Shown here: piece after piece, positions 1 through 64,000 of the stretch | Layout: the number at the start of each line of letters is the position of its first letter | Numbering within the stretch: position 1 is the stretch's first letter | Origin: a virus | DNA: 64,000 bases | Virus record (IMG/VR): IMGVR_UViG_3300027741_000027 | Coordinates: 62,001 to 126,000 of that record | Strand: one strand, 5' to 3' | The notes under the pieces: model-generated | What the model was told of the DNA's origin: nothing | Seen by the model: only the letters and a program-made list of their open reading frames with translations | Database searches by the model: none | Made by a program: the position numbers and the translations under genes

Positions 1-1971
1 GTGATCTTTTGAAGGATGATGACCGGGCGCATGCCTCATAAGATTCTTTAGCCCTCTAGAAAATTGACCAAGAGGAAGGTGCCCGTATCCAGAGGCATCT
101 CTAGCGCCCTGTAATTGACGTTCGGCCTTAAAGTAATCCCTTATTCCCATATCATCTTTTTTATGCCCAAGGGCCTTTAAAATGTCTGGGTTAATTGACC
201 CAAGTTGACTTGTATGAGGCGCAAGGAAAAACCAAGCTTCATCAACCTGATGTGGCTCCATGTCATCAGTAAAAAACTGCTTCATAAATGAAGACCTGAA
301 GTGATGACCCTTGCCGCCCTGATCAATATCTTCAAGTGCAATTTGAACAATATTCTTAATGTTCTTGCCAATGTCAGCGATTGGTTTTACTTGATGAGCA
401 AGGGGCGGAGAGTAAATAGCTGAATCAGGATGTTTAGATTCAAAGAACATTTTCTCATTACCAAAATCATAATCTTGATTAACTTTAGCATTGGTCATGC
501 GCTTGAGCCTTTTGATAAGTCGCTTAGTTGCCTCACGATGAATATCATCTGAAGTGGCATCTTCGCCAAGTTTCTTCTTTGCCTCGCGCTCTTCTTCTGC
601 CTTCATATTCAAAAGATGATGATCTGCCAAATCACTAATTTGATCATGCCTCAATCCTCCACCAATATTTTGAATATGGCGCTTAAATGGCATCATATAA
701 GGATCAAGTTCTTTATTTGCCTGCAAGTAACCGCGAGCATTATTATGTGTATCGCGGGCGTGAGTAAGAGCATTCCAAATACGAGCAGGATCATCTACTG
801 AACCGGGAAGGTGATGAAGTGCTTGATAATGCTGGGCGTGGCCGCGTTCGTGCTTATGAGGTTTCAAAAATGCATTAGAGAAGGCGTTACTAACCGCTTG
901 CTCGCGGCTTGCATCATCTAGTTCATGCCAATTAGATTTAATTCCACGGGTCATATTGGTAAGGCCGCGACTATTAAGTGGATCAACCATTTCACCATCG
1001 GCATTACGAATCCTGTGCCAATTATAAGCATTGTTATCTGCTGGAACAACGCCTGTTTCATAACCATCATTTGGATCAAGCAAATTATCAAATGATGAAT
1101 TCTTATCAAAGTTGGCATCGTTAGGAATTTTAGCCATAGGGCCGGGAACAATAGTTTGTGAAGGATGAACGGGGTGATGATAAGGCTCAGGCGCTTCGGG
1201 GTTGTCAAATATTTTTAAGAATGCAATCTTCTGCTGAGATTGTGATCCATAATAAGAATTAAATGCACCTTGACCAATAACTTCAGTAAACAATGCCTTT
1301 TGAGCAGTGTAAGTCAAAAGTGGAGCGTGAGCTTTAAATGCTCTATTGATACCAAACCAAGACCAATCACCGCCAGAGGCACCATGACCTAAAATGTCAT
1401 GAGCAATGCGAAAATCTACAATTTGATTAATGCTCCAAACGGGATGGGATGCATTGGCCCTAGAAACAGTGAAATGACCCTTTTGAGTAATATCTTCGGC
1501 CATCTCCGAGAAAGTTTTATAAGGCAAAGGGTTGTCAGTGATTTCAATCTCAATTTCATTTTGAATAATCTCTACACGACGACGACAATCTTCTGCAAGC
1601 TCAGTCCAAGCAGAAGCTGCTTTTTTATCATACATTTTGGCGTCAGCATATTCGTGCGCAATGACCTCTTGAAGATCAATGTATGAATCATGCCAAGCTG
1701 CTGCTCTTGCGTTCATAGGCATACGGAAACTATAAAGGCGCTGAATCATATGCAAAAGATTACCAGCGGCTGTTTCCTGAGTATTGCCAGTAGCTTCTAG
1801 CTTTTCACCATGAACGCTAGTGGCTTTGACCTTATAGCCATCTTTTTTATAGTCAGAAGTATGATCTACCTCCCACCCAAGATCCTGAATTTGATTCAGG
1901 ATCTCAGGCAGGGGTGTAGTAATCCCAACAAAGGCGGAAGTAACATCAATAAATTTGATGTCTTCCCACAT
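1..1971 (-). CDS. large phage protein with HDxxGH motif, partial (3' end cut)
   Basis: An open frame of 657 codons that runs off the left edge, so the C-terminus is missing. The ATG shares one base with the stop of the upstream gene (TAATG), which indicates translational coupling. Around residues 155-215 it carries RIAHDILGHG, then an aromatic stretch, TAQKALFTEVIGQG, NSYYG and QKIAFL. This H-D-x-x-G-H ... E-x-x-G-Q ... Q-K order recurs in large polyvalent phage proteins as far as I know; the enzymatic role is unknown. The C-terminal part is His-rich and helical. Probably virion-associated or injected, by analogy only. Confidence 0.85.
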   Translation of the reverse strand, partial: MWEDIKFIDVTSAFVGITTPLPEILNQIQDLGWEVDHTSDYKKDGYKVKATSVHGEKLEATGNTQETAAGNLLHMIQRLYSFRMPMNARAAAWHDSYIDLQEVIAHEYADAKMYDKKAASAWTELAEDCRRRVEIIQNEIEIEITDNPLPYKTFSEMAEDITQKGHFTVSRANASHPVWSINQIVDFRIAHDILGHGASGGDWSWFGINRAFKAHAPLLTYTAQKALFTEVIGQGAFNSYYGSQSQQKIAFLKIFDNPEAPEPYHHPVHPSQTIVPGPMAKIPNDANFDKNSSFDNLLDPNDGYETGVVPADNNAYNWHRIRNADGEMVDPLNSRGLTNMTRGIKSNWHELDDASREQAVSNAFSNAFLKPHKHERGHAQHYQALHHLPGSVDDPARIWNALTHARDTHNNARGYLQANKELDPYMMPFKRHIQNIGGGLRHDQISDLADHHLLNMKAEEEREAKKKLGEDATSDDIHREATKRLIKRLKRMTNAKVNQDYDFGNEKMFFESKHPDSAIYSPPLAHQVKPIADIGKNIKNIVQIALEDIDQGGKGHHFRSSFMKQFFTDDMEPHQVDEAWFFLAPHTSQLGSINPDILKALGHKKDDMGIRDYFKAERQLQGARDASGYGHLPLGQFSRGLKNLMRHAPGHHPSKDH

Positions 1972-2336
1972 TAGTACCTCTTACCGTGCCTGTGCGGGCG
2001 AGTCTTATTCTTCTTAATCTTTTCGGTAATTGAATTACCAATATCAAGGCCAAGACCACCAGCAAGATCAAGAGTACGAATAACAATATCCGCAAGCTCC
2101 TCTGTAAAATCCTGCTCCTGCTGTGCAGTCATGTAATTAAAGTTTGGCCCTTCAATACCTTCATATTCCTCACGATGAACCTTAAGGGCTTCGCTCACTT
2201 CGTCACCAATAAGGGCGAGCTTAACTGGAACAATGGCAAAAGGACTAATATCCTCAATATGCCAAAAACCCTTCTCATCTGAAATCTCGCAAACTTCTGC
2301 GGACAACTCATTAATCTTCTTACCTAACTTTGACAT
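1971..2336 (-). CDS. MazG-like nucleotide pyrophosphohydrolase
   Basis: 121 residues, the size of a single-domain all-alpha NTP pyrophosphatase. The E-x-x-E pair lies in LIGDEVSEAL and the second acidic motif in TEELADIVIR, matching the Mg-binding EEXXE...EXXD layout of the MazG/dUTPase fold. The tail NKTRPHRHGKRY is the usual basic end of phage MazG-like proteins. It should hydrolyse (d)NTPs to monophosphates, either trimming dNTP pools or lowering host alarmone signalling. Coupled by TAATG overlaps to genes on both sides. Confidence 0.85.
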   Translation of the reverse strand: MSKLGKKINELSAEVCEISDEKGFWHIEDISPFAIVPVKLALIGDEVSEALKVHREEYEGIEGPNFNYMTAQQEQDFTEELADIVIRTLDLAGGLGLDIGNSITEKIKKNKTRPHRHGKRY

Positions 2337-2626
2337 TACTTTCCTTCCATGGGCAAGGGTTGCCCATAGTGTAGCTGATTAAAATTCAAATCATCTGGGG
2401 CAATTGGCTCCAGATCATCGCCCCGAAGGGCATCCATTACTTTACGAACTAAATAAGGATCATCGACAGCATCATGATCCCTATCTGTCAGTCTCCATCC
2501 CCCATCAATGCGATAAACATAACCTTGCTGATCGCATTCTTCATTACCGTCAATATAAGCCTCATCCATATAAGGATCGTAGGCCCAATGATGGTAAATT
2601 TTGTGCTGTTCGGGAATTTCCTTCAT
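2336..2626 (-). CDS. hypothetical acidic protein
   Basis: 96 residues, rich in Asp, Tyr and His, not recognised. It contains GGWRLTDRDHDAVDDPYLV, and there is no signal peptide or membrane segment. Its stop overlaps the start of the MazG-like gene (TAATG), so the two are probably co-translated. Confidence 0.7.
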   Translation of the reverse strand: MKEIPEQHKIYHHWAYDPYMDEAYIDGNEECDQQGYVYRIDGGWRLTDRDHDAVDDPYLVRKVMDALRGDDLEPIAPDDLNFNQLHYGQPLPMEGK

Positions 2627-2627
2627 A

Positions 2628-2852
2628 CTAATTATTTGCTAGCTTTTCAGCCTTTTCATAATTAGCCATAGACAAATGACGAAGGCCAGTTGACTTAACT
2701 AGTTCATCAAACATCTTACCACATGTCGTACACTTGTAATAATACGTGCGCGTAGTAAGAGTGTAATCGTATTTTTTGGCCGTATGAAAATCTTGAGAAT
2801 GTAGAGTTAAACCCTCGCCACACTCAAGACAATTAAACTTATCATTAGGCAT
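2628..2852 (-). CDS. small zinc-ribbon protein
   Basis: 74 residues starting MPNDKFNCLECGEG. Two CxxC knuckles (CLEC near residue 8, CTTC near residue 42) spaced as in a rubredoxin-like zinc ribbon. I chose this ATG because it sits in TAATATG, directly behind the stop of the next zinc protein; a start 12 nt further upstream would overlap that gene. Function unknown, perhaps nucleic-acid or protein binding. Confidence 0.72.
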   Translation of the reverse strand: MPNDKFNCLECGEGLTLHSQDFHTAKKYDYTLTTRTYYYKCTTCGKMFDELVKSTGLRHLSMANYEKAEKLANN

Positions 2853-2853
2853 A

Positions 2854-3006
2854 TTAACTCGCAATCAGTTGGGATTCTAATACATACTTGTAACTGTGAA
2901 AATCCTTTGAACCACAATTTTGACAAATGGCAACGCCATCTCTAATTTTCAGTCCACAATCTCCACAGTTAACAATCTTAATTGACTTAGGAGGATTCTT
3001 AGGCAT
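2854..3006 (-). CDS. 50-aa zinc-ribbon microprotein
   Basis: A 50-residue frame beginning MPKNPPKSIKIVNCGDCG, with two CxxC pairs (CGDC, CQNC) 14 residues apart, the minimal zinc-ribbon layout. Its start lies inside the last codons of the upstream gene (8-nt overlap) and its stop is 1 nt from the next start. Position in a coupled chain plus four ordered cysteines make it a credible gene despite its length. Confidence 0.7.
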   Translation of the reverse strand: MPKNPPKSIKIVNCGDCGLKIRDGVAICQNCGSKDFHSYKYVLESQLIAS

Positions 3007-3283
3007 TTGGATCTACTACAAGCTCCTCAACTACGGGTTGAGTTGCATCAATGGCATCCACAATATCCTGAGCTTCCTTAGAAAACTTGGTCCTAGACGC
3101 TGCAATCTTGCGAATAAAGTCAATCTGAGACTCTGAAGAAACATAAGTCAAATCAGTGCCACTGGAATCAGAAATCTGAGACTCTAAATCAGCGATCCTC
3201 TGATAAGCCCTAACTAATTCTTCAGCCTTAGTTGAGTTCTGAGACTCTAAAAAGCGAATGGTTTGTTCTGTAGCAACATCCAT
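2999..3283 (-). CDS. hypothetical helical protein
   Basis: 94 residues, predicted mostly helical, with a heptad-like central part (RAYQRIADLESQI) and an acidic C-terminus. Start and stop overlap both neighbours. No recognised domain; possibly a small scaffold or accessory protein. Confidence 0.65.
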   Translation of the reverse strand: MDVATEQTIRFLESQNSTKAEELVRAYQRIADLESQISDSSGTDLTYVSSESQIDFIRKIAASRTKFSKEAQDIVDAIDATQPVVEELVVDPNA

Positions 3284-3594
3284 TACTTCTTGATCTCCTC
3301 AATGGTCTTAGCAACCTTGTCAACCTCATCCTGACTTGTAGGAATTACGATGTTAGAGCCTTCGGGAAGCTCATTAGCTGCGTCAGTAGCCTTCTGGAAA
3401 AACTCCAAAGCCTGACTGCGAGTAAGCTGAAAACGGTAGCTGCCGCTGGGTACGCGCAGGGGATTACCATCTGGTCCCTGAATTGGGAATGTCATTCCGG
3501 CAACAAAAACAAGCTCAAGAACGCCTTCCTTGCCAGCCTCTACGTCAACATTGCCAACGCTAGCTCCAACCAACTCTACTGTTGTATCAAACAC
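3283..3594 (-). CDS. hypothetical beta-rich protein, GTG start
   Basis: 103 residues starting at GTG (MFDTTVELVG). The first 60 residues alternate like beta strands (VLELVFVAGMTFPIQGPDG) and the end is helical (AKTIEEIKK). It is the first gene of the leftward operon behind the divergent promoter around 3641-3691. Not recognised. Confidence 0.65.
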   Translation of the reverse strand: MFDTTVELVGASVGNVDVEAGKEGVLELVFVAGMTFPIQGPDGNPLRVPSGSYRFQLTRSQALEFFQKATDAANELPEGSNIVIPTSQDEVDKVAKTIEEIKK

Positions 3595-3640
3595 TATATT
3601 TCTCTTTTCTTTGTTAATTTGTACTCAACTGAGTGCGTAT

Positions 3641-3669
3641 AATGTAGCAGATAATTATTTGATTTGCAA
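3641..3669 (-). promoter_or_regulatory. leftward sigma70-type promoter
   Basis: TTGCAA, 17 bp, then TACATT preceded by TGC (extended -10). The palindromic TTGCAA is also the -35 of the rightward promoter. Drives the operon starting at 3594. Confidence 0.6.
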
Positions 3670-3696
3670 ATCGGTCAAAAGTGTGTATACTGACCG
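3664..3696 (+). promoter_or_regulatory. rightward promoter with palindromic operator
   Basis: TTGCAA, 16 bp, TATACT. The spacer and -10 are bracketed by CGGTCA (3672-3677) and TGACCG (3691-3696), a perfect 6-bp inverted repeat with 13 bp between arms that would let a dimeric repressor cover the -10. Confidence 0.65.
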
Positions 3697-3736
3697 TGTG
3701 CTACAAAGCACTCCATATAATAAAGGAGCGATTTAA

Positions 3737-3928
3737 ATGAAAAAGAAGAATGTTGCATTTAAGGACAAGGGTCCCAAAGATGATGGTAGTCGCTGGCTTG
3801 TCATTGGCGAGGACGGACGACCTGTATATCAAGGCAAGGGTGTCAAGAAGTCTGATGCAGAGATGCTTGCTAGTCATCTAGTACAATCTGCTACACTTGA
3901 GATGATTGTACCTCCGACAGAAGGTTAA
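3737..3928 (+). CDS. small hypothetical basic protein
   Basis: 63 residues behind a strong AAAGGAG site. Contains SRWLVIGEDGRPVYQGKGV followed by a helix, a small beta-hairpin-plus-helix layout resembling DUF2188-type phage proteins (weak resemblance). Co-transcribed with the glycosylase-like gene 2 nt downstream. Confidence 0.7.
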   Translation: MKKKNVAFKDKGPKDDGSRWLVIGEDGRPVYQGKGVKKSDAEMLASHLVQSATLEMIVPPTEG

Positions 3929-3930
3929 TA

Positions 3931-4350
3931 ATGCAAACATTTGTACCATATGATGATTTTGAGCTTTGTGCCATGACGCTTGATAATAAGCGCCTTAATA
4001 AACAACGCATTGAGTCATTTCAAATCCTACGCGCTATTACTGATGATACTTACGGTTGGCAAAGTCACCCTGCTACAAATATGTGGCGTGGTTATGTTGG
4101 CGGCCTTGTATCTTACAGTCTTGCAATATGTCGTGAATGGCGTTTGCGTGATGGTGCTGACAATACTGACCTTGAGGGTCGCATTGCAGCATTTGGTGCA
4201 GATGACAGGCTTCCAGCATGGTGGGGTGATGAGCGTGTGCATGAATCGCACCGCTCTAACCTCTACCATAAGGAACCAACTTGGTATGAGCAGTTTTGGA
4301 TTAATCTGCCAGAGCTACCATACTTCTGGCCAACTAAAGAAGGCTACTGA
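3931..4350 (+). CDS. pyrimidine-dimer DNA glycosylase-like protein (MSMEG_6728 type)
   Basis: 139 residues. The order MQTFVPY, LDNKRLNKQRIES, QILRAI, HPATNMWRGY, ICREW, SHRSNLYHKEP and PYFWPT follows the actinobacterial MSMEG_6728 family (related to T4 endonuclease V, Pyr_excise). Members of that superfamily cut the glycosyl bond at UV dimers and nick abasic sites using an N-terminal amine; here residue 2 is Gln rather than Thr, so the catalytic mode is uncertain. Likely role: repair of sunlight damage in phage DNA. It overlaps the convergent large gene by a few bases. Confidence 0.8.
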   Translation: MQTFVPYDDFELCAMTLDNKRLNKQRIESFQILRAITDDTYGWQSHPATNMWRGYVGGLVSYSLAICREWRLRDGADNTDLEGRIAAFGADDRLPAWWGDERVHESHRSNLYHKEPTWYEQFWINLPELPYFWPTKEGY

Positions 4351-7300
4351 GTCCAGTCAGAAGGAATTGTAAGGTCGCCCGGATCATCTGGGTGTTCTAT
4401 TTTACATATTGGGCACCAAGGGTATGTTTCTTCCTGTAGGTTGCCCAGTTCTTCTGCTGTAAAATCAGTCATATACATTTGGGTCAAAAGGTCGTGCTTG
4501 CCCTCTTCGTGGTCGAAACGCTCTGATTCTTTAATGTCTTCTGCAATAGAGTTATAGATTTGAGGCCAATCGACCTTAGATTCATCAATGATGCTTGCTG
4601 TTTCATCTGCCCTTGGATCCATGCCAAAAATTTCATCAAAGCCTTCAGTAAGAGCCTGACCACCTTCGCTCATATGTTCCCGTCCCGTTGGGCGCTCATC
4701 ATAAGGAATATCATTCCATTCTTGAGCGTCTTCTAAAGCTTGTTTATTATGAGGGGCGATGACCGCCTGTGTTGCCCAAATAGCAAACTCGTTAAGCGGA
4801 GTAAAGTTCTTAACCATTTCCCTTGATTGCATGTAATGATTGTATTCATTGTCAATCATTACTTTGGTATTCCAAGTTTCCCAATTGGTTGAACCCTGAT
4901 GATCTGCTGTTTTTCCAATTCTAAGCCATTGTCCGTTATATGACTGCCACCATTTGCCTTCACCGTCTAACATAACGATTCGATTATCAATTTGAACTGG
5001 CGTGTTAATTGGAACCCCGGTTTCTAAACCGTAATCTTGCTCTTGCTGCTGTGGAATTTCAACCTGTGGCTTAGGCTCATTTTCCCACGCCGGATCAACC
5101 CTGCGCCAATAGTTTTTTGCATCATTAGGATCCATTAACCCTTTTTCAAAAATATCTTGCTTTCTTTGTTCAAATTGAACATCTCTTTTAGTTGGGAGCG
5201 GTTGTTTTCTGCCGAATAACTCTTCATATTCTTGTGCAAATTCGGGATCAGATAAATCGGGCGCAATGATATTTTCATTTTCATCAAATTCCATTAATTC
5301 ATGACCGGTCAAAAGATTGTCAATGCCTAGGGCGCCTCCCATTTCACTGCCAAAGCTATATTTGCCTTCACTGTCAGCGGTCATTCCAAGGACTTTAATC
5401 ATTTTATTGGGATCATTATCAAAAAAATTTAACAGCCTTTCTTCGTCGCCCTCTTTAAACGCCATATTTAAATTATTCATATGACCGCCATTTTCAATAA
5501 GTTTTTCAATAAGAAACACAACTAGATCTAAACTAATGTCATTAGCTATTTCGTGTTGCGTTTTGTGGGGCAGATTATTTGGATCCAATGTAATTGTTTC
5601 ACTTGAAGTTTGAACGCCTTGGGCCATTGCTGCGTCTAGTCCCGCCCACCAACTCATAATTGCCGCCTCGGTGTTTTTAGCCACCCAACCAGAAACTGGC
5701 TTAGAAACATAAAACGGATTTTGGTTTTGAGATAAAACTAGTTTTTGACGTTCGTATTTCTCCCTATCTTTTTTTAAAGTATTTGGGCGTTTGATGTAAT
5801 CTCTATGTAACTTTGGAGGTTTTTGCTTACGGAATTTATTTCGAATAGACCAAGAGAAACTAGTCTCGCCCGGATTTTCCTCGCTATACGGCGTGTTCCC
5901 TCTTTCAAGAAGCGTTTCATCAGAGGGCATTTCTGCATCAATGACAGACCAATTTTCTAATTTTGGAACGTCAAATCTTCTTTCTATTTTTCTCTTCTTT
6001 AAAAGTCGCTCAGCTTGCTCGGGACCTAATTTTTCTTTTATGCGTTCTACTTCAACCGGCGACCATTGTTTAAACTTATCGGTTCGGTAATCTCTTATTC
6101 TTTGAACCATGTCATTGGCAATACCTACTTTAATTGTTGATCCAGATTGAAATGCATAAACATAATATTGATCATTAAAATCTACCGCTCTTTTTGTAAA
6201 CATAGCGTCGCGATCATCTAAATTTGATCTAAATCTTTGTTCTAGAATAGTTGATCGCCTTGAACCTGATTGCGACAACAATTCTTTTTCGCTATCAGTC
6301 ATTGGCAGATTGGGGAATTTTTCAATTATCTTTTGTTCTAATTTTGCCATAAAATCATCATAATCAAAATTAGAAATAGAGCCTCCCTGTGCTTCTCTTT
6401 CTTCCTCAACTAAATTTTTAATTATAATCGGCAACCTTTCATTGTACGCTTTTTGTAATTTAGGATTTTTTAACTTTTCTTCGTTGCGGACTTTTATTTT
6501 AGACAAATCAGCAGTAAGCGTTCGATATAAAGAACTTTGTTCATTTATACCCATCTCTTGATATCTTCTTTTAAGAACATTTCTAATTTGTTCTTCAACT
6601 TGAGGACGACTTAAAGTCAAAACGCCATTATGCTTTTTTATATCCGCATTAACTATTTCTTTTACTAATTGAGAAACGTTGTTTTCTCTCATAAATTTAA
6701 TTTCTTCTTTAGTCCTAGCTCTTTTCAATCCCTGACTGAAATTGTCATGCATTTGACGGAACCTTGTTTTTAAAATATAAAATTCATTTTCGTTTAATCC
6801 GAGAGACTCGGCAAATACCCTTGACAAAATTTTAACTGATAATGGGGCAAAAGACGCATTACTTTGACTACGCATGTTTTCTAAATACTTTGAAATAATC
6901 TGTCTGACCGATTTTGTGGTAACGAGACTGTACAGATTTTCTAAATACTTGATTTCATCCTTATTAAAATAAGGGCTTCCATCTTCATTTTTTAATAGCT
7001 TTACATCATTAATATTTTGCCCATGACTGATGTTAGACATTTTTTCAAAGAAAATGTTTTTTGCGTTGCTATTAGCGCTTGTTATAAATTTCCAAGACCC
7101 CGCCCTAATGCCAGCCTTATCATTACGACCATTTAATTCATACCATTTCATGGCAGACTCTTGGTCATCAACGTCCTCTTGGGTATATCCTTCAGGATAC
7201 GCCTGAGGATATTCTTGAGACAATTCATTGAAATTCCACAGGGTTTGTTGATTAGGGTTAATTTCTTGATTTTGAATTTGACCTTGTTCTAACACCGAAC

Positions 7301-8696
7301 TTGCTTCTGGTTGATTATTTAAACCTAATTCTTGACCAAATTCACCAGAAAACATTTGATCAAAATTTTCATCGCTAATATTAAAGTTAGACTGCAACCA
7401 TTCTTTACCATACTCACCAAGATCTGGAGCCTTACCGCCATTGTTAGCCATAACGCCAATAAAATATGCAATAAGATCAGGAGTAATTCCGGCACTATTG
7501 GCCATAGGAATAGATTCGCACATGTGAAGAACTTTTTCTTCCTCTCCCTGTTCATTTTTAATTACAGGGAGCGTTTTTCCTTTTTGTTCTCCAATGGGAG
7601 AGGTCTGAATCATGCAGTCATCTCTGCACCAGTTAATAATCCGCGCTTCAATAACTTCAGCCGTCTTTTTCTTCATTTCGGGACTGACATAATGAATGAT
7701 CTCGCCCTGTTCATCTGCGGATCGAACAATTTTTCTATTGCGCCCATATGGAGTTGTATGATAAAACTGGTTTAGATGCTGCGGACTAAATTGTTGATCA
7801 AAAAACAGTGTTGATTGTCCTCCGGGACCTTCAATAGGAATTTCTCGCAATTCGTCTGGATCGGTATGCCATTGCCATTCCGGATTATTTTTAAATTGTT
7901 TTCTGTTCTGTTGTTTGTATCCCTGTTGGCGCGTTTTAAATCCATTTCCGGTAATGCCAACTTTAATTGCTACTGGAGAAGTAATAACATAAAGAATATG
8001 CGGACGGTCATCCATTGGAATTTTCTTTTGTGCCTTACCCCCAACAATTGTTTTTTGAAAATAATTCCAAACTAATTTTGGATCTGTATCAGGGTCAATG
8101 TATTCTATACGCTCGCTGGGGTCTTCAACTTCTTCTTTGTTGTATTTATGCATAGCCTCGTTATATTTTTCAATGCAACCTTCAAAGATATTTTTAAAAC
8201 GTTGATAATCTCCGTCATGAAGACTTTCATACAAACCGTTGCCCCAACCTTCAGGAAAAGCAGGTTGAAATCCGGTTTCATACATATCGGTATCTATCTC
8301 TTCAGCAATAAACATTACAAAGTTTGCTAGAGCTTTGTCTCTCCATCTTTTAACTCCCTTGGCAACGGGATTTTCCCATTCATAATCATCTTCAGAAGAA
8401 GAATGAGTAGATCCAGCCCTAATTCCAGCCTTATCATCCCTAAAAGGATCAAGAGGGAAGTTCTTAATAGGCTCTGATACACTATTGGGCCAATCACAAA
8501 GGGGGCAGCGACCATCAACAAGGTTGTTCTGATTGCAAGTTTTGCAAGGAGTGTCAGATTCCTTGCCCTTGCCTTCAGGGTATCCTCCGCCGGGGCGGGC
8601 TACATTTGGATAATGGTCGGGCTGAACAGCTTTGCCGGATGAATCATCTTCTCCCCAATCGGAGTCCGGCTTATGACTAAAATTCCAAAGGCTCAT
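4344..8696 (-). CDS. giant modular protein with two T5orf172/GIY-YIG-like domains
   Basis: 1450 residues. N-terminus MSLWNFSHKPD, then a zinc knuckle pair (CKTC...CPLC, about residues 51-68). A block ending DKAGIRAGS occurs near residues 88 and 528, each copy preceded by a WNF-type motif and followed several hundred residues later by a GIY-YIG-like core: YVITSPVAIKVGITGNG (about 230) and YVYAFQSGSTIKVGIAND (about 842). So the protein contains an internal duplication. Near residue 1272, STNWETWNTKVMIDNEY matches the NxETWxVxxWIDN pattern of a small phage family. A last CPIC pair lies near 1430. The helical, charged middle suggests an elongated protein. Nuclease activity is plausible but unproven. 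One large leftward gene facing 3931. Confidence 0.8.
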   Translation of the reverse strand: MSLWNFSHKPDSDWGEDDSSGKAVQPDHYPNVARPGGGYPEGKGKESDTPCKTCNQNNLVDGRCPLCDWPNSVSEPIKNFPLDPFRDDKAGIRAGSTHSSSEDDYEWENPVAKGVKRWRDKALANFVMFIAEEIDTDMYETGFQPAFPEGWGNGLYESLHDGDYQRFKNIFEGCIEKYNEAMHKYNKEEVEDPSERIEYIDPDTDPKLVWNYFQKTIVGGKAQKKIPMDDRPHILYVITSPVAIKVGITGNGFKTRQQGYKQQNRKQFKNNPEWQWHTDPDELREIPIEGPGGQSTLFFDQQFSPQHLNQFYHTTPYGRNRKIVRSADEQGEIIHYVSPEMKKKTAEVIEARIINWCRDDCMIQTSPIGEQKGKTLPVIKNEQGEEEKVLHMCESIPMANSAGITPDLIAYFIGVMANNGGKAPDLGEYGKEWLQSNFNISDENFDQMFSGEFGQELGLNNQPEASSVLEQGQIQNQEINPNQQTLWNFNELSQEYPQAYPEGYTQEDVDDQESAMKWYELNGRNDKAGIRAGSWKFITSANSNAKNIFFEKMSNISHGQNINDVKLLKNEDGSPYFNKDEIKYLENLYSLVTTKSVRQIISKYLENMRSQSNASFAPLSVKILSRVFAESLGLNENEFYILKTRFRQMHDNFSQGLKRARTKEEIKFMRENNVSQLVKEIVNADIKKHNGVLTLSRPQVEEQIRNVLKRRYQEMGINEQSSLYRTLTADLSKIKVRNEEKLKNPKLQKAYNERLPIIIKNLVEEEREAQGGSISNFDYDDFMAKLEQKIIEKFPNLPMTDSEKELLSQSGSRRSTILEQRFRSNLDDRDAMFTKRAVDFNDQYYVYAFQSGSTIKVGIANDMVQRIRDYRTDKFKQWSPVEVERIKEKLGPEQAERLLKKRKIERRFDVPKLENWSVIDAEMPSDETLLERGNTPYSEENPGETSFSWSIRNKFRKQKPPKLHRDYIKRPNTLKKDREKYERQKLVLSQNQNPFYVSKPVSGWVAKNTEAAIMSWWAGLDAAMAQGVQTSSETITLDPNNLPHKTQHEIANDISLDLVVFLIEKLIENGGHMNNLNMAFKEGDEERLLNFFDNDPNKMIKVLGMTADSEGKYSFGSEMGGALGIDNLLTGHELMEFDENENIIAPDLSDPEFAQEYEELFGRKQPLPTKRDVQFEQRKQDIFEKGLMDPNDAKNYWRRVDPAWENEPKPQVEIPQQQEQDYGLETGVPINTPVQIDNRIVMLDGEGKWWQSYNGQWLRIGKTADHQGSTNWETWNTKVMIDNEYNHYMQSREMVKNFTPLNEFAIWATQAVIAPHNKQALEDAQEWNDIPYDERPTGREHMSEGGQALTEGFDEIFGMDPRADETASIIDESKVDWPQIYNSIAEDIKESERFDHEEGKHDLLTQMYMTDFTAEELGNLQEETYPWCPICKIEHPDDPGDLTIPSDWTQ

Positions 8697-8714
8697 GTAA
8701 ATTAAGGGCGGGGA

Positions 8715-8743
8715 TTGAGACGTTCGATAGGATCTGCTAAACT
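8715..8743 (+). promoter_or_regulatory. rightward extended -10 promoter
   Basis: TTGAGA, 17 bp, TGC-TAAACT. Precedes the 8772/thyX/9723 operon. Confidence 0.6.
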
Positions 8744-8771
8744 ACAATGACTGTTAACTAGAAAGGGCATT

Positions 8772-9038
8772 ATGTTCAGACGTTTTATTAATTATATCAA
8801 AAATCGTGGACTTTGTTTTACCTCAGCGTCTCCGTCTAACAAAGTACTTCTTGCAATTTGTTCCGACCTTGACGTTGCACGTATTACGACTCCATATGGC
8901 GACGACCTAATAGATGGCATTGATAATATCGTTGCCGGTCTTACAGCGGCTTACAAGAGCGCTCAGGACAAGGGTGATGATGTTGTAATGGCAGAGATTC
9001 ACAGCATTAAGCATGAGATTATGAAGCAGGCAGCATGA
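8772..9038 (+). CDS. hypothetical protein
   Basis: 88 residues with a basic N-terminus (MFRRFINYIKNRG) and a helical C-terminal half. Its stop overlaps the thyX start (ATGA), so the two are coupled. Not recognised. Confidence 0.7.
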   Translation: MFRRFINYIKNRGLCFTSASPSNKVLLAICSDLDVARITTPYGDDLIDGIDNIVAGLTAAYKSAQDKGDDVVMAEIHSIKHEIMKQAA

Positions 9039-9709
9039 TCAAGGTATTTCCCCCGCACGGGTGGGTAGATCTAGAAATGCACAGTGGGTCAGACCTAAGT
9101 GTAGTTAATGCCGCCAAGGTATCATTTGCCAAGCAATCAGATGGATTTGGCGAGGACGAAAAGCGAGTGCTTAACTTCCTGCTTAGGGAAAAGCATGGCA
9201 GCCCATTTGAGCATAACTTCTTCAAGTTTCATGTACGCGCTCCCATCTTTGTTGTTCGTGAATGGCAAAGACATCGCATTGGATTTTCATACAATGAGGA
9301 GTCGGGGCGCTACAGCGAGCTAAGGCCAGATTTTTATGTGCCAGAGGAAGCTCGTATTCAGGAAGGTCGCCCCGGAGCATATGTATTTGAAGATGGCGAT
9401 GATGCGCAAACAGAGCAGATTCGTACCGCTGTAATGATGAACTCTAAAAACGCATTTAAATACTATGAGGATCTGCTAAACTCTGGCATTGCAAAAGAGC
9501 AAGCAAGGATTGTATTGCCGCTTAATACATATACAGAGTTTTACTTCAGTTGTAATGCAAGAAGTCTTATGAACTTCTTAGAGCTTCGTATGTCATCTCA
9601 TGCAATGTATGAGATTAGAAAATACGCTGAAGCGATTTATAAACTTTGGAAAGATGCTATGCCGCATACTGCGGAGGCATTTGAGACACATGGGTTTATT
9701 GCCCCCTAA
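9035..9709 (+). CDS. thyX: flavin-dependent thymidylate synthase ThyX
   Basis: 224 residues, normal for ThyX. The signature RHRxxSxNExSxRY is present as RHRIGFSYNEESGRY near residues 87-101, with the upstream EHNFFKFHVRAPIFVVREW strand and the C-terminal ARIVLPLNTYTEFYFSCNARSL segment that carries the FAD/dUMP contacts. It methylates dUMP to dTMP using methylene-THF, FAD and NADPH. It works with the window's dCMP deaminase (62485-62958) and dNMP kinase (45498-46133) to raise dTTP. Overlaps the upstream gene by 4 nt. Confidence 0.97.
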   Translation: MIKVFPPHGWVDLEMHSGSDLSVVNAAKVSFAKQSDGFGEDEKRVLNFLLREKHGSPFEHNFFKFHVRAPIFVVREWQRHRIGFSYNEESGRYSELRPDFYVPEEARIQEGRPGAYVFEDGDDAQTEQIRTAVMMNSKNAFKYYEDLLNSGIAKEQARIVLPLNTYTEFYFSCNARSLMNFLELRMSSHAMYEIRKYAEAIYKLWKDAMPHTAEAFETHGFIAP

Positions 9710-9722
9710 CAAAGGAGAACTA

Positions 9723-9989
9723 ATGGAAATTAAGAAGATTGATCGTTCTGAATTAGAAGGATTTGCAGAGCTTATAAAACCAGCAAGGCGCACAGAAAGT
9801 ATTTGCGCTTGCAGTGAAATTTTGTCTACGCCATCGGCTCAAGCAAAAATTCTTGACGCCCTTGCTCATAATGCACAAAGGCTTTCAAAACTTGGTGCAG
9901 AAACGCATGATGATTATTATGCCAATAACGCAGAAGAAAACAGGAAATTGTGGAAGGAACTTCGCATTGCATTTGGGCTAGATAATTAA
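9723..9989 (+). CDS. hypothetical helical protein
   Basis: 88 residues. The start was set at the ATG 6 nt after AAAGGAG, just downstream of the thyX stop; longer in-frame starts would lie inside thyX. Mostly alpha-helical, with CACSE near residue 25. Not recognised. Confidence 0.7.
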   Translation: MEIKKIDRSELEGFAELIKPARRTESICACSEILSTPSAQAKILDALAHNAQRLSKLGAETHDDYYANNAEENRKLWKELRIAFGLDN

Positions 9990-10101
9990 AGCTATATTTT
10001 AACTGACTTAGCAAGGTTAATTTATACACATAGCGCATTGGAACAACCGTCCGGGGATTGCTCTGGCAGGCCAATGGCACAAAGAAAGTAAAAGGAAATA
10101 T

Positions 10102-11046
10102 ATGTCTTATCCATATAACGCTCTAGCCGTACTCGGTGGATTTGGTGTTACACTAAGCCAAACAACCATTGCTAAGGATACCGTAACAGTCACATCTGGT
10201 ATCTATGATGATCGTAATGTTCTAAGTGATGCATCGTATGTTTATGTTGCAGGTGCAGCCGTTTCAACAGCGGCGATTACTCTTGCAGCCACTGGTTACA
10301 AGCGTATCGACCTCGTTGTTTATGAAACATCAACAGCTAATACCAAGGGTTTCAAGGTTGTAACAGGTACTGCGGTTTTGGCCGCAGCCACCGCCGTTGC
10401 TCCACAGCCTACTAATACTCAGGTTGCCATTGCACAGATTCCTGTCACTGCCGCAGCTATTGGTAGTCCGATTGATGCACGTTGTTTCCCATCATACATT
10501 GCCGTTCGTGCGTTTAATCGCTCGCAGGCAGTTCGTATTGGTGGTCAGAAGGTTCTTACGGGAGCTAGTAGCTACATTGATACTGATGATCCAAAGGTTC
10601 GTAAAGAGCTTGCTTATCACTCATCGATTGGTGCGGTTTATACTACCGGACCCGTTTCAAACTCTGGTAATGGTGTTTCAGTAAGAAATAACACTGGCCT
10701 TAAGGTCACATTGACTTACTCCTCACCTAACTTCACTGCTGCTGTTGCCGCTGGTGAAATTTTTAACCGTGAGACCTCTACTATTACTACCGTTACAGGT
10801 GCAAATGCTACTACTACTGGCCTTGTTGCCGGAACAGGTAACCTTCGTGCCGACATTGTTTGGGTTGACAACTATGACGCTTCCGTTGGTGTAACAGCAG
10901 GAACTGCTGCTGCTACCGGAACTCAGGTTGTTCCATTCTCAAGCGTACCTGCTAATAAGACCCCGATTGCTGTTATTATTTACCCAGCAGCGGCTTCTGC
11001 TGCATCTGATGCGACTGTCATTGACATTCGTCCATTAAACAGCTAG
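10102..11046 (+). CDS. virion fibre/decoration-like protein
   Basis: 314 residues, very rich in Ala, Thr, Val and Ser and poor in charge, as in beta-structured virion proteins. The first 140 residues follow a pattern seen in phage fibre and baseplate proteins: YKRIDLVVYETS, then KGFKVVTGTAV, then TQVAIAQIPV ... PIDARCF. The C-terminal half repeats similar elements (LRADIVWVD ... VIIYPAA ... VIDIRPL), so it may be a tandem duplication. It stands alone, rightward, behind an AAAGGAAATAT site and before a strong terminator. Confidence 0.7.
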   Translation: MSYPYNALAVLGGFGVTLSQTTIAKDTVTVTSGIYDDRNVLSDASYVYVAGAAVSTAAITLAATGYKRIDLVVYETSTANTKGFKVVTGTAVLAAATAVAPQPTNTQVAIAQIPVTAAAIGSPIDARCFPSYIAVRAFNRSQAVRIGGQKVLTGASSYIDTDDPKVRKELAYHSSIGAVYTTGPVSNSGNGVSVRNNTGLKVTLTYSSPNFTAAVAAGEIFNRETSTITTVTGANATTTGLVAGTGNLRADIVWVDNYDASVGVTAGTAAATGTQVVPFSSVPANKTPIAVIIYPAAASAASDATVIDIRPLNS

Positions 11047-11067
11047 CAGTTAGCATTAACTAATGAT

Positions 11068-11100
11068 AAGGGCCGCTATATGCGGCCCTTATTTATTTTT
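11068..11100 (+). terminator. rho-independent terminator
   Basis: 9-bp stem AAGGGCCGC / GCGGCCCTT with a 5-nt loop followed by ATTTATTTTT. Ends the fibre-like gene. Confidence 0.9.
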
Positions 11101-11242
11101 GCTTAATATGCCAAGCCTTGCATTTGCGGCATTTGAAAAAATCCCATCTGCCAATATGATTAAATGCTTCATAAGCGGCAGCATAAGCGGACGCATATTT
11201 AATTCCGCACTTGCGGCCTTTAAATGCTTGGATGATGCCCAT
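11093..11242 (-). CDS. 49-aa basic protein with CxxC
   Basis: MGIIQAFKGRKCG... ending FKCRKCKAWHIKQK. Its ATG lies in the last codons of the upstream gene (overlap in another frame). Basic, with three cysteines including one CxxC. Its stop is inside the T-run of the convergent terminator. Small but compositionally sensible; not recognised. Confidence 0.55.
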   Translation of the reverse strand: MGIIQAFKGRKCGIKYASAYAAAYEAFNHIGRWDFFKCRKCKAWHIKQK

Positions 11243-13163
11243 TTTTAAATGACCAGCCTGCGCCCATATCTTCTACAAGAGTAAGGGGAACTGGGCGATT
11301 GCCTGTGCTTCTTTGAACAATCTGCGCCCAATCTCCGGGTTCAGGTGGGCGCTGGCCGCCCGCTGCACGAATAGCAACTAACCATTTTCCATCTGGGCCT
11401 TTAACAAATCCGCCAGAGGTATAAACTTCCCTACCCTCTTGGCCCTCTGGGACTTGAACTGGCTCAGGCTCAGGTACAGCATTGTACTGCTTAAAGTTCC
11501 AAATGTTCTTTGTATCAGAGGCTCGATCTGTAAGAATAACTTTAGATGGGTAGTTTCTATCTCTTGTCACGGTTACCATGTCGCCCGATTGAGGTGGCGT
11601 TTGTCCCTCTTGTAATTCAACAAGGACTGCCCAAACTGGACGAGACCATCCTGTAAGGCTCATAAACCTACCAGTATACTCTTCGCCATTAGCGCCAATG
11701 CGAGGATCTAAACCTTCATCTGGACCAAGCGGTTTTTCTACGGGGTGTTTTACAGTTGGAGCATTAAAAGCATTTTCAAGATTTGCTTGTGATGATGAAT
11801 CGGGTTTGATAGATGTGACCTTTTTAATAAAATTGAGAATGTCTAACACAATAGGTTGCATAATTTCTGTTAATTGTGTTAACATTTGTTGAAGTTGCTC
11901 TTGGCTCATTTTGCCCGCTTCCGCCATTATTTCGGACGGGTTCATACCAATAGCCCCATCAAATATTTTAGAGCGCTCTAACATGGTGTACACGGTCTCC
12001 GATGCAAAAAGCGAATTAAATAATTGAAACAAGTTGGTCGTTGAAAGCGATACAAATGCGTTACACGCTTGAATCATTTGACTATATTCCGATCCAGAAA
12101 ATCTAAAAACTGGATTGCCCTGTTCGTCCCTTGATACAATATTAGAATTTAAAAACTCTTCGGGTAGTAATTCATAAGCCTCTGCCCATTGAAAGAAGAT
12201 ATCGGCGGAATTTAATTCATTTCCATTTTTATCAATTGGGATAGTATAATATTGGTTATCTAATGATTCAGCGCCAGTATGAGGCCCAAGTGGATGCTCT
12301 ACGGCAGGCATATTAAATTGTTTTTCAAGCATATTTATTTGACCAGCAGGGGTAGCGGGAGGAATTGAGTGAGGGATGTCATCCCATTCATCTTCATCTT
12401 CATCATCAATATCAGGACCGTAACCAGTATCCGCCCAAGCGGAATTGCACTGATTGCAGCGCCAGTCGCCATCATTGTCAAGGCTAAGCCACCCATCGCA
12501 AGCAGGGCAGCGCCACTGACGAAAACCTGATGGAAGTTCCATATCTGGGGCAGGATTTTCTTCATATTGCCAGCCTTCAAAAAGAGAAGGGCGAGATTCA
12601 CCTTCAGGATTATATTCAGGGGCTTCAGATAGCTCTGGCACTTCGCCAAATATATCTTCGGCCTGACTGCCCATTGGGTTCTCGCCCTCTGCAAGGCCCT
12701 CTGGATTCTTTTCCATAGTAGGAATGTTTTCAAGATCAGCCATAGAGCTTGGCTCTGGCGTAGCTTCAAACATAGCATCTCCTGCAATTGCCATATCATC
12801 TAGGCCCGATCCGCTCTCATCAACAATAGACCCCCATTGATTAATAAATTCAGTTTCGCCAAGCTCTTCATAAAGATCCCAAGTTTGATTATAAGCGTTA
12901 ATGAGCGTATCAAGCTCTTCTGCATTTAATCTAATTGTATTATCATCGCTAGAAATAGCATTAGCAATGTAATCTGTTAAAGGATTAAGCTTCTCTTGAT
13001 CAACGCCTAGCAGAATAGAAGCAAACTGGATAATGGACAAAAGACCCATAAGCCCTTCGCGGTTTTTAAAATTAATAGTGTAGTAAGTGTTCTCTTTCTC
13101 ACTATCTGCCTTTTTGCGAATAGGCTCATCATCGGAGCCGTCAAATAAAGAAAAGTGTCGCAT
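11220..13163 (-). CDS. modular protein: zinc ribbon plus two GKWLV/WSF domains
   Basis: 647 residues. Around residues 216-240, WRCPACDG ... WRCNQCNSAW is a zinc ribbon. Acidic, Pro/Glu-rich linkers join blocks that begin with YYTI (about 25 and 325). The end holds two copies (about 500-560 and 583-645) of a roughly 60-residue domain: hydrophobic strand, P-x-x-G-D, V-x-V/Q, vPxxL, then WNFK or WSFK. The same domain forms the N-terminus of the next gene upstream and nearly all of the protein at 14205-14450. Start coupled by TAATG. Function unknown. Confidence 0.75.
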   Translation of the reverse strand: MRHFSLFDGSDDEPIRKKADSEKENTYYTINFKNREGLMGLLSIIQFASILLGVDQEKLNPLTDYIANAISSDDNTIRLNAEELDTLINAYNQTWDLYEELGETEFINQWGSIVDESGSGLDDMAIAGDAMFEATPEPSSMADLENIPTMEKNPEGLAEGENPMGSQAEDIFGEVPELSEAPEYNPEGESRPSLFEGWQYEENPAPDMELPSGFRQWRCPACDGWLSLDNDGDWRCNQCNSAWADTGYGPDIDDEDEDEWDDIPHSIPPATPAGQINMLEKQFNMPAVEHPLGPHTGAESLDNQYYTIPIDKNGNELNSADIFFQWAEAYELLPEEFLNSNIVSRDEQGNPVFRFSGSEYSQMIQACNAFVSLSTTNLFQLFNSLFASETVYTMLERSKIFDGAIGMNPSEIMAEAGKMSQEQLQQMLTQLTEIMQPIVLDILNFIKKVTSIKPDSSSQANLENAFNAPTVKHPVEKPLGPDEGLDPRIGANGEEYTGRFMSLTGWSRPVWAVLVELQEGQTPPQSGDMVTVTRDRNYPSKVILTDRASDTKNIWNFKQYNAVPEPEPVQVPEGQEGREVYTSGGFVKGPDGKWLVAIRAAGGQRPPEPGDWAQIVQRSTGNRPVPLTLVEDMGAGWSFKNGHHPSI

Positions 13164-14077
13164 TAGTATTCAGGCATTGTTGGAATATCATCCAGCCCTG
13201 ATCCGGCTGCATCATATTCTGCTGTTTTAAGTGCTTCTAAAGCCTCTAGGATTTGAGCGCCCTGAGGATTGCTTTCCCCAACTTGATTTAGGAAAACCCT
13301 TAAAGCGCCGGTAATGTTAGAAAGCTGCTCTCCGGTAAGTCTAAGAGTGTAATAAGAGCTTCCAAGGTTATCATTAGACTGATGGTGCCAGCCAAGATGC
13401 TCATCAGGAATACTGGAGCGATCAATTGACACAGCGTTCTCGCTATAAGCCATGTGCTTATTTGCGGAAATAGAAGCCTCAATGATCTCTTGAACCTGAT
13501 TCATGATCTCTTGATGCGGAACGCCTGCGTCTCGCATATGCTTAATTAGCTCGCGCAGTTTATTGTTTAGCTCAGGCTTGACGCTAGCGTAATCTTCGTC
13601 AGTGAACTCTTCGTTGCCAAAATTGCTCTTTTTAAGTCGTTTATCCATAGCTTCCTCTATATCCTTAATGCTTGGAGCCACTTCACTCTCAGGTACCCCT
13701 CCGGCAATCATTTGCTCTCTAAGAACATCATTAAGGGTTTTATCAAGTTTATAGCTCATACTAGTTAACCTTTCGGATTCGCCTGAATTACTGTCGGCTA
13801 CAGGCTCAAAAGTCCACCAAGAATAAAGTTCGTCCCTGCCAGCAGGATCGGCGGGCAGCATAGGAGGATAAATTCTTTCAAGAACACGAAAAGAATGATC
13901 TTCGCCCTTTACAGGGACAATAACCTCTTCGCCCGGATCAGGAAACCTACTATTGCCATTTCTAGGATTAATGCCGATTTGAACGAGCCAAGTGCCATCG
14001 GGCTGCTTGCTAAATCCTCCAAGCAGCCTTTGGTCTCTAAATCGGTCAAAAGGTGTTTTCCATTCAATTTTAGCCAT
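13163..14077 (-). CDS. protein with GKWLV/WSF domain, leaderless start
   Basis: 304 residues. Residues 18-92 form the shared domain (GGFSKQPDGTWLVQIGI ... DPGEEVIVPV ... WWTFEPV). The rest is helical, with SSYYTLRLTGEQL and SGLDDIPTMPEY, both echoed in the downstream 647-residue protein (YYTI, SGLDDM), so the pair share ancestry. The ATG is 6 nt after a perfect TATAAT and has no Shine-Dalgarno, so translation is probably leaderless. Confidence 0.78.
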   Translation of the reverse strand: MAKIEWKTPFDRFRDQRLLGGFSKQPDGTWLVQIGINPRNGNSRFPDPGEEVIVPVKGEDHSFRVLERIYPPMLPADPAGRDELYSWWTFEPVADSNSGESERLTSMSYKLDKTLNDVLREQMIAGGVPESEVAPSIKDIEEAMDKRLKKSNFGNEEFTDEDYASVKPELNNKLRELIKHMRDAGVPHQEIMNQVQEIIEASISANKHMAYSENAVSIDRSSIPDEHLGWHHQSNDNLGSSYYTLRLTGEQLSNITGALRVFLNQVGESNPQGAQILEALEALKTAEYDAAGSGLDDIPTMPEY

Positions 14078-14083
14078 CTAGGT

Positions 14084-14113
14084 ATTATACCAATGCTTTT
14101 TAGAAAAAACCAA
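14084..14113 (-). promoter_or_regulatory. promoter TTGGTT-N18-TATAAT
   Basis: Perfect TATAAT with TTGGTT 18 bp upstream; 6 nt separate the -10 from the ATG at 14077. Confidence 0.65.
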
Positions 14114-14170
14114 CCCTCTCGCGCAAACTCAAGCGATTTCAGTTTTGATTATTGCGTATTTAATAATTAG

Positions 14171-14198
14171 TTACAAATGGTGATTGTTATGCTATACT
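14171..14198 (+). promoter_or_regulatory. promoter TTACAA-N16-TGC-TATACT
   Basis: Extended -10; 6 nt separate TATACT from the ATG at 14205. Confidence 0.65.
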
Positions 14199-14204
14199 CA
14201 AAGG

Positions 14205-14450
14205 ATGAATAAAACACTAAAGCAAGATTCCGGAGCTAGGTTTGTCCGAAGGCAAGGCAAATGGTTCATTGAGATTCCATTTGAGCCGAAGGGGTGGCAT
14301 CCAGTTGCGAATCGAACAATATATGTCCGAAGGAAAGACCGAAAGCATGTCGGGGTAATTCTGAAGGAAAAGGTAGATCAGACAGAATACGGCAACATAT
14401 GGAGCTTTAAGAAGGGATACAATGGCATAGGCGTCATCAGAGGCCCGTAG
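14205..14450 (+). CDS. single-domain GKWLV/WSF protein, leaderless
   Basis: 81 residues, essentially one copy of the domain repeated in the two leftward neighbours: RRQGKWFIEIPF, a Pro/Val loop, YVRRKDRKHVGVIL, then NIWSFKKGYNGIG. The upstream in-frame ATG at 14184 would place the -10 inside the gene, so the ATG 6 nt after TATACT is preferred. Basic, so nucleic-acid binding is possible. Confidence 0.75.
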   Translation: MNKTLKQDSGARFVRRQGKWFIEIPFEPKGWHPVANRTIYVRRKDRKHVGVILKEKVDQTEYGNIWSFKKGYNGIGVIRGP

Positions 14451-14497
14451 AAGCCAATCTAAAAAGCCTGCTCCGCAGGCGGGCAAGATTGGGCGAA

Positions 14498-14608
14498 TTA
14501 GGGCTTGTGTTTTTTAGAAGCGCCTTTATCGCGCAGAGACTGCTTGTACTTCTTGAATTTAGCTTCATACGATGCTTTTTTATTATTATTTTCTTTTTTC
14601 TTTTCCAT
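14498..14608 (-). CDS. 36-aa lysine-rich protein
   Basis: MEKKKENNNKKASYEAKFKK start, ending KHKP. More than a third Lys/Arg. Preceded by TATAAATAAT. Could be a small nucleic-acid-binding peptide; low certainty because of its size. Confidence 0.45.
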   Translation of the reverse strand: MEKKKENNNKKASYEAKFKKYKQSLRDKGASKKHKP

Positions 14609-14618
14609 ATTATTTATA

Positions 14619-14768
14619 GTACCGGAAAAGGGACCCATTATATTTTAGGTACCAAAAGGGGACCCGCAACAACAGTAACTTGCAACACGCAAACACCCTA
14701 TAGGAAAAAATTATATTATTTTTTCAAAAGTTTACGATTGCCTAGCAAGGCAAAAGGGGACCCATTAC
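14619..14768. repeat. three dispersed AAAAGGGGACCC repeats
   Basis: Copies near 14619-14640, 14649-14670 and 14751-14768. The first two also share GTACC before the A-run. The GGGACCC core is nearly palindromic. Possible protein-binding iterons. Confidence 0.6.
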
Positions 14769-14792
14769 TTTCTGTCGAAAGTAAGCCCGTAA

Positions 14793-14816
14793 GCAAAATC
14801 CCCCGCCTAGGGGGAT
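14793..14816 (-). terminator. rho-independent terminator
   Basis: ATCCCCC / GGGGGAT stem with a short loop followed by TTTTGC on the - strand. Likely end of the 14949-15221 transcript. Confidence 0.75.
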
Positions 14817-14948
14817 AAAAAGAAGACTGCGGGTTACCCTATCCCCAGCTACAATAGGGACTCCTAAAGATCCTCAGGCTTTACCATACCTTTACTATTG
14901 GTATGATAGTGGGGGCGGGGCTGCTATGCCCCACCCTTTACCATCTCT

Positions 14949-15221
14949 TTACTTGCGGTCTACGTTCACGCTCAGGTCGAACGCTGCGTTAATCATGTTG
15001 ATGGCCTCACGCAGCATGTCGTCTACTGCGTCTACTGCATCTCTGCGTTGGTCGTGCTGGATAGTGATAGGGTGCCACTCATTCTTCTCTGTGTCCTTGA
15101 TGTAGTCTGTCTCGTCAAGGCTATGAACCAACGCCCATGTTTCCTGCTGTGCATCATGCACCATATCTAGGATGTTGTTGAGGCATGTTGTTGGGTCGTG
15201 GATGATCTTGGTCTTTGGCAT
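14949..15221 (-). CDS. hypothetical helical protein
   Basis: 90 residues from MPKTKIIHDPTTCLNN; start set by GAGAGG 9 nt upstream and by the promoter at 15253-15285, which would lie inside a longer frame. Acidic and helical, with WHPITIQHDQRRDAVDAVDD. Not recognised. First gene after the array's ATCAACCAAT leader. Confidence 0.75.
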   Translation of the reverse strand: MPKTKIIHDPTTCLNNILDMVHDAQQETWALVHSLDETDYIKDTEKNEWHPITIQHDQRRDAVDAVDDMLREAINMINAAFDLSVNVDRK

Positions 15222-15252
15222 TTGGCCGTTCCTCTCATTGGTTGATGGAATC

Positions 15253-15285
15253 ATCTTAGCAGGTGCTAGGTAAAGTAAAGGTAAA
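15253..15285 (-). promoter_or_regulatory. array promoter (boxes TTTACC, TTTACC; 10-bp offset)
   Basis: Extended -10 TGC-TAAGAT; TTTACC 10 bp upstream and TTTACC 11 bp further. The leader contains CCATCAACCAAT before the SD. Confidence 0.75.
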
Positions 15286-15288
15286 GCT

Positions 15289-15528
15289 TTATGATCCCCA
15301 ACCGCGAGCCTGACCATACGGATCATTGACTTCACGGTATAGGCGCTGTTCTGCCTGCTCCTGAGCGTCTGCGGCGGCGGCGGCAGGGTCAGCGGCCTGT
15401 AGTGCTTCCTTTTTTGCCTGAGCGTCTCTAAGACGCTTTAGGGCTTCATCGTATGCCTGTTGATCCTGTGCGCGTCTCATATCGAACGCTGCATCAGTCA
15501 TCAGGTTTCTATAATCATTGATTGTCAT
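15289..15528 (-). CDS. hypothetical helical, Ala/Gln-rich protein, leaderless
   Basis: 79 residues, a continuous amphipathic helix rich in Ala, Gln, Asp and Arg (AYDEALKRLRDAQAKKEAL), probably coiled coil. The ATG is 6 nt after the -10 TAGGAT with no SD, so it is likely leaderless. Confidence 0.72.
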   Translation of the reverse strand: MTINDYRNLMTDAAFDMRRAQDQQAYDEALKRLRDAQAKKEALQAADPAAAAADAQEQAEQRLYREVNDPYGQARGWGS

Positions 15529-15534
15529 GGATTC

Positions 15535-15567
15535 ATCCTAGCAGGTCGAAGGTAAAGGAAAGGCAAA
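15535..15567 (-). promoter_or_regulatory. array promoter (TTTGCC, TTTACC; 10-bp offset)
   Basis: TGC-TAGGAT with TTTACC 10 bp upstream and TTTGCC 11 bp beyond. Drives 15528. Confidence 0.75.
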
Positions 15568-15623
15568 ACATCTGTTGCATGTTGTGCAACACGATCCATC
15601 TGGTCCTTCCCGCCCACCCTGTA

Positions 15624-15667
15624 AGTGTATCGCCATCCGGCGGCGGCAAGAGTAAAGATATGGCAAA
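15624..15667 (-). promoter_or_regulatory. upstream array promoter (TTTGCC, TTTACT; 21-bp offset)
   Basis: TACACT with TTTACT 21 bp upstream and TTTGCC 11 bp beyond. The first transcribed bases are G-rich (GGGTGGGCGGGAAGG). Tandem with the promoter about 90 bp downstream. Confidence 0.6.
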
Positions 15668-15697
15668 AGATTGGAGGGGGCGATTGGCACCCCCTCC
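15664..15697 (-). terminator. rho-independent terminator
   Basis: GGAGGGGG / CCCCCTCC stem then AATCTTTTGCC on the - strand, just after the winged-helix gene. It overlaps the boxes of the upstream array promoter. Confidence 0.75.
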
Positions 15698-15708
15698 GCT
15701 CTTGCTTG

Positions 15709-15978
15709 CTACGCTTTTGCTGCGAACCTGCGGCCCTTGTCTGTCAGGCCGTAGTAGTGGGCAGGGCGGCCACGCTTCTCGCTCTTGACCTTGCCTGTGA
15801 TCTTGACCAGACCGGCCTTCTGCATCCGTGTCATAAATGACGGGGCAACCTCAAGGCTCATGGCCGTTGCTTGGCCCTTCTGTGCCTTGATTGCTGCCAT
15901 TACAGTGGCGGCGTTGGCCTCACCGAAGATTGTGCGGTGGTGCTTGGTGGTCTTGGTGGTTGTCTTGGTTGATGGCAT
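15709..15978 (-). CDS. winged-helix DNA-binding protein
   Basis: 89 residues from MPSTKTTTKTTKHHR; start set by CAAGGAG. Basic N-terminal tail, then helices and a wing: VAPSFMTRMQKAGLVKITGKV, then GRPAHYYGLTDKGRRFAA, the usual recognition-helix and wing pattern of MarR/PadR/ArsR-like folds. It lies within the small-gene block carrying the TTTRCY-box promoters and is a natural candidate for their regulator (inference only). Confidence 0.82.
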   Translation of the reverse strand: MPSTKTTTKTTKHHRTIFGEANAATVMAAIKAQKGQATAMSLEVAPSFMTRMQKAGLVKITGKVKSEKRGRPAHYYGLTDKGRRFAAKA

Positions 15979-16018
15979 TTGGATTATCTCCTTGTTGGTT
16001 GATTGCCTTGTGTTACAC

Positions 16019-16062
16019 ACTGTATCAAATGATTTGATATTGAAAGGTAAAAGGTAAGTAAA
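16019..16062 (-). promoter_or_regulatory. array promoter (TTTACT, TTTACC; 21-bp offset)
   Basis: TACAGT with TTTACC 21 bp upstream and TTTACT 11 bp beyond. The leader has AATCAACCAACAAGGAG. An AT inverted repeat ATCAAATGATTTGAT lies between. Confidence 0.7.
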
Positions 16063-16074
16063 ATTTAGTCTTCG

Positions 16075-16269
16075 TCAAACGGGCATATTCTTTACGCCGT
16101 ACTGAATCGCCATCTGTAACCAATTCCAGTGAAGGGGGGCGTAAAGCTCTTGCGTTCTCTGGCAAGAATGGCGTAATCCGCAATTCCCGAATGGCATATG
16201 CCAATTGCCTTCTTCGCTGCTACTCCAATGTTCATACGGAGTCGGAGTCTTCTTTTTGTTGGGGTGCAT
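16075..16269 (-). CDS. hypothetical protein
   Basis: 64 residues from MHPNKKKTPTPYEHW, chosen because CAGGAG lies 8 nt upstream and an array promoter lies inside any longer frame. Rich in Trp, His and Asn, with three Cys (NCGLRHSCQ). Not recognised. Confidence 0.65.
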   Translation of the reverse strand: MHPNKKKTPTPYEHWSSSEEGNWHMPFGNCGLRHSCQRTQELYAPLHWNWLQMAIQYGVKNMPV

Positions 16270-16297
16270 TCTTATCTCCTGATTGGTTGATAGAGTC

Positions 16298-16330
16298 ATA
16301 CTATCAGGTGCTAAGTAAAGAAAAAGTAAA
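16298..16330 (-). promoter_or_regulatory. array promoter (TTTACT, TTTACT; 10-bp offset)
   Basis: TAGTAT with TTTACT 10 bp upstream and a second TTTACT 11 bp beyond. The leader has TATCAACCAATCAGGAG. Confidence 0.75.
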
Positions 16331-16375
16331 ACTTTCCCAATGCTTTTTACTGCCTTGTCCTCCCGCCCGCCCATC

Positions 16376-16418
16376 ATTATAACGACAGGCGGCGGGGCGC
16401 AAGCAAAGGTTAGGTAAA
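16376..16418 (-). promoter_or_regulatory. upstream array promoter (TTTACC, TTTGCT; 20-bp offset)
   Basis: Perfect TATAAT, TTTGCT 20 bp upstream, TTTACC 11 bp beyond. G-rich first transcribed bases (GGGCGGGCGGGAGG). About 80 bp upstream of the promoter at 16298. Confidence 0.65.
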
Positions 16419-16446
16419 GGGTGGAGGGGGCATTTCAGCCCCCTCC
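16412..16446 (-). terminator. rho-independent terminator
   Basis: GGAGGGGG / CCCCCTCC stem followed by ACCCTTTACC on the - strand; weak T-tract. It overlaps the box of the array promoter downstream. Confidence 0.65.
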
Positions 16447-16469
16447 GTGCCGCTCAACCAAACGGCAAA

Positions 16470-16730
16470 CTATGAAATCTCGTCCTGAAGCTCCCAAATC
16501 TCGATCTGATCGGGGTTCTGAGTCTGGAGGTTGGCAAAGTAATCGCCAATCGCCTCGTAGATCACGCGGCCCAGATCATCTTCGTTGATCTCTGACTCGT
16601 CTGGCGTGAACGGTGTCTTAGGCACCGCTACCAGAATCAGGCAATCTTCGTGAGCTTCTGCGTCCTGAGCAAGCTCATAGAAAGACTTAGGTGCTGCTTC
16701 GATCTTGTTACGACGGTTAAAGAACTTCAT
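16470..16730 (-). CDS. hypothetical acidic protein
   Basis: 86 residues (MKFFNRRNKIEAAPK start) with GAAGGAG upstream. LILVAVPKTPFTPDESEINE suggests a central strand, then acidic helices ending EIWELQDEIS. Not recognised. Directly downstream of the ncRNA gene. Confidence 0.72.
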   Translation of the reverse strand: MKFFNRRNKIEAAPKSFYELAQDAEAHEDCLILVAVPKTPFTPDESEINEDDLGRVIYEAIGDYFANLQTQNPDQIEIWELQDEIS

Positions 16731-16764
16731 GTGATTCTCCTTCGGTTGATTTACTGTGTTTCAC

Positions 16765-16807
16765 ACTCTAGCAGGTCAATTGGAGCTAAAGGTAAAGGAA
16801 TGGCAAA
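16765..16807 (-). promoter_or_regulatory. array promoter (TTTGCC, TTTACC; 20-bp offset)
   Basis: TGC-TAGAGT, TTTACC 20 bp upstream, TTTGCC 11 bp beyond; an extra TTTAGC follows the second box. The leader has AATCAACCGAAGGAG. Confidence 0.75.
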
Positions 16808-16821
16808 ACATTAAATTTGAT

Positions 16822-16868
16822 AAAGAAAGGGCCGGGATTGGGGAACTGTGAAATTCCTCTCCCGGCCC
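16822..16868 (-). terminator. terminator of the ncRNA
   Basis: 9-bp stem GGGCCGGGA / TCCCGGCCC enclosing a second small hairpin GGAA/TTCC, then TTTCTTTATC. Confidence 0.85.
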
Positions 16869-17133
16869 TAACTGTCGCATATGCTGGCTATACCTGCTCA
16901 GTGCGCCTATCTTCTGAGTCAGTCGGCTTTATAGCTGCCTTATCGCTGGACACTCTCTACTTTGAGTTCCGAACCCATGATAGCTGTATAGTCGTCTATC
17001 CACTGCACTCGCACCTATGTTAGCGTGGCATCTCATCACGGTCTGTTTTACGAGATTGCTACCGACTCTCGTTAGTCCTCTAACCGACCGTCGCCGGTCT
17101 GACTACATGGCCGATGGGCTAGCTCCATCAACA
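16822..17133 (-). ncRNA. novel structured non-coding RNA, about 310 nt
   Basis: No coding frame on this strand, GC clearly above the flanks, a TTGACT-N17-TATAGT promoter just upstream and a rho-independent terminator at its end. Reading 5' to 3' it contains a chain of short perfect hairpins: GATGG/CCATC, GACCG(GCGA)CGGTC, GTTAG(AGGA)CTAAC, CGAGA/TCTCG, ATAG(ACGA)CTAT, and a nested arm GCTATA...CTCAG/CTGAG...TATAGC. Several loops are tetraloops and one is GNRA. I cannot match it to tmRNA (no tRNA-like ends), RNase P, 6S or GOLLD. Its 5' end UUGUUGAUGG can pair with the ATCAAC leader of neighbouring genes. Confidence 0.8.
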
Positions 17134-17139
17134 AGAACA

Positions 17140-17184
17140 ACTATACAGATGGCCCCATATGAAGTCAAGTAAAGGTTTAGTAAA
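17140..17184 (-). promoter_or_regulatory. ncRNA promoter with box pair
   Basis: TTGACT (17163-17168), 17 bp, TATAGT (17140-17145): the only array promoter with a good -35. TTTACT boxes at 17168-17173 and 17179-17184 (11-bp spacing) lie just upstream, a 22-bp offset. Confidence 0.8.
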
Positions 17185-17232
17185 GGATTTACCAATGCAA
17201 TGGATGGTCTTTGTTCCGCCCTCCCACCCTTC

Positions 17233-17275
17233 ATTATAGCAACAAAACCAATACGAAAAGTAAAGGTTTTGCAAA
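17233..17275 (-). promoter_or_regulatory. upstream array promoter (TTTGCA, TTTACT; 20-bp offset)
   Basis: TGC-TATAAT, TTTACT 20 bp upstream, TTTGCA 11 bp beyond. First bases G-rich (GGGTGGGAGGGCGG). About 90 bp upstream of the ncRNA promoter. Confidence 0.65.
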
Positions 17276-17526
17276 AAGCCTATAAAGTGGAAACAGAGAA
17301 AGGTGATGTATTCAGGGTTTTCTTTACTTTTCAGTAGTTTACCCGGATACTTTTCATATTATATAAAGGGGAATATTTTACTTTATATATATTGGTATAT
17401 TTCACTAGGGATATTCTTAGTCTTTTCCCTGCAAAATAAAGGTTTTTATTTTTATAAAATAATACAATAAATTGATTATATCATATTTTTTCCATTTGTC
17501 AAGTAAATATTTGGTTAATACTTTAC
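17276..17526. other. AT-rich non-coding stretch
   Basis: No gene seen. Very AT-rich, with ATATATAT-type runs, a long TTTTTATTTTTATAAAATAA tract and TTTACTT repeats. Together with 17587-17767 it is a candidate for a replication origin or a complex control region (inference). Confidence 0.5.
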
Positions 17527-17659
17527 TTATGCCTTAGCTGCACAAAATACCATCACTGCACCTACAACTGCAAATAATACGGTCATAATTCCTTTCAGAT
17601 TGAATATTTTACTTATAAGTATGAATACTTTACTTATGATAAGGGATATATTACTTATC
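17372..17659 (+). repeat. TTTACTTAT iteron-like repeats
   Basis: AATAYTTTACTTATR occurs near 17517-17531, 17603-17617 and 17624-17638, with degenerate copies near 17372 and 17645. The last three are exactly 21 bp apart (two helical turns). They share the TTTACT core with the promoter boxes but lie on the opposite strand. A G-rich tract follows at 17674-17712. Confidence 0.6.
17527..17586 (-). CDS. 19-aa hydrophobic microprotein
   Basis: MTVLFAVVGAVMVFCAAKA, a single membrane span with a C-terminal Lys. GAAAGGA is placed 5 nt before the ATG. It resembles in style the 20-aa and 34-aa membrane peptides at 19233 and 21985. Too short to prove from sequence alone. Confidence 0.4.
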   Translation of the reverse strand: MTVLFAVVGAVMVFCAAKA

Positions 17660-17767
17660 ACCTATTATATACACGGGAGGAAGTGGGGGTGAGTGGAGGG
17701 GGGTGGATAGGTGAACAACCTCACATTGAGCCATTCCATTTGGATTGAAGCACCTCACCCTGCCACC

Positions 17768-17896
17768 TCACAATCCTGCATTCTTCATTTTTGCTTCCCA
17801 ATGCTTATCGTCAATCCATTTGTAAAACTTGAGCGAATTATCCCTCATAGACAGATATAGCTTTTCTTTTGCCTTATTTATTGTTTTCATTATCAT
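17768..17896 (-). CDS. 42-aa basic protein
   Basis: MIMKTINKAKEKLYLSMRDN start, ending KHWEAKMKNAGL. The start overlaps the upstream stop (ATGA); MKTINK at 17890 is an alternative. The pattern KEKxYL ... W-D-x-K-x-W resembles the proteins at 18692, 18867 and 20988, suggesting a family of small paralogues. Confidence 0.55.
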   Translation of the reverse strand: MIMKTINKAKEKLYLSMRDNSLKFYKWIDDKHWEAKMKNAGL

Positions 17897-18129
17897 GCCC
17901 AAGCTCCCTTGTCTTTATTTCCAAATGGGCCGTTACATTCATCGCAAAAAATATAATCCTCCTCAGGGAATTTTTCTACAATTAAATGAATAGGGCCATC
18001 ATAAGCAATATTATTGCAATCAGGCATACGACACTCTCTAGAAGCTGGATAATCAAATGGCGCGGTTATATGAGTGCCAAGACTACCATCTATTTGATCG
18101 TCTACTATTGGGTCTATTTCTTTATTCAT
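17893..18129 (-). CDS. small zinc-ribbon protein
   Basis: 78 residues. CRMPDCNNIA (about 33-39) and FCDECNG (about 61-66) give a four-Cys zinc site. Begins MNKEIDPIVDDQIDG after AAGAATAACA, a weak SD. Unknown role. Confidence 0.7.
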   Translation of the reverse strand: MNKEIDPIVDDQIDGSLGTHITAPFDYPASRECRMPDCNNIAYDGPIHLIVEKFPEEDYIFCDECNGPFGNKDKGAWA

Positions 18130-18334
18130 TGTTATTCTTTTTTCTTGTCAATAGTTCTAGCCTATGACTCCATAGGTCTATAACCAAAGTATATATGGGC
18201 GAAATAACTGCTCGTCTTTCTGGCAGTAATGCTTCCGCCTTTTGGAGATGAATACCAATAAGATGAAGTGATATATATTGGCGTTCAAATCGAAGGCCGA
18301 TTATTCTTTTCTTTGTATTTATTGTTTTATTCAT
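18122..18334 (-). CDS. hypothetical basic protein
   Basis: 70 residues, MNKTINTKKRIIGLRFERQY start, hydrophobic and basic, ending RKKNNNE. The leader AAGAAATAACA before the ATG recurs at neighbouring genes. Not recognised. Confidence 0.6.
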   Translation of the reverse strand: MNKTINTKKRIIGLRFERQYISLHLIGIHLQKAEALLPERRAVISPIYTLVIDLWSHRLELLTRKKNNNE

Positions 18335-18425
18335 TGTTATTTCTTTCTTATTGTTTTATATGTATTCTGGGGATAATCTGAGGGATGATTATGGGCGATT
18401 ATCAGTATAGCCAACTGTCGTGAGT

Positions 18426-18662
18426 CTAGGCATCTAGCTCCTCCCACTTTTCTTTTTCTTTTAGGTCTGTGGTATACATTGCGAAACCGAATAGGCCGAA
18501 CCTCACACGAATATACTTTTCATATGAATTAGTTGTTCGACGGTATACGCCAAATAAATCTTTCAATAAAGCAAGCACCTTTCGGAAAAGACGAGTACGC
18601 CCTGCCCAAACAATCTTGATTTCTTTATTCTTTGTTTTATATATTGTTTTATCTATTTCCAT
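18426..18662 (-). CDS. hypothetical basic protein
   Basis: 78 residues from MEIDKTIYKTKNKEIKIVW; start set by AAAGGA 8 nt upstream. Basic centre (RTRLFRKVLALLKDLFGVYRR) that could bind nucleic acid or a membrane surface. Not recognised. Confidence 0.62.
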   Translation of the reverse strand: MEIDKTIYKTKNKEIKIVWAGRTRLFRKVLALLKDLFGVYRRTTNSYEKYIRVRFGLFGFAMYTTDLKEKEKWEELDA

Positions 18663-18691
18663 TGTGTTTTCCTTTGTTATTCTGAGATAGG

Positions 18692-18874
18692 TTATCGGCG
18701 ATCTCTTTTGTCTATTGAGGCCGATATTCTTTTCCATTTAGCTTTATCCATTGACAGATAGCTCCACTTGCCAATCCGATCAGCGTACAGGGCAATCTTC
18801 AAATAAATCTTTTCTTTTATGGTGGCCGATTTGATTCTTGCCTCGCATTTAGCTTCCCATATTACTTTATTCAT
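18692..18874 (-). CDS. small basic protein (KEKxYL...W paralogue)
   Basis: 60 residues: MNKVIWEAKCEARIKSATIK, then KEKIYLKIAL and DKAKWKRI. AAGGATAACA precedes the ATG. Similar layout to 17768 and 20988 proteins. Overlaps the next gene by 8 nt. Confidence 0.6.
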   Translation of the reverse strand: MNKVIWEAKCEARIKSATIKEKIYLKIALYADRIGKWSYLSMDKAKWKRISASIDKRDRR

Positions 18875-19049
18875 TGTTATCCTTTTTTGCCCATGAATCT
18901 AGGTCGTACTTATCAACATTAGCAATCATGCGCTCAGTATTTCTTTTCTTATCACCTGCCGCATCCCAAAACTTTTTATCGCTCCAAGTGTAAACTCTAA
19001 ACGAATAATTGCAAATGAAATCGTATGTTCTTTTCTTTATATTAGTCAT
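18867..19049 (-). CDS. small basic protein
   Basis: 60 residues, MTNIKKRTYDFICNYSFRVY start, then TWSDKKFWDAAGDKK. CAGGAATA precedes the ATG. Probably of the same small-protein family (W-S/D-D-K-x-x-W). Driven by a TATAAT at 19137-19142. Confidence 0.6.
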   Translation of the reverse strand: MTNIKKRTYDFICNYSFRVYTWSDKKFWDAAGDKKRNTERMIANVDKYDLDSWAKKDNNE

Positions 19050-19136
19050 TATTCCTGTATATTTCTTTTTTGATTACATCTGTTTGCTTCTCAGGCCGAT
19101 TTTCTTTATTTTATATAAAGATTGCCTGCTCACTTC

Positions 19137-19186
19137 ATTATATCAAAGATGTTCACTTATATCTATTATGTAACAAATGTTACATA
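19137..19186 (-). promoter_or_regulatory. TATAAT with upstream palindromic operator
   Basis: TATAAT at 19137-19142 and a perfect 9-bp inverted repeat TATGTAACA-AA-TGTTACATA at 19167-19186, 24 bp upstream. The palindrome looks like an activator or repressor site. Confidence 0.5.
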
Positions 19187-19195
19187 TAAAATAAA

Positions 19196-19228
19196 GTGCA
19201 AAAAAGAGAGGGCTTGCGCCCCCTCTCA
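19196..19228 (-). terminator. rho-independent terminator
   Basis: GAGAGGG / CCCTCTC stem with an 8-nt loop, then TTTTTTGC on the - strand. Ends the 19489-19233 unit. Confidence 0.9.
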
Positions 19229-19232
19229 AACT

Positions 19233-19295
19233 CTATCCTGCTGCCCACATCACACTTATAAGTATGATAAATAAGAATAAAGCAATGCCGATCAT
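19233..19295 (-). CDS. 20-aa membrane microprotein
   Basis: MIGIALFLFIILISVMWAAG, nearly all hydrophobic. ATG overlaps the upstream stop (ATGA) and TGGAGGG lies 5 nt before it. A terminator follows at once, so this is the last gene of its transcript. Confidence 0.5.
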   Translation of the reverse strand: MIGIALFLFIILISVMWAAG

Positions 19296-19489
19296 TCGGC
19301 CCTCCACTTACCGTCGCGCCAGATGTATCCCCAATCACTCATTTCTTCGTGATCTTCGTCAGTGCAACGACAGGTGCCATCGCCACTGTAATGATCTGGC
19401 ATAAGAATAAAGTAATCACAGGCCATGACTTCTTTGCGGGCGATTTCTTTATTTACAAACATTGCGTCAAGCAGATTTACTCGTCCCAT
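19292..19489 (-). CDS. hypothetical protein with CRC motif
   Basis: 65 residues behind CAGGAGG. MGRVNLLDAMFVNKEIARKE start; GTCRCTDEDHEEMSDWGYIW in the second half could bind metal. Not recognised. Confidence 0.68.
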   Translation of the reverse strand: MGRVNLLDAMFVNKEIARKEVMACDYFILMPDHYSGDGTCRCTDEDHEEMSDWGYIWRDGKWRAE

Positions 19490-19519
19490 TTGGGAACCTC
19501 CTGATTAGTTGATGTAACC

Positions 19520-19552
19520 ATCGTAGCAAATGCTAGGTAAAGAACGAGTAAA
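19520..19552 (-). promoter_or_regulatory. array promoter (TTTACT, TTTACC; 10-bp offset)
   Basis: TGC-TACGAT, TTTACC 10 bp upstream, TTTACT 11 bp beyond. The leader has CATCAACTAATCAGGAGG. Confidence 0.75.
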
Positions 19553-19554
19553 AC

Positions 19555-19713
19555 CTACTCCTCAATTTCGATAATATCGGCACACTCGCCATCTTCATTG
19601 ACTAGGATAGCTTCTCTATGGCCGTCCATCACAAGGTCATACGCTTGCTCAGTAGAGTCAGCTTCGACCTCCCAATACTTTCTAATTACTTCTGTAACTT
19701 CGTATCTAGGCAT
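19555..19713 (-). CDS. 52-aa protein, paralogue of upstream gene
   Basis: MPRYEVTEVIRKYWEVEADS start. Shares MP(R/K)YEV, a V-E-A strand, E-x-A helix layout with the next gene (MPKYEVLVPELHYQTVTVEA), so probably a tandem duplicate. Its ATG overlaps the upstream stop. Confidence 0.65.
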   Translation of the reverse strand: MPRYEVTEVIRKYWEVEADSTEQAYDLVMDGHREAILVNEDGECADIIEIEE

Positions 19714-19924
19714 TAGTTACCTCCTGAATCATCCAATCATAATTTTCAATGTAATTAAAAGCGTTATCAAGGTAATCATCCATTACGCAAGAATACTCTA
19801 GCTTACCTTCGACAACATCTCCACCGCCGTCAATAATACTTTTGATAGCTTCACGCTCATTTTCAGCCTCTACAGTGACCGTCTGATAGTGAAGCTCCGG
19901 CACCAATACTTCGTACTTAGGCAT
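19706..19924 (-). CDS. small acidic protein
   Basis: 72 residues, MPKYEVLVPELHYQTVTVEA start then ENEREAIKSIIDGGG, an alpha/beta pattern common in phage small proteins. Ends NYDWMIQEVTNA. Coupled to both neighbours. Confidence 0.68.
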   Translation of the reverse strand: MPKYEVLVPELHYQTVTVEAENEREAIKSIIDGGGDVVEGKLEYSCVMDDYLDNAFNYIENYDWMIQEVTNA

Positions 19925-19927
19925 TAG

Positions 19928-20146
19928 TTACGCCCGATCCCAGACGGGCCAATCGGCAGATTCGGCAATGTCAAGAACATTGTCAATAATTCCTTTTGCG
20001 TCAATTGGATTCCAAGACTCGTCATACACATCCGGCATATCGGGCAAGAAGATGTTTTCGTACTCCTGCAATACGCGAACCACCTCATTAGTTTCGGTGT
20101 CCACGAATACCGTGACGGGAACCATATACTGAACCGCTGCTTCCAT
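19928..20146 (-). CDS. small protein, paralogue of 23689-23910
   Basis: 72 residues. MEAAVQYMVPVTVFVDTETN, then VVRVLQE and ADWPVWDRA, the same order as the protein at 23689 (VVQYTVPVSVFVNTETG ... YDWPAWDQA). ATAGGAGG precedes the ATG. Function unknown; a duplicated family under the same promoter type. Confidence 0.72.
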   Translation of the reverse strand: MEAAVQYMVPVTVFVDTETNEVVRVLQEYENIFLPDMPDVYDESWNPIDAKGIIDNVLDIAESADWPVWDRA

Positions 20147-20177
20147 AACTGCCTCCTATTTGGTTGATTGCAATATA

Positions 20178-20203
20178 GGGCGGGGCTGTACGCCACCCCG
20201 CCC
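20178..20203. promoter_or_regulatory. strong hairpin in 5' leader / + strand terminator
   Basis: 8-bp stem GGGCGGGG / CCCCGCCC. On the + strand it is followed by TTTTCTTTT, a terminator shape; on the - strand it lies in the leader of the 20146 gene, before AATCAACCAAATAGGAGG, and could modulate its expression. Confidence 0.6.
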
Positions 20204-20240
20204 TTTTCTTTTAGCCGGGATTCTCACCCTGTCTACGATC

Positions 20241-20273
20241 AGTCTAGCAAATCGAATGTAAAGGAAGGGTAAA
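20241..20273 (-). promoter_or_regulatory. array promoter (TTTACC, TTTACA; 10-bp offset)
   Basis: TGC-TAGACT, TTTACA 10 bp upstream, TTTACC 11 bp beyond. Confidence 0.72.
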
Positions 20274-20282
20274 ACTATGAAA

Positions 20283-20501
20283 CTATTTACTTTTGTAATT
20301 GACTGCTTCTGCAAACACTCCATCGCCGTCCCAAAGACTAATGAGGAAGGCATATTTCCACAGACAAAGCACAAAGCTACGAACTACATAATCACCATCA
20401 TTACTTTTTTGACGATAGAGTGTCACTCCTACGTTTCGCATAATTTGATGATTTTCATGCCAACGAACTTGCAATTCTTTATTTTTGATGTTGAATTTCA
20501 T
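20283..20501 (-). CDS. hypothetical protein
   Basis: 72 residues from MKFNIKNKELQVRWHENHQI, the ATG overlapping the upstream stop (ATGA). Strand-rich with a central SFVLCLWKYAFLISLW hydrophobic stretch. Not recognised. Confidence 0.62.
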   Translation of the reverse strand: MKFNIKNKELQVRWHENHQIMRNVGVTLYRQKSNDGDYVVRSFVLCLWKYAFLISLWDGDGVFAEAVNYKSK

Positions 20502-20812
20502 TTGTTTACCGATTTGTGAAGTGTGGTCAAGACGACCCATTTGTTTTCTTTTTTATCAAAAACAACAGGGCAAACTATATGACCTCTGTTTAATAAAAGA
20601 TAATGGGAAGTAGAACGCCGACCTCTGACCCAGCTTGGTTTCTTTTCTTTTGGCACAATAATAACATTGCGAAGATAGCCGGTACGCTTGATCCCCATAT
20701 GAGAGATTTCATTTATGATTCTCTCTTGATCTAAGCTCACGGGCAAGACTCTACCATAGTATCGCTCAATGGCGTGATGTGTAAATATAAGTTGTTCAGG
20801 TTTGACTTGCAT
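20498..20812 (-). CDS. hypothetical protein with FTxHAxxRYxxR start
   Basis: 104 residues. The opening IFTHHAIERYYGRVLP resembles the HAxxRxxxR opening of small RelE-like or DUF4258-like proteins, but the rest (GRRSTSHYLLLNRGHIVCPVVFD) gives no firm match. A basic alpha/beta protein; toxin or nuclease-like role is speculation. Confidence 0.68.
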   Translation of the reverse strand: MQVKPEQLIFTHHAIERYYGRVLPVSLDQERIINEISHMGIKRTGYLRNVIIVPKEKKPSWVRGRRSTSHYLLLNRGHIVCPVVFDKKENKWVVLTTLHKSVNK

Positions 20813-20827
20813 TACTTTTTATAAAAC

Positions 20828-21028
20828 CTATCCTATGAATGACACTAGCAGGGCCGTAGATGCCATAGACCAAACTATAGCGATTCCTATGCGGTGCCTA
20901 GTGTGCTTACAGAACCCGCGAGCGTAGTAGCCACCCAATGCGGCTAGACCCTCAAAGCCAAGATGCAAAATATAATCAACTAATAATTTATTTATAGCCC
21001 ATCTCCTTCTTATCCCAATATTCATCAT
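20828..21028 (-). CDS. small membrane protein
   Basis: 66 residues: basic N-terminus, then hydrophobic segments around LHLGFEGLAALGGYYARG and IGIAIVWSMASTALLVSFIG. The start is uncertain: the AAGGAG lies inside the frame as drawn, so the true start may be further downstream. Confidence 0.5.
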   Translation of the reverse strand: MMNIGIRRRWAINKLLVDYILHLGFEGLAALGGYYARGFCKHTRHRIGIAIVWSMASTALLVSFIG

Positions 21029-21119
21029 GGCTTCTGAAATAGTTATCTATGGCCCAATAATATGTTTTATTAGCGATCCGCGCTATCTTTTGATAAACTT
21101 TTCGTTTAATATATATCAT
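20988..21119 (-). CDS. 43-aa protein (small paralogue family)
   Basis: MIYIKRKVYQKIARIANKTY, then HDEYWDKKEMGYK. ATG overlaps the upstream stop (ATGA). Shares the basic helix and D-x-x-W-D-K-K pattern with 17768 and 18867. Confidence 0.58.
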   Translation of the reverse strand: MIYIKRKVYQKIARIANKTYYWAIDNYFRSHDEYWDKKEMGYK

Positions 21120-21352
21120 ATAAAATATCCAAGTGCCTTCTGAACCTTGTCGTCCCATCCGTAGTCAATCCTTCGCCCGTAATGCTCTCTAAGCGCATCA
21201 CGCTTCTCAGGCATATTAACATAGACGTTACAAGCCTTTAGAGACTCTGAATGATTGCCAGCCACATATGCCGGGTCGAAGATGACTTCATCATCATCAT
21301 CAACGACAATCCAGCGATCAGAAGGGTATTTATTTCCTGTTACAACTCTCAT
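21116..21352 (-). CDS. hypothetical protein
   Basis: 78 residues, DRWIVVDDDDEVIFDPAYVA near the start, alpha/beta. Overlaps the upstream gene. Not recognised. Confidence 0.66.
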   Translation of the reverse strand: MRVVTGNKYPSDRWIVVDDDDEVIFDPAYVAGNHSESLKACNVYVNMPEKRDALREHYGRRIDYGWDDKVQKALGYFI

Positions 21353-21518
21353 CTTTAAACTTTACTAATTCGATATTTATTGTGATGATTGGTAGGCCGA
21401 TTTCAAGCCCGGTGTATTTGGTGCCGCGCTTAGTGTCGAACCTGTAGCTCCTGAGCATTAAGCCAAACTGCCAGCCAATTGCAGAGTCAATCCAAACTGT
21501 ATATTTTCCAATACTCAT
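21330..21518 (-). CDS. hypothetical protein
   Basis: 62 residues, beta-rich (KYTVWIDSAIGWQFG, LEIGLPIITINIELVKF). Start overlaps the upstream stop (ATGA). Not recognised. Confidence 0.62.
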   Translation of the reverse strand: MSIGKYTVWIDSAIGWQFGLMLRSYRFDTKRGTKYTGLEIGLPIITINIELVKFKDESCNRK

Positions 21519-21655
21519 TTTTTATTTGGCTTCCATCTACGAAACGGGTTACAAATAATTATGCAAGGGCAGCTATCATATTCTTTGTTATCGCCAAAAG
21601 CGGAAAAGGTTGTACCGACGTACCAGAACCTATTATCAAATAAAAATTTACGCAT
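21515..21655 (-). CDS. 46-aa protein with CPC motif
   Basis: MRKFLFDNRFWYVGTTFSAF, then YDSCPCIIIC and a basic end RRWKPNKK. Both ends overlap neighbouring genes (TGATG and ATGA), strong support for a real frame. Confidence 0.6.
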   Translation of the reverse strand: MRKFLFDNRFWYVGTTFSAFGDNKEYDSCPCIIICNPFRRWKPNKK

Positions 21656-21873
21656 CACGCCTCCACAACTCTTGAGAGGGAGGCGGCTTCGGCATCACGA
21701 AGGATGGCAAGCTGCTCCTGAGCTACCTCTACAAGCATAGCTGCGTGTTGGATCTCCTTAGAGTCCATCAGGCTCTCAGCACCGGACAGATGAACTGAAT
21801 CACTGTCGTCCATGTAAGCGATGGCCCTAAGACCGAAATCGCCAACTACTTCTACTTTGATTAGGTAATCCAT
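21655..21873 (-). CDS. hypothetical acidic protein
   Basis: 72 residues from MDYLIKVEVVGDFGLRAIAY; start set by AAAGGAG 9 nt upstream. Strand-strand-helix, ending AILRDAEAASLSRVVEA. Upstream is a TGC-TACAGT extended -10 without TTTRCY boxes. Confidence 0.68.
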   Translation of the reverse strand: MDYLIKVEVVGDFGLRAIAYMDDSDSVHLSGAESLMDSKEIQHAAMLVEVAQEQLAILRDAEAASLSRVVEA

Positions 21874-21913
21874 TGTTAGTTCTCCTTTGATTCGATTGCG
21901 TAAGAACACTGTA

Positions 21914-21922
21914 GCAGGTTCT
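21914..21922 (-). promoter_or_regulatory. extended -10 without TTTRCY boxes
   Basis: AACCTGCTACAGT resembles the -10 region of the array promoters, but no box pair is seen upstream. Confidence 0.4.
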
Positions 21923-21984
21923 CAGGCGTTCATAGATTTGGGTGCATGATCTTTATTAGAAAGCAATACAACGCTGCGATTACT

Positions 21985-22089
21985 TTATTCATCATCTTCG
22001 TCATTGTTTCTACTTAGCAAGATCAACACAAGCGTCATAATTGTTACATAAAGTATGGTTAAACCTGCTGCCATTGTGACAAAGTGCAT
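21985..22089 (-). CDS. 34-aa single-span membrane protein
   Basis: MHFVTMAAGLTILYVTIMTL, then VLILLSRNNDEDDE: one membrane span with an acidic C-terminal tail. GAGGAG is 8 nt before the ATG and the gene follows its neighbour directly. A 24-aa frame (MTKMMNKVIAALY...) overlaps its end. Confidence 0.55.
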   Translation of the reverse strand: MHFVTMAAGLTILYVTIMTLVLILLSRNNDEDDE

Positions 22090-22094
22090 TTCGA

Positions 22095-22313
22095 TCACTC
22101 CTCTTCATTCTTGCAATGAGCGCACCACGGACGGTCGCAATCAGCAATTCTTATTGTATTACCATTTGTGCGTAGTGGGCTTACCCACCAATCAACATCA
22201 GATTCATTTTCCCATACTTCGATAGCATCGTCTGTCGTTGCATAAGGGCCATAGACGGTAATCCCATTCAAGGGATCGCCAACTACTACCACCACTCCAT
22301 TTGTATCAGTCAT
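22095..22313 (-). CDS. hypothetical protein with CAHC motif
   Basis: 72 residues: VVVVVGDPLNGITVYGPYAT, DDAIEVWEN helix, end CDRPWCAHCKNEEE. Alpha/beta core with three Cys. Overlaps the upstream gene by 8 nt. Confidence 0.66.
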   Translation of the reverse strand: MTDTNGVVVVVGDPLNGITVYGPYATTDDAIEVWENESDVDWWVSPLRTNGNTIRIADCDRPWCAHCKNEEE

Positions 22314-22563
22314 TACTTTCTACCTTCCATGTAAAGCCAGCCTGATCGAGGTAGGTATCACCACGACGTAGGGCCAGCAGAGCGCTATTAATAATTGCGG
22401 CACGATCAACTGCGTAGACCTCAGGATCATCGTCCTCGTCCACGTTCAGCAACAGCAGAGTCTCTTCTGCTGCATCAGCAACAACTGACAGGAACTCGTC
22501 ATCGCCATGAAAAACGTATCCGCCTTCTGCCCCGTCATTGCTATAAAAAACAAGCTCAGTCAT
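22306..22563 (-). CDS. hypothetical acidic protein
   Basis: 85 residues: MTELVFYSNDGAEGGYVFHG, EETLLLLNVDEDDDPEVYAV. Very acidic. Overlaps both neighbours. Not recognised. Confidence 0.66.
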   Translation of the reverse strand: MTELVFYSNDGAEGGYVFHGDDEFLSVVADAAEETLLLLNVDEDDDPEVYAVDRAAIINSALLALRRGDTYLDQAGFTWKVESND

Positions 22564-22798
22564 TTTCTTTTTTATTCTCCAATATTCCTTCTACAGTATC
22601 AATCACTGATTGCAATGATTGTGTTTTATTGATTTTAGCTTTCGCTACGTTGAGCCTAGCAAATCCTTCATAGCTATTCAAGTTCTGAATAGCGAACGTC
22701 AGATCCTCTAGGCCGTTCTCTACGCTTTTGTGAATGCCGTACAGGACAACCTCCATCTCGTCAATCACATCTTGTATTTCGTGCTTTTCGTAACTCAA
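22556..22798 (-). CDS. hypothetical helical protein, TTG start
   Basis: 80 residues from TTG (AAAGGA lies 7 nt upstream). Predicted all-helical, charged (EIQDVIDEMEVVLYGIHKSV). Lies inside the 3' part of the 22898 gene at its start. Confidence 0.6.
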   Translation of the reverse strand: MSYEKHEIQDVIDEMEVVLYGIHKSVENGLEDLTFAIQNLNSYEGFARLNVAKAKINKTQSLQSVIDTVEGILENKKEND

Positions 22799-22898
22799 TT
22801 TTTTCCTTTAGCTTCTCTGGTGTCCAATTTTTATACTCAAAAAGAGCGTTGATGCGCTCTTTTTCTTTTGCTTTATCTGATTTCTTTTTATTAGCCAT
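22761..22898 (-). CDS. 45-aa Lys-rich protein
   Basis: MANKKKSDKAKEKERINALF, then WTPEKLKEKIELRKA. Strongly basic helix. Its 3' third overlaps the next gene in another frame. A stem GGCGACTA/TAGTCGCC lies in its leader. Confidence 0.52.
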   Translation of the reverse strand: MANKKKSDKAKEKERINALFEYKNWTPEKLKEKIELRKARNTRCD

Positions 22899-22908
22899 AA
22901 ACGGTGAC

Positions 22909-22941
22909 GGCGACTACCCCCTTTGACAGAAAATAGTCGCC
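22909..22941. promoter_or_regulatory. leader hairpin
   Basis: 8-bp inverted repeat GGCGACTA / TAGTCGCC whose - strand loop carries AAAGGGGG. No T-run on the - strand, so probably not a terminator. Confidence 0.4.
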
Positions 22942-22968
22942 GCATTGTTTAACTATTGCGTCAAATGC

Positions 22969-29509: not shown

Positions 29510-32500
29510 TGTGGGATTTCTCTTTTCAAAAAGAATCTACGGATAATCATGATTGGACACCGGGGCGACTCGGTGCCGGATATATCCACGCTAGAACGAA
29601 TACCCCAGATTCGTTCAACCTGCTTGACTATAGCATACGCACATGGTCAGTAGGCCCAGACTATACAGATGACATTGACCGCGAGTACCAGCGTATTCGC
29701 GCTACTGATCTTGTCGTATTTAAGTTTTATATTACACCTACAGGTGGTATCCATGATCGTGGCGAAGGTTTTAAGAATAGAACCGGCAAGTCAGATCGTT
29801 CTGTAATTGCCTTTCTTCATCGTAAAGATAATCGTTTTTATGATGGACGCAATGATATTAAGACAAGCGCAACAGAAGATAGCGCACTGCACTTTAATCA
29901 TTATACAGGTGAGCCTTGCTACTGCGGATTTGGTCAGACGCATGGCTTAGAGAAGGAAGCCAATCTAAAGTATAAAGATATTAAACGAGGCGAGCTTCCA
30001 GAAAGCTATTATATGAATTTGGAAGGCGAAAATGGCAGGGTTTTTCGAGATTATGTTGTTGCTTTAGCCGAAGGCGGAGAGGTTGTAGGCGCTGGAGGTA
30101 ATACAGAAACAATAGAGGCGATTCCCGGAATCAAAAAAGTTATTCCGTGGATTGTCGGTCAAATGAAAAAAGGAACTCTTAATTTTGAATCGGGTCGTCG
30201 CAGCACCAGACCCGGTTTTGAGCGCGTTGTTTCTGAAAGAAACTTTGAATTTTGGTCGCCGGGACGCCTTGAAAATATTGCTGATTTATTTAATGCCGAA
30301 GGATCTCCTTATCAAAACAAACTTGTAGAGTGTCCAGAGTGCAAGGGAAAAGGAGAAAAGTGGAATACGGAGGTTGAAGCTCATGTAATGTGCGATAGAT
30401 GCATGGCACACAAAACTGCGCCAAGTAATCAAAAAGAAAACTTGATGGAGCTACCTCCAGACGAAATAGAAACAAGAGCTAAACGCCATCGAAATTGGGT
30501 TAGAGAGCGCGAAGCAGAAGCTATGCGCAAAGCCGATGTTAAAAATCAAGAGAGGGTTTACGAATTTACTGATCCAGACCATAAAGGCTGGTTTGTTACA
30601 AGACTTAATCCTGATGCTGGTGAGGCTAAACGAGTTGGCATTGAGCAAGGCAATTGTTTTCAACAGGAGGCGCAGGGCTATCAAAGGTCAGTTGCAGAGG
30701 GCGATTTAACTGTTTATGTATTAAGGGATCCTAAAGGGTTGGGTCATGCGCTATGGGCTTATGACCGCGATGGCAAAATCGCGGTTATGGAAGATTCTAG
30801 TAAACTTTATAACAAACGAGGCAAAGGTTGGGTAGGTTATGAAGTAAATAATCAATGGATTCGAAATATGATTAATGAAGCCAGTGATGCCTTAGGTATG
30901 CAAAAAAGATACCACAAAGATAATTATGATGTTCAACTGCCCGATGTTTTAACAGTAGATCAATTTTTAATTCAATTTTCAAACGATGATTCGGATGCAT
31001 ATAAACAATTAGTTGCAAAATCCGCAGATGAACAAGATATTGATGCGGATATGGTTTCGGAAGTTATAAAAGGTCGCGTTGATTGGAGGTCCATTGTCGG
31101 AGATTTGTTTAACGGGCCAACTACCGGAAACCTATCTGATGAACAAATCCCTTTTAATGATTTTATAAAAATTATGGATGGTGATGATCGTCTTATCTTT
31201 GCTTTGGATCAATTTGTTCAAGAAGCAGATAGAAGAATATCAGACCCAGAAGTAGAAGCCAATCAGCGCAATCAAGATCATGTAAATGATTATAAAGAGT
31301 GGAAAAAAATTCACACTCATCCATATACTGGCGAATATACACACCCAGAAACATGGGCAAATACCGCTTGGCACAAAAATGACTATGAAGAATTTCGTGA
31401 AAATTTCAGTGACAGTCCGTGGGCTTTTTCACTTCCTGATTGGGACACATTTATTTCTGAGTGGGGCGGCAAACTTCCAGCAAGTTTAAATCCTGCTTAT
31501 CGAAAAGGCAAACCTGTAATTGAAACCAGTGCTTGCAAAAAATGTGGTGGGTCTGGTCGTCTTATTACTCCAAATGGTTATGTCACTTGTGATAAATGTT
31601 GGGGTGATGGTGATGAACGAAATAAAGTTGTATTTCCTGATCCAGAATCAGATGCCGCCAAGTGTCAGTCCTGTGCAGGATCAGGCGTCGATCAAAGCAA
31701 AGTTCAACACCTTAAACAACAGGTTGAGCAATTAAAAGCAGATGGTGTTCATGACCGTCTTATTGTTGAATTTGAAAGAACTTTAGGAAGAAAAGATTTA
31801 CAAAATACTGATTTGCGTTGCGGGGCTTGTAATGGCACGGGCAAAAACAAGCCTGCCGCAAAGCTCATGGAAGAGGGTTCAGGGCAACTTAAATTTGGTA
31901 AAAAGAAACAAGACAATTACATTGTTCACTTTGATTCTATTACAGGCAAGCCATGCACCTGTGGATTTGGTGCATATAGGAATACCAATGAAGATGGCGA
32001 GCGATTCTTTAAAGAAGCATCAGGTTACAAGTTTAAAGAAATTACAAAGAGTCCGCCTTCATTTCTTCAAAATGAAGAGGGTCAAGCCCTCATTGAGTAT
32101 TTAACATCTCTTATTAAGGGTGTTGGCGAGAATCCTCAACCCATACTAGAGGGAGCTAAAACTCTTGTTCCGTGGATTGTTAAACAGTTCAAAGAAGGCA
32201 ATCTTACTTACAATCCAAACGAAGATCGATCATATTATACGGGCATTGAAAGAGTGTATCCGGGTGGAAATACACCAATTGATTTTGATGAGTTAGAGTT
32301 CATAGTTAATTATGTTAATGCAAGCGAAGGCCCATATAGACAAAATGTTGATTGGATGTCTTTTGATTTTATTGACCTAATACGTCAGGGGATGAGGCAT
32401 CATGAGTGGGTTAAAGAAAAAGAAAAAGACGCTAAGTTTTTAGCAAATCAAAACACCGTTTATACATTTGATGACTCTAACCTTGAATGGGTTGGTTGGA

Positions 32501-35500
32501 CTGTTGCTAAATTAGAAGACGAAAATGAAGTTGAGCAAGAAGGAATAAGGCAGGGCAATTGTATTAAAGACGAAGAAAGCGGTTATTTAGAAGCTTTTGA
32601 TAAAGGTTATCTTGATCTTTATGTATTGAGAGATACATTTGGAGGCAGTCATGCAATTTGGGGATATAACACAGACGATGGTTCTGTGGCATTTATGGAG
32701 GATTCTTCTAAAAGATATGCAGAAGAGAGAAGGCGAACTGACTTTCCTTACTACAAGGTAAATGTCCCATTTATTCGTGAAATGATTTCTACTGCTAATC
32801 AAGCACTTGGTTTAGATGATGACTACGATAATGGTAGTTATAATTATAATAGAGGTGAAACTGGTGAAGATTGTTACGATAGAAATAGGGAGCATTGGAG
32901 GCCAGAGCGGGAAGAAGAGGAAGAGGAGGAAGAGGAGGAAAAGGAAGCACTTGAAATTCAATTGTCAGATGTAACAAGTTTTGCAGAATACGAAGCTCAA
33001 TATGGCGAGGACAATAATTGTTGGGAGCTTGCAGCAAGGGAGGCACAAGATGAAGGTCTTATTATTGGCGATGATACACAGATTTATCCCGGCTCAATTC
33101 ATTGGGATGATATAGCCTATGAATACTTTAATACTCCAAGAGACTTTCAAACCAACTTAGATTTGTTGAACAAATGGGCCGCAGTTTTTCATAATCAATT
33201 TCAGATTGGAGATTTTTACGAAGAGTGTCAAAGGTATTTAGAAACAGCAGATCTTGATGAAGAAGACGATGCAGAAATACAGGCTTACCAAGAGTGGGTT
33301 AAATTACACACAAATCCGCTTACGGGTAAATTTCAAGATCCTAGAGGAATTTCGCCAAGTAATTTAGATAGATTAAGAAGGCAAGAAGAAGAAAACGTTT
33401 GGGGATTCTCTGTTCCAAGCGATGAAGATTTAGCATCATTTAACGGCATTCTTCCTGCGGGCTTAAATCCACAAAACAGAAGAGGCGAGCCATTACATAC
33501 AAAAATTCAATGCCTGTCTTGCGGTGGAGCTGGAGGAGATCCTAATACTGGCGCAACGTGTCGGGCCTGTAATGGAACGGGTATGATGCAGGCTAGAGCC
33601 ACAATGCCCGATTGGGAAACAAGATTGAAAAATCGGGGCGAGAACGGTGGAATTCCAAACCCCGCAGCAATGATTCATGAAGAGCCATCAGGTCAATTGT
33701 TTATGGCAAAGAAAAAGTGGGACATGACCCCTCTTAGTTTTACCGACCAATTGAAACTTCACTTATCAACGATTGAAGCTAAGGTTTCTCATGATCTTAG
33801 CTGGGTAGCTGGTGGTCGCGGTCGCGGCCTTATGCTCAATAGCGGTAAACTTATCACTTGGCCAGTGAACAAGAAAGGCGAGCCGCAGCATCCTGATATG
33901 TATGAATACCTTACAGGACACAAATTGCCTGAGACTCATTCCGTACATGATTTTACAGAAGGCATCCCATTTGATATTAATGAAGATGGATCGGTCAATT
34001 GGTTCTCTAAGGATACATCGCCTGATCTTATTGCTGATATCTCCAAGATTGATTATCGACTTAAAACTTCCGCAATTGATCCTTGTTGGAGAACGGGGGA
34101 ATGCGCAGCCTTTGCTCTTGCAGCACACGATTTAACAGGTTGGCCAATCTTTAAAATTGACGAAAGACCAAACGGTGGGGCGTGGCACTTTATGGTTCAG
34201 ACACCAAACGGCGACTTTTTAGATGGCGATGGAATTAGAAGAGGAGAGGAAATTTTAGCTGAGCATAGCGAGGCTGCCGAAGAACTTGCAAAGACCCATG
34301 ACATCTATCCTTCCAGCAGAGAAGAAGTAGTGGCTTATGGTTCAAATGTAATAGAGAAGGCAAAAGAAGCCACACCTATTATTCAAAACATGTTGAAATC
34401 TTCTAAAACTTATGAAGGGTTTGATGTTCATTTCCACCCTTACACGGGCGAGCCATGCACTTGCGCTTATGGTCAATCACCAAACAACAGACGCACAGCA
34501 TCACAGGCTGTTCGTAAAGTAAAGAATCAAGATCAGAAGCATATGCGCAGTGAAAAAGGTCAAGCCATTCTTGATTATCTACATAAACTTATTTCAGGTC
34601 ACGGTCTGAGTGAGCAAGGTGAATTCGGGCGAGGTCCGGCTCCCGGTCTTGAAGGCATGGTGCCATGGATTGTAAAACAAATCAAAACAGAAGACATTAA
34701 ACCGTTTACTTATGACGATGGAGAAGTGTATGGTCTTGGTCGCTTTTCAACTATGGAATTTAGCTCTGTTCAACAGGCGAAGATGGCACTTGCTGGTAAA
34801 CATGAATCATTGATTAGTGTTCAGCAGAATTACGAATCAGATTATTGGAAGACAAGGTTAGAAAGCTTTGGGTATCAAGTAGATGATACCTACGGAGCAG
34901 TTGATAACCCTGACATTGATGCTGTAGTAATTAACTGCGATATTGTTGGTCCTAATGACCTTATTGATCTTTTAAAGAAGATTCCTGAGGGTACGCCCAC
35001 TTGGATTGGTGGATCAGATGCAATATTGGAACAAATCGGTGCAACGGAAGACGCAGAAGAATATTTGAAGGACTTACTCAAAAGAAACAAAATTAATTCT
35101 CGCAAAATTTACATCACGACGACAATGTATAGAGCAGTGCAAGCAATAGACGACACTGTTAGAGAAGAAAACCCAGACCTATCTAATTTTGAATTACCAG
35201 ATAAGTATTACGCCAAGATCAAACCAGAGGATTGGGCAAATTGGTTTAATGCATCCAACGCACCTGCTCGTCGCAGCAGGACAGAAAAGGAAGTCAGGGC
35301 CGCATTTAATAGGTCAGAGAAATACATTCAGTATCGCATCGAACGGGGAAACAAAACAATTAATGGTGATATTAATTCTCCTATGTATAACGATGATTTG
35401 TTAGGACTTATGGCCGATCAACTAAAAGTTGATGAACGCGATCTTCGTGAGAATATGATGACTACATATAGAGAAATGCAGGCCGATAATGCCATAGATA

Positions 35501-37023
35501 CAATCGATGGTACCGTGCCTGAAGAGAACATGAAGGACTTTCTTAATAGATTAACTAAAAAGTTTGAGATTAATCTCAATGATATGTCAGTGGCGCAAGT
35601 TTCAGACGCTGTACATAGGCATAAAAGATACCTTTATGAATTACAAACTATTGAAGGCCTTAAGAAACAATTTGCTGATAAATTAAACGACCCAGAAAGC
35701 GTTGTTTATAGAGTCCAAGATCCATTCTTTAAAGGTTGGACCGTTCATCAATTAAAATCCATGGAAGACGCCGGACTTGAAAGTGAAGTATTAGGTCATT
35801 GCATTGGCAGCGATGAACAAAAGTATGCACAGGGCATTGAAAATGATGTTATTGCTGCTTATTCTTTAAGAGATGAAAACGGCATTCCTAAGTTTACATG
35901 GCATTATAACCCTGATGGATCATTTGCTCACGCTCAGGGTAAGTCTAAAGACTCCTACGCTAGATTTAGAGATATTGTAACAGAATTTAATGAGGCAATG
36001 GGACTTGATGATGCAAATGGTGGCGAAGGCTCGGAAGATAATTCTTGGTTCCAAGATTTTGAAGACGAAACATTACACACACTTCAAATGCCAGACCCAG
36101 AATCAATAGAAGAATATATGGCGCAAATAGACCATCTTGAAGAGGCGGCTGAGGAGTATGCAGATCAACTTGGGGAAACATTAGCAGACGATTGCGATAT
36201 TGAACGCGGAGACCCAGAATGGAATCTTATTGCAGACGAATTTTTTGAAGAGTCGCATATAAATGTTGGAACGTATCAACTTATTAATGCTTTGATGAGT
36301 GAATTTGCGCCACCTTATCATTTGCGAGATTTTGTCACGGCAGCAAATAAAATATTTGATAGAAACAAAGAAGGATTTATCAGAGATGGGGAATTGATGG
36401 GACTTGAAGAAAGATCAGATGATGATTTCTTTGACACCTATCCAATATGTAGATTTTATGATACATGGCGCAGAATGCACACCAATCCAAAAACAAATAA
36501 GGTGGAAAAACCAATTACTCTTTGGCGAGAAGAAGCATACATGCAAAGATTTAAACCAGATGAAGCGCCAGAAATTTCATATCAAGAATTACCATACAAC
36601 AGAATTGGCATTCACGATGAAGATATCGCTCCGGACATGCCAAATTATTGGGATGCAAGCGGCGGCGTAAGAATGATGCCTGCAAGTATGAACCCTCAAT
36701 ACGCGCCTAACGCTGTAACATGCGCAAAATGCAATGGTCGTGGTTATATAGGTTCATTAAATTGTGATAAGTGTAATACCAGAGGTTGGTACATTGAAGA
36801 AAACCCAGTCGAAAGAGAGCCGGGTGCAGAATGTCAAAATTGTGGTGGCTCAGGCAGAATTCAAATTACTGATGACCGTGGTGTTGTAACGGAAAACTGC
36901 GCAAATTGTAATGGTACAGGAAAAACAGCATCTTTAACAATAAAAGAAAAGGCTGCCGCTTGGGACCAGCCACTAACTAAATTAACCTATGCACAGGCTA
37001 AATATATAAATGGAAAACTTTAA
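29509..37023 (+). CDS. giant modular protein: PcfJ-like, DnaJ-type zinc and papain-like modules
   Basis: 2504 residues. A repeated module is visible three times: EPCxCGFG-type motif (about 137, 815, 1650), PWIVxQ (213, 888, 1719), then a PcfJ-like core with W-x-V-x-x-L ... GxC ... YxLRD (about 350-435, 994-1075, 2076-2140). Between them are DnaJ-like CxxCxGxG zinc segments (about 275-300, 674-780, 1334-1360, 2403-2460). Near 1530-1575, GECAAFALA ... HFMVQTPNG ... LDGDG has the Cys, His and Asp of a papain-like fold. A run of Glu lies near 1135. The 890-residue protein at 39223 has the same module once. I infer a polyvalent protein, perhaps injected with DNA or assembled on it; the activity is unknown. 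Confidence 0.88.
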   Translation: MWDFSFQKESTDNHDWTPGRLGAGYIHARTNTPDSFNLLDYSIRTWSVGPDYTDDIDREYQRIRATDLVVFKFYITPTGGIHDRGEGFKNRTGKSDRSVIAFLHRKDNRFYDGRNDIKTSATEDSALHFNHYTGEPCYCGFGQTHGLEKEANLKYKDIKRGELPESYYMNLEGENGRVFRDYVVALAEGGEVVGAGGNTETIEAIPGIKKVIPWIVGQMKKGTLNFESGRRSTRPGFERVVSERNFEFWSPGRLENIADLFNAEGSPYQNKLVECPECKGKGEKWNTEVEAHVMCDRCMAHKTAPSNQKENLMELPPDEIETRAKRHRNWVREREAEAMRKADVKNQERVYEFTDPDHKGWFVTRLNPDAGEAKRVGIEQGNCFQQEAQGYQRSVAEGDLTVYVLRDPKGLGHALWAYDRDGKIAVMEDSSKLYNKRGKGWVGYEVNNQWIRNMINEASDALGMQKRYHKDNYDVQLPDVLTVDQFLIQFSNDDSDAYKQLVAKSADEQDIDADMVSEVIKGRVDWRSIVGDLFNGPTTGNLSDEQIPFNDFIKIMDGDDRLIFALDQFVQEADRRISDPEVEANQRNQDHVNDYKEWKKIHTHPYTGEYTHPETWANTAWHKNDYEEFRENFSDSPWAFSLPDWDTFISEWGGKLPASLNPAYRKGKPVIETSACKKCGGSGRLITPNGYVTCDKCWGDGDERNKVVFPDPESDAAKCQSCAGSGVDQSKVQHLKQQVEQLKADGVHDRLIVEFERTLGRKDLQNTDLRCGACNGTGKNKPAAKLMEEGSGQLKFGKKKQDNYIVHFDSITGKPCTCGFGAYRNTNEDGERFFKEASGYKFKEITKSPPSFLQNEEGQALIEYLTSLIKGVGENPQPILEGAKTLVPWIVKQFKEGNLTYNPNEDRSYYTGIERVYPGGNTPIDFDELEFIVNYVNASEGPYRQNVDWMSFDFIDLIRQGMRHHEWVKEKEKDAKFLANQNTVYTFDDSNLEWVGWTVAKLEDENEVEQEGIRQGNCIKDEESGYLEAFDKGYLDLYVLRDTFGGSHAIWGYNTDDGSVAFMEDSSKRYAEERRRTDFPYYKVNVPFIREMISTANQALGLDDDYDNGSYNYNRGETGEDCYDRNREHWRPEREEEEEEEEEEKEALEIQLSDVTSFAEYEAQYGEDNNCWELAAREAQDEGLIIGDDTQIYPGSIHWDDIAYEYFNTPRDFQTNLDLLNKWAAVFHNQFQIGDFYEECQRYLETADLDEEDDAEIQAYQEWVKLHTNPLTGKFQDPRGISPSNLDRLRRQEEENVWGFSVPSDEDLASFNGILPAGLNPQNRRGEPLHTKIQCLSCGGAGGDPNTGATCRACNGTGMMQARATMPDWETRLKNRGENGGIPNPAAMIHEEPSGQLFMAKKKWDMTPLSFTDQLKLHLSTIEAKVSHDLSWVAGGRGRGLMLNSGKLITWPVNKKGEPQHPDMYEYLTGHKLPETHSVHDFTEGIPFDINEDGSVNWFSKDTSPDLIADISKIDYRLKTSAIDPCWRTGECAAFALAAHDLTGWPIFKIDERPNGGAWHFMVQTPNGDFLDGDGIRRGEEILAEHSEAAEELAKTHDIYPSSREEVVAYGSNVIEKAKEATPIIQNMLKSSKTYEGFDVHFHPYTGEPCTCAYGQSPNNRRTASQAVRKVKNQDQKHMRSEKGQAILDYLHKLISGHGLSEQGEFGRGPAPGLEGMVPWIVKQIKTEDIKPFTYDDGEVYGLGRFSTMEFSSVQQAKMALAGKHESLISVQQNYESDYWKTRLESFGYQVDDTYGAVDNPDIDAVVINCDIVGPNDLIDLLKKIPEGTPTWIGGSDAILEQIGATEDAEEYLKDLLKRNKINSRKIYITTTMYRAVQAIDDTVREENPDLSNFELPDKYYAKIKPEDWANWFNASNAPARRSRTEKEVRAAFNRSEKYIQYRIERGNKTINGDINSPMYNDDLLGLMADQLKVDERDLRENMMTTYREMQADNAIDTIDGTVPEENMKDFLNRLTKKFEINLNDMSVAQVSDAVHRHKRYLYELQTIEGLKKQFADKLNDPESVVYRVQDPFFKGWTVHQLKSMEDAGLESEVLGHCIGSDEQKYAQGIENDVIAAYSLRDENGIPKFTWHYNPDGSFAHAQGKSKDSYARFRDIVTEFNEAMGLDDANGGEGSEDNSWFQDFEDETLHTLQMPDPESIEEYMAQIDHLEEAAEEYADQLGETLADDCDIERGDPEWNLIADEFFEESHINVGTYQLINALMSEFAPPYHLRDFVTAANKIFDRNKEGFIRDGELMGLEERSDDDFFDTYPICRFYDTWRRMHTNPKTNKVEKPITLWREEAYMQRFKPDEAPEISYQELPYNRIGIHDEDIAPDMPNYWDASGGVRMMPASMNPQYAPNAVTCAKCNGRGYIGSLNCDKCNTRGWYIEENPVEREPGAECQNCGGSGRIQITDDRGVVTENCANCNGTGKTASLTIKEKAAAWDQPLTKLTYAQAKYINGKL

Positions 37024-37156
37024 ACTATCAGAGGTTTTGTTTTGGGGATCATTACCCTTTAGGGTTTTGTTCTCTGTAATTAGGGACGAATACGAATTTT
37101 GGACTGTAGTCAAGGGTTATACTCTTGACAAGCCTTTAAAGAACTCTAAGTTCTAA
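37010..37156 (+). CDS. 48-aa protein
   Basis: MENFKLSEVLFWGSLPFRVL, then IRDEYEFWTVVKGYTLDK. The ATG lies in the last codons of the giant gene, so translation is coupled. It ends overlapping the stop of the convergent gene. Not recognised. Confidence 0.55.
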   Translation: MENFKLSEVLFWGSLPFRVLFSVIRDEYEFWTVVKGYTLDKPLKNSKF

Positions 37157-38649
37157 GTTCCAAACGGTCTTGGTTTCGTATCAGGATCGCGGCGCTCTGT
37201 TCCCTCATCAGGTTTATTTTTTGTTTTTGGTGGAGCAATATCAGTCATATCTAAAAAACATCTGACATGCGTAGGTGTTTTTGGACCACCTGACAATGGG
37301 AAGATTGCTTCAACGTATGCAAGTGCAGGATTTGCGTTACGTTCTTGAACATAAACCTCGCCAACTGATCCCGCTGGCACCTCTACAAACTTACCTACGC
37401 CGATAGCATTACTTGGCCCTTCAGTTTCACCAATAACAGATTTAGCTAGTGTAATTGTGTCACCGCTTTTATAATTATACCAACCGGGTGTGGCAGCCAT
37501 CCTATGACCATTATAAGTATTTGACCAAATGCTACCAAATGGATTTCTTTCACTTGGTTGGCGAGCATGAGGAACAGACACAGTACCGGGAGGCGATGCT
37601 TGACCGTAAGGTGATTCACCGGGCCTAGTATACTGCTGCTGTTGACGTTGCTGCTCTTTAAGTTGTTCTAATGGCGGAGTTTGTATCTTTTTCCGTGGCT
37701 CAAATCCTAAGAATCTTTCTTCTTCTGGAGTTAATTGAGTCTCAGGACGATCATATTGTTGAGGCGCAAGTGGGCCAAGCCTTTGCTCAAGCAGTTCATC
37801 AGGAGACACAGCACCAACATCTTCTGGTTTAAATGGTGTAAGCTGTCGAATACCACGCGCACCCTCAGGAACAGAGGGAACGATACCACCGGGTGTGCCA
37901 CCGGGTCCAACTTGGCCGGGTGGTAGAGCAAATGGGCTAGGCTCACCAACAGGGCCAACTGGTGCCTGTGGTGGAAGCTCAGTAACCATTGCCTCTTCAA
38001 CCTGTTGCACTGGTAGCATCTTAGATAAAAAGTAAAGTGCTAGAACGTGAGAGCATGGGCGACCTTCATAAATCTTCCATTGACGAGTACGTTGCCAAGC
38101 AAACTGCTGCCACTTGCATTCACAATGCCATCCTGTAATGACGGGCGAAGCAGGGTCTTGGCGCATGATGGTTGATTCATAAGTTCCATGATCGCCAATA
38201 ACAGTACCAACAACATGATCTTGGTCATTAATTATAACTGTTACATGGCCTGTATTGACTAGTCGCTTTGCTTTCTCAACAAGGTCGTTCCAGTTATCTT
38301 GGCGCTCAATAACGCGCTCGCGCTGTCTAGCATTAAGTCCTTCATCTTCATCAGCAAAACCTCTGCTTGGTTGCTCTTGCTCAGTTCTTTCTTTATCAAG
38401 AATTTCAGCAGGGTCGCCTTCAGCAAAGTGAAAGGTTGCCCGCTTGTATCCAAAACCCTCTAGTTGGGCAGCTACAATCTTTTCAGCAAGGATCTTATCA
38501 AGGGTGCTTCCCTCTTTAGCCATGACTACAGCATCGCCGGGTTTACCCTCCCACCATTCAACAATTGAATTGCCGATCTTCTGAGTGCGAGCAGGTAGGG
38601 GTTTAACAGAGGCAATAACTTCGCGGATGTATGAAACGTCTTTATTCAT
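37153..38649 (-). CDS. SWIM zinc-finger protein
   Basis: 498 residues; start at the ATG overlapping the phosphoesterase stop (TGATG). Around residues 174-206, WHCECKWQQFAWQ ... GRPCSHVLALYF is a SWIM finger (CxC...CxH), a DNA or protein-binding module found in transposases and MEKK1. A Pro/Gln/Gly-rich low-complexity middle (about 220-370) is followed by a beta-rich end (VEVPAGSVGEVYVQE). Function in the phage unknown. Confidence 0.82.
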   Translation of the reverse strand: MNKDVSYIREVIASVKPLPARTQKIGNSIVEWWEGKPGDAVVMAKEGSTLDKILAEKIVAAQLEGFGYKRATFHFAEGDPAEILDKERTEQEQPSRGFADEDEGLNARQRERVIERQDNWNDLVEKAKRLVNTGHVTVIINDQDHVVGTVIGDHGTYESTIMRQDPASPVITGWHCECKWQQFAWQRTRQWKIYEGRPCSHVLALYFLSKMLPVQQVEEAMVTELPPQAPVGPVGEPSPFALPPGQVGPGGTPGGIVPSVPEGARGIRQLTPFKPEDVGAVSPDELLEQRLGPLAPQQYDRPETQLTPEEERFLGFEPRKKIQTPPLEQLKEQQRQQQQYTRPGESPYGQASPPGTVSVPHARQPSERNPFGSIWSNTYNGHRMAATPGWYNYKSGDTITLAKSVIGETEGPSNAIGVGKFVEVPAGSVGEVYVQERNANPALAYVEAIFPLSGGPKTPTHVRCFLDMTDIAPPKTKNKPDEGTERRDPDTKPRPFGT

Positions 38650-39230
38650 CACTGATTAACTGTTCGTTTCCTGTAGTAAGTCAAGCCCTTGCTTTTAAGC
38701 AGGCTACGATCCCTTGTAATTGTTTTATTTAGCAAACGTGCAATATTCCTCGGTTTATAATTAATAACCTCTACAGACACGTTTACGTTGCCCCAACGAG
38801 TTGGTTCGTTTCTTGAGTAATCGTGGTTGTGAATATGACCATGCACATGAATCTTTAGCTCATCCTCGGACTTAAACAGCTTAGGATAATGGTCAAAGCT
38901 AATCTCATACTGCCTGTATTCCATTTTAAATGGTTTAACAACTTCAAAGCCTAGCTTGTCGTAATCATATTTACGTTTATCATGATTGCCAAGAATAATA
39001 TATTTTTTGCCAGTGAGTTTTGGAGCGACCTCTGACTTGAAATAATGAAAGTATTCATCGCCTCCCATCATCAGATCGCCCAAGTGAAGAATTACATCGT
39101 TCTCTTTTACCTTTTTGCGCCAATGAGCAATCATTAGTTCTTCATGATACTTGGGCCTGTCGCAATACTTAACAATGTTTTTATGACCGAAGTGAGTATC
39201 GGATATTACATAAAAAGGAAATTTAATCAA
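38649..39230 (-). CDS. calcineurin-like metallophosphoesterase
   Basis: 193 residues. The full metal-binding motif set is present: SDTHFGH (about 10-16), GDLMMGGDEY, GNHDKRKYD and HVHGHIHNHDY. The compact size fits YfcE-like or phage phosphoesterases acting on phosphodiesters such as cyclic nucleotides or DNA ends. Overlaps both neighbours (TGATG downstream, 8 nt upstream). Confidence 0.92.
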   Translation of the reverse strand: MIKFPFYVISDTHFGHKNIVKYCDRPKYHEELMIAHWRKKVKENDVILHLGDLMMGGDEYFHYFKSEVAPKLTGKKYIILGNHDKRKYDYDKLGFEVVKPFKMEYRQYEISFDHYPKLFKSEDELKIHVHGHIHNHDYSRNEPTRWGNVNVSVEVINYKPRNIARLLNKTITRDRSLLKSKGLTYYRKRTVNQ

Positions 39231-41895
39231 TGTTATATTGTTTCATGATGCCATGAATCTGATCAATTAGGCCGCGCTCTTCAATCATCTTATACGAAAT
39301 GTTAGATGGGGAGAAGTCGCCCTTGCCCTGTTCCATGTCATTCTTTCTTCTTCTATGAAGTTGATTATAGTATTGAACTGCTTTGAATGGTTCGTAGCGA
39401 ATAAGTCCCTCCATCTTATCAGCATTCTCAAGAGCAATCGTATGAACTTCATTCATTTCTTTAATTACATTGCGAGAGCGTTCCTTCTCTGGAGGAACAA
39501 TCCAAGTGTCAGTTGACAGATCATATGCTGACCTAAGACCGGGCTTGTAAAGATCGGTTTTCTCAAAACCCTCTGCAACTACATAGCATTGTAGTGGGTG
39601 ACCGGTACCCGGAACAGGAATGTTATCGCACTCGTCCATCATAATAGCAATCATCTCTGCCCTTGACCACTCAGGAAACTTATCGGCATTAACAAACAGT
39701 GAAACATCAAAGTCTGATGCGGGTGAATACTGATACGTTGTAAGGCTACCTGTAACAATTAGCTCAAGCCAATCTTCCATGTGAGTATAACCATTGTGAT
39801 CTAATGCTTCAATAATAAAATTAGTTACCCAGCTATTGATCTCTGGGCGCAAAACGGGGTTAGGGGCATAAGCGTCATCCCAAACCTTTGGATCAAGCTG
39901 ATCGCTAACTTCATCAAGGATGTTAGCTTTCCTTCTAAACCATTTAAGGAAGCGCTTACCAAATCGACCTAATTGATTATCATAATTTTCAGGATCGCTC
40001 CATGGAACAATTTTGTCTGCTTTTGGACCGAGGGTGCTGTTTTCCCATTGCTCTGTAGCAATTTCGTTCCATACATTGCGTATTTGTTCTCCTTCTGTTT
40101 CTCCGGGAACCTCAATGCCTTCACGCTCTCGCATTTCAATACGCCTTTGCACATCTCTCTCTTGATCTTCCGTTGGAGCAATAGGACCAAATAACTTATT
40201 TTGATCAAGATTGGGTTTAGCTGGATCAGGTTCATTAGGATCAATATAGTTGTGACCCAGAAGCTGATCTGCATAACGAAACTCAGGAACTCTTGCCCAT
40301 TGCTGAGCTTCTGAAAGGTAGCTGTTAGGATCGTAATAACGAGCTTCAAACTCTGGATAAAGTTGTTCTTTAATATAATCATTTACTTCAGCTACAAAAT
40401 CATCGTAATACGATCTGTCTCGATACATCATGCGGTCAGGAGTAAATTCATCTGCCTTTTTTGCAAGCTCGGGTAATTTATCAATTGAACCAGTTGTTGA
40501 TCCCCATTGCCTTAAACTTTTAAATGCATAGTCAATAATTTCTTCCCAATTATCACGACGAATGAATTCTCTATCGTATTTAGTGCAATAGCCTTCGCCA
40601 TCGGGATCATGCAAGTATCCATGTTCTTGATCATCTGGGAAATAATCTTCCCAATTGCGGGTAGGTGTAACTTTTTCATGTTGATATTCAGAGTTGCCGT
40701 AATCAATGTTCTCTTCGTCAAAGTCTTGTGGATTAATCCAAATTTGTAACTCTTGCACGGTTTTTGGCGCTGGAATCCAAATTTCTTGAACGGTGCGCTC
40801 ATAACCCGGAGGATTATCCATGCTAATCAACCAGTCGCCAACCATCTCACGATACTTAGGCACAAGCATTTTATTTTCTTTGCCTTGAATCTGCACAACA
40901 TTGCCACCATCAGGGGTAACTCTTGTCAAATGATTAGCGAGAGTCTCATCTGATAACTCATCCCTACTACGACCTTCAAGAAAAGCGCGAACGACTTGCA
41001 CTAGTGGTTTATACTCAAGGTTATTGGCTTCGCAAAGGTTAGTTAGAAATTTTCCAAATTCCTCATTGCTAACGCCAGTGTCTTTATAAGCTTTAATTGC
41101 CGCCCAATCATGACCAACAAAATTAATTAATTTAATGTCTCGTTTAAGTTCTTTAAGAACTGCCTCATTACGTTTGGCTGTTTCTAAAGCATTAGGATCA
41201 TGCCTGTCGGGTTCGTCAGTATATTCGTCATCTTCCCATTGATAATCATATCCTACTTCGACAGGATCAATTTCAATGGTTCCATGAGGTTGATTCTTAG
41301 GATCACGCAAAGAATAAATAAGCGTGTGGCCATTTTGAATTTGACCGCCATATCCGCCAACGCAATGACCCATAGCTTCACCCTCTTGTTTAGCCTCGTT
41401 AGCGTTAGTGATTTGTCGAATAGTCCAACCGTCATCAAGCTTGGCTACAACGGTGCCACCCTCTGTTTGAGCCTCATCCATCTTTGATGCAAGCTCGGCA
41501 TCCCATTCTGCCATTTTAGAAATAACATCTTCATAAGTAAGTTGCATAATATCCACGCCACGACGAGTGGGTGAATTAGAGGCAAACCAGTCAGCTAAAT
41601 GAGGAAGAAAAGCAGGATAAGCATTAAGCTCCTCGGGCTGGATTCGGCCCTTCTTTAATTCTCTCCAAATCCACGGAGCTAAAGGGTCAAGTTTTTCATT
41701 ACCTTCAACCTTCTTTTCAAGCCATTGAAATGCCATTTGCCCTTCTTCGCTTTTGAAGAATTTATCTTCGCGTTCACGAAGCCAATCGAGCTTTGCCCCT
41801 GCTTCTCTTTGAAGAGGTTGCGGAGTATATGGATCTTGGAACTTTCCAAATCCACAACGGCATGGTTCGCCGTTTGCGTTAAGATGAGGTTTCAT
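39223..41895 (-). CDS. PcfJ-like plus nucleotidyltransferase-fold protein
   Basis: 890 residues. N-terminal EPCRCGFG (about 12-19), PWIWRELKKG (about 74), then a PcfJ core GWTIRQI ... GEAMGHCVGGYGG ... IYSLRDP (about 152-205), the same module order as in the 2504-residue protein. The middle is long, acidic and aromatic. At about 712-735, TGSLTTYQYSPASDFDVSLF has the G-S-x(n)-D-x-D metal motif of the polymerase-beta-like nucleotidyltransferase fold. Substrate unknown; RNA, protein or nucleotide modification are options. Confidence 0.85.
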   Translation of the reverse strand: MKPHLNANGEPCRCGFGKFQDPYTPQPLQREAGAKLDWLREREDKFFKSEEGQMAFQWLEKKVEGNEKLDPLAPWIWRELKKGRIQPEELNAYPAFLPHLADWFASNSPTRRGVDIMQLTYEDVISKMAEWDAELASKMDEAQTEGGTVVAKLDDGWTIRQITNANEAKQEGEAMGHCVGGYGGQIQNGHTLIYSLRDPKNQPHGTIEIDPVEVGYDYQWEDDEYTDEPDRHDPNALETAKRNEAVLKELKRDIKLINFVGHDWAAIKAYKDTGVSNEEFGKFLTNLCEANNLEYKPLVQVVRAFLEGRSRDELSDETLANHLTRVTPDGGNVVQIQGKENKMLVPKYREMVGDWLISMDNPPGYERTVQEIWIPAPKTVQELQIWINPQDFDEENIDYGNSEYQHEKVTPTRNWEDYFPDDQEHGYLHDPDGEGYCTKYDREFIRRDNWEEIIDYAFKSLRQWGSTTGSIDKLPELAKKADEFTPDRMMYRDRSYYDDFVAEVNDYIKEQLYPEFEARYYDPNSYLSEAQQWARVPEFRYADQLLGHNYIDPNEPDPAKPNLDQNKLFGPIAPTEDQERDVQRRIEMREREGIEVPGETEGEQIRNVWNEIATEQWENSTLGPKADKIVPWSDPENYDNQLGRFGKRFLKWFRRKANILDEVSDQLDPKVWDDAYAPNPVLRPEINSWVTNFIIEALDHNGYTHMEDWLELIVTGSLTTYQYSPASDFDVSLFVNADKFPEWSRAEMIAIMMDECDNIPVPGTGHPLQCYVVAEGFEKTDLYKPGLRSAYDLSTDTWIVPPEKERSRNVIKEMNEVHTIALENADKMEGLIRYEPFKAVQYYNQLHRRRKNDMEQGKGDFSPSNISYKMIEERGLIDQIHGIMKQYNID

Positions 41896-43828
41896 TAGCT
41901 AACTTAGTTTTCTTTCCTTCAGCGTCAAGGAGGTTAATCCTCTTAACACTAAACTCTGGGTATTGATAATACCATAATGTCAAAATATGATTTACTGTGT
42001 AAGGCATAGTGGTCATGGTTGTAATGTTTACTGTGCCGCCCGGTTCATACATACCTTCCACAATGCCTGCGGGTGTAAACTTGCCGGGGATATCTGATGT
42101 GCGCTGGCCGGGGTGACCGACTGTAACCGTGTCTGCTGGGATATCGTAAATAAACGGAATAGGATCTGTAAGAACATCCTTAGGCTCTCTGGCCGCCATA
42201 TGAACCCATGTCTTGCCATCTACATTAACCCAACCACGACGACGAAGCACAGTGGCCTCCCAATCATGCGCAATGTGAGTCTCTAAGTAAGGGTGATGCC
42301 TTTTAACCTGATGCTCTAATGCAGAAAACACTCCACGGTTTCTAACTGCTGAATAGATCATCCTTAGCTTTTCATCCCTGACAGCAGCATAGCCAACGGG
42401 TGAGCCATGAAGATACGCTACATAAAACATATCGTCATCAGTGTAGCCAAACGCTCTAGTATATTTATCAAATGGGCCGTCAACCCTTGCAGCTTCTGTC
42501 ATGCCATAGACTGGCATCGTAGTTGGCTGCTGCTCAGTGAAGTGTGGTGGGTTAGTTTGATCCATGTCAAGCTCTGGAAATTTACCATCCTCAAGAACCT
42601 CGCCATCATCGCCATGCTCTTCCCTGCGATGCTCGCTAAACAAATGCCAATCGGGAAAAATCTCATCGCAGATAGGACACTTATGAACACCAAGCTCAGT
42701 CTCTGAATTGATTGGCGTATCGTCCTCTGCTTCGCCCTCTACAGGATTCATTGGTGGTCTTTTATCACTAGGTATACCAAGATCCTCCTGCTCCATTGTC
42801 TCATTGCGCTGAATAAGGTTATTTGAAGAACCGTAAAGTCTAATGCCCTGATCGCCTGCCCACTCAAATAACTGGGGTAAGACGGTTGTGTAAGCAGGAT
42901 TGATACGAGCCTTCTTGCCAATGATTTCAATGGTGCCATAAAGGGGTTTACCCTCGGCCTCTAAAGCAAGGACTGCATGAGAGGTTTTACCCATGTATAA
43001 ATGATTATTAGCCCAAACGTAGTTAAGCACTACAGGGCGCTTGGCTGGCTCTAAGCTCTTGCTTACGACTTGACCATGAATATCCTTAAGACCATTCCAC
43101 TTCCAACCAACCTGATCAGAGTAATCTTTAAAGATACGAGCCATTGACTTGAGGTTTACATTAGAGTAAACATCCCATGTTGCTTCATTATTAGATACGG
43201 TAACTGAACCGCTAGCCATTGGGCCAGAATGATCATTGCCGATATTTAAATGACGGGCAAGATCATCATGGTTAAACGTATCTTCTGGAGAGATTTCTAA
43301 TGATCCATTAGCATAAAAGAAGTTGTATGTACGAACGGGATCATCAGAACCATCAATGGCTGGTTCATCATGCCAATACTGCTGATCGTTGTCGCTTTGC
43401 CTCTGTGGTTCTTCACCGGGGAACGCATCGCTTGTCAAGCTGTCGTTAGAGACCTTTAAAGCGGTCTCTAAGTTATTAAAAATAAGATTAGCTCTCTTAC
43501 TAAAGATCTGAGTTCTTTTATTTAAAACGGGCTTATATGGCTTGTAACCATCATTGCTGGCATAAACAGGATTCCCTGAATGATTGCCAGTGATATCAAG
43601 AATATATGACTCATCTGGACTAAGCCAAGCAAAGTGTCCATTACGTTTACCAATAAAGCCGCCAAGCCTCTGTTGAAGCCAAGCGGCAGTAACATAACAT
43701 TGGCCGCCGCCCACTGACGCATTCTTAATCCATCGTGGGTAGCGAGTATCATCCGCCCAAGCCTGCGCAGCCGCAACCTTAAAGGCATCAATCTCACCCG
43801 GCGTAATTAATTTTGGATTCCAGTCCAT
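41879..43828 (-). CDS. papain-like, C2H2 and GNAT-like modular protein
   Basis: 649 residues; start at the ATG in TGATG. Near 41-85, GGGQCYVTAAWL ... GHFAWLSPDESYILDITG has Cys, His and Asp in papain-like order. At about 377-400, CPICDEIFPDWHLFSEHRRE plus a second His is a classic C2H2 finger. At about 450-545, YVAYLHGSPVGYAAV, NRGVFSALEHQ and HDWEATVLRRRGW resemble a GNAT acetyltransferase core (the NRG-x-x-S/A turn would hold acetyl-CoA). A protease plus acetyltransferase in one chain suggests a host-modifying or processing role (inference). Confidence 0.78.
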   Translation of the reverse strand: MDWNPKLITPGEIDAFKVAAAQAWADDTRYPRWIKNASVGGGQCYVTAAWLQQRLGGFIGKRNGHFAWLSPDESYILDITGNHSGNPVYASNDGYKPYKPVLNKRTQIFSKRANLIFNNLETALKVSNDSLTSDAFPGEEPQRQSDNDQQYWHDEPAIDGSDDPVRTYNFFYANGSLEISPEDTFNHDDLARHLNIGNDHSGPMASGSVTVSNNEATWDVYSNVNLKSMARIFKDYSDQVGWKWNGLKDIHGQVVSKSLEPAKRPVVLNYVWANNHLYMGKTSHAVLALEAEGKPLYGTIEIIGKKARINPAYTTVLPQLFEWAGDQGIRLYGSSNNLIQRNETMEQEDLGIPSDKRPPMNPVEGEAEDDTPINSETELGVHKCPICDEIFPDWHLFSEHRREEHGDDGEVLEDGKFPELDMDQTNPPHFTEQQPTTMPVYGMTEAARVDGPFDKYTRAFGYTDDDMFYVAYLHGSPVGYAAVRDEKLRMIYSAVRNRGVFSALEHQVKRHHPYLETHIAHDWEATVLRRRGWVNVDGKTWVHMAAREPKDVLTDPIPFIYDIPADTVTVGHPGQRTSDIPGKFTPAGIVEGMYEPGGTVNITTMTTMPYTVNHILTLWYYQYPEFSVKRINLLDAEGKKTKLANETSS

Positions 43829-44028
43829 CACATATTATCTATGCGTTTTTGATGCGTGGCTAGTGCCATCTCTAGTTCTTGCTCATCACAAACGGGGCAT
43901 AAAAACACAGGAAGGCCTTTATTATTAAATACCTCGCTTTGAGTTACCTCTGTAGGAAGGCGTACAAGCTCGCGTGGATCACGCGCTTCACGCTTACGAC
44001 TAGACTTACAACCATTACATGTTGGCAC
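43828..44028 (-). CDS. zinc-ribbon protein, GTG start
   Basis: 66 residues from GTG (MPTCNGCKSSRKREARDPRE) with AGGAGG exactly 6 nt upstream. Two CxxC pairs (CNGC, CPVC) make a zinc ribbon. A longer frame upstream overlaps the 44015 gene and is rejected. Confidence 0.7.
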   Translation of the reverse strand: MPTCNGCKSSRKREARDPRELVRLPTEVTQSEVFNNKGLPVFLCPVCDEQELEMALATHQKRIDNM

Positions 44029-44251
44029 GACTTGCCTCCTCACAGCCGACTCCACAAGTGAAGCCTTTACCAAACTTTCTAGCCGGTCTAAGACATTTCG
44101 TGCAGCGATTCTCACCATTAGTGCAGCGAGCATACTTAGAATAAGGCGCTGCATAAACTTTGCCCCCGCAGGGACAATCAACTTCGTTTTTAATTGGTTT
44201 ATCATTATGAATAACCTTAGTGATTCTTTGTCCTCTACCGTCCTGACTCAT
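44015..44251 (-). CDS. Cys-rich zinc-binding protein
   Basis: 78 residues from MSQDGRGQRITKVIHNDKPI. Cysteines in CPCGGKV, RCTNGENRCTKC and FTCGVGCEE suggest two zinc sites. AAGGA is upstream, in an overlap with the previous gene; an ATG 6 nt earlier is also possible. Confidence 0.68.
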   Translation of the reverse strand: MSQDGRGQRITKVIHNDKPIKNEVDCPCGGKVYAAPYSKYARCTNGENRCTKCLRPARKFGKGFTCGVGCEEASRANM

Positions 44252-44756
44252 CTTCATCCTTATTTTCTTTTTGATTATACAATTCTTCTAATTGCTCTGC
44301 AACGTATTCATCAAAAATGCTGCTGGCAACACTAATAATTTCAGCCTCAATCATATTCATCTTTTCAATATCAAAATACTCACCGACAACGGAAACCTTA
44401 TAATAATCTTTTTCGTCGTCAGTTTTCTTGTTGAGAGAAAACATCATAAAGGCTTCGCCGGATAAAGCTAGGTCTGTTGCTTTGCGAATTGCATCAATAT
44501 ATTCCTCTGCTGTGCTACCGCCGTCATGAAGAACTTCAAAGTGCGATTCAAAAACCCACTTGTCTCTTTCTCCAGCATAGTTTGGATGACCTTCGTCCCA
44601 TGTAATAAAAATCATTGGGAATCCATCGTCTACTTTGCGATCCTTTACCCAGCCGGTAGAACCTGCTGATACACCACGATAAAAATCGGTATCAGCAAAC
44701 TCGCCCTTCAACTGAACATAGGAGTCGATTAAGATTTTATTTTTTGAATCAGACAT
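44235..44756 (-). CDS. hypothetical protein
   Basis: 173 residues from MSDSKNKILIDSYVQLKGEF; start overlaps the upstream stop. VQLKGEF ... GSTGWVKDRKVDDGFPMIFI resembles a small SH3-like barrel, then helices ending in a charged KENKDEDESGR. Not recognised. Confidence 0.68.
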   Translation of the reverse strand: MSDSKNKILIDSYVQLKGEFADTDFYRGVSAGSTGWVKDRKVDDGFPMIFITWDEGHPNYAGERDKWVFESHFEVLHDGGSTAEEYIDAIRKATDLALSGEAFMMFSLNKKTDDEKDYYKVSVVGEYFDIEKMNMIEAEIISVASSIFDEYVAEQLEELYNQKENKDEDESGR

Positions 44757-45009
44757 CAGCAAACCTCTTAGCAACTTCAGAAATGCTATTGACTTCTTCT
44801 TTTTTAATTGACATAAATGCCTTAAGAGGGCCATCAATCCTACGAGTCATAACATAAAGAAATGTGCTAATCGACAATCCCTTTGTAACCTTAAAAGGCC
44901 AAAGTAATCCAGCAAAGGTCATAAGGAATACGTCAATGTCTGTTTTAATAGCATTAGCCAATCCCTTAAAAACGCTCTTGGCAAAATCCTTAAAATTTAC
45001 CTCATGCAT
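44749..45009 (-). CDS. small protein with membrane-like segment
   Basis: 86 residues. Hydrophobic stretch DVFLMTFAGLLWPFKVTKGL near the middle, basic flank, acidic C-terminus. May be peripheral or single-span. Not recognised. Confidence 0.62.
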   Translation of the reverse strand: MHEVNFKDFAKSVFKGLANAIKTDIDVFLMTFAGLLWPFKVTKGLSISTFLYVMTRRIDGPLKAFMSIKKEEVNSISEVAKRFADV

Positions 45010-45260
45010 CGGTAAACCTCATCTCTAGCTTCTTCAATAAGCCTAGTCGCCTGCAAATTGTTGCTATGAATCAAAGCTTCATCTAGCTTGCGATAAATGC
45101 CTTCAAGGTCAAGGTCTGAAGTTGCAGCAATACGCTCTGCCCGCTCAATAACCTTGCCTAGATCTTCATCATCCTCAATTAGCTTTAGTTGACTAGCAAT
45201 AGTCGCCGCCTGCTTAAACGCCGACTCTTTAACAAAATCTGTGCCTTCAAGTTTACTCAT
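44997..45260 (-). CDS. hypothetical helical protein
   Basis: 87 residues from MSKLEGTDFVKESAFKQAAT; start in an ATGAGTAA overlap with the upstream stop. All-helical, charged (DLGKVIERAERIAATSDLDL). Not recognised. Confidence 0.68.
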   Translation of the reverse strand: MSKLEGTDFVKESAFKQAATIASQLKLIEDDEDLGKVIERAERIAATSDLDLEGIYRKLDEALIHSNNLQATRLIEEARDEVYRCMR

Positions 45261-45501
45261 CTGTTTCCTCGTTTTCTTCATCTGCAATGATAGCAAGATT
45301 AATATAATTTTCAACCTTAGCAACCGCACCCTGTAGTGCCTTTGTCATAGGACTAGGTTGTGGGCGATTGTTAAGCTTACGATACTGCTCTGATAGGTCC
45401 ATTGTCTCGTTCTGATAATAAGCTGACGACAGTGCCGCCCGCATAATCTCAAGATCAGAAAGAAGAACTGATACCTGTGGGATTTCATCTATTTTACTCA
45501 C
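45253..45501 (-). CDS. hypothetical helical protein
   Basis: 82 residues. MSKIDEIPQVSVLLSDLEIM, then a helix to the acidic end ADEENEETDE. Not recognised; coupled to the kinase gene. Confidence 0.66.
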   Translation of the reverse strand: MSKIDEIPQVSVLLSDLEIMRAALSSAYYQNETMDLSEQYRKLNNRPQPSPMTKALQGAVAKVENYINLAIIADEENEETDE

Positions 45502-46133
45502 GAACCTATTGCCTTCATAACTTTGTCATTAATAATTTCATCAGCGATACGATTAAAACAATTTCTTACAGTTCCACGAAGCTCATCTCTAGTGCCATTG
45601 TTATCAATGACTAGATCCCAATTGGCATCTAAATCTTGTTCAGAAGCATGACCTGTCTTATCGTCCCGTGTATTCCTGCGTACCTTCCAGATCTCGCCAC
45701 CGGACTGAACTACGCGAGTAATTTCATTTTGATAACGAACATCAGGGATCACAAGAACGTCAGCATTGCGAATAACACCACTAGCCATTAGCCTAGGAAA
45801 ACTAGGATCTGGGATAACAGCATCAACCCAAAAATCCTCACCGAACATATTCCTATGAGCCTCCGTTCCGTAATTCTGTAGGAACTGACGACCAGAAATC
45901 ATACCAAAAGGCGACTTAACCTGACCTGACTCTTTGATCCTATCCATCTTTGCAATCAGTTTAGCATCATTATCATCTGGACCCCCAAGGCCCAAAGCCA
46001 AGGCAGCAGAAACCTTAAGGGCATCTGCAAAACCTTGACGTTGAAACTTAATCGTTGGGAATTCTTCTAAAAGAATTTGATAGATGGTGTCCTTACCACT
46101 ACGCGATGAGCCATGAATACCAATAATCTTCAT
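45498..46133 (-). CDS. deoxynucleoside monophosphate kinase
   Basis: 211 residues. P-loop GSSRSGKDT at 8-16; GRQFLQNYGTEAHRNMFGEDFW near 80-101 is the signature of phage dNMP kinases (T4 gp1 type). VIPDVRYQNEI and GHASEQDL complete the family. Converts dNMPs to dNDPs, feeding dNTP synthesis with ThyX and dCMP deaminase. Sits in the head/packaging operon between small unknown genes. Confidence 0.92.
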   Translation of the reverse strand: MKIIGIHGSSRSGKDTIYQILLEEFPTIKFQRQGFADALKVSAALALGLGGPDDNDAKLIAKMDRIKESGQVKSPFGMISGRQFLQNYGTEAHRNMFGEDFWVDAVIPDPSFPRLMASGVIRNADVLVIPDVRYQNEITRVVQSGGEIWKVRRNTRDDKTGHASEQDLDANWDLVIDNNGTRDELRGTVRNCFNRIADEIINDKVMKAIGS

Positions 46134-46333
46134 TATCGAACGGTATCCTCTACATCCGTAGGCTCAGAGGCATTATTAACATGCATGTAAAGATCAACGT
46201 GCATCTTTGCAACAAGCTCAATAAGAGCCTTAAGATCCTCCATAGTCTTGTGCATCCTAGCATCAAGGCTACCAAGCATATCGCTTACATACTGCGGGTC
46301 AATTTCTGTAATCTCATCATTTGTTTTACTCAT
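46133..46333 (-). CDS. hypothetical helical protein
   Basis: 66 residues from MSKTNDEITEIDPQYVSDML; ATGAGTAA overlap with the upstream stop. A long helix MHKTMEDLKALIELVAKMHV. Not recognised. Confidence 0.66.
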   Translation of the reverse strand: MSKTNDEITEIDPQYVSDMLGSLDARMHKTMEDLKALIELVAKMHVDLYMHVNNASEPTDVEDTVR

Positions 46334-46586
46334 TGTTTGCTCCATACTTTTGTTCAATTAACTGATCTACGCGAGCCTGAGCAAGTTCCTGTAGATCGGC
46401 GTCAAGCTTTTGCTGCTTCTCTTTGCGAAGTGCAGCAACCTGCTCGGCAGTCCAATCCTCGGGAATTGACCACTTCTCTGACTGCGAAAAGTGATAATCC
46501 TCAGAATACTCAAACTTAATGATTTGTACCTTACCGCCAACTGAAGAAGATACTGTAATCTCCAGCGGCGTGGCCTCGGCACTCAT
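46326..46586 (-). CDS. hypothetical protein
   Basis: 86 residues. A beta start (LEITVSSSVGGKVQIIKFEY), then IPEDWTAEQVAALRKEKQQK coiled helix. Not recognised. Confidence 0.68.
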   Translation of the reverse strand: MSAEATPLEITVSSSVGGKVQIIKFEYSEDYHFSQSEKWSIPEDWTAEQVAALRKEKQQKLDADLQELAQARVDQLIEQKYGANNE

Positions 46587-46756
46587 GCTCTTGTAACGCT
46601 TACAGCGTACTTTTCACGCTGCGCAATATACGTAATGCTGTCCGCAATCTCATTTGCGACAACATCCGAAATTGGAGCGCCTGACATATCATAAACCACG
46701 ACGCAAACTGACTGCTTGCGTGTATGTGGATTGTCCTTCTTCTTTACTTTACTCAT
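46583..46756 (-). CDS. small hypothetical protein
   Basis: 57 residues from MSKVKKKDNPHTRKQSVCVV; ATGAGTAA overlap with the phosphoesterase stop. A basic tail, then an alpha/beta unit. Not recognised. Confidence 0.64.
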   Translation of the reverse strand: MSKVKKKDNPHTRKQSVCVVVYDMSGAPISDVVANEIADSITYIAQREKYAVSVTRA

Positions 46757-48029
46757 AACGGGTATCTCCGTAATACAGCACACCATTAACATAGGTGGCT
46801 AGATCGATTTTAAATTTACCATCTGGCCAAACTCGCGCAGTTGCGAAACCATTTAACCAGTCAGGAGCCACAGCGTAGCCAAGGCCTCCTTCAACACGAC
46901 ACATACAACCTGTTTCAACACCAGTAATCGTTGAAGGTTTACCATCAATGTCATGCTTAGTCTTATAGACTAGGCTCTGACGATGAGTATGACCAACAAC
47001 AGTACTATAACCAAGATGCTCAAGTGTTGCCAACGCAGATGCGCCAGAACCCTTACGAGCTACCCAACCATGCCTTGCAGCAAGATAAGGCGACACCTGA
47101 TACTGAGCATGCTTCCAATCACCATCAGGGCGAATGAACTCAATACCAAGCTCATCAAGACGCAGCAAATGCTCTACATCAAGAAGAGGATTTTCGGGAA
47201 TTTCATTACGGCCAACGCCACGGCGAATACCATAAAAATCCCTAAGGTTATCAATGACAGCCCTACGAAGGCGATAGTCATGATTACCTTCAAGTTTAAC
47301 CCAATTAGTAGACTCGCTGCTTTCTACATAATCACGAAGAATCTGATAACCGATATCGATGCATTCCTGAACACTTGAATCTTGCTCAGGGGTATCAGGG
47401 TGACGGCTAATCGTAGGTAGATCAATCGTATCACCAATTAGAACGCCACGACTAGGCTGATAATCAGCAAGCCACTGACAGAACTTCTCATGAAGGTCTT
47501 GATCATGGAAAGGAGCCTGCTGGTCACCAACAAAGACGACAAGCTCGGGCTTACCCTCACCCTTTTTAAATAGACCCTTAGACTTCTTGATCTGAGGCCT
47601 CTTGTAGTCGCTAGGAATACGAGCAGGGATAATTGCATCAAACGGTTCAATGCGAGTAAGCGTAATCCTAGCCTGCTTTGTTACGCCATCAGCGGTTTCC
47701 CTAATCGTAAAAGTGGGCTTCTCAATCTGCCATTCATTAGGATCAAGATTATGACTGGCAACTAATTCTTCAATGTCGTAAGTGTCATTGTAAACACTAG
47801 TTACAATGATTGCGCGATCTTGATCAACCTTAGTATAAGGCTGCTCAAAGCCAGAATCGGGTTTAATAACACCCCAACGCTTAATTGCCCTACGGACACT
47901 AGCCTCAGAAGTTTTAATTCCTAATTCTTTTTTAATTTTACGAGCAAGCTGAGTATTGCTAAGACCTTCTAAGGTCCACGCTTTAATCTTCGCTTGATGT
48001 GGATCCAGCGGACTGTTCTTTTGATTCAT
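46749..48029 (-). CDS. metallophosphoesterase with N-terminal HTH
   Basis: 426 residues. Residues 15-52 (KAWTLEGLSNTQLARKIKKE ... SVRRAIKRWG) are a helix-turn-helix. The phosphoesterase core starts near 160: GDQQAPFHD, GDTIDLPTISRH, EGNHDYRLRR and GHTHRQ, all metal-binding motifs. Position just after the portal recalls actinophage DNA-binding phosphoesterases; it may process DNA ends or act in packaging (inference). Overlaps the portal gene by 47 nt. Confidence 0.9.
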   Translation of the reverse strand: MNQKNSPLDPHQAKIKAWTLEGLSNTQLARKIKKELGIKTSEASVRRAIKRWGVIKPDSGFEQPYTKVDQDRAIIVTSVYNDTYDIEELVASHNLDPNEWQIEKPTFTIRETADGVTKQARITLTRIEPFDAIIPARIPSDYKRPQIKKSKGLFKKGEGKPELVVFVGDQQAPFHDQDLHEKFCQWLADYQPSRGVLIGDTIDLPTISRHPDTPEQDSSVQECIDIGYQILRDYVESSESTNWVKLEGNHDYRLRRAVIDNLRDFYGIRRGVGRNEIPENPLLDVEHLLRLDELGIEFIRPDGDWKHAQYQVSPYLAARHGWVARKGSGASALATLEHLGYSTVVGHTHRQSLVYKTKHDIDGKPSTITGVETGCMCRVEGGLGYAVAPDWLNGFATARVWPDGKFKIDLATYVNGVLYYGDTRYE

Positions 48030-50256
48030 CCTCTAATTCCTCTGTTACAAAACTGTAACTTTTCTTGTTTTTTGCCTTAGGTAGAGCATGAACAGTTTCA
48101 GTCTCATTTTCTATCCTAGACCTTGTAGGTGCAAGTTTAGCATGTTCATCATCAATATTCAAATCACTTGCAGATTTTGTTGCAGTTGAAGCTGGCTTGG
48201 GCATACCGGGTCTACGCTCAAAACTTGCAGGAGGAGCAAACCCATTGCCAATGTTAGAATCGTTGCCAGCGACTGGAGGTGGGCCACCACCGGGTACACC
48301 AGCAGGACCGCCACCAGTTGGGCCAAGACCTTCAGGCATACCGGGCATTACAATACCGCCACCGGCTCCACCGGGAAGTCCACCAGCAGGGCCACCGGGC
48401 ATGCCGCCGGGACCGCCTGCACCAGCAGGGCCACCCTCTGCGCCACCGGGCGCAGGTTGCTGTGGTGCTGCCTCGCCCATAACGGTGCGAACCTCTGCAT
48501 CAAGATCGGGCGGAATTGGAAGGTTGGCTCTATCAAGAGCCTTCCAAGTCTCAACCTTAGCCTGCTGCTGATTAATAGTCTTATACATAAGCTCTTCGTT
48601 GTATTCATCAACAAGCTCACGAATATCATACTTAACGCCAATCATAAGTTTTTGATCGGGGATTGGCAGACCCATTGCGCGAAGGCTCTGGAAGAACTGA
48701 CGCTGCGTTGCTTCATCACGAAGGTCAAGGGTCTGGAACTCAAGATCAGGAATAAGAAGTTTATGCTTAGTGACAATGTGCTTATTGCCATCTTCATCAT
48801 ATTCAACAACTTCTTCCATAACTGGTACACGATGAAGGCCGCGCTTTTCGTATTCCCAATGCTCCTGTGCCTCAGCAACAACATAAGCGCGATCCATGTA
48901 ATGCTTCTTAAGATAACCTTGGAAGGTACGAAGGATCTGATTAAGGAATTCTGCCTGTAATGCAGATGATGCATAGGGCTGTGAAGATGAGCCAGCAGAA
49001 AGCAATGATGGGTTGACACCAAAGATCTGCATGATACGACGCTCAATACGGTCAAAGTCATCACCAAGGCGCGGCATCTGCTCACGACCAAATACATTTT
49101 CTACCTCAAGGCCAAAGTGATGAACAAGAAGGCGGAAATCAGATGACAGGGCAATATCCATATCATCACGGAAAGCATCAAGCTCATCTGGGCCGGGGAC
49201 CCAAGGACCTTGACCATCGCCAAGTTCCATAATGCCAAGGCGGGCAAGAATCAGAGGCGAGTAAAGGCGCTCTGCAATTGCGTCCTGTGATGCAAGAAGC
49301 TTCTCTTCATGAATAAGAGTACGAAGGCCACGAAGTAGAATTGGGGTACCGTGATCATCCCAATCAGTAAGAGTGTTAGCAACCTGTTTAAGAAGCACAT
49401 CAGAAATTGGAATATGCTCATTGCGCCTAAGGTAAGGAATAAGCTCGGGATAATTCATTTCAAGCTGTGCAAACTCCTTAGCAGGAGATTTAGTCTGTGC
49501 AAGCTTCTTAAGATAATCAGGTGGGACAATCTTCATCTGGCGAGAACCAAGAAGAGGGAAGTTTTCAATAACAACATCTTCTGGGTTTAGAAGTTCTTCG
49601 CGCTCCCAAATGCCTAGATCTTCATCAAAAGAGCCAAGGGGGAATGCTTCACCAACTGTCCAATACTCACGGCCAAGCGATACCAAAAACTCAGGATAAT
49701 CAAGCTGATCAAGGAATAGATCCTCATAAAATCTTTGAAGTTTCTTATCTTTTGAATCAAGCTCCATGCCAACAAGCGGGAAACGAGTAAAGATGTCAAT
49801 AAGGATAGGAACTAGATAATGAGTTGCATAAAAGAGGCGAAGCCACTTGTGGAGCTTGTGCCTATGACCTTCGTCTGCAATATTCCATGGAAGACCATTT
49901 AGATCCCAAAATTCAAGCGGATCATAGAAACGAGGGATGGCAGAATAAACGTCTCCGCCGCCACCAGATGATGCAACACGGCGACCAAGGCGGCGGCTAT
50001 CGCCCATTGCCCTCATAAGCTCATTATTTTGCTCAATTTCAGAAACAGTTTGAGATACTTGAGTTTTACCTACACGACCGCGAGTTTGACCATAAGCTTG
50101 ATCACCAATAGCAGCTTTAAGCGGGCCGCCTGTAGCAGTAGCCATTTCATGCATTGTGGCTGCTGCGAGTTTAGCGCGAGCAGGGTTCTTTGGAAGAGCC
50201 ACGCCGCGTTTCTTGAGATTTTCTACCTGCGCATTTAACTTGTCTGTATTATCCAT
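47983..50256 (-). CDS. portal protein
   Basis: 757 residues. The central region has the usual portal order: FYDPLEFWDLNGLPWNIADE, a hydrophobic ring segment (FYATHYLVPILIDIFTRFPL), the long helix LLASQDAIAERLYSPLILAR, and RIERRIMQIFGVNPSLLSAG ... ALQAEFLNQILRTFQGYLKK. It forms the 12-mer at the head vertex through which the terminase pumps DNA. The end (about 590-690) is a low-complexity Gly/Pro tract unusual for portals. A clear TTGCAA-N17-TATTGT promoter lies upstream. Confidence 0.87.
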   Translation of the reverse strand: MDNTDKLNAQVENLKKRGVALPKNPARAKLAAATMHEMATATGGPLKAAIGDQAYGQTRGRVGKTQVSQTVSEIEQNNELMRAMGDSRRLGRRVASSGGGGDVYSAIPRFYDPLEFWDLNGLPWNIADEGHRHKLHKWLRLFYATHYLVPILIDIFTRFPLVGMELDSKDKKLQRFYEDLFLDQLDYPEFLVSLGREYWTVGEAFPLGSFDEDLGIWEREELLNPEDVVIENFPLLGSRQMKIVPPDYLKKLAQTKSPAKEFAQLEMNYPELIPYLRRNEHIPISDVLLKQVANTLTDWDDHGTPILLRGLRTLIHEEKLLASQDAIAERLYSPLILARLGIMELGDGQGPWVPGPDELDAFRDDMDIALSSDFRLLVHHFGLEVENVFGREQMPRLGDDFDRIERRIMQIFGVNPSLLSAGSSSQPYASSALQAEFLNQILRTFQGYLKKHYMDRAYVVAEAQEHWEYEKRGLHRVPVMEEVVEYDEDGNKHIVTKHKLLIPDLEFQTLDLRDEATQRQFFQSLRAMGLPIPDQKLMIGVKYDIRELVDEYNEELMYKTINQQQAKVETWKALDRANLPIPPDLDAEVRTVMGEAAPQQPAPGGAEGGPAGAGGPGGMPGGPAGGLPGGAGGGIVMPGMPEGLGPTGGGPAGVPGGGPPPVAGNDSNIGNGFAPPASFERRPGMPKPASTATKSASDLNIDDEHAKLAPTRSRIENETETVHALPKAKNKKSYSFVTEELEDESKEQSAGSTSSED

Positions 50257-50296
50257 ACTATTTAAGGGCTTGTTGTGACCCTTCTTCCTGTTCTAC

Positions 50297-50325
50297 ACAA
50301 TAGCAGGTTTAATATTAAATTGCAA
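50297..50325 (-). promoter_or_regulatory. portal-operon promoter
   Basis: TTGCAA, 17 bp, TGC-TATTGT; extended -10. No TTTRCY boxes, so it is probably not in the array regulon. Confidence 0.7.
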
Positions 50326-51144
50326 TTACTCTACTGATTCGGTGTGCGTATCTTCTTTACCGAACGGTTCGTTGCTAACAAGGTAACGAACGCGAGTACG
50401 ACCGGCGCTCATAAACCCATGATTGCATTTGCCCTCGGGATGGGTTTCGCAACCTTTAGGACAATCAGTTTGCTTAAGAAGCTCTTTAGCTTCGTCTTCA
50501 TTGCCGCCTGCAAGAGCTTCAAATACAGCTTGAGCGGCATGAGGTGAAGGCTTATCGCCTTGAGACGAAGTTTTATCTGGCCCATGACCAACAGCGCTAG
50601 GGGCAGTTTCAAGAACTTCACCGATGGGTTTATTGCCGGGTGTAGTACCCGGAGCATCAGCTAAAGGGACGGGATTAGCAAAAGGTTGAGAATTTAAATC
50701 ACTTGATTTTTTGCTATGCTTATCGCATTTTTCGCATGAACCCGGAGCGCAAGGTTTAGTACCGGGAACACGCTTATAGCCTTCCCAACACTCGCATTTA
50801 TTTTTGCTTTGGTATTTATTACCATTGTAACGATCATAAATATCTTGTAAACAATTTTCGCAACCTCTACCCTGACAATTGGCGCAAGAGCTAAACTCGC
50901 ACTGCTCGCAACCAGCGCCTTGACAATAAGGACAATTAGGATCGCCCGGTGGTGGGGGTGGCGCTGCTGCCGCAGGTCCCGAATCGCGTTTAGGATGAGG
51001 GCGAAAATGCTGATCCTCAGGAGTGTAAGGATCAAGATCGGCTCGCCCAACCTCTAAATCAGCCCTTTTAAGAAGAAAGGGAAGGCCCTCATGGCGAGCA
51101 ATAGCCTTTTCAATATCGTAATTATCATCAGCAAAATGCTGCAT
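50326..51144 (-). CDS. Cys-rich protein with CxxCxGxGCxxC repeats
   Basis: 272 residues. A proline stretch near 78, then CPYCQGAGCEQC, CANCQGRGCENC, CECW and CEKC (about 85-150), resembling the DnaJ zinc domain and the knuckles of the neighbouring 896-residue protein. The C-terminal part has CPKGCETHPEGKC. Placed between portal and a large virion-candidate gene, so an assembly factor is plausible. Confidence 0.75.
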   Translation of the reverse strand: MQHFADDNYDIEKAIARHEGLPFLLKRADLEVGRADLDPYTPEDQHFRPHPKRDSGPAAAAPPPPPGDPNCPYCQGAGCEQCEFSSCANCQGRGCENCLQDIYDRYNGNKYQSKNKCECWEGYKRVPGTKPCAPGSCEKCDKHSKKSSDLNSQPFANPVPLADAPGTTPGNKPIGEVLETAPSAVGHGPDKTSSQGDKPSPHAAQAVFEALAGGNEDEAKELLKQTDCPKGCETHPEGKCNHGFMSAGRTRVRYLVSNEPFGKEDTHTESVE

Positions 51145-51146
51145 AA

Positions 51147-51203
51147 TTATTTACCTTTAATGCAAATGCAATCTCCGCCGCAAGGACAATTACTTCCACT
51201 CAT
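51147..51203 (-). CDS. 18-aa Cys-rich microprotein
   Basis: MSGSNCPCGGDCICIKGK, with four Cys as CPC...CIC. ATG overlaps the stop region of the upstream large gene (GATGAGTGG), GAGGA is 8 nt before, and the next start is 3 nt after its stop. Metal-binding peptide is plausible; tiny size keeps confidence low. Confidence 0.45.
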   Translation of the reverse strand: MSGSNCPCGGDCICIKGK

Positions 51204-53880
51204 CTGGATCTTCCTCTTCTCCGCGCTCAAAGCGCTCAAGCTGTTCATCAGTTGGCCCATCAAGCTCATCAAATGAGTCAGGCTCGTCTGATTCTTCTTC
51301 ATCATGCTCATGAACAACTTCAACCCTATCGCCTTCGTCATCGCCGCGCTCAATGATTTCTTCCATATCTTCTTCTGGGGCAATTTCAGGCTCTGTGGCT
51401 TCGGCATCTAATTCATCGCCGCCATCTTCCCTAAACATTCTAATGTATTCCTGAGCGGCGTCAGGATCGCCCTGAGCTACGCCTCGTTCAATCTCGGCTG
51501 GAATATCGGGTTGAGGGTAGTTATTTGGATCAAACTCATGTAATGAAAAAGCTAATTCCTGAGCCTGCTGAAGCAAACCGCTTCTTACAAGCTGACGAAT
51601 AGCCTGCATATTTCCGCCCTCTGCCTGATCAAGAGCCTTTGCAATGTCTGGATACTCATTAGCAAGAGCATCAAGAATCATGCGGCCCGGACGACCCGGA
51701 TCCCACATTGCAGATTGCTTTTCAGCAAGCGCCTGTGGAAGTGAAACGTTAGTTACAGGATTAGCTTGGTTTTTATTAGGAAAAGTTTCTGCTGCCTTAG
51801 TTTCTTCTTGAATGTTTCTAGTTGCTTCAAATCCCGCCGAATCATGATCGCGCTTATTGGGTAACGTTTGACGTTCCCAAACATCATTATCGTACTTTTT
51901 TACAGTATCAAATGTATCCTCTTGATAATCAGGCTTATCTTTAATATCCATGTGACGAGTAGGATGAGGAGAATTGTCGCCCTCTGTCTTAATTGGCTTT
52001 AGATTACCATCTGGATTAGTAGCATTAGGCTTCCACTTCTTCTTGTCTATTTTAGGAGAAGGACCGCCTAAAGCTGATTCATCGCCTTTTGGGAGGGATT
52101 CGCGACCCTCCGTGGAGTCGCCGGTTTCAGGTTTAGCAGCAGTTACGCTAGAGAAAGTTTTAACCTTCATTGCGCCGGGAGCAACATCCTTAGCATTTTT
52201 ATTTCCTTCAAATGCGGCTTGAGTCTGAGCGCCAAATGTACCGTCAGCGCGAAGTCCACGATCCTGCTGAAACTGCTGAAGAGCGGCCTGAGTTTGATTG
52301 CCAAAAGTACCGTCAGCACCTTCCTTACCAAGATCATAACCCGAATGAAGAAGGTGAGTCTGAATATTCTTAACCTGATTTCCAGCATCGCCTACGCCAT
52401 AAGTGCCTTGCTCAGGAGTGAATGTAAAACCGGTTCCCTTAGCAGGTGAAGCAGGTGATGTTTGACCCTGAGCGGCTGGAGCCTGACCCTGAGCGGCTGG
52501 AGCCTGACCCTGTTGAGCAAGCAATTTAGTATTAATATCAAAAGTACCGTTAACGTTAGGAACAACAGCTTTCTGCACCAGTTCAGGATTCGACCAATCT
52601 AAGTTATCGTAAGTACCGGGTTTTGCCTGTGCAAGCTGATTAAAAAGAGCATATGGTTGATTAATTAATCCTGCATAATTTTCTGGCTTTCTAAGATCTG
52701 CAAATCCGGGATTTTCTATTAAAGCGTCGTGAACACCAGAATCTCCAGTTGCATAAGAACCAAGAACATCACTATAATCGTTTAAATCTAATCCGCCGCC
52801 ATAAGTTCTTGTTTCAGGATCGTAAACATCGTATGGACTGCGATTTGATTCCCAATCGCCTTCATAAGACATTTTGCGAGCGGCTTCTTTAAGATAAAGA
52901 GCGCGAGCCATTGCAGGAGTAATAGAAGAACTCTTTTCAAGATTTTCAAGATTGTTAAGCTCTTTAGCGCGAGCCTGAGCCTTTTCTTTAGAATCAAATG
53001 GGCCAGCAGCCTTTTCGTCGCCATCTTCAATTACAAAAAATTTGTCGCCCTTCTTCTCTACTTTATGAGCAGCGGCTTCCTTATTGCGAAGGTTTCCGCC
53101 GTCTTCTTGATCCTCATCCTGAATCTGCTTTTTAAGCCATGGTGAAACCTGCGAATGCTCATCAGCAAGTTGAACCTCATCCTGTGCTTTAAGGTGCTCG
53201 GGACGATCCTTAGAAGCAGTTCTAAAATGCTGATTGAACCACTGCTCAATAGCTTTCATTACAGAATCAACATCATAAGATGTTACATTGGCTAAAATTG
53301 TATCTTTGTCCTGATCAATGTGATATTTGGCAGTTTCATAAGCCTCAGAAGGAATCTGCTCTGCTGGAGTGCCGGGAGCAACTTCTTCAGGATGCATACG
53401 AACAAACTTAGTTGTGGCTTCGTCCCAAATAGGGTCATTAGAAGTTTTCTTTGATGATGTATAATCCCAATCATCACCAATATAAGGCATTTCGTATTTA
53501 TCAATAAATGGACCGTCATCCTCTGGATAATCATCTGAGTCGTCATCGCACTGCTCGCAACCATGACCGCCACAATTTTCGCACATTGGAGCTTCATCAG
53601 CAGGAGGCGTAGGACCAAATGCAGCCCTTACAGTTGCGCTGACTGCCTTGGCAATCTTCTCAGCGTCTCCGCCATACTCATTAGCTACATCGGCAGCCAT
53701 ATTAGCAATGTCCTGCTCTACAAGAGCAAGGCGGCCATTAAATTCTTTCTCAGATGAAGCCTGACGAAGGAAACTCGCAAAGGTATCATTAAAACGCTTA
53801 TTAGCAACTGCTACAGCCTGACGAGTAGCGACTTTATCGCCTTCGTCAAACATCTCAATATGTTCAAATAGTCCGCTCAT
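51190..53880 (-). CDS. large virion-associated candidate with peptidoglycan-binding domain
   Basis: 896 residues. Helical N-terminus, then CENCGGHGCEQC (about 99-110), a DUF2188-like strand-helix (KVEKKGDKFFVIEDGDEKAA, about 271-310), Gln/Ala/Pro repeats (AAQGQAP x2-3, about 465-485), and a PG_binding_1 domain (QVKNIQTHLLHSGYDLGKEG ... DGTFGNQTQAALQQFQQDRG, about 500-560, with a partial second copy). The acidic end follows. A cell-wall binding module in a head-operon protein suggests a virion component acting during entry, or a protein with both functions. Confidence 0.78.
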   Translation of the reverse strand: MSGLFEHIEMFDEGDKVATRQAVAVANKRFNDTFASFLRQASSEKEFNGRLALVEQDIANMAADVANEYGGDAEKIAKAVSATVRAAFGPTPPADEAPMCENCGGHGCEQCDDDSDDYPEDDGPFIDKYEMPYIGDDWDYTSSKKTSNDPIWDEATTKFVRMHPEEVAPGTPAEQIPSEAYETAKYHIDQDKDTILANVTSYDVDSVMKAIEQWFNQHFRTASKDRPEHLKAQDEVQLADEHSQVSPWLKKQIQDEDQEDGGNLRNKEAAAHKVEKKGDKFFVIEDGDEKAAGPFDSKEKAQARAKELNNLENLEKSSSITPAMARALYLKEAARKMSYEGDWESNRSPYDVYDPETRTYGGGLDLNDYSDVLGSYATGDSGVHDALIENPGFADLRKPENYAGLINQPYALFNQLAQAKPGTYDNLDWSNPELVQKAVVPNVNGTFDINTKLLAQQGQAPAAQGQAPAAQGQTSPASPAKGTGFTFTPEQGTYGVGDAGNQVKNIQTHLLHSGYDLGKEGADGTFGNQTQAALQQFQQDRGLRADGTFGAQTQAAFEGNKNAKDVAPGAMKVKTFSSVTAAKPETGDSTEGRESLPKGDESALGGPSPKIDKKKWKPNATNPDGNLKPIKTEGDNSPHPTRHMDIKDKPDYQEDTFDTVKKYDNDVWERQTLPNKRDHDSAGFEATRNIQEETKAAETFPNKNQANPVTNVSLPQALAEKQSAMWDPGRPGRMILDALANEYPDIAKALDQAEGGNMQAIRQLVRSGLLQQAQELAFSLHEFDPNNYPQPDIPAEIERGVAQGDPDAAQEYIRMFREDGGDELDAEATEPEIAPEEDMEEIIERGDDEGDRVEVVHEHDEEESDEPDSFDELDGPTDEQLERFERGEEEDPDEWK

Positions 53881-54049
53881 TATATTTAAATACTAGTTTC
53901 TTTGTAATTGGATCGTAGGCGTCAAGCTCATAAACCACTATACATCTTGGACAAACAACTGCCTTTGGCGGAAATTCGACACACATATTCACCCATTTGA
54001 CTCCGCACACACAGCGCATCAGGTATTCTGATGTTAGTGAGCGGTGCAT
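53864..54049 (-). CDS. small zinc-ribbon protein
   Basis: 61 residues. CVCGVKW and CPRCIVVYE provide CxC and CxxC; a compact zinc ribbon. Coupled to both neighbours. Confidence 0.66.
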   Translation of the reverse strand: MHRSLTSEYLMRCVCGVKWVNMCVEFPPKAVVCPRCIVVYELDAYDPITKKLVFKYNERTI

Positions 54050-54993
54050 TATAGGAAAAGTGAGTCGTCGCCAATTTTGTCGTAATCAGTGAATTCTTTA
54101 GCTGATGCCTCCTTGTGCATTTCTTCTTTTACTTCTACAAACATTGCACGACGCTGTTCTTCAACGCGAGCAAGCCACACCTTCTCATACTTCTCACGAA
54201 CATCATCATCGGCAGCCGCTGTCTTAGAGCGGATCCAATTTGAAGCGAGAGAACGGACTGTACCTGAGTCCGCAAGTGTCTCATTGTCAAGTCCAGCGGT
54301 AAAGGCCTCTGGGCCTTCATCCATAAGTTTTGCATAATCGGTTGAATTGGCTTCAACAATCATTTCGTTAATTGACTGATCTAGCCAAGTTGCTTCGCGG
54401 CCACCAGTAGGTCCACCCTGCTCAACAGCTTGCATGCTGAAAGGAGCAGGAGCTTCGTAAGCTGAAGTATGGCCTTCTTCAAGAGCGCGAATAACATCGC
54501 CGATCTCTTCCATCTCATAATTAGCTTGAGTGATAACATTAGCAACGCGAGCAAGGTCAGTATCAGAAAGACCTGAGTCAATAAATAGCGAAGCCTCAAC
54601 CTTAATTGCATCAAGGTCACGAACGCGATCTTCAATTGTCTTAGCATCAAATACTGAAACGGAAGATTCTACCTTCTTTTCAAGCTCTGCAATTTCATCC
54701 TTCTCTTCTTCTTCCTCTTCTTTAGAAAAAGTAAGCTTGCTAACAGGAAGTGAAGAAATACGACCATTCTCAAAACGAATAGTTACTTCATCTTCCCAAA
54801 GGCCCTTAACGCGGCCAAGAACCTTGCCCTTAAGTCCGTTAGGAGTTACAACGTGAGTAGCGCCCTCTGCTGATGCAAGGTGGGCAGCTTCTTCTTCTAT
54901 GAACATATCCTCTGAAACAGAGGCGACAATTTTTCCATCTTGATAAGTGTAAACACTACCATTTTTGAAAATATAAGTGGGTTCTGAATTCAT
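54049..54993 (-). CDS. hypothetical head-operon protein
   Basis: 314 residues. A beta N-terminus (YIFKNGSVYTYQDGKIVASV), an acidic run (EEEEEE near 92), then helices and a charged coil (REKYEKVWLARVEEQRRAMF). Located between terminase and the 896-residue protein. TATACT lies upstream of the start. Could be a scaffold or capsid-associated protein, unproven. Confidence 0.72.
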   Translation of the reverse strand: MNSEPTYIFKNGSVYTYQDGKIVASVSEDMFIEEEAAHLASAEGATHVVTPNGLKGKVLGRVKGLWEDEVTIRFENGRISSLPVSKLTFSKEEEEEEKDEIAELEKKVESSVSVFDAKTIEDRVRDLDAIKVEASLFIDSGLSDTDLARVANVITQANYEMEEIGDVIRALEEGHTSAYEAPAPFSMQAVEQGGPTGGREATWLDQSINEMIVEANSTDYAKLMDEGPEAFTAGLDNETLADSGTVRSLASNWIRSKTAAADDDVREKYEKVWLARVEEQRRAMFVEVKEEMHKEASAKEFTDYDKIGDDSLFL

Positions 54994-55030
54994 CTCAATG
55001 ATTACAATGTTGTTACAGTATATTTTCTAG

Positions 55031-57082
55031 TTATCTATTTGGAAGTCTTCTTGAAACTGGTTTTCCACCAATAGAACGCCTAGTAGGTGATACGGGGTTT
55101 TGCTTTCTTCCCATTGAACCAGAAAAATATTGTTCACCTTGCCTTTGCCCGTAAAAATGAGCTATTTGACCGGGCGTAGCGCTATCCCTGCCGCCCATGG
55201 CATAACCTCCGGGCGATCCCATGCGCATACTTTGACCAAGGTCTGCCCTTGTTTGATTAGCCATAGAATCACCAATACAGGCTTCCACAACTTCCATCAT
55301 TGCATCTGCAATATCTTTAGTTTGAATGGGGCCGACTTCTTGTTTTTCAACTCTTGGAACCCTCGCAGATTTAATTTCTTGAAGGAATTTAAGTTCAAGA
55401 TTGGCGTATTGACAATCGGCAGTATCGTATGGAGCATGAATTTTATTTTGATTAACAGCAGTTTTAAATACTTCTGCTCTGTGCCAATTACCTAACGAAG
55501 TGGCGGTTTTTTCAAATACTCTAGTACTTATTCCTTGATTACGTAAAGTTTTACGAAGATAAGAAATAGGCCAAGAACTTTGATGTTGATCCATTGTTAA
55601 TTGTTCAGGACGAAATATTCCACACAATTGAACAACTTCTTCTAATATTGGTTCCCAATCAATAGTTGAATCATCAAAATCAGCAGGATTCCACCTTTGA
55701 ATAATATCAAATATTACATGCTCCTCTTGTTTGTCATCTATATTAAACATTTCAGTGTGACCAAGGGCAAATCCAAAACCGGCAGTAGTAGACGATGGAT
55801 CTAGATGAGCAAAATACTGATAATCATAACTAGTACTATTTCGATTAGTTTTTAAAGGTTCATATATCAAACCATCATCGTTTTGACCAATTGGAACGCC
55901 CTTAAACATACGATCAACTTTAGCGGCATCAAGATATGAGTCAATGACTTCAGCAAAGTTTGCGCGTCTCTCAACCTTGAATTTTTCATGATCTTGACGT
56001 TCATCTTCTCGCATCTGAATAATGGCTTGACGATCTTCATTAGTATAAAAGAATTCATCAGAGCCTTCTACGCGCTTATTAACATCCCAATCAGGAGATA
56101 CAGTAACGCACTTTTTAGGACCAATGTATAGTGGGTCTTCCCACCAACCATCAAACAATGCCCAAGAAGGAAGTTTAATACCAAGCGTCATGGGCGACAT
56201 GGCATTGCCATTTTCAGTAGCCATAGCATTCTCATAACGTTCATAAAACTTGCCAACTTTAGAATAAGGCGATGAGTTAGCAAAGATCATGCCAGCAGTA
56301 CCAAACTGCGCAAGGGCAGGAATAGCAGCAGCATATACTTCATTATCAGATTGGTCAGAGTCGCCCTGCATAAAGTGAGCAAATTCGTCGAATGCAAAAA
56401 CCATAGTGGCAGAACCACGAATTGTACGAGAGTTAGCTGGAAGTGCCTTACCACGGATTGTAGCGGTGTCTCGCATGACCTTGCGGCCCTGACGTTTCCA
56501 ACTAGAAATTTTGCGAAGGTCGGCTTCAGTATAAAGACTAAATTCAAGCTCTTGCATTTTGTTGATATAGCGCTGAACCGCCATGCAGGAGTTAATCATG
56601 CCCGAAACGTCGGCGTATTGCTGATCCTTAGCCTGATCTTGAGCGGCAGCGATTACAGAAAAGTAAATTTCCTTATCTGCGTCAATACCATAATGAGCAT
56701 TGGGATCTTGCAGTTGAAGGGTGTCATATATTTTTTTAGATATAGAAAGTCCTGTAATGAAACCCTTTGAACAACGACGACCACCAACAAGGACAATTTC
56801 CCTGAAGTGCTTGTATCCGTTATCTTTGCACCACTGAATTCGCTCTCTGATATTAGGAGAAATTTCAATGTTATCGCCCATGCTACCTCCGGCAATCCAG
56901 AGGTCAAGAATGCGCTCTTCTTCGTTTGTTAAATCCTCAAGAAAAAACAACTTAAGAAGAAGACGCTGCCTAGGATATAAGATTCTTCCGCAAAACTCCT
57001 TACTTTCGGCAAATTCTGTAATGCCGACATGCCTGCGATTGAAATTAGCTTCTAACTGACCGATTAAGTCTAGTTCGCTCAT
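55031..57082 (-). CDS. terL: terminase large subunit
   Basis: 683 residues. A Walker-A-like VLVGGRRCSKGF near 97-108, Walker B TMVFAFDEFAHF near 229-240, and C-motif region GMIFANSSPYSK. The nuclease half has AHLDPSSTTAGFGFAL (about 425), the TMDQHQSSWPISYL strand and the late acidic IADAMMEVVEAC. ATPase plus RNase-H-like nuclease: cuts concatemers and pumps DNA through the portal. Coupled (ATGA) to the gene upstream, a small-terminase candidate. Confidence 0.93.
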   Translation of the reverse strand: MSELDLIGQLEANFNRRHVGITEFAESKEFCGRILYPRQRLLLKLFFLEDLTNEEERILDLWIAGGSMGDNIEISPNIRERIQWCKDNGYKHFREIVLVGGRRCSKGFITGLSISKKIYDTLQLQDPNAHYGIDADKEIYFSVIAAAQDQAKDQQYADVSGMINSCMAVQRYINKMQELEFSLYTEADLRKISSWKRQGRKVMRDTATIRGKALPANSRTIRGSATMVFAFDEFAHFMQGDSDQSDNEVYAAAIPALAQFGTAGMIFANSSPYSKVGKFYERYENAMATENGNAMSPMTLGIKLPSWALFDGWWEDPLYIGPKKCVTVSPDWDVNKRVEGSDEFFYTNEDRQAIIQMREDERQDHEKFKVERRANFAEVIDSYLDAAKVDRMFKGVPIGQNDDGLIYEPLKTNRNSTSYDYQYFAHLDPSSTTAGFGFALGHTEMFNIDDKQEEHVIFDIIQRWNPADFDDSTIDWEPILEEVVQLCGIFRPEQLTMDQHQSSWPISYLRKTLRNQGISTRVFEKTATSLGNWHRAEVFKTAVNQNKIHAPYDTADCQYANLELKFLQEIKSARVPRVEKQEVGPIQTKDIADAMMEVVEACIGDSMANQTRADLGQSMRMGSPGGYAMGGRDSATPGQIAHFYGQRQGEQYFSGSMGRKQNPVSPTRRSIGGKPVSRRLPNR

Positions 57083-57465
57083 CCCTTAGACTTTTCTTTT
57101 TGACCAAGGTAAGCCTCGCCCTTCTTATTGGCCTGCTTAACTTCCCAATACTTACGCTCATGGTCAAATCCATCTTTATTAAATGAATGACCTGCGACCT
57201 TACCAACGATTTCTACAATTGGTGGTTCGCCATGAAAACAGGGTGTTGGATCAAGAGTTGCAAGGATACCCATTTCTTCGGCAAGTCTAGTAATAACTTC
57301 GTCCCTAAGTTGATCCAAAACCTCTGGGGTATTAGGACGACTAGCATACTTGCGCTGAAGGCTGCCAATAATTTTGCCCACTTGACCAACCTCAATGTCG
57401 CTAAGATCTTGAGCAAATCCCGCTAATTGTTCTGTACTTTTAATAATGTCATCTGTTTGTGACAT
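57079..57465 (-). CDS. candidate small terminase or packaging partner
   Basis: 128 residues directly upstream of terL with a 4-nt overlap. Helical N-terminal half (LAGFAQDLSDIEVGQVGKII), a basic end (FDHERKYWEVKQANKKGEAY). Position suggests a terminase small subunit, but no HTH is clear, so this is inference. AAAGGAAAG precedes the ATG. Confidence 0.62.
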   Translation of the reverse strand: MSQTDDIIKSTEQLAGFAQDLSDIEVGQVGKIIGSLQRKYASRPNTPEVLDQLRDEVITRLAEEMGILATLDPTPCFHGEPPIVEIVGKVAGHSFNKDGFDHERKYWEVKQANKKGEAYLGQKEKSKG

Positions 57466-57503
57466 AACTTTCCTTTACTGTGATTAATTTATAAAAATTA
57501 ATA

Positions 57504-58418
57504 TTATGCAATATCAATATAAGTAGGACGAATTGATAAAGAGTGCTGAGTAACTGACGCGGCAGCGCTCCATTTAAATTGAGCGGTTATTGTAGAACCA
57601 GCAGTTCCACCCTCTACTCCTATTGTAAATGGAAATGTAGAAGAATTATAAGTAATTAATGATGACCTGAACCCGGAAAAATAACCATTTGCTGGTGACG
57701 ATTGTAACCACTCATTGTCAACCGATGCGTTATTATTACCAACTGCAAAAGACATACCAATATTGCTAGCACTGGTTGTAGTTCCTGACGCAAAAGATTC
57801 TATTCTGAAAACCGCCCCGGTCACAGTCTGTGTAGATAAAATACTTGGAATTTGAATAGTAATTCCATTACTACTAGGATTAGCGTAAACGCTTGAGGTA
57901 GTATTTAATGCTGCCGAAGTAGTAATTAAAGAAGATTGTTTCCAAGATCCTCCAACAAATTCCCATCTACTAGCGGAATTAGTATATCTCATTTTCCAAA
58001 CCCAATTTGGAGAACTTGTACTGTCAGTTAAATTAACTGTATATCCATCAAACAAATTTGAAGTAGGAAGAGTGGTTGAAAGTACAGGAAGAATTCCCGC
58101 CTTAAGTTTAGTTTCTGTTACAGCATTGTCTGCAAGCTTTGCCGTGGTTACACCTGTCGAACCAGATGTATAAGTTTCAAGTTTTGCAGTTGTTACAGCA
58201 CCGTCTGCAATTTTTGTCGTGGTTATTCCGGTTGTAGAATTTGTGCTATCTTCAATAGCACTATTTGTAATTTTAGCGCCGTGACCTAAGGCGCCTGTGT
58301 GATCATGAGCGTCAACAATATCCCAATTAGCTGCTAATTGAATATAATCAAACTTGTTTGATGCTCCCCAAGTTTGCAATTGAAGATTTGTTGTTTTACT
58401 TCCGGGTGCTGTAGCCAT
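57504..58418 (-). CDS. tail-fibre-like protein
   Basis: 304 residues. The opening LQLQTWGASNKFDYIQLAAN, DAHDHTG and HGAKI match the first part of the next gene (YDYKQLASNF ... DQHDHSPGNGVQI), a repeated phage fibre N-terminus. Then ADGAVTTAKLE / ADNAVTETKLK repeats and a Ser/Thr-rich beta C-terminus. Ends the leftward fibre pair. Confidence 0.8.
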   Translation of the reverse strand: MATAPGSKTTNLQLQTWGASNKFDYIQLAANWDIVDAHDHTGALGHGAKITNSAIEDSTNSTTGITTTKIADGAVTTAKLETYTSGSTGVTTAKLADNAVTETKLKAGILPVLSTTLPTSNLFDGYTVNLTDSTSSPNWVWKMRYTNSASRWEFVGGSWKQSSLITTSAALNTTSSVYANPSSNGITIQIPSILSTQTVTGAVFRIESFASGTTTSASNIGMSFAVGNNNASVDNEWLQSSPANGYFSGFRSSLITYNSSTFPFTIGVEGGTAGSTITAQFKWSAAASVTQHSLSIRPTYIDIA

Positions 58419-58465
58419 AAAATTCCTTTAACCTTTATTTATTATAATAGCAGTATTGATTTAAA

Positions 58466-59590
58466 TTATTCGTATTTGCCCAAATATGTTGCGGCAAAAT
58501 TAATACTTTTAGCAGTAAAAATTGTATAATCAGACGTTTGCGGCTCAAGTTTAATTCTGTACCACAAAGATAAATATTGACCCTGATCCATATTAACAAT
58601 GCCATTAACATTGACTGGGTAGCTATCGCCAGAATATTCAAACCCGCCAGTTCCAATTGCTATATTTGTATTATCTTGTCCGGCGGCAGTATTTGAGGTA
58701 AGAGGGTCCGTATCAAATGCATTTGCTCTAATTAAAACAGACATGGCATTATTTTTACCGGGCTGTTGATCGTGATTGAGAGTAGCACTATTCGATTCTG
58801 TCATACTAATAGATAATGAAGCAGATACTGCATAAATGCCCTTTTTAAGAATTTTAATTTTTCCGTTACTTTGAGCCATGTCGTTATAGCCCGTTGACAC
58901 GACACTTGTTACAAATTGATTGTTAGGATCTAAAAATTGTCGCGCCAAAGGAACAGAGGCTCCGCCGCTCCACGTTCCGGAGCCATTAGAACCCGTTTTA
59001 TCGCTGGCAACCCAAAAGGTTCCACCGGAAGTAGATGCATTTACTCCAACTATTTTATAATAACCATTATACTGTACATTTACAGTATCAGGAGAATTTT
59101 GATCACTTCTGCTGATACCTGTAATTGAAATAATTTCGCCAACGGCGGGATGTTCACTCTTTGCAGTGATCCCAGCGGCGCTATTTAAATCACTGAGGGT
59201 GTAAGTGTATTGAACGTATCCGGTGGTTGGAGAGCCGTTTACTGTGCCAGAATTTACCCCAGTAATAGCAAACCCTTTATAATTTGTTAAATCATAAGAC
59301 GATAATGTTAATTTACAATACGGATTAACGGCGGTTTTTTCAGAAGTAACTGCATTATTTTTAAGAGCTTTACCGTCAATACTGTTATCAGCAAAAGCAA
59401 AAGAAGCAAGCTTAGACTGAGGAATAGTTCCATCTTTAATTCCAGTATTACCATCAATTTGAACGCCATTGCCCGGAGAATGATCATGCTGATCAAGGGC
59501 AATAAAATTAGAAGCAAGCTGCTTATAATCATAAATATCAGTTCCAGAATTCCAAGCTGTTAAAGCCATGTTAGGAGTAGTAATAGCCAT
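58466..59590 (-). CDS. tail-fibre-like protein
   Basis: 374 residues, with the shared YDYKQLASNFIALDQHDHSP start, IDGKALKNNAVTSEK repeats, then a carbohydrate-binding-like C-terminal beta domain ending ARTYLGK-like (INFAATYLGKYE). Host recognition by tail-fibre or baseplate attachment is likely. Confidence 0.8.
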   Translation of the reverse strand: MAITTPNMALTAWNSGTDIYDYKQLASNFIALDQHDHSPGNGVQIDGNTGIKDGTIPQSKLASFAFADNSIDGKALKNNAVTSEKTAVNPYCKLTLSSYDLTNYKGFAITGVNSGTVNGSPTTGYVQYTYTLSDLNSAAGITAKSEHPAVGEIISITGISRSDQNSPDTVNVQYNGYYKIVGVNASTSGGTFWVASDKTGSNGSGTWSGGASVPLARQFLDPNNQFVTSVVSTGYNDMAQSNGKIKILKKGIYAVSASLSISMTESNSATLNHDQQPGKNNAMSVLIRANAFDTDPLTSNTAAGQDNTNIAIGTGGFEYSGDSYPVNVNGIVNMDQGQYLSLWYRIKLEPQTSDYTIFTAKSINFAATYLGKYE

Positions 59591-59592
59591 AA

Positions 59593-60954
59593 TTACACCA
59601 AATAATTCATGTCGCAGTTGCCAATACCGCGAGCCTGCTTAGGCTCAATGCTGCCGGTAGTGCCATCCGTGTACTGACAAGCCCACAGATAGGGCTTGGC
59701 AATTGCTGGGACGTTTGCTTGAGGATTCTTTGTATAGGCTGCATGCCAATATTTAAGAGGGTTACGAGTGTGATCTGCGGGCCATTTGGTAATAGAGCTA
59801 TTAATATATGGGCCGCCGCTATAAAGTACGCGAACTGTGTAGCCAAAACGATAACAAGACTCTACAAAGTCAGCAACCCATTTATCGCCGTTCTTGCCCT
59901 CAAACTTAGGATCTTCCCAATCAAGAACAAGGCGGTCGCCGGGATTAAGCTTACCAGCCGCCTTAATAGCATCAGTAAAATTCTTTGCCTCTGCTACAGG
60001 ACCATTATTGCTTGGACGAGCAAAATGATAAACAAAGCGAGTAAGGCCAACATGACCTGCTTCACGAAAACGAGCAGTAAATGCCTGATCTTTGAAAGTA
60101 GCCCCCTCTGATGCTTTTAAAACAATAAGTGGATAACCACCAAGTTTATATTGAGGGGCATTAAAAGAATCGTCTGCATAAATATCAGCAAAATATTTAG
60201 CATTAGGATTTGGCTTGGGCTTAGCAACAACGGGCTTGGGTTTTGGTTTTACCGGGGCTGGAATAGGTGGTTTAGCAGGAGTTGGCTTAGGTTTAGGTTT
60301 AGAAGCACCTGCTTTAACAAGACCATTAAGAACTTTCCAAGTGCCGGGACCAACTACGCCATCGGCTTTGAGACCATAAGCAGCTTGAAATTTGTTGACT
60401 TGCTCTCTTGTACGACCACCAAAACCCGCATTTACGGGATAAAGAGCGGGCCAAAAACCATGCTTTTTAAGAAGTTTTTTCAAAAGGATGACGTAAGGAC
60501 CCTTGTCGTCTTGCTTAATAATAGGAGCGGTTTTATACTTATCAACTCCTGAATAATGACCCTCTTTCCACTTAAAATGCCAAGCCTCAGAAGGAGCATC
60601 ACTCCATTGTTTCTTGAAACCAAAATTAGATCCGTAATTGGCAATAAGTTTTTGAGTTTGATAAGGAACATCAAGAGCAAGACCTAATCCATGATTAGAT
60701 GTACCGGGTTGAGCAGCAAGGTTTCCTCCCGCTTGATATTTTTCCCAAGCGGCGTACTGGCTCCAACGATTAGCCCTCCAATCACCGGGCTTACCAAGAG
60801 GACGATAAGAATCATTAACCTCAACGTTTTGATTATGGACTTCCTTGCAATAACGAGCAAAAGCGTTCCAAGCATCAGCAGCGTCATGGCGAAGGCGACC
60901 CCCGCCAGTGATATTGGTCAATTCACTATCTTTAAGTTTACCGTTAGCACTCAT
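59593..60954 (-). CDS. bifunctional endolysin: M15 peptidase and GH25 lysozyme
   Basis: 453 residues. M15/VanY-like domain with SYRP (about 49), HGLGLALDV (about 88-96) and AWHFKW (about 123-128). A PG_binding_1 domain (about 148-210: DKGPYVILLKKLLKKHGFWP ... DGVVGPGTWKVLNGL). A Pro/Lys linker (217-255, KPKP repeats). A GH25 domain (about 258-450): VLKASEGATF, FVYHFARP, RLVLDWEDPKF with Asp-Trp-Glu-Asp, and ACQYTDG. It cuts both the peptide and glycan strands of the cell wall. Two catalytic domains around one binding domain is an unusual order. Confidence 0.93.
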   Translation of the reverse strand: MSANGKLKDSELTNITGGGRLRHDAADAWNAFARYCKEVHNQNVEVNDSYRPLGKPGDWRANRWSQYAAWEKYQAGGNLAAQPGTSNHGLGLALDVPYQTQKLIANYGSNFGFKKQWSDAPSEAWHFKWKEGHYSGVDKYKTAPIIKQDDKGPYVILLKKLLKKHGFWPALYPVNAGFGGRTREQVNKFQAAYGLKADGVVGPGTWKVLNGLVKAGASKPKPKPTPAKPPIPAPVKPKPKPVVAKPKPNPNAKYFADIYADDSFNAPQYKLGGYPLIVLKASEGATFKDQAFTARFREAGHVGLTRFVYHFARPSNNGPVAEAKNFTDAIKAAGKLNPGDRLVLDWEDPKFEGKNGDKWVADFVESCYRFGYTVRVLYSGGPYINSSITKWPADHTRNPLKYWHAAYTKNPQANVPAIAKPYLWACQYTDGTTGSIEPKQARGIGNCDMNYLV

Positions 60955-60981
60955 AATAAGGATTCAATACTTAAGTTACAG

Positions 60982-61242
60982 TTATAGAAGAATTTTAAGA
61001 GCTAGTTCTTGAGTACAACCCGCTTCAAGCATTTTATTAACCTTGTGCCAAGAAAGAGGAAACTCATAAGATTTTCCATTAATGACATCAACATGCTTGG
61101 CCTTTGCAAGGGATTCAGAATCTTCCTTAGAAAATCCAAGAGCCTCAAATGTTGAAACGCGATGATCGGAAAGTTCGTCTTTGTCTGTAGCAGTCGTTGA
61201 CATAACTTCCGTTTCCTCGTTTTGATATAGCTTCTTATTCAT
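60982..61242 (-). CDS. hypothetical protein
   Basis: 86 residues as drawn; MSTTATDKDELSDHRVSTFE at 61203 is an alternative start with AGGAA 8 nt before. Acidic helical, SKEDSESLAKAKHVDVINGK. Not recognised. Confidence 0.6.
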   Translation of the reverse strand: MNKKLYQNEETEVMSTTATDKDELSDHRVSTFEALGFSKEDSESLAKAKHVDVINGKSYEFPLSWHKVNKMLEAGCTQELALKILL

Positions 61243-61272
61243 TAATTGCCGTTCTTTAGTGTTTTAACAAAA

Positions 61273-61716
61273 CTATTTATTCCAAAACCAACGATTCTTA
61301 TTCTTTGGCTTAGTAAAATCAATTGTTGTATTGTAAATATAACCTGAGCCACTAGTACCAGTAGTGTTTGGTGACTTAGGCAATGTAGCAGACTCTTTAA
61401 TAACTTCCTTAGTTGCCTCATCTACATCAACAGGAATATCATTTTTCTTTGTATAAGGATGAAAAGGACTATTTAATTGATCAAAATAATCATCTGGCAT
61501 GAAAGCATCTTTAACGTCAACTTTCTTGCCAATATTACGTTGACGAAAATAGTTAAGCTCCCTTTTAGTTGCCTCTAAAGCAATCGCTTGACTTTCGCCT
61601 TTATGACGAAGTACTCTAAGTTGTTCTTCAAGAAGGGCGACAACATATTCTGCATCCCAATACTGATTTTCAAAACACTTAGCTTGTTTTTTCCAATATT
61701 TCTTATTCTTCTTCAT
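61273..61716 (-). CDS. hypothetical protein
   Basis: 147 residues from MKKNKKYWKKQAKCFENQYW; AAAGGA lies 8 nt upstream, inside the upstream gene. A coiled-coil middle (VVALLEEQLRVLRHKGESQA), a Ser/Thr/Gly-rich linker and a Lys/Trp-rich end. Not recognised. Confidence 0.66.
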   Translation of the reverse strand: MKKNKKYWKKQAKCFENQYWDAEYVVALLEEQLRVLRHKGESQAIALEATKRELNYFRQRNIGKKVDVKDAFMPDDYFDQLNSPFHPYTKKNDIPVDVDEATKEVIKESATLPKSPNTTGTSGSGYIYNTTIDFTKPKNKNRWFWNK

Positions 61717-61999
61717 TATTTTCCTTTCTGCAACAACCGTCGCAGCCGTGTATAGATTCAATTTTAGCGGCTCTAGGGCCAACATTACGAGATATCCAAT
61801 TAATATGATCTGGGTCGGGATGACCAACACCATGCTCACAAATCCTTTCCATCATAGCACGATCATCGCGCCAATGAGTGGGCCAATCTTTCATATTATG
61901 ATCAGAGGGATTATGAATAGAGCAACCGTACTTGCTGCAATTTGCGGTTTCCTCATGAGTGTTAACAATTTTTTGTTTTGTGCCAGTAATATACGTCAT
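61703..61999 (-). CDS. Cys/His-rich protein, leaderless
   Basis: 98 residues from MTYITGTKQKIVNTHEETAN. The ATG is 7 nt after TATGCT of a TTGAAA-N17 promoter, so a longer frame would include the promoter. Many Cys and His (CSKYGCSIHN, CEHGVGHPDPDH, HGCDGCCRK) suggest zinc sites. Not recognised. Confidence 0.68.
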   Translation of the reverse strand: MTYITGTKQKIVNTHEETANCSKYGCSIHNPSDHNMKDWPTHWRDDRAMMERICEHGVGHPDPDHINWISRNVGPRAAKIESIHGCDGCCRKENNEEE

Positions 62000-62006
62000 G
62001 CAAAAC

Positions 62007-62035
62007 AGCATAGCAAAGTCCCAGCTATATTTCAA
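62007..62035 (-). promoter_or_regulatory. promoter TTGAAA-N17-TGC-TATGCT
   Basis: Extended -10; 7 nt to the ATG of 61999. Confidence 0.68.
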
Positions 62036-62089
62036 GCCGGGACCCGCTAGATAAGGATCACCCCCTAGGTAGTAGGAGAAAACCCCCTA

Positions 62090-62296
62090 CTATGCCTTGG
62101 GGGGTAATGCTGAACGAATACCAACTGCTGATGCAAAAGCAATAACAGTTGTAAGGATCTTTTGTGCTGTTGTAGTGGCTGAGCCACCAAGTACGCCAGA
62201 CTGGATAATAAATGTTGCTGCACCAACAGCGATACCAAAGCCAAATGATACTTGTGCCTTGGTAAGATGACGGAGCCAATCAATAAATTTTGCCAT
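62090..62296 (-). CDS. holin-like membrane protein
   Basis: 68 residues from MAKFIDWLRHLTKAQVSFGF; AAAGGAGG is 4 nt before the ATG. Two hydrophobic stretches (SFGFGIAVGAATFIIQSGVL and KILTTVIAFASAVGI) separated by a short Ser/Thr turn, the shape of a class II holin. Near the endolysin operon. Hairpins follow its stop. Confidence 0.72.
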   Translation of the reverse strand: MAKFIDWLRHLTKAQVSFGFGIAVGAATFIIQSGVLGGSATTTAQKILTTVIAFASAVGIRSALPPKA

Positions 62297-62330
62297 ATTA
62301 CCTCCTTTCAAATATTAGTGTCGGGAGTAA

Positions 62331-62403
62331 TGCCACGGACAGGGTTCGAACCTGTATAAAACCGATTATGAGTCGGGTGCCTAAACCATTCAGCCACCAT
62401 GGC
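62331..62403 (-). tRNA. tRNA-Met (CAT), elongator-type
   Basis: 73 nt without CCA. Acceptor GCCATGG pairs with CCGTGGC including a 1:72 G-C pair, so it is not an initiator. Anticodon loop CTCATAA, T-loop TTCGAAC. Could also be tRNA-Ile2 if lysidine-modified. Confidence 0.85.
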
Positions 62404-62406
62404 CAT

Positions 62407-62477
62407 AGTCCCGCCGGGATTTGAACCCAGAATACCACTTTATAAGAATGGCGTGTTTACCACTTACACTACGGGAC
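62407..62477 (-). tRNA. tRNA-Ile (TAT)
   Basis: 71 nt. Acceptor GTCCCGT / GCGGGAC, D-stem GTGT/ACAC, anticodon loop CTTATAA (TAT), T-arm CTGGG-TTCAAAT-CCCGG. Reads AUA codons. The discriminator base appears to be U, unusual for Ile. Confidence 0.78.
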
Positions 62478-62484
62478 ATTAAAT

Positions 62485-62958
62485 TTAAGCCGTCATTTTA
62501 TTAGCGTACTTAGCCCATTGAACATCAGACCTAGCAACAAGTGACTCAATACTTTCATTGTTAACAATCCAAGAACCGTCATTACTGAATTCGCAATAAA
62601 TGACAGATTCAACAACGCCAAGCAACTGACGACTGCAAGAAATACAGGGCCTAGAACTAGTTGCAAAATTGCCCGTTCTGGTCAAAGTTACAATGCAAAT
62701 GGTGTCTGCATTGTGATGATCTTTAGGAAGATTTAGCAAAGCATGATGTTCGGCATGAACAGAAGCAATAGCCATACCGCCGTCATGCTTATGAGCGCAA
62801 CCCTTAGCTAAAATCTCGCACTTCTTATCACTTTTAAAAACAACTGCTCCGGTTCTATGTCTCTTATGAGTAGAACGCATAGCTTGCTTAGTAGCCTCGT
62901 CCCAAATAGACATTGGAGCATATTCTGTTAATAGACTTGTAGATGGAATGTTTTTCAT
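62485..62958 (-). CDS. dCMP deaminase-family protein
   Basis: 157 residues from MKNIPSTSLLTEYAPMSIWD. Zinc site: SVHAEHHALL (about 78) and RPCISCSRQLLGV (about 113). VVFKSDKKCEILAKGCAHKH precedes it. Deaminates dCMP (or a related pyrimidine) to dUMP, the substrate of ThyX. Leaderless: the ATG is 6 nt after TATACT. Sits between tRNA genes. Confidence 0.85.
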   Translation of the reverse strand: MKNIPSTSLLTEYAPMSIWDEATKQAMRSTHKRHRTGAVVFKSDKKCEILAKGCAHKHDGGMAIASVHAEHHALLNLPKDHHNADTICIVTLTRTGNFATSSRPCISCSRQLLGVVESVIYCEFSNDGSWIVNNESIESLVARSDVQWAKYANKMTA

Positions 62959-62964
62959 ACCATC

Positions 62965-62993
62965 AGTATAACACAAAACCCCCGGCGGGGCAA
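62965..62993 (-). promoter_or_regulatory. promoter TTGCCC-N17-TATACT inside a terminator
   Basis: The -35 and spacer fall in the GC-rich hairpin of the adjacent terminator; 6 nt to the ATG at 62958. Confidence 0.6.
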
Positions 62994-63007
62994 CCACGAA
63001 CCGGGGG
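62973..63007 (-). terminator. rho-independent terminator
   Basis: CCCCCGG / CCGGGGG stem followed by TTTTGTG on the - strand; the + strand also has CTTTATTA after the stem. Ends the tRNA transcript before the deaminase. Confidence 0.8.
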
Positions 63008-63021
63008 CTTTATTATATAAT

Positions 63022-63055
63022 CCCCGGTAAGCTTCAGTGAGAAGCTTATCCGGGG
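63022..63055. other. long hairpin between tRNA and terminator
   Basis: 14-15 bp stem CCCCGGTAAGCTTC / GAAGCTTATCCGGGG with one bulge and a 5-nt loop. No T-run; may be a tRNA-processing or stabilising element. Confidence 0.6.
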
Positions 63056-63057
63056 AA

Positions 63058-63129
63058 TAGCGGTGGAGGGAATCGAACCCTCTGCCTCTTGGATATGAAC
63101 CAAGCGAGATACCAGTTCTCCACACCGCG
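63058..63129 (-). tRNA. initiator-like tRNA-fMet (CAT)
   Basis: 72 nt. Opens CGCGGTGTGGAGAACTGGTA, close to bacterial initiator tRNA. Position 1 is C and 72 is U, an unpaired end as in tRNA-fMet; 2-7 pair with 66-71. Anticodon stem CTTGG / CCAAG has two of the three G-C pairs typical of initiators. T-loop TTCGATT. Discriminator A. Confidence 0.8.
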
Positions 63130-63171
63130 ATGTACTATTATAACAGAGTTATAATAAATTTTCAAGTCAAA

Positions 63172-63243
63172 CTCCCCGACTAGGATTCGAACCTAGAACC
63201 TAATGATTAACAGTCATTTGCGCTGCCGTTGCGCCATCGGGGA
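63172..63243 (-). tRNA. tRNA-Asn (GTT)
   Basis: 72 nt. Acceptor TCCCCGA / TCGGGGA, discriminator G, anticodon loop CTGTTAA, T-arm CTAGG-TTCGAAT-CCTAG. Confidence 0.93.
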
Positions 63244-63246
63244 ATG

Positions 63247-63367
63247 AGGGTCACCTACGCTTTTCCGCTTGCGTATAATGGATCATTGTCTATAAATTAA
63301 TTCCATTTTTTCATTTATAGATTAGGCGGTTTCATCAGTGTCTATTATAACACCAATGGGTGACCCT
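63247..63367 (-). ncRNA. unidentified structured element between tRNA genes
   Basis: An outer 9-bp stem (AGGGTCACC / GGTGACCCT at the ends) encloses a 9-bp stem TCTATAAAT / ATTTATAGA and a small GTGT/ACAC hairpin. About 120 nt, no frame, no tRNA T-arm. It looks like a folded RNA co-transcribed with tRNA-Leu and tRNA-Asn. Confidence 0.5.
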
Positions 63368-63369
63368 AA

Positions 63370-63452
63370 TACTCAGGAAGGGATTCGAACCCTTAAGGCC
63401 GCTTGGCCGGAAGATTTTGAGTCTTCTGTGTATACCGTTCCACCACCTGAGC
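63370..63452 (-). tRNA. tRNA-Leu (CAA)
   Basis: 83 nt with a long variable arm (CCGGCCAAGCGGCC-like stem). Anticodon loop CTCAAAA, stem GAAGA/TCTTC, T-arm AAGGG-TTCGAAT-CCCTT. The 1:72 pair is G-U. Confidence 0.92.
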
Positions 63453-63462
63453 AAGTTGTTGT

Positions 63463-63490
63463 ATTGTAACAGATGCTGGCAAAAATGCAA
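63463..63490 (-). promoter_or_regulatory. tRNA-operon promoter
   Basis: TTGCAT, 16 bp, TACAAT; 11 nt upstream of tRNA-Leu. Confidence 0.6.
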
Positions 63491-63502
63491 AATTTAAATC
63501 GT

Positions 63503-64000
63503 CTATGTTCTACCTTGATAATTAAGCGCCTCATCTTGATAAGTTTGAGCCACAAGTTTAGGTTGTATAGAAAGTTGAATTTCAGCATTAGTTAAAATTA
63601 AATTATCAATTTCTGTTTTAGTAACATTTTCAAAACTATCAATATAAAATGTAGTATTTGTTACATTTAATTTATTAATTAAAAATAAACCATTAAATTT
63701 ATTAGAAATAGAACCATCTGAATTTTGAATTCCAACAATCAATGTTGTATCAAATCCCATTGTATGAGTGCCAGTTATTAATTTAGGATCAAAATCCAGA
63801 TAGCTCTTAATATTGTGATCTGAAACTGTAGTAAACATTACAGTTGTAGAATCTTTATATGTAATTTTATCAATTTTAATTGATTTTTCTAAATTTGTTT
63901 TACTATATAATATTTTTTGATTTGTAGTTTTAATAGTTGTATAATTATATGGTGATTTTTTACTTCTGTTTCGAATTGTTTTACCGGGAGTTAAATTTGA
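63503..64000 (-). CDS. hypothetical protein, partial (5' end cut)
   Basis: The frame stays open to the right edge (166 codons), so the start is outside; the ATG at 63838 is probably internal. Ser/Thr/Asn/Lys-rich and beta-like (TTLIVGIQNSDGSISN, FLINKLNVTNTTFYIDSF), as in virion or adhesin-like proteins. Very AT-rich codon use. Not recognised. Confidence 0.68.
   Translation of the reverse strand, partial: SNLTPGKTIRNRSKKSPYNYTTIKTTNQKILYSKTNLEKSIKIDKITYKDSTTVMFTTVSDHNIKSYLDFDPKLITGTHTMGFDTTLIVGIQNSDGSISNKFNGLFLINKLNVTNTTFYIDSFENVTKTEIDNLILTNAEIQLSIQPKLVAQTYQDEALNYQGRT

Follow-up and report, generated by a model that had tools for sequence, protein, structure and literature searches.

A predicted stand-alone structured RNA gene in the small-gene array of an uncultivated contractile-tailed phage

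The window, i.e. the whole 64-kb stretch of DNA that was analysed, comes from an IMG/VR virus record of 136 kb. The encoded major capsid protein is about 50% identical to those of Ceeclamvirinae and related Gordonia phages, the baseplate resembles actinophage baseplates, and the phage also encodes a sheath protein, DnaE, RNR, and UvsX-like and DnaB-like proteins. Judging from these matches, the phage is an uncultivated contractile-tailed myovirus, distantly related to the Ceeclamvirinae, and its host probably belongs to the actinobacteria. A 2504-aa ORF in the window (29509–37023, plus strand) has a PcfJ-like part in addition to DnaJ-type CXXCXGXG zinc repeats and a zinc stretch that resembles anti-TRAP.

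Within an array of small genes lies a gene for a structured RNA of about 310 nt; it is not next to a tRNA array, the tRNAs being located at 62–63 kb. IMG/VR was scanned via neighbour genes, capsid genes, DUF932 and patterns, and homologues of the RNA were found in just two other records, G001 (L002) and G002 (L003/L142), where they occupy the same syntenic place. The locus in the window comprises the following elements:

17475–17502, minus strand: perfect sigma-70-type promoter TTGACA-N16-TATAAT with TG-extended -10
17169–17184, minus strand: regulon box pair TTTACTAAACCTTTAC of the RNA gene, 23 nt before the -10
17163–17168, minus strand: -35 element TTGACT
17140–17145, minus strand: -10 element TATAGT, with an inferred start at about 17133
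16822–17133, minus strand: stand-alone structured RNA gene of about 310 nt, identified by promoter, terminator and homologues with a conserved fold
17073–17105, minus strand: hairpin A, stem UAGUC (17105–17101)/GACUA (17077–17073)
17051–17071, minus strand: hairpin B, CGAGA/UCUCG, invariant in all carriers
17039–17064, minus strand: putative pseudoknot of CGGU (17064–17061) with ACCG (17042–17039), from a hand alignment
17004–17030, minus strand: hairpin C, UGC/GCA plus CGC/GCG, conserved loop UAAnAUAGGU
16979–17000, minus strand: hairpin D, GAUAG/CUAUC (GACUG/CAGUC in G002, two compensatory pairs)
16948–16970, minus strand: hairpin E, GGAACUC/GAGUGUCC, conserved loop around AAAGUAG, two compensatory pairs
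16869–16947, minus strand: 3' module with stem F, CUCAG (16918–16914)/CUGAG (16901–16897)
16890–16875, minus strand: conserved UAGCCAGCAUAUGCGA in the 3' module
16822–16868, minus strand: intrinsic terminator with T tract (-26.1 kcal/mol, z -5.0)

The first-pass annotation had proposed a structured non-coding RNA with its own promoter and terminator, a reading that is supported by the transcription signals, by indels and by the compensatory changes described below. The promoter, TTGACT-17-TATAGT on the minus strand, matches the consensus at 10 of 12 positions, and TATAGTnGTTCnTGTTGATGnAGC at the -10/start of the gene is kept in all three carriers. The terminator consists of GGGCCGGGA...UCCCGGCCC followed by UUUCUUU (16868–16822); a simple scanner overlooked it because of its long loop. 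As had been noted, the GC content of the RNA gene (0.519) is higher than that of its flanks (0.467 and 0.344), and there is no coding frame: the minus strand is devoid of ORFs of at least 50 aa, and three single-base indels in the conserved core, window versus G002, break every frame, so that the RNA is not coding. What did not hold is the statement that this promoter has the only good -35 in the array, since the perfect TTGACA-16-TATAAT promoter with its extended -10 is located 340 nt upstream. A one-base-off version of the latter is found in the other two carriers, G001 and G002, and the promoter is absent from two relatives without the RNA gene, G006 and G043. Because of this distribution, it may be a second promoter, for a longer, host-promoter-driven form of the RNA.

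The RNA gene also shares the box pair of the surrounding regulon, as claimed: one TTTACN6TTTAC copy is positioned directly upstream of it. The 64-kb window has 11 exact copies of this motif versus 0.22 expected. Among the relatives, the box pair mostly precedes a TAnnnT -10 by 11 or 12 nt, and less often it is found about one helical turn further upstream. At the RNA gene of the window and of G001 the distance to the -10 is 23 nt, together with an added -35, and in G002 it is 11 nt, which is the canonical array spacing. The array promoters look like a phage activator-dependent class, with a second spacing class that is one helical turn longer. From its position and promoter type, the RNA gene would be expressed early. 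The 11 exact sites span positions 14880–28830, with the two TTTAC boxes 11 bp apart; at the array promoters TAnnnT follows the second box after 11 nt (12 nt in G043), and a clear -35 hexamer is lacking. A PadR-like winged-helix ORF (15709–16020, minus strand; E 8.6e-5, below the Pfam cut-off) itself follows a box pair and is retained in G002; its product is a candidate regulator of the box-pair promoters. Between array genes there are also promoter-like units, TATAATGnnGGGnGGGnGGG, that include a box pair but are not directly followed by an ORF (16362–16381 and 17219–17238, both minus strand; also in L002, L142, L115 and L157). Two exact units are present in the window versus 0.02 expected, and they possibly yield short G-rich transcripts.

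The gene downstream of the RNA differs in all three carriers, each time with its own box promoter. G006 and G043 have the same array, including the tiny upstream gene, with a different array unit at the place of the RNA. Both observations point to an exchangeable stand-alone cassette in the small-gene array rather than a cis leader, and in the three carriers we did not find the constant, promoterless downstream gene of a cis leader or riboswitch. A 19-codon ORF, MTVLFAVVGAVMVFCAAKA (17527–17586, minus strand), has a possible ribosome-binding site. It can be recognised in each of the five related records (G000, G001, G002, G006 and G043) and likely encodes a real micro-membrane protein. The AT-rich stretch at 17240–17475, which follows the perfect promoter, contains a small inverted repeat, GGGA...TCCCTAGTGAAATATAC, that is conserved and can be traced in G043 too; this stretch is possibly a second RNA or a DNA element.

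The two homologues diverge from the window to very different degrees. The G001 RNA is 98% identical through the end of hairpin E; thereafter, about 75 nt of the 3' module are swapped for about 31 nt, followed by the same terminator. The module must therefore be dispensable or different in role. The G002 RNA shows 68% identity across a 133-column core and retains the promoter, the 5' end, the core, the octamer-bearing 3' patch, the terminator and the position. No real match was obtained when the RNA was compared by BLAST with 50,697 phage and 72,556 plasmid records, and the exact core pattern gave two chance matches in prokaryote genomes, a Lactococcus and a Clostridiales contig. Covariance model (CM) searches of nine isolates (Myrna, Stormageddon, E3, Finch, Skog, Phrappuccino, HyRo, Pupper and Tonenili) and of 40 IMG/VR records whose capsid genes are related did not yield a convincing match; a 16.5-bit match in G039 was set aside as chance, as the sequence there is apparently coding. 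We regard the RNA as a real, new and very narrowly distributed RNA family of known kind.

The 5' hairpin of the RNA starts with GUUGAUG. In G002, the stem of hairpin A reads UAGCU/AGCUA, i.e. two compensatory pairs, and its apex is variable. From the loop of hairpin B a pseudoknot may form, whose counterpart in G002 is GGAC/GUCC with one compensated pair; this is suggestive only. Hairpins C, D and E carry invariant loop bases. The self-complementary octamer GCAUAUGC is invariant in the two full-length homologues and lost in G001. The short hairpins with GCGA, AGGA and ACGA loops that had been singled out at first are literally present in the sequence, but most of them are not the conserved ones. 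The GCGA hairpin is located in the variable apex/arm, and the AGGA (GUUAG/CUAAC) and ACGA (AUAG/CUAU) hairpins are displaced in G002 by covarying alternative pairings. What G002 keeps by double changes are the stems UAGUC/GACUA and GAUAG/CUAUC, and the AGGA and ACGA hairpins were rejected as conserved elements.

The earlier annotation had named compensatory changes among homologues as a check, and these are present between the window and G002, far beyond shuffled alignments. Since G001 is 98% identical to the window, there are only two independent sequences, and all fold statistics are in effect one pairwise comparison, with stems A and F aligned by hand. Fold energy z-scores of the individual sequences are -2.4 (window), -3.9 (G001) and -2.0 (G002). 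The consensus fold of window and G002 in the MAFFT core has a z of -2.9, with 4 of 500 shuffles as good; when stems A and F are hand-aligned and the variable apex is masked, the z is -3.4 (2 of 500 column shuffles). Ten pairs are doubly compensated versus 2.6 expected, a number reached in none of 500 shuffles. In the core, six pairs have double changes, and the signal is gone when the stem partners are slid. In contrast, no excess of double changes is seen in five control stretches (z +0.7, -1.5, -0.9, -1.1 and -1.5), which were taken from four neighbouring protein genes in these two phages. The opposite strand of the core folds equally well, so that the strand assignment rests on the promoter and the terminator.

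As first suspected, the RNA falls into no known class. We searched Rfam 15 (4227 families), the window at gathering and permissive thresholds and the G002 copy at permissive thresholds, without a match; the best permissive scores were 14.3 bits for the window (gathering 36) and 17.9 bits for the G002 copy (gathering 39; E 0.03 in a small stretch). A tRNA-like domain and tag frame of a tmRNA were found neither by ARAGORN nor by Rfam, the GOLLD/ROOL family covariance models gave no match, and for 6S RNA the Rfam search was negative, and the fold is not a single long rod interrupted by a central bubble. Several functional types were rejected as well. A type III toxin-antitoxin RNA would have a constant downstream toxin gene, which is not the case in the three carriers. 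Against a CsrA sponge, the GGA count (5 in the window and 3 in G002, by hand) does not exceed the roughly 6–7 expected from composition. Anti-Shine-Dalgarno pairing is weaker than in shuffles, and no excess was seen for pairing with the 3' tail of 16S rRNA. Against a DGR template or retron, the genome has no second similar copy, and the proteins scanned include no reverse transcriptase.

Our tentative reading, held with some reserve, is that transcription of the RNA goes along with that of the small-gene (host-takeover) regulon and that the RNA acts in trans. Since it is an exchangeable cassette in that regulon rather than a leader, we infer a trans-acting RNA. Fold and terminator would keep it stable, and conserved unpaired patches would most likely dock a host or phage protein, so that during infection the RNA might act as a decoy or form the core of a small ribonucleoprotein. 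Candidate docking patches are AAACAG, UAAnAUAGGU, AUAGGC and UAGCCAGCAUAUGCGA, together with the hairpin D loop and, around hairpin E, UUCGGA and AAAGUAG. Conservation in loops as well as in stems points to docking or tertiary contacts; a protein-binding motif was not recognised in the RNA. That the locus instead works in cis, as a leader or attenuator, or is a DNA element such as a replication origin, is very improbable. An AT-rich stretch with a perfect promoter just upstream resembles a layout known at some phage origins, but a strong terminator closes the RNA gene, the gene that follows varies from carrier to carrier behind a box promoter of its own, pairs are preserved by double changes and not by sequence, and a GC-skew switch was not found at the locus.

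It is somewhat unlikely that one or more of these patches instead base-pair with mRNAs of the host or the phage, altering their translation or decay. Several invariant single-stranded patches would suit this mode, which is that of many described phage sRNAs (PMC12197685), yet the fold is far more elaborate than that of a typical pairing sRNA and the tail of 16S rRNA attracts no excess pairing. BLASTN of the RNA against its own phage genome (both strands, E <=1) detected only promoter-like or short chance matches and no extended complementarity, and together with the loop conservation this moderately favours docking over pairing. A counter-defence or toxin-antitoxin function, in which the RNA is a decoy or antitoxin against a host defence or is paired with a toxin gene, appears improbable: accessory defence or counter-defence genes typically come and go among close relatives in the cassette-like way seen here, but there is no constant neighbouring partner gene (downstream genes differ per carrier), no Abi_2 domain turned up in the array proteins that were scanned, and no tandem repeat unit is visible by eye. 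Still less probable is an RNA-only architecture, compact or multimeric, held together by the putative pseudoknot and perhaps by the palindrome GCAUAUGC in the manner of GOLLD, ROOL and OLE, which assemble via kissing loops and A-minor contacts (PMC12286853). The many invariant loop bases, the putative pseudoknot and the invariance of the octamer in the two full-length homologues would fit; on the other hand, 310 nt is far below GOLLD size, no tRNA array is adjacent, the palindrome is missing in G001, and neither sequences nor models of Rfam match.

Characterised stand-alone structured RNAs are few in phage genomes, and for actinobacterial phages the literature we found describes only transcripts of unknown role. 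The RNA presented here combines covariation support, a site among small genes of the host-takeover type and cassette-like gain and loss; if expressed, it would be a concrete RNA effector. In a bolder and rather unlikely scenario, actinobacterial myoviruses would have a new class of RNA of which this is an example: a host-takeover effector that is compact, has several domains, possibly self-associates and is exchanged as a cassette among protein effectors of the same regulon. The 132-nt core can serve as a seed model for finding relatives.

Among known systems, 6S RNA and the actinobacterial Ms1-type RNA polymerase-binding RNAs are structured, trans-acting and in a similar size range, but they differ from this RNA, which has no long rod with a central bubble and no Rfam match. 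The tmRNA and tRNA genes of Bixzunavirus relatives are non-coding RNA genes of the same phage group, whereas ARAGORN and Rfam find no tmRNA here. GOLLD and ROOL (PMC12286853) are likewise phage-encoded and highly structured RNAs of unknown function with conserved loops; as they are much longer, often near tRNA islands, and different in sequence and structure, they are similar in kind only. The early Pleft ncRNA of L5, D29 and StarStuff (PMC5712189) is also a stand-alone actinobacteriophage non-coding transcript of several hundred nucleotides, with small early genes nearby, no conserved ORF and an end in a termination region. It differs in its length (about 500 nt), its position at the right genome end and its occurrence in phages of another group. 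With filters off, a CM from our RNA gave only short sub-matches and no convincing one in the D29 right end, the best being 7.3 bits over 22 nt. The L5/D29 ncRNA is abundant and toxic, and its expression and toxicity have been demonstrated (PMC5712189), whereas the RNA described here is predicted from sequence. With no homology found between the two, we consider the toxic early ncRNA of mycobacteriophages L5 and D29 to be, by analogy, its closest functional precedent.
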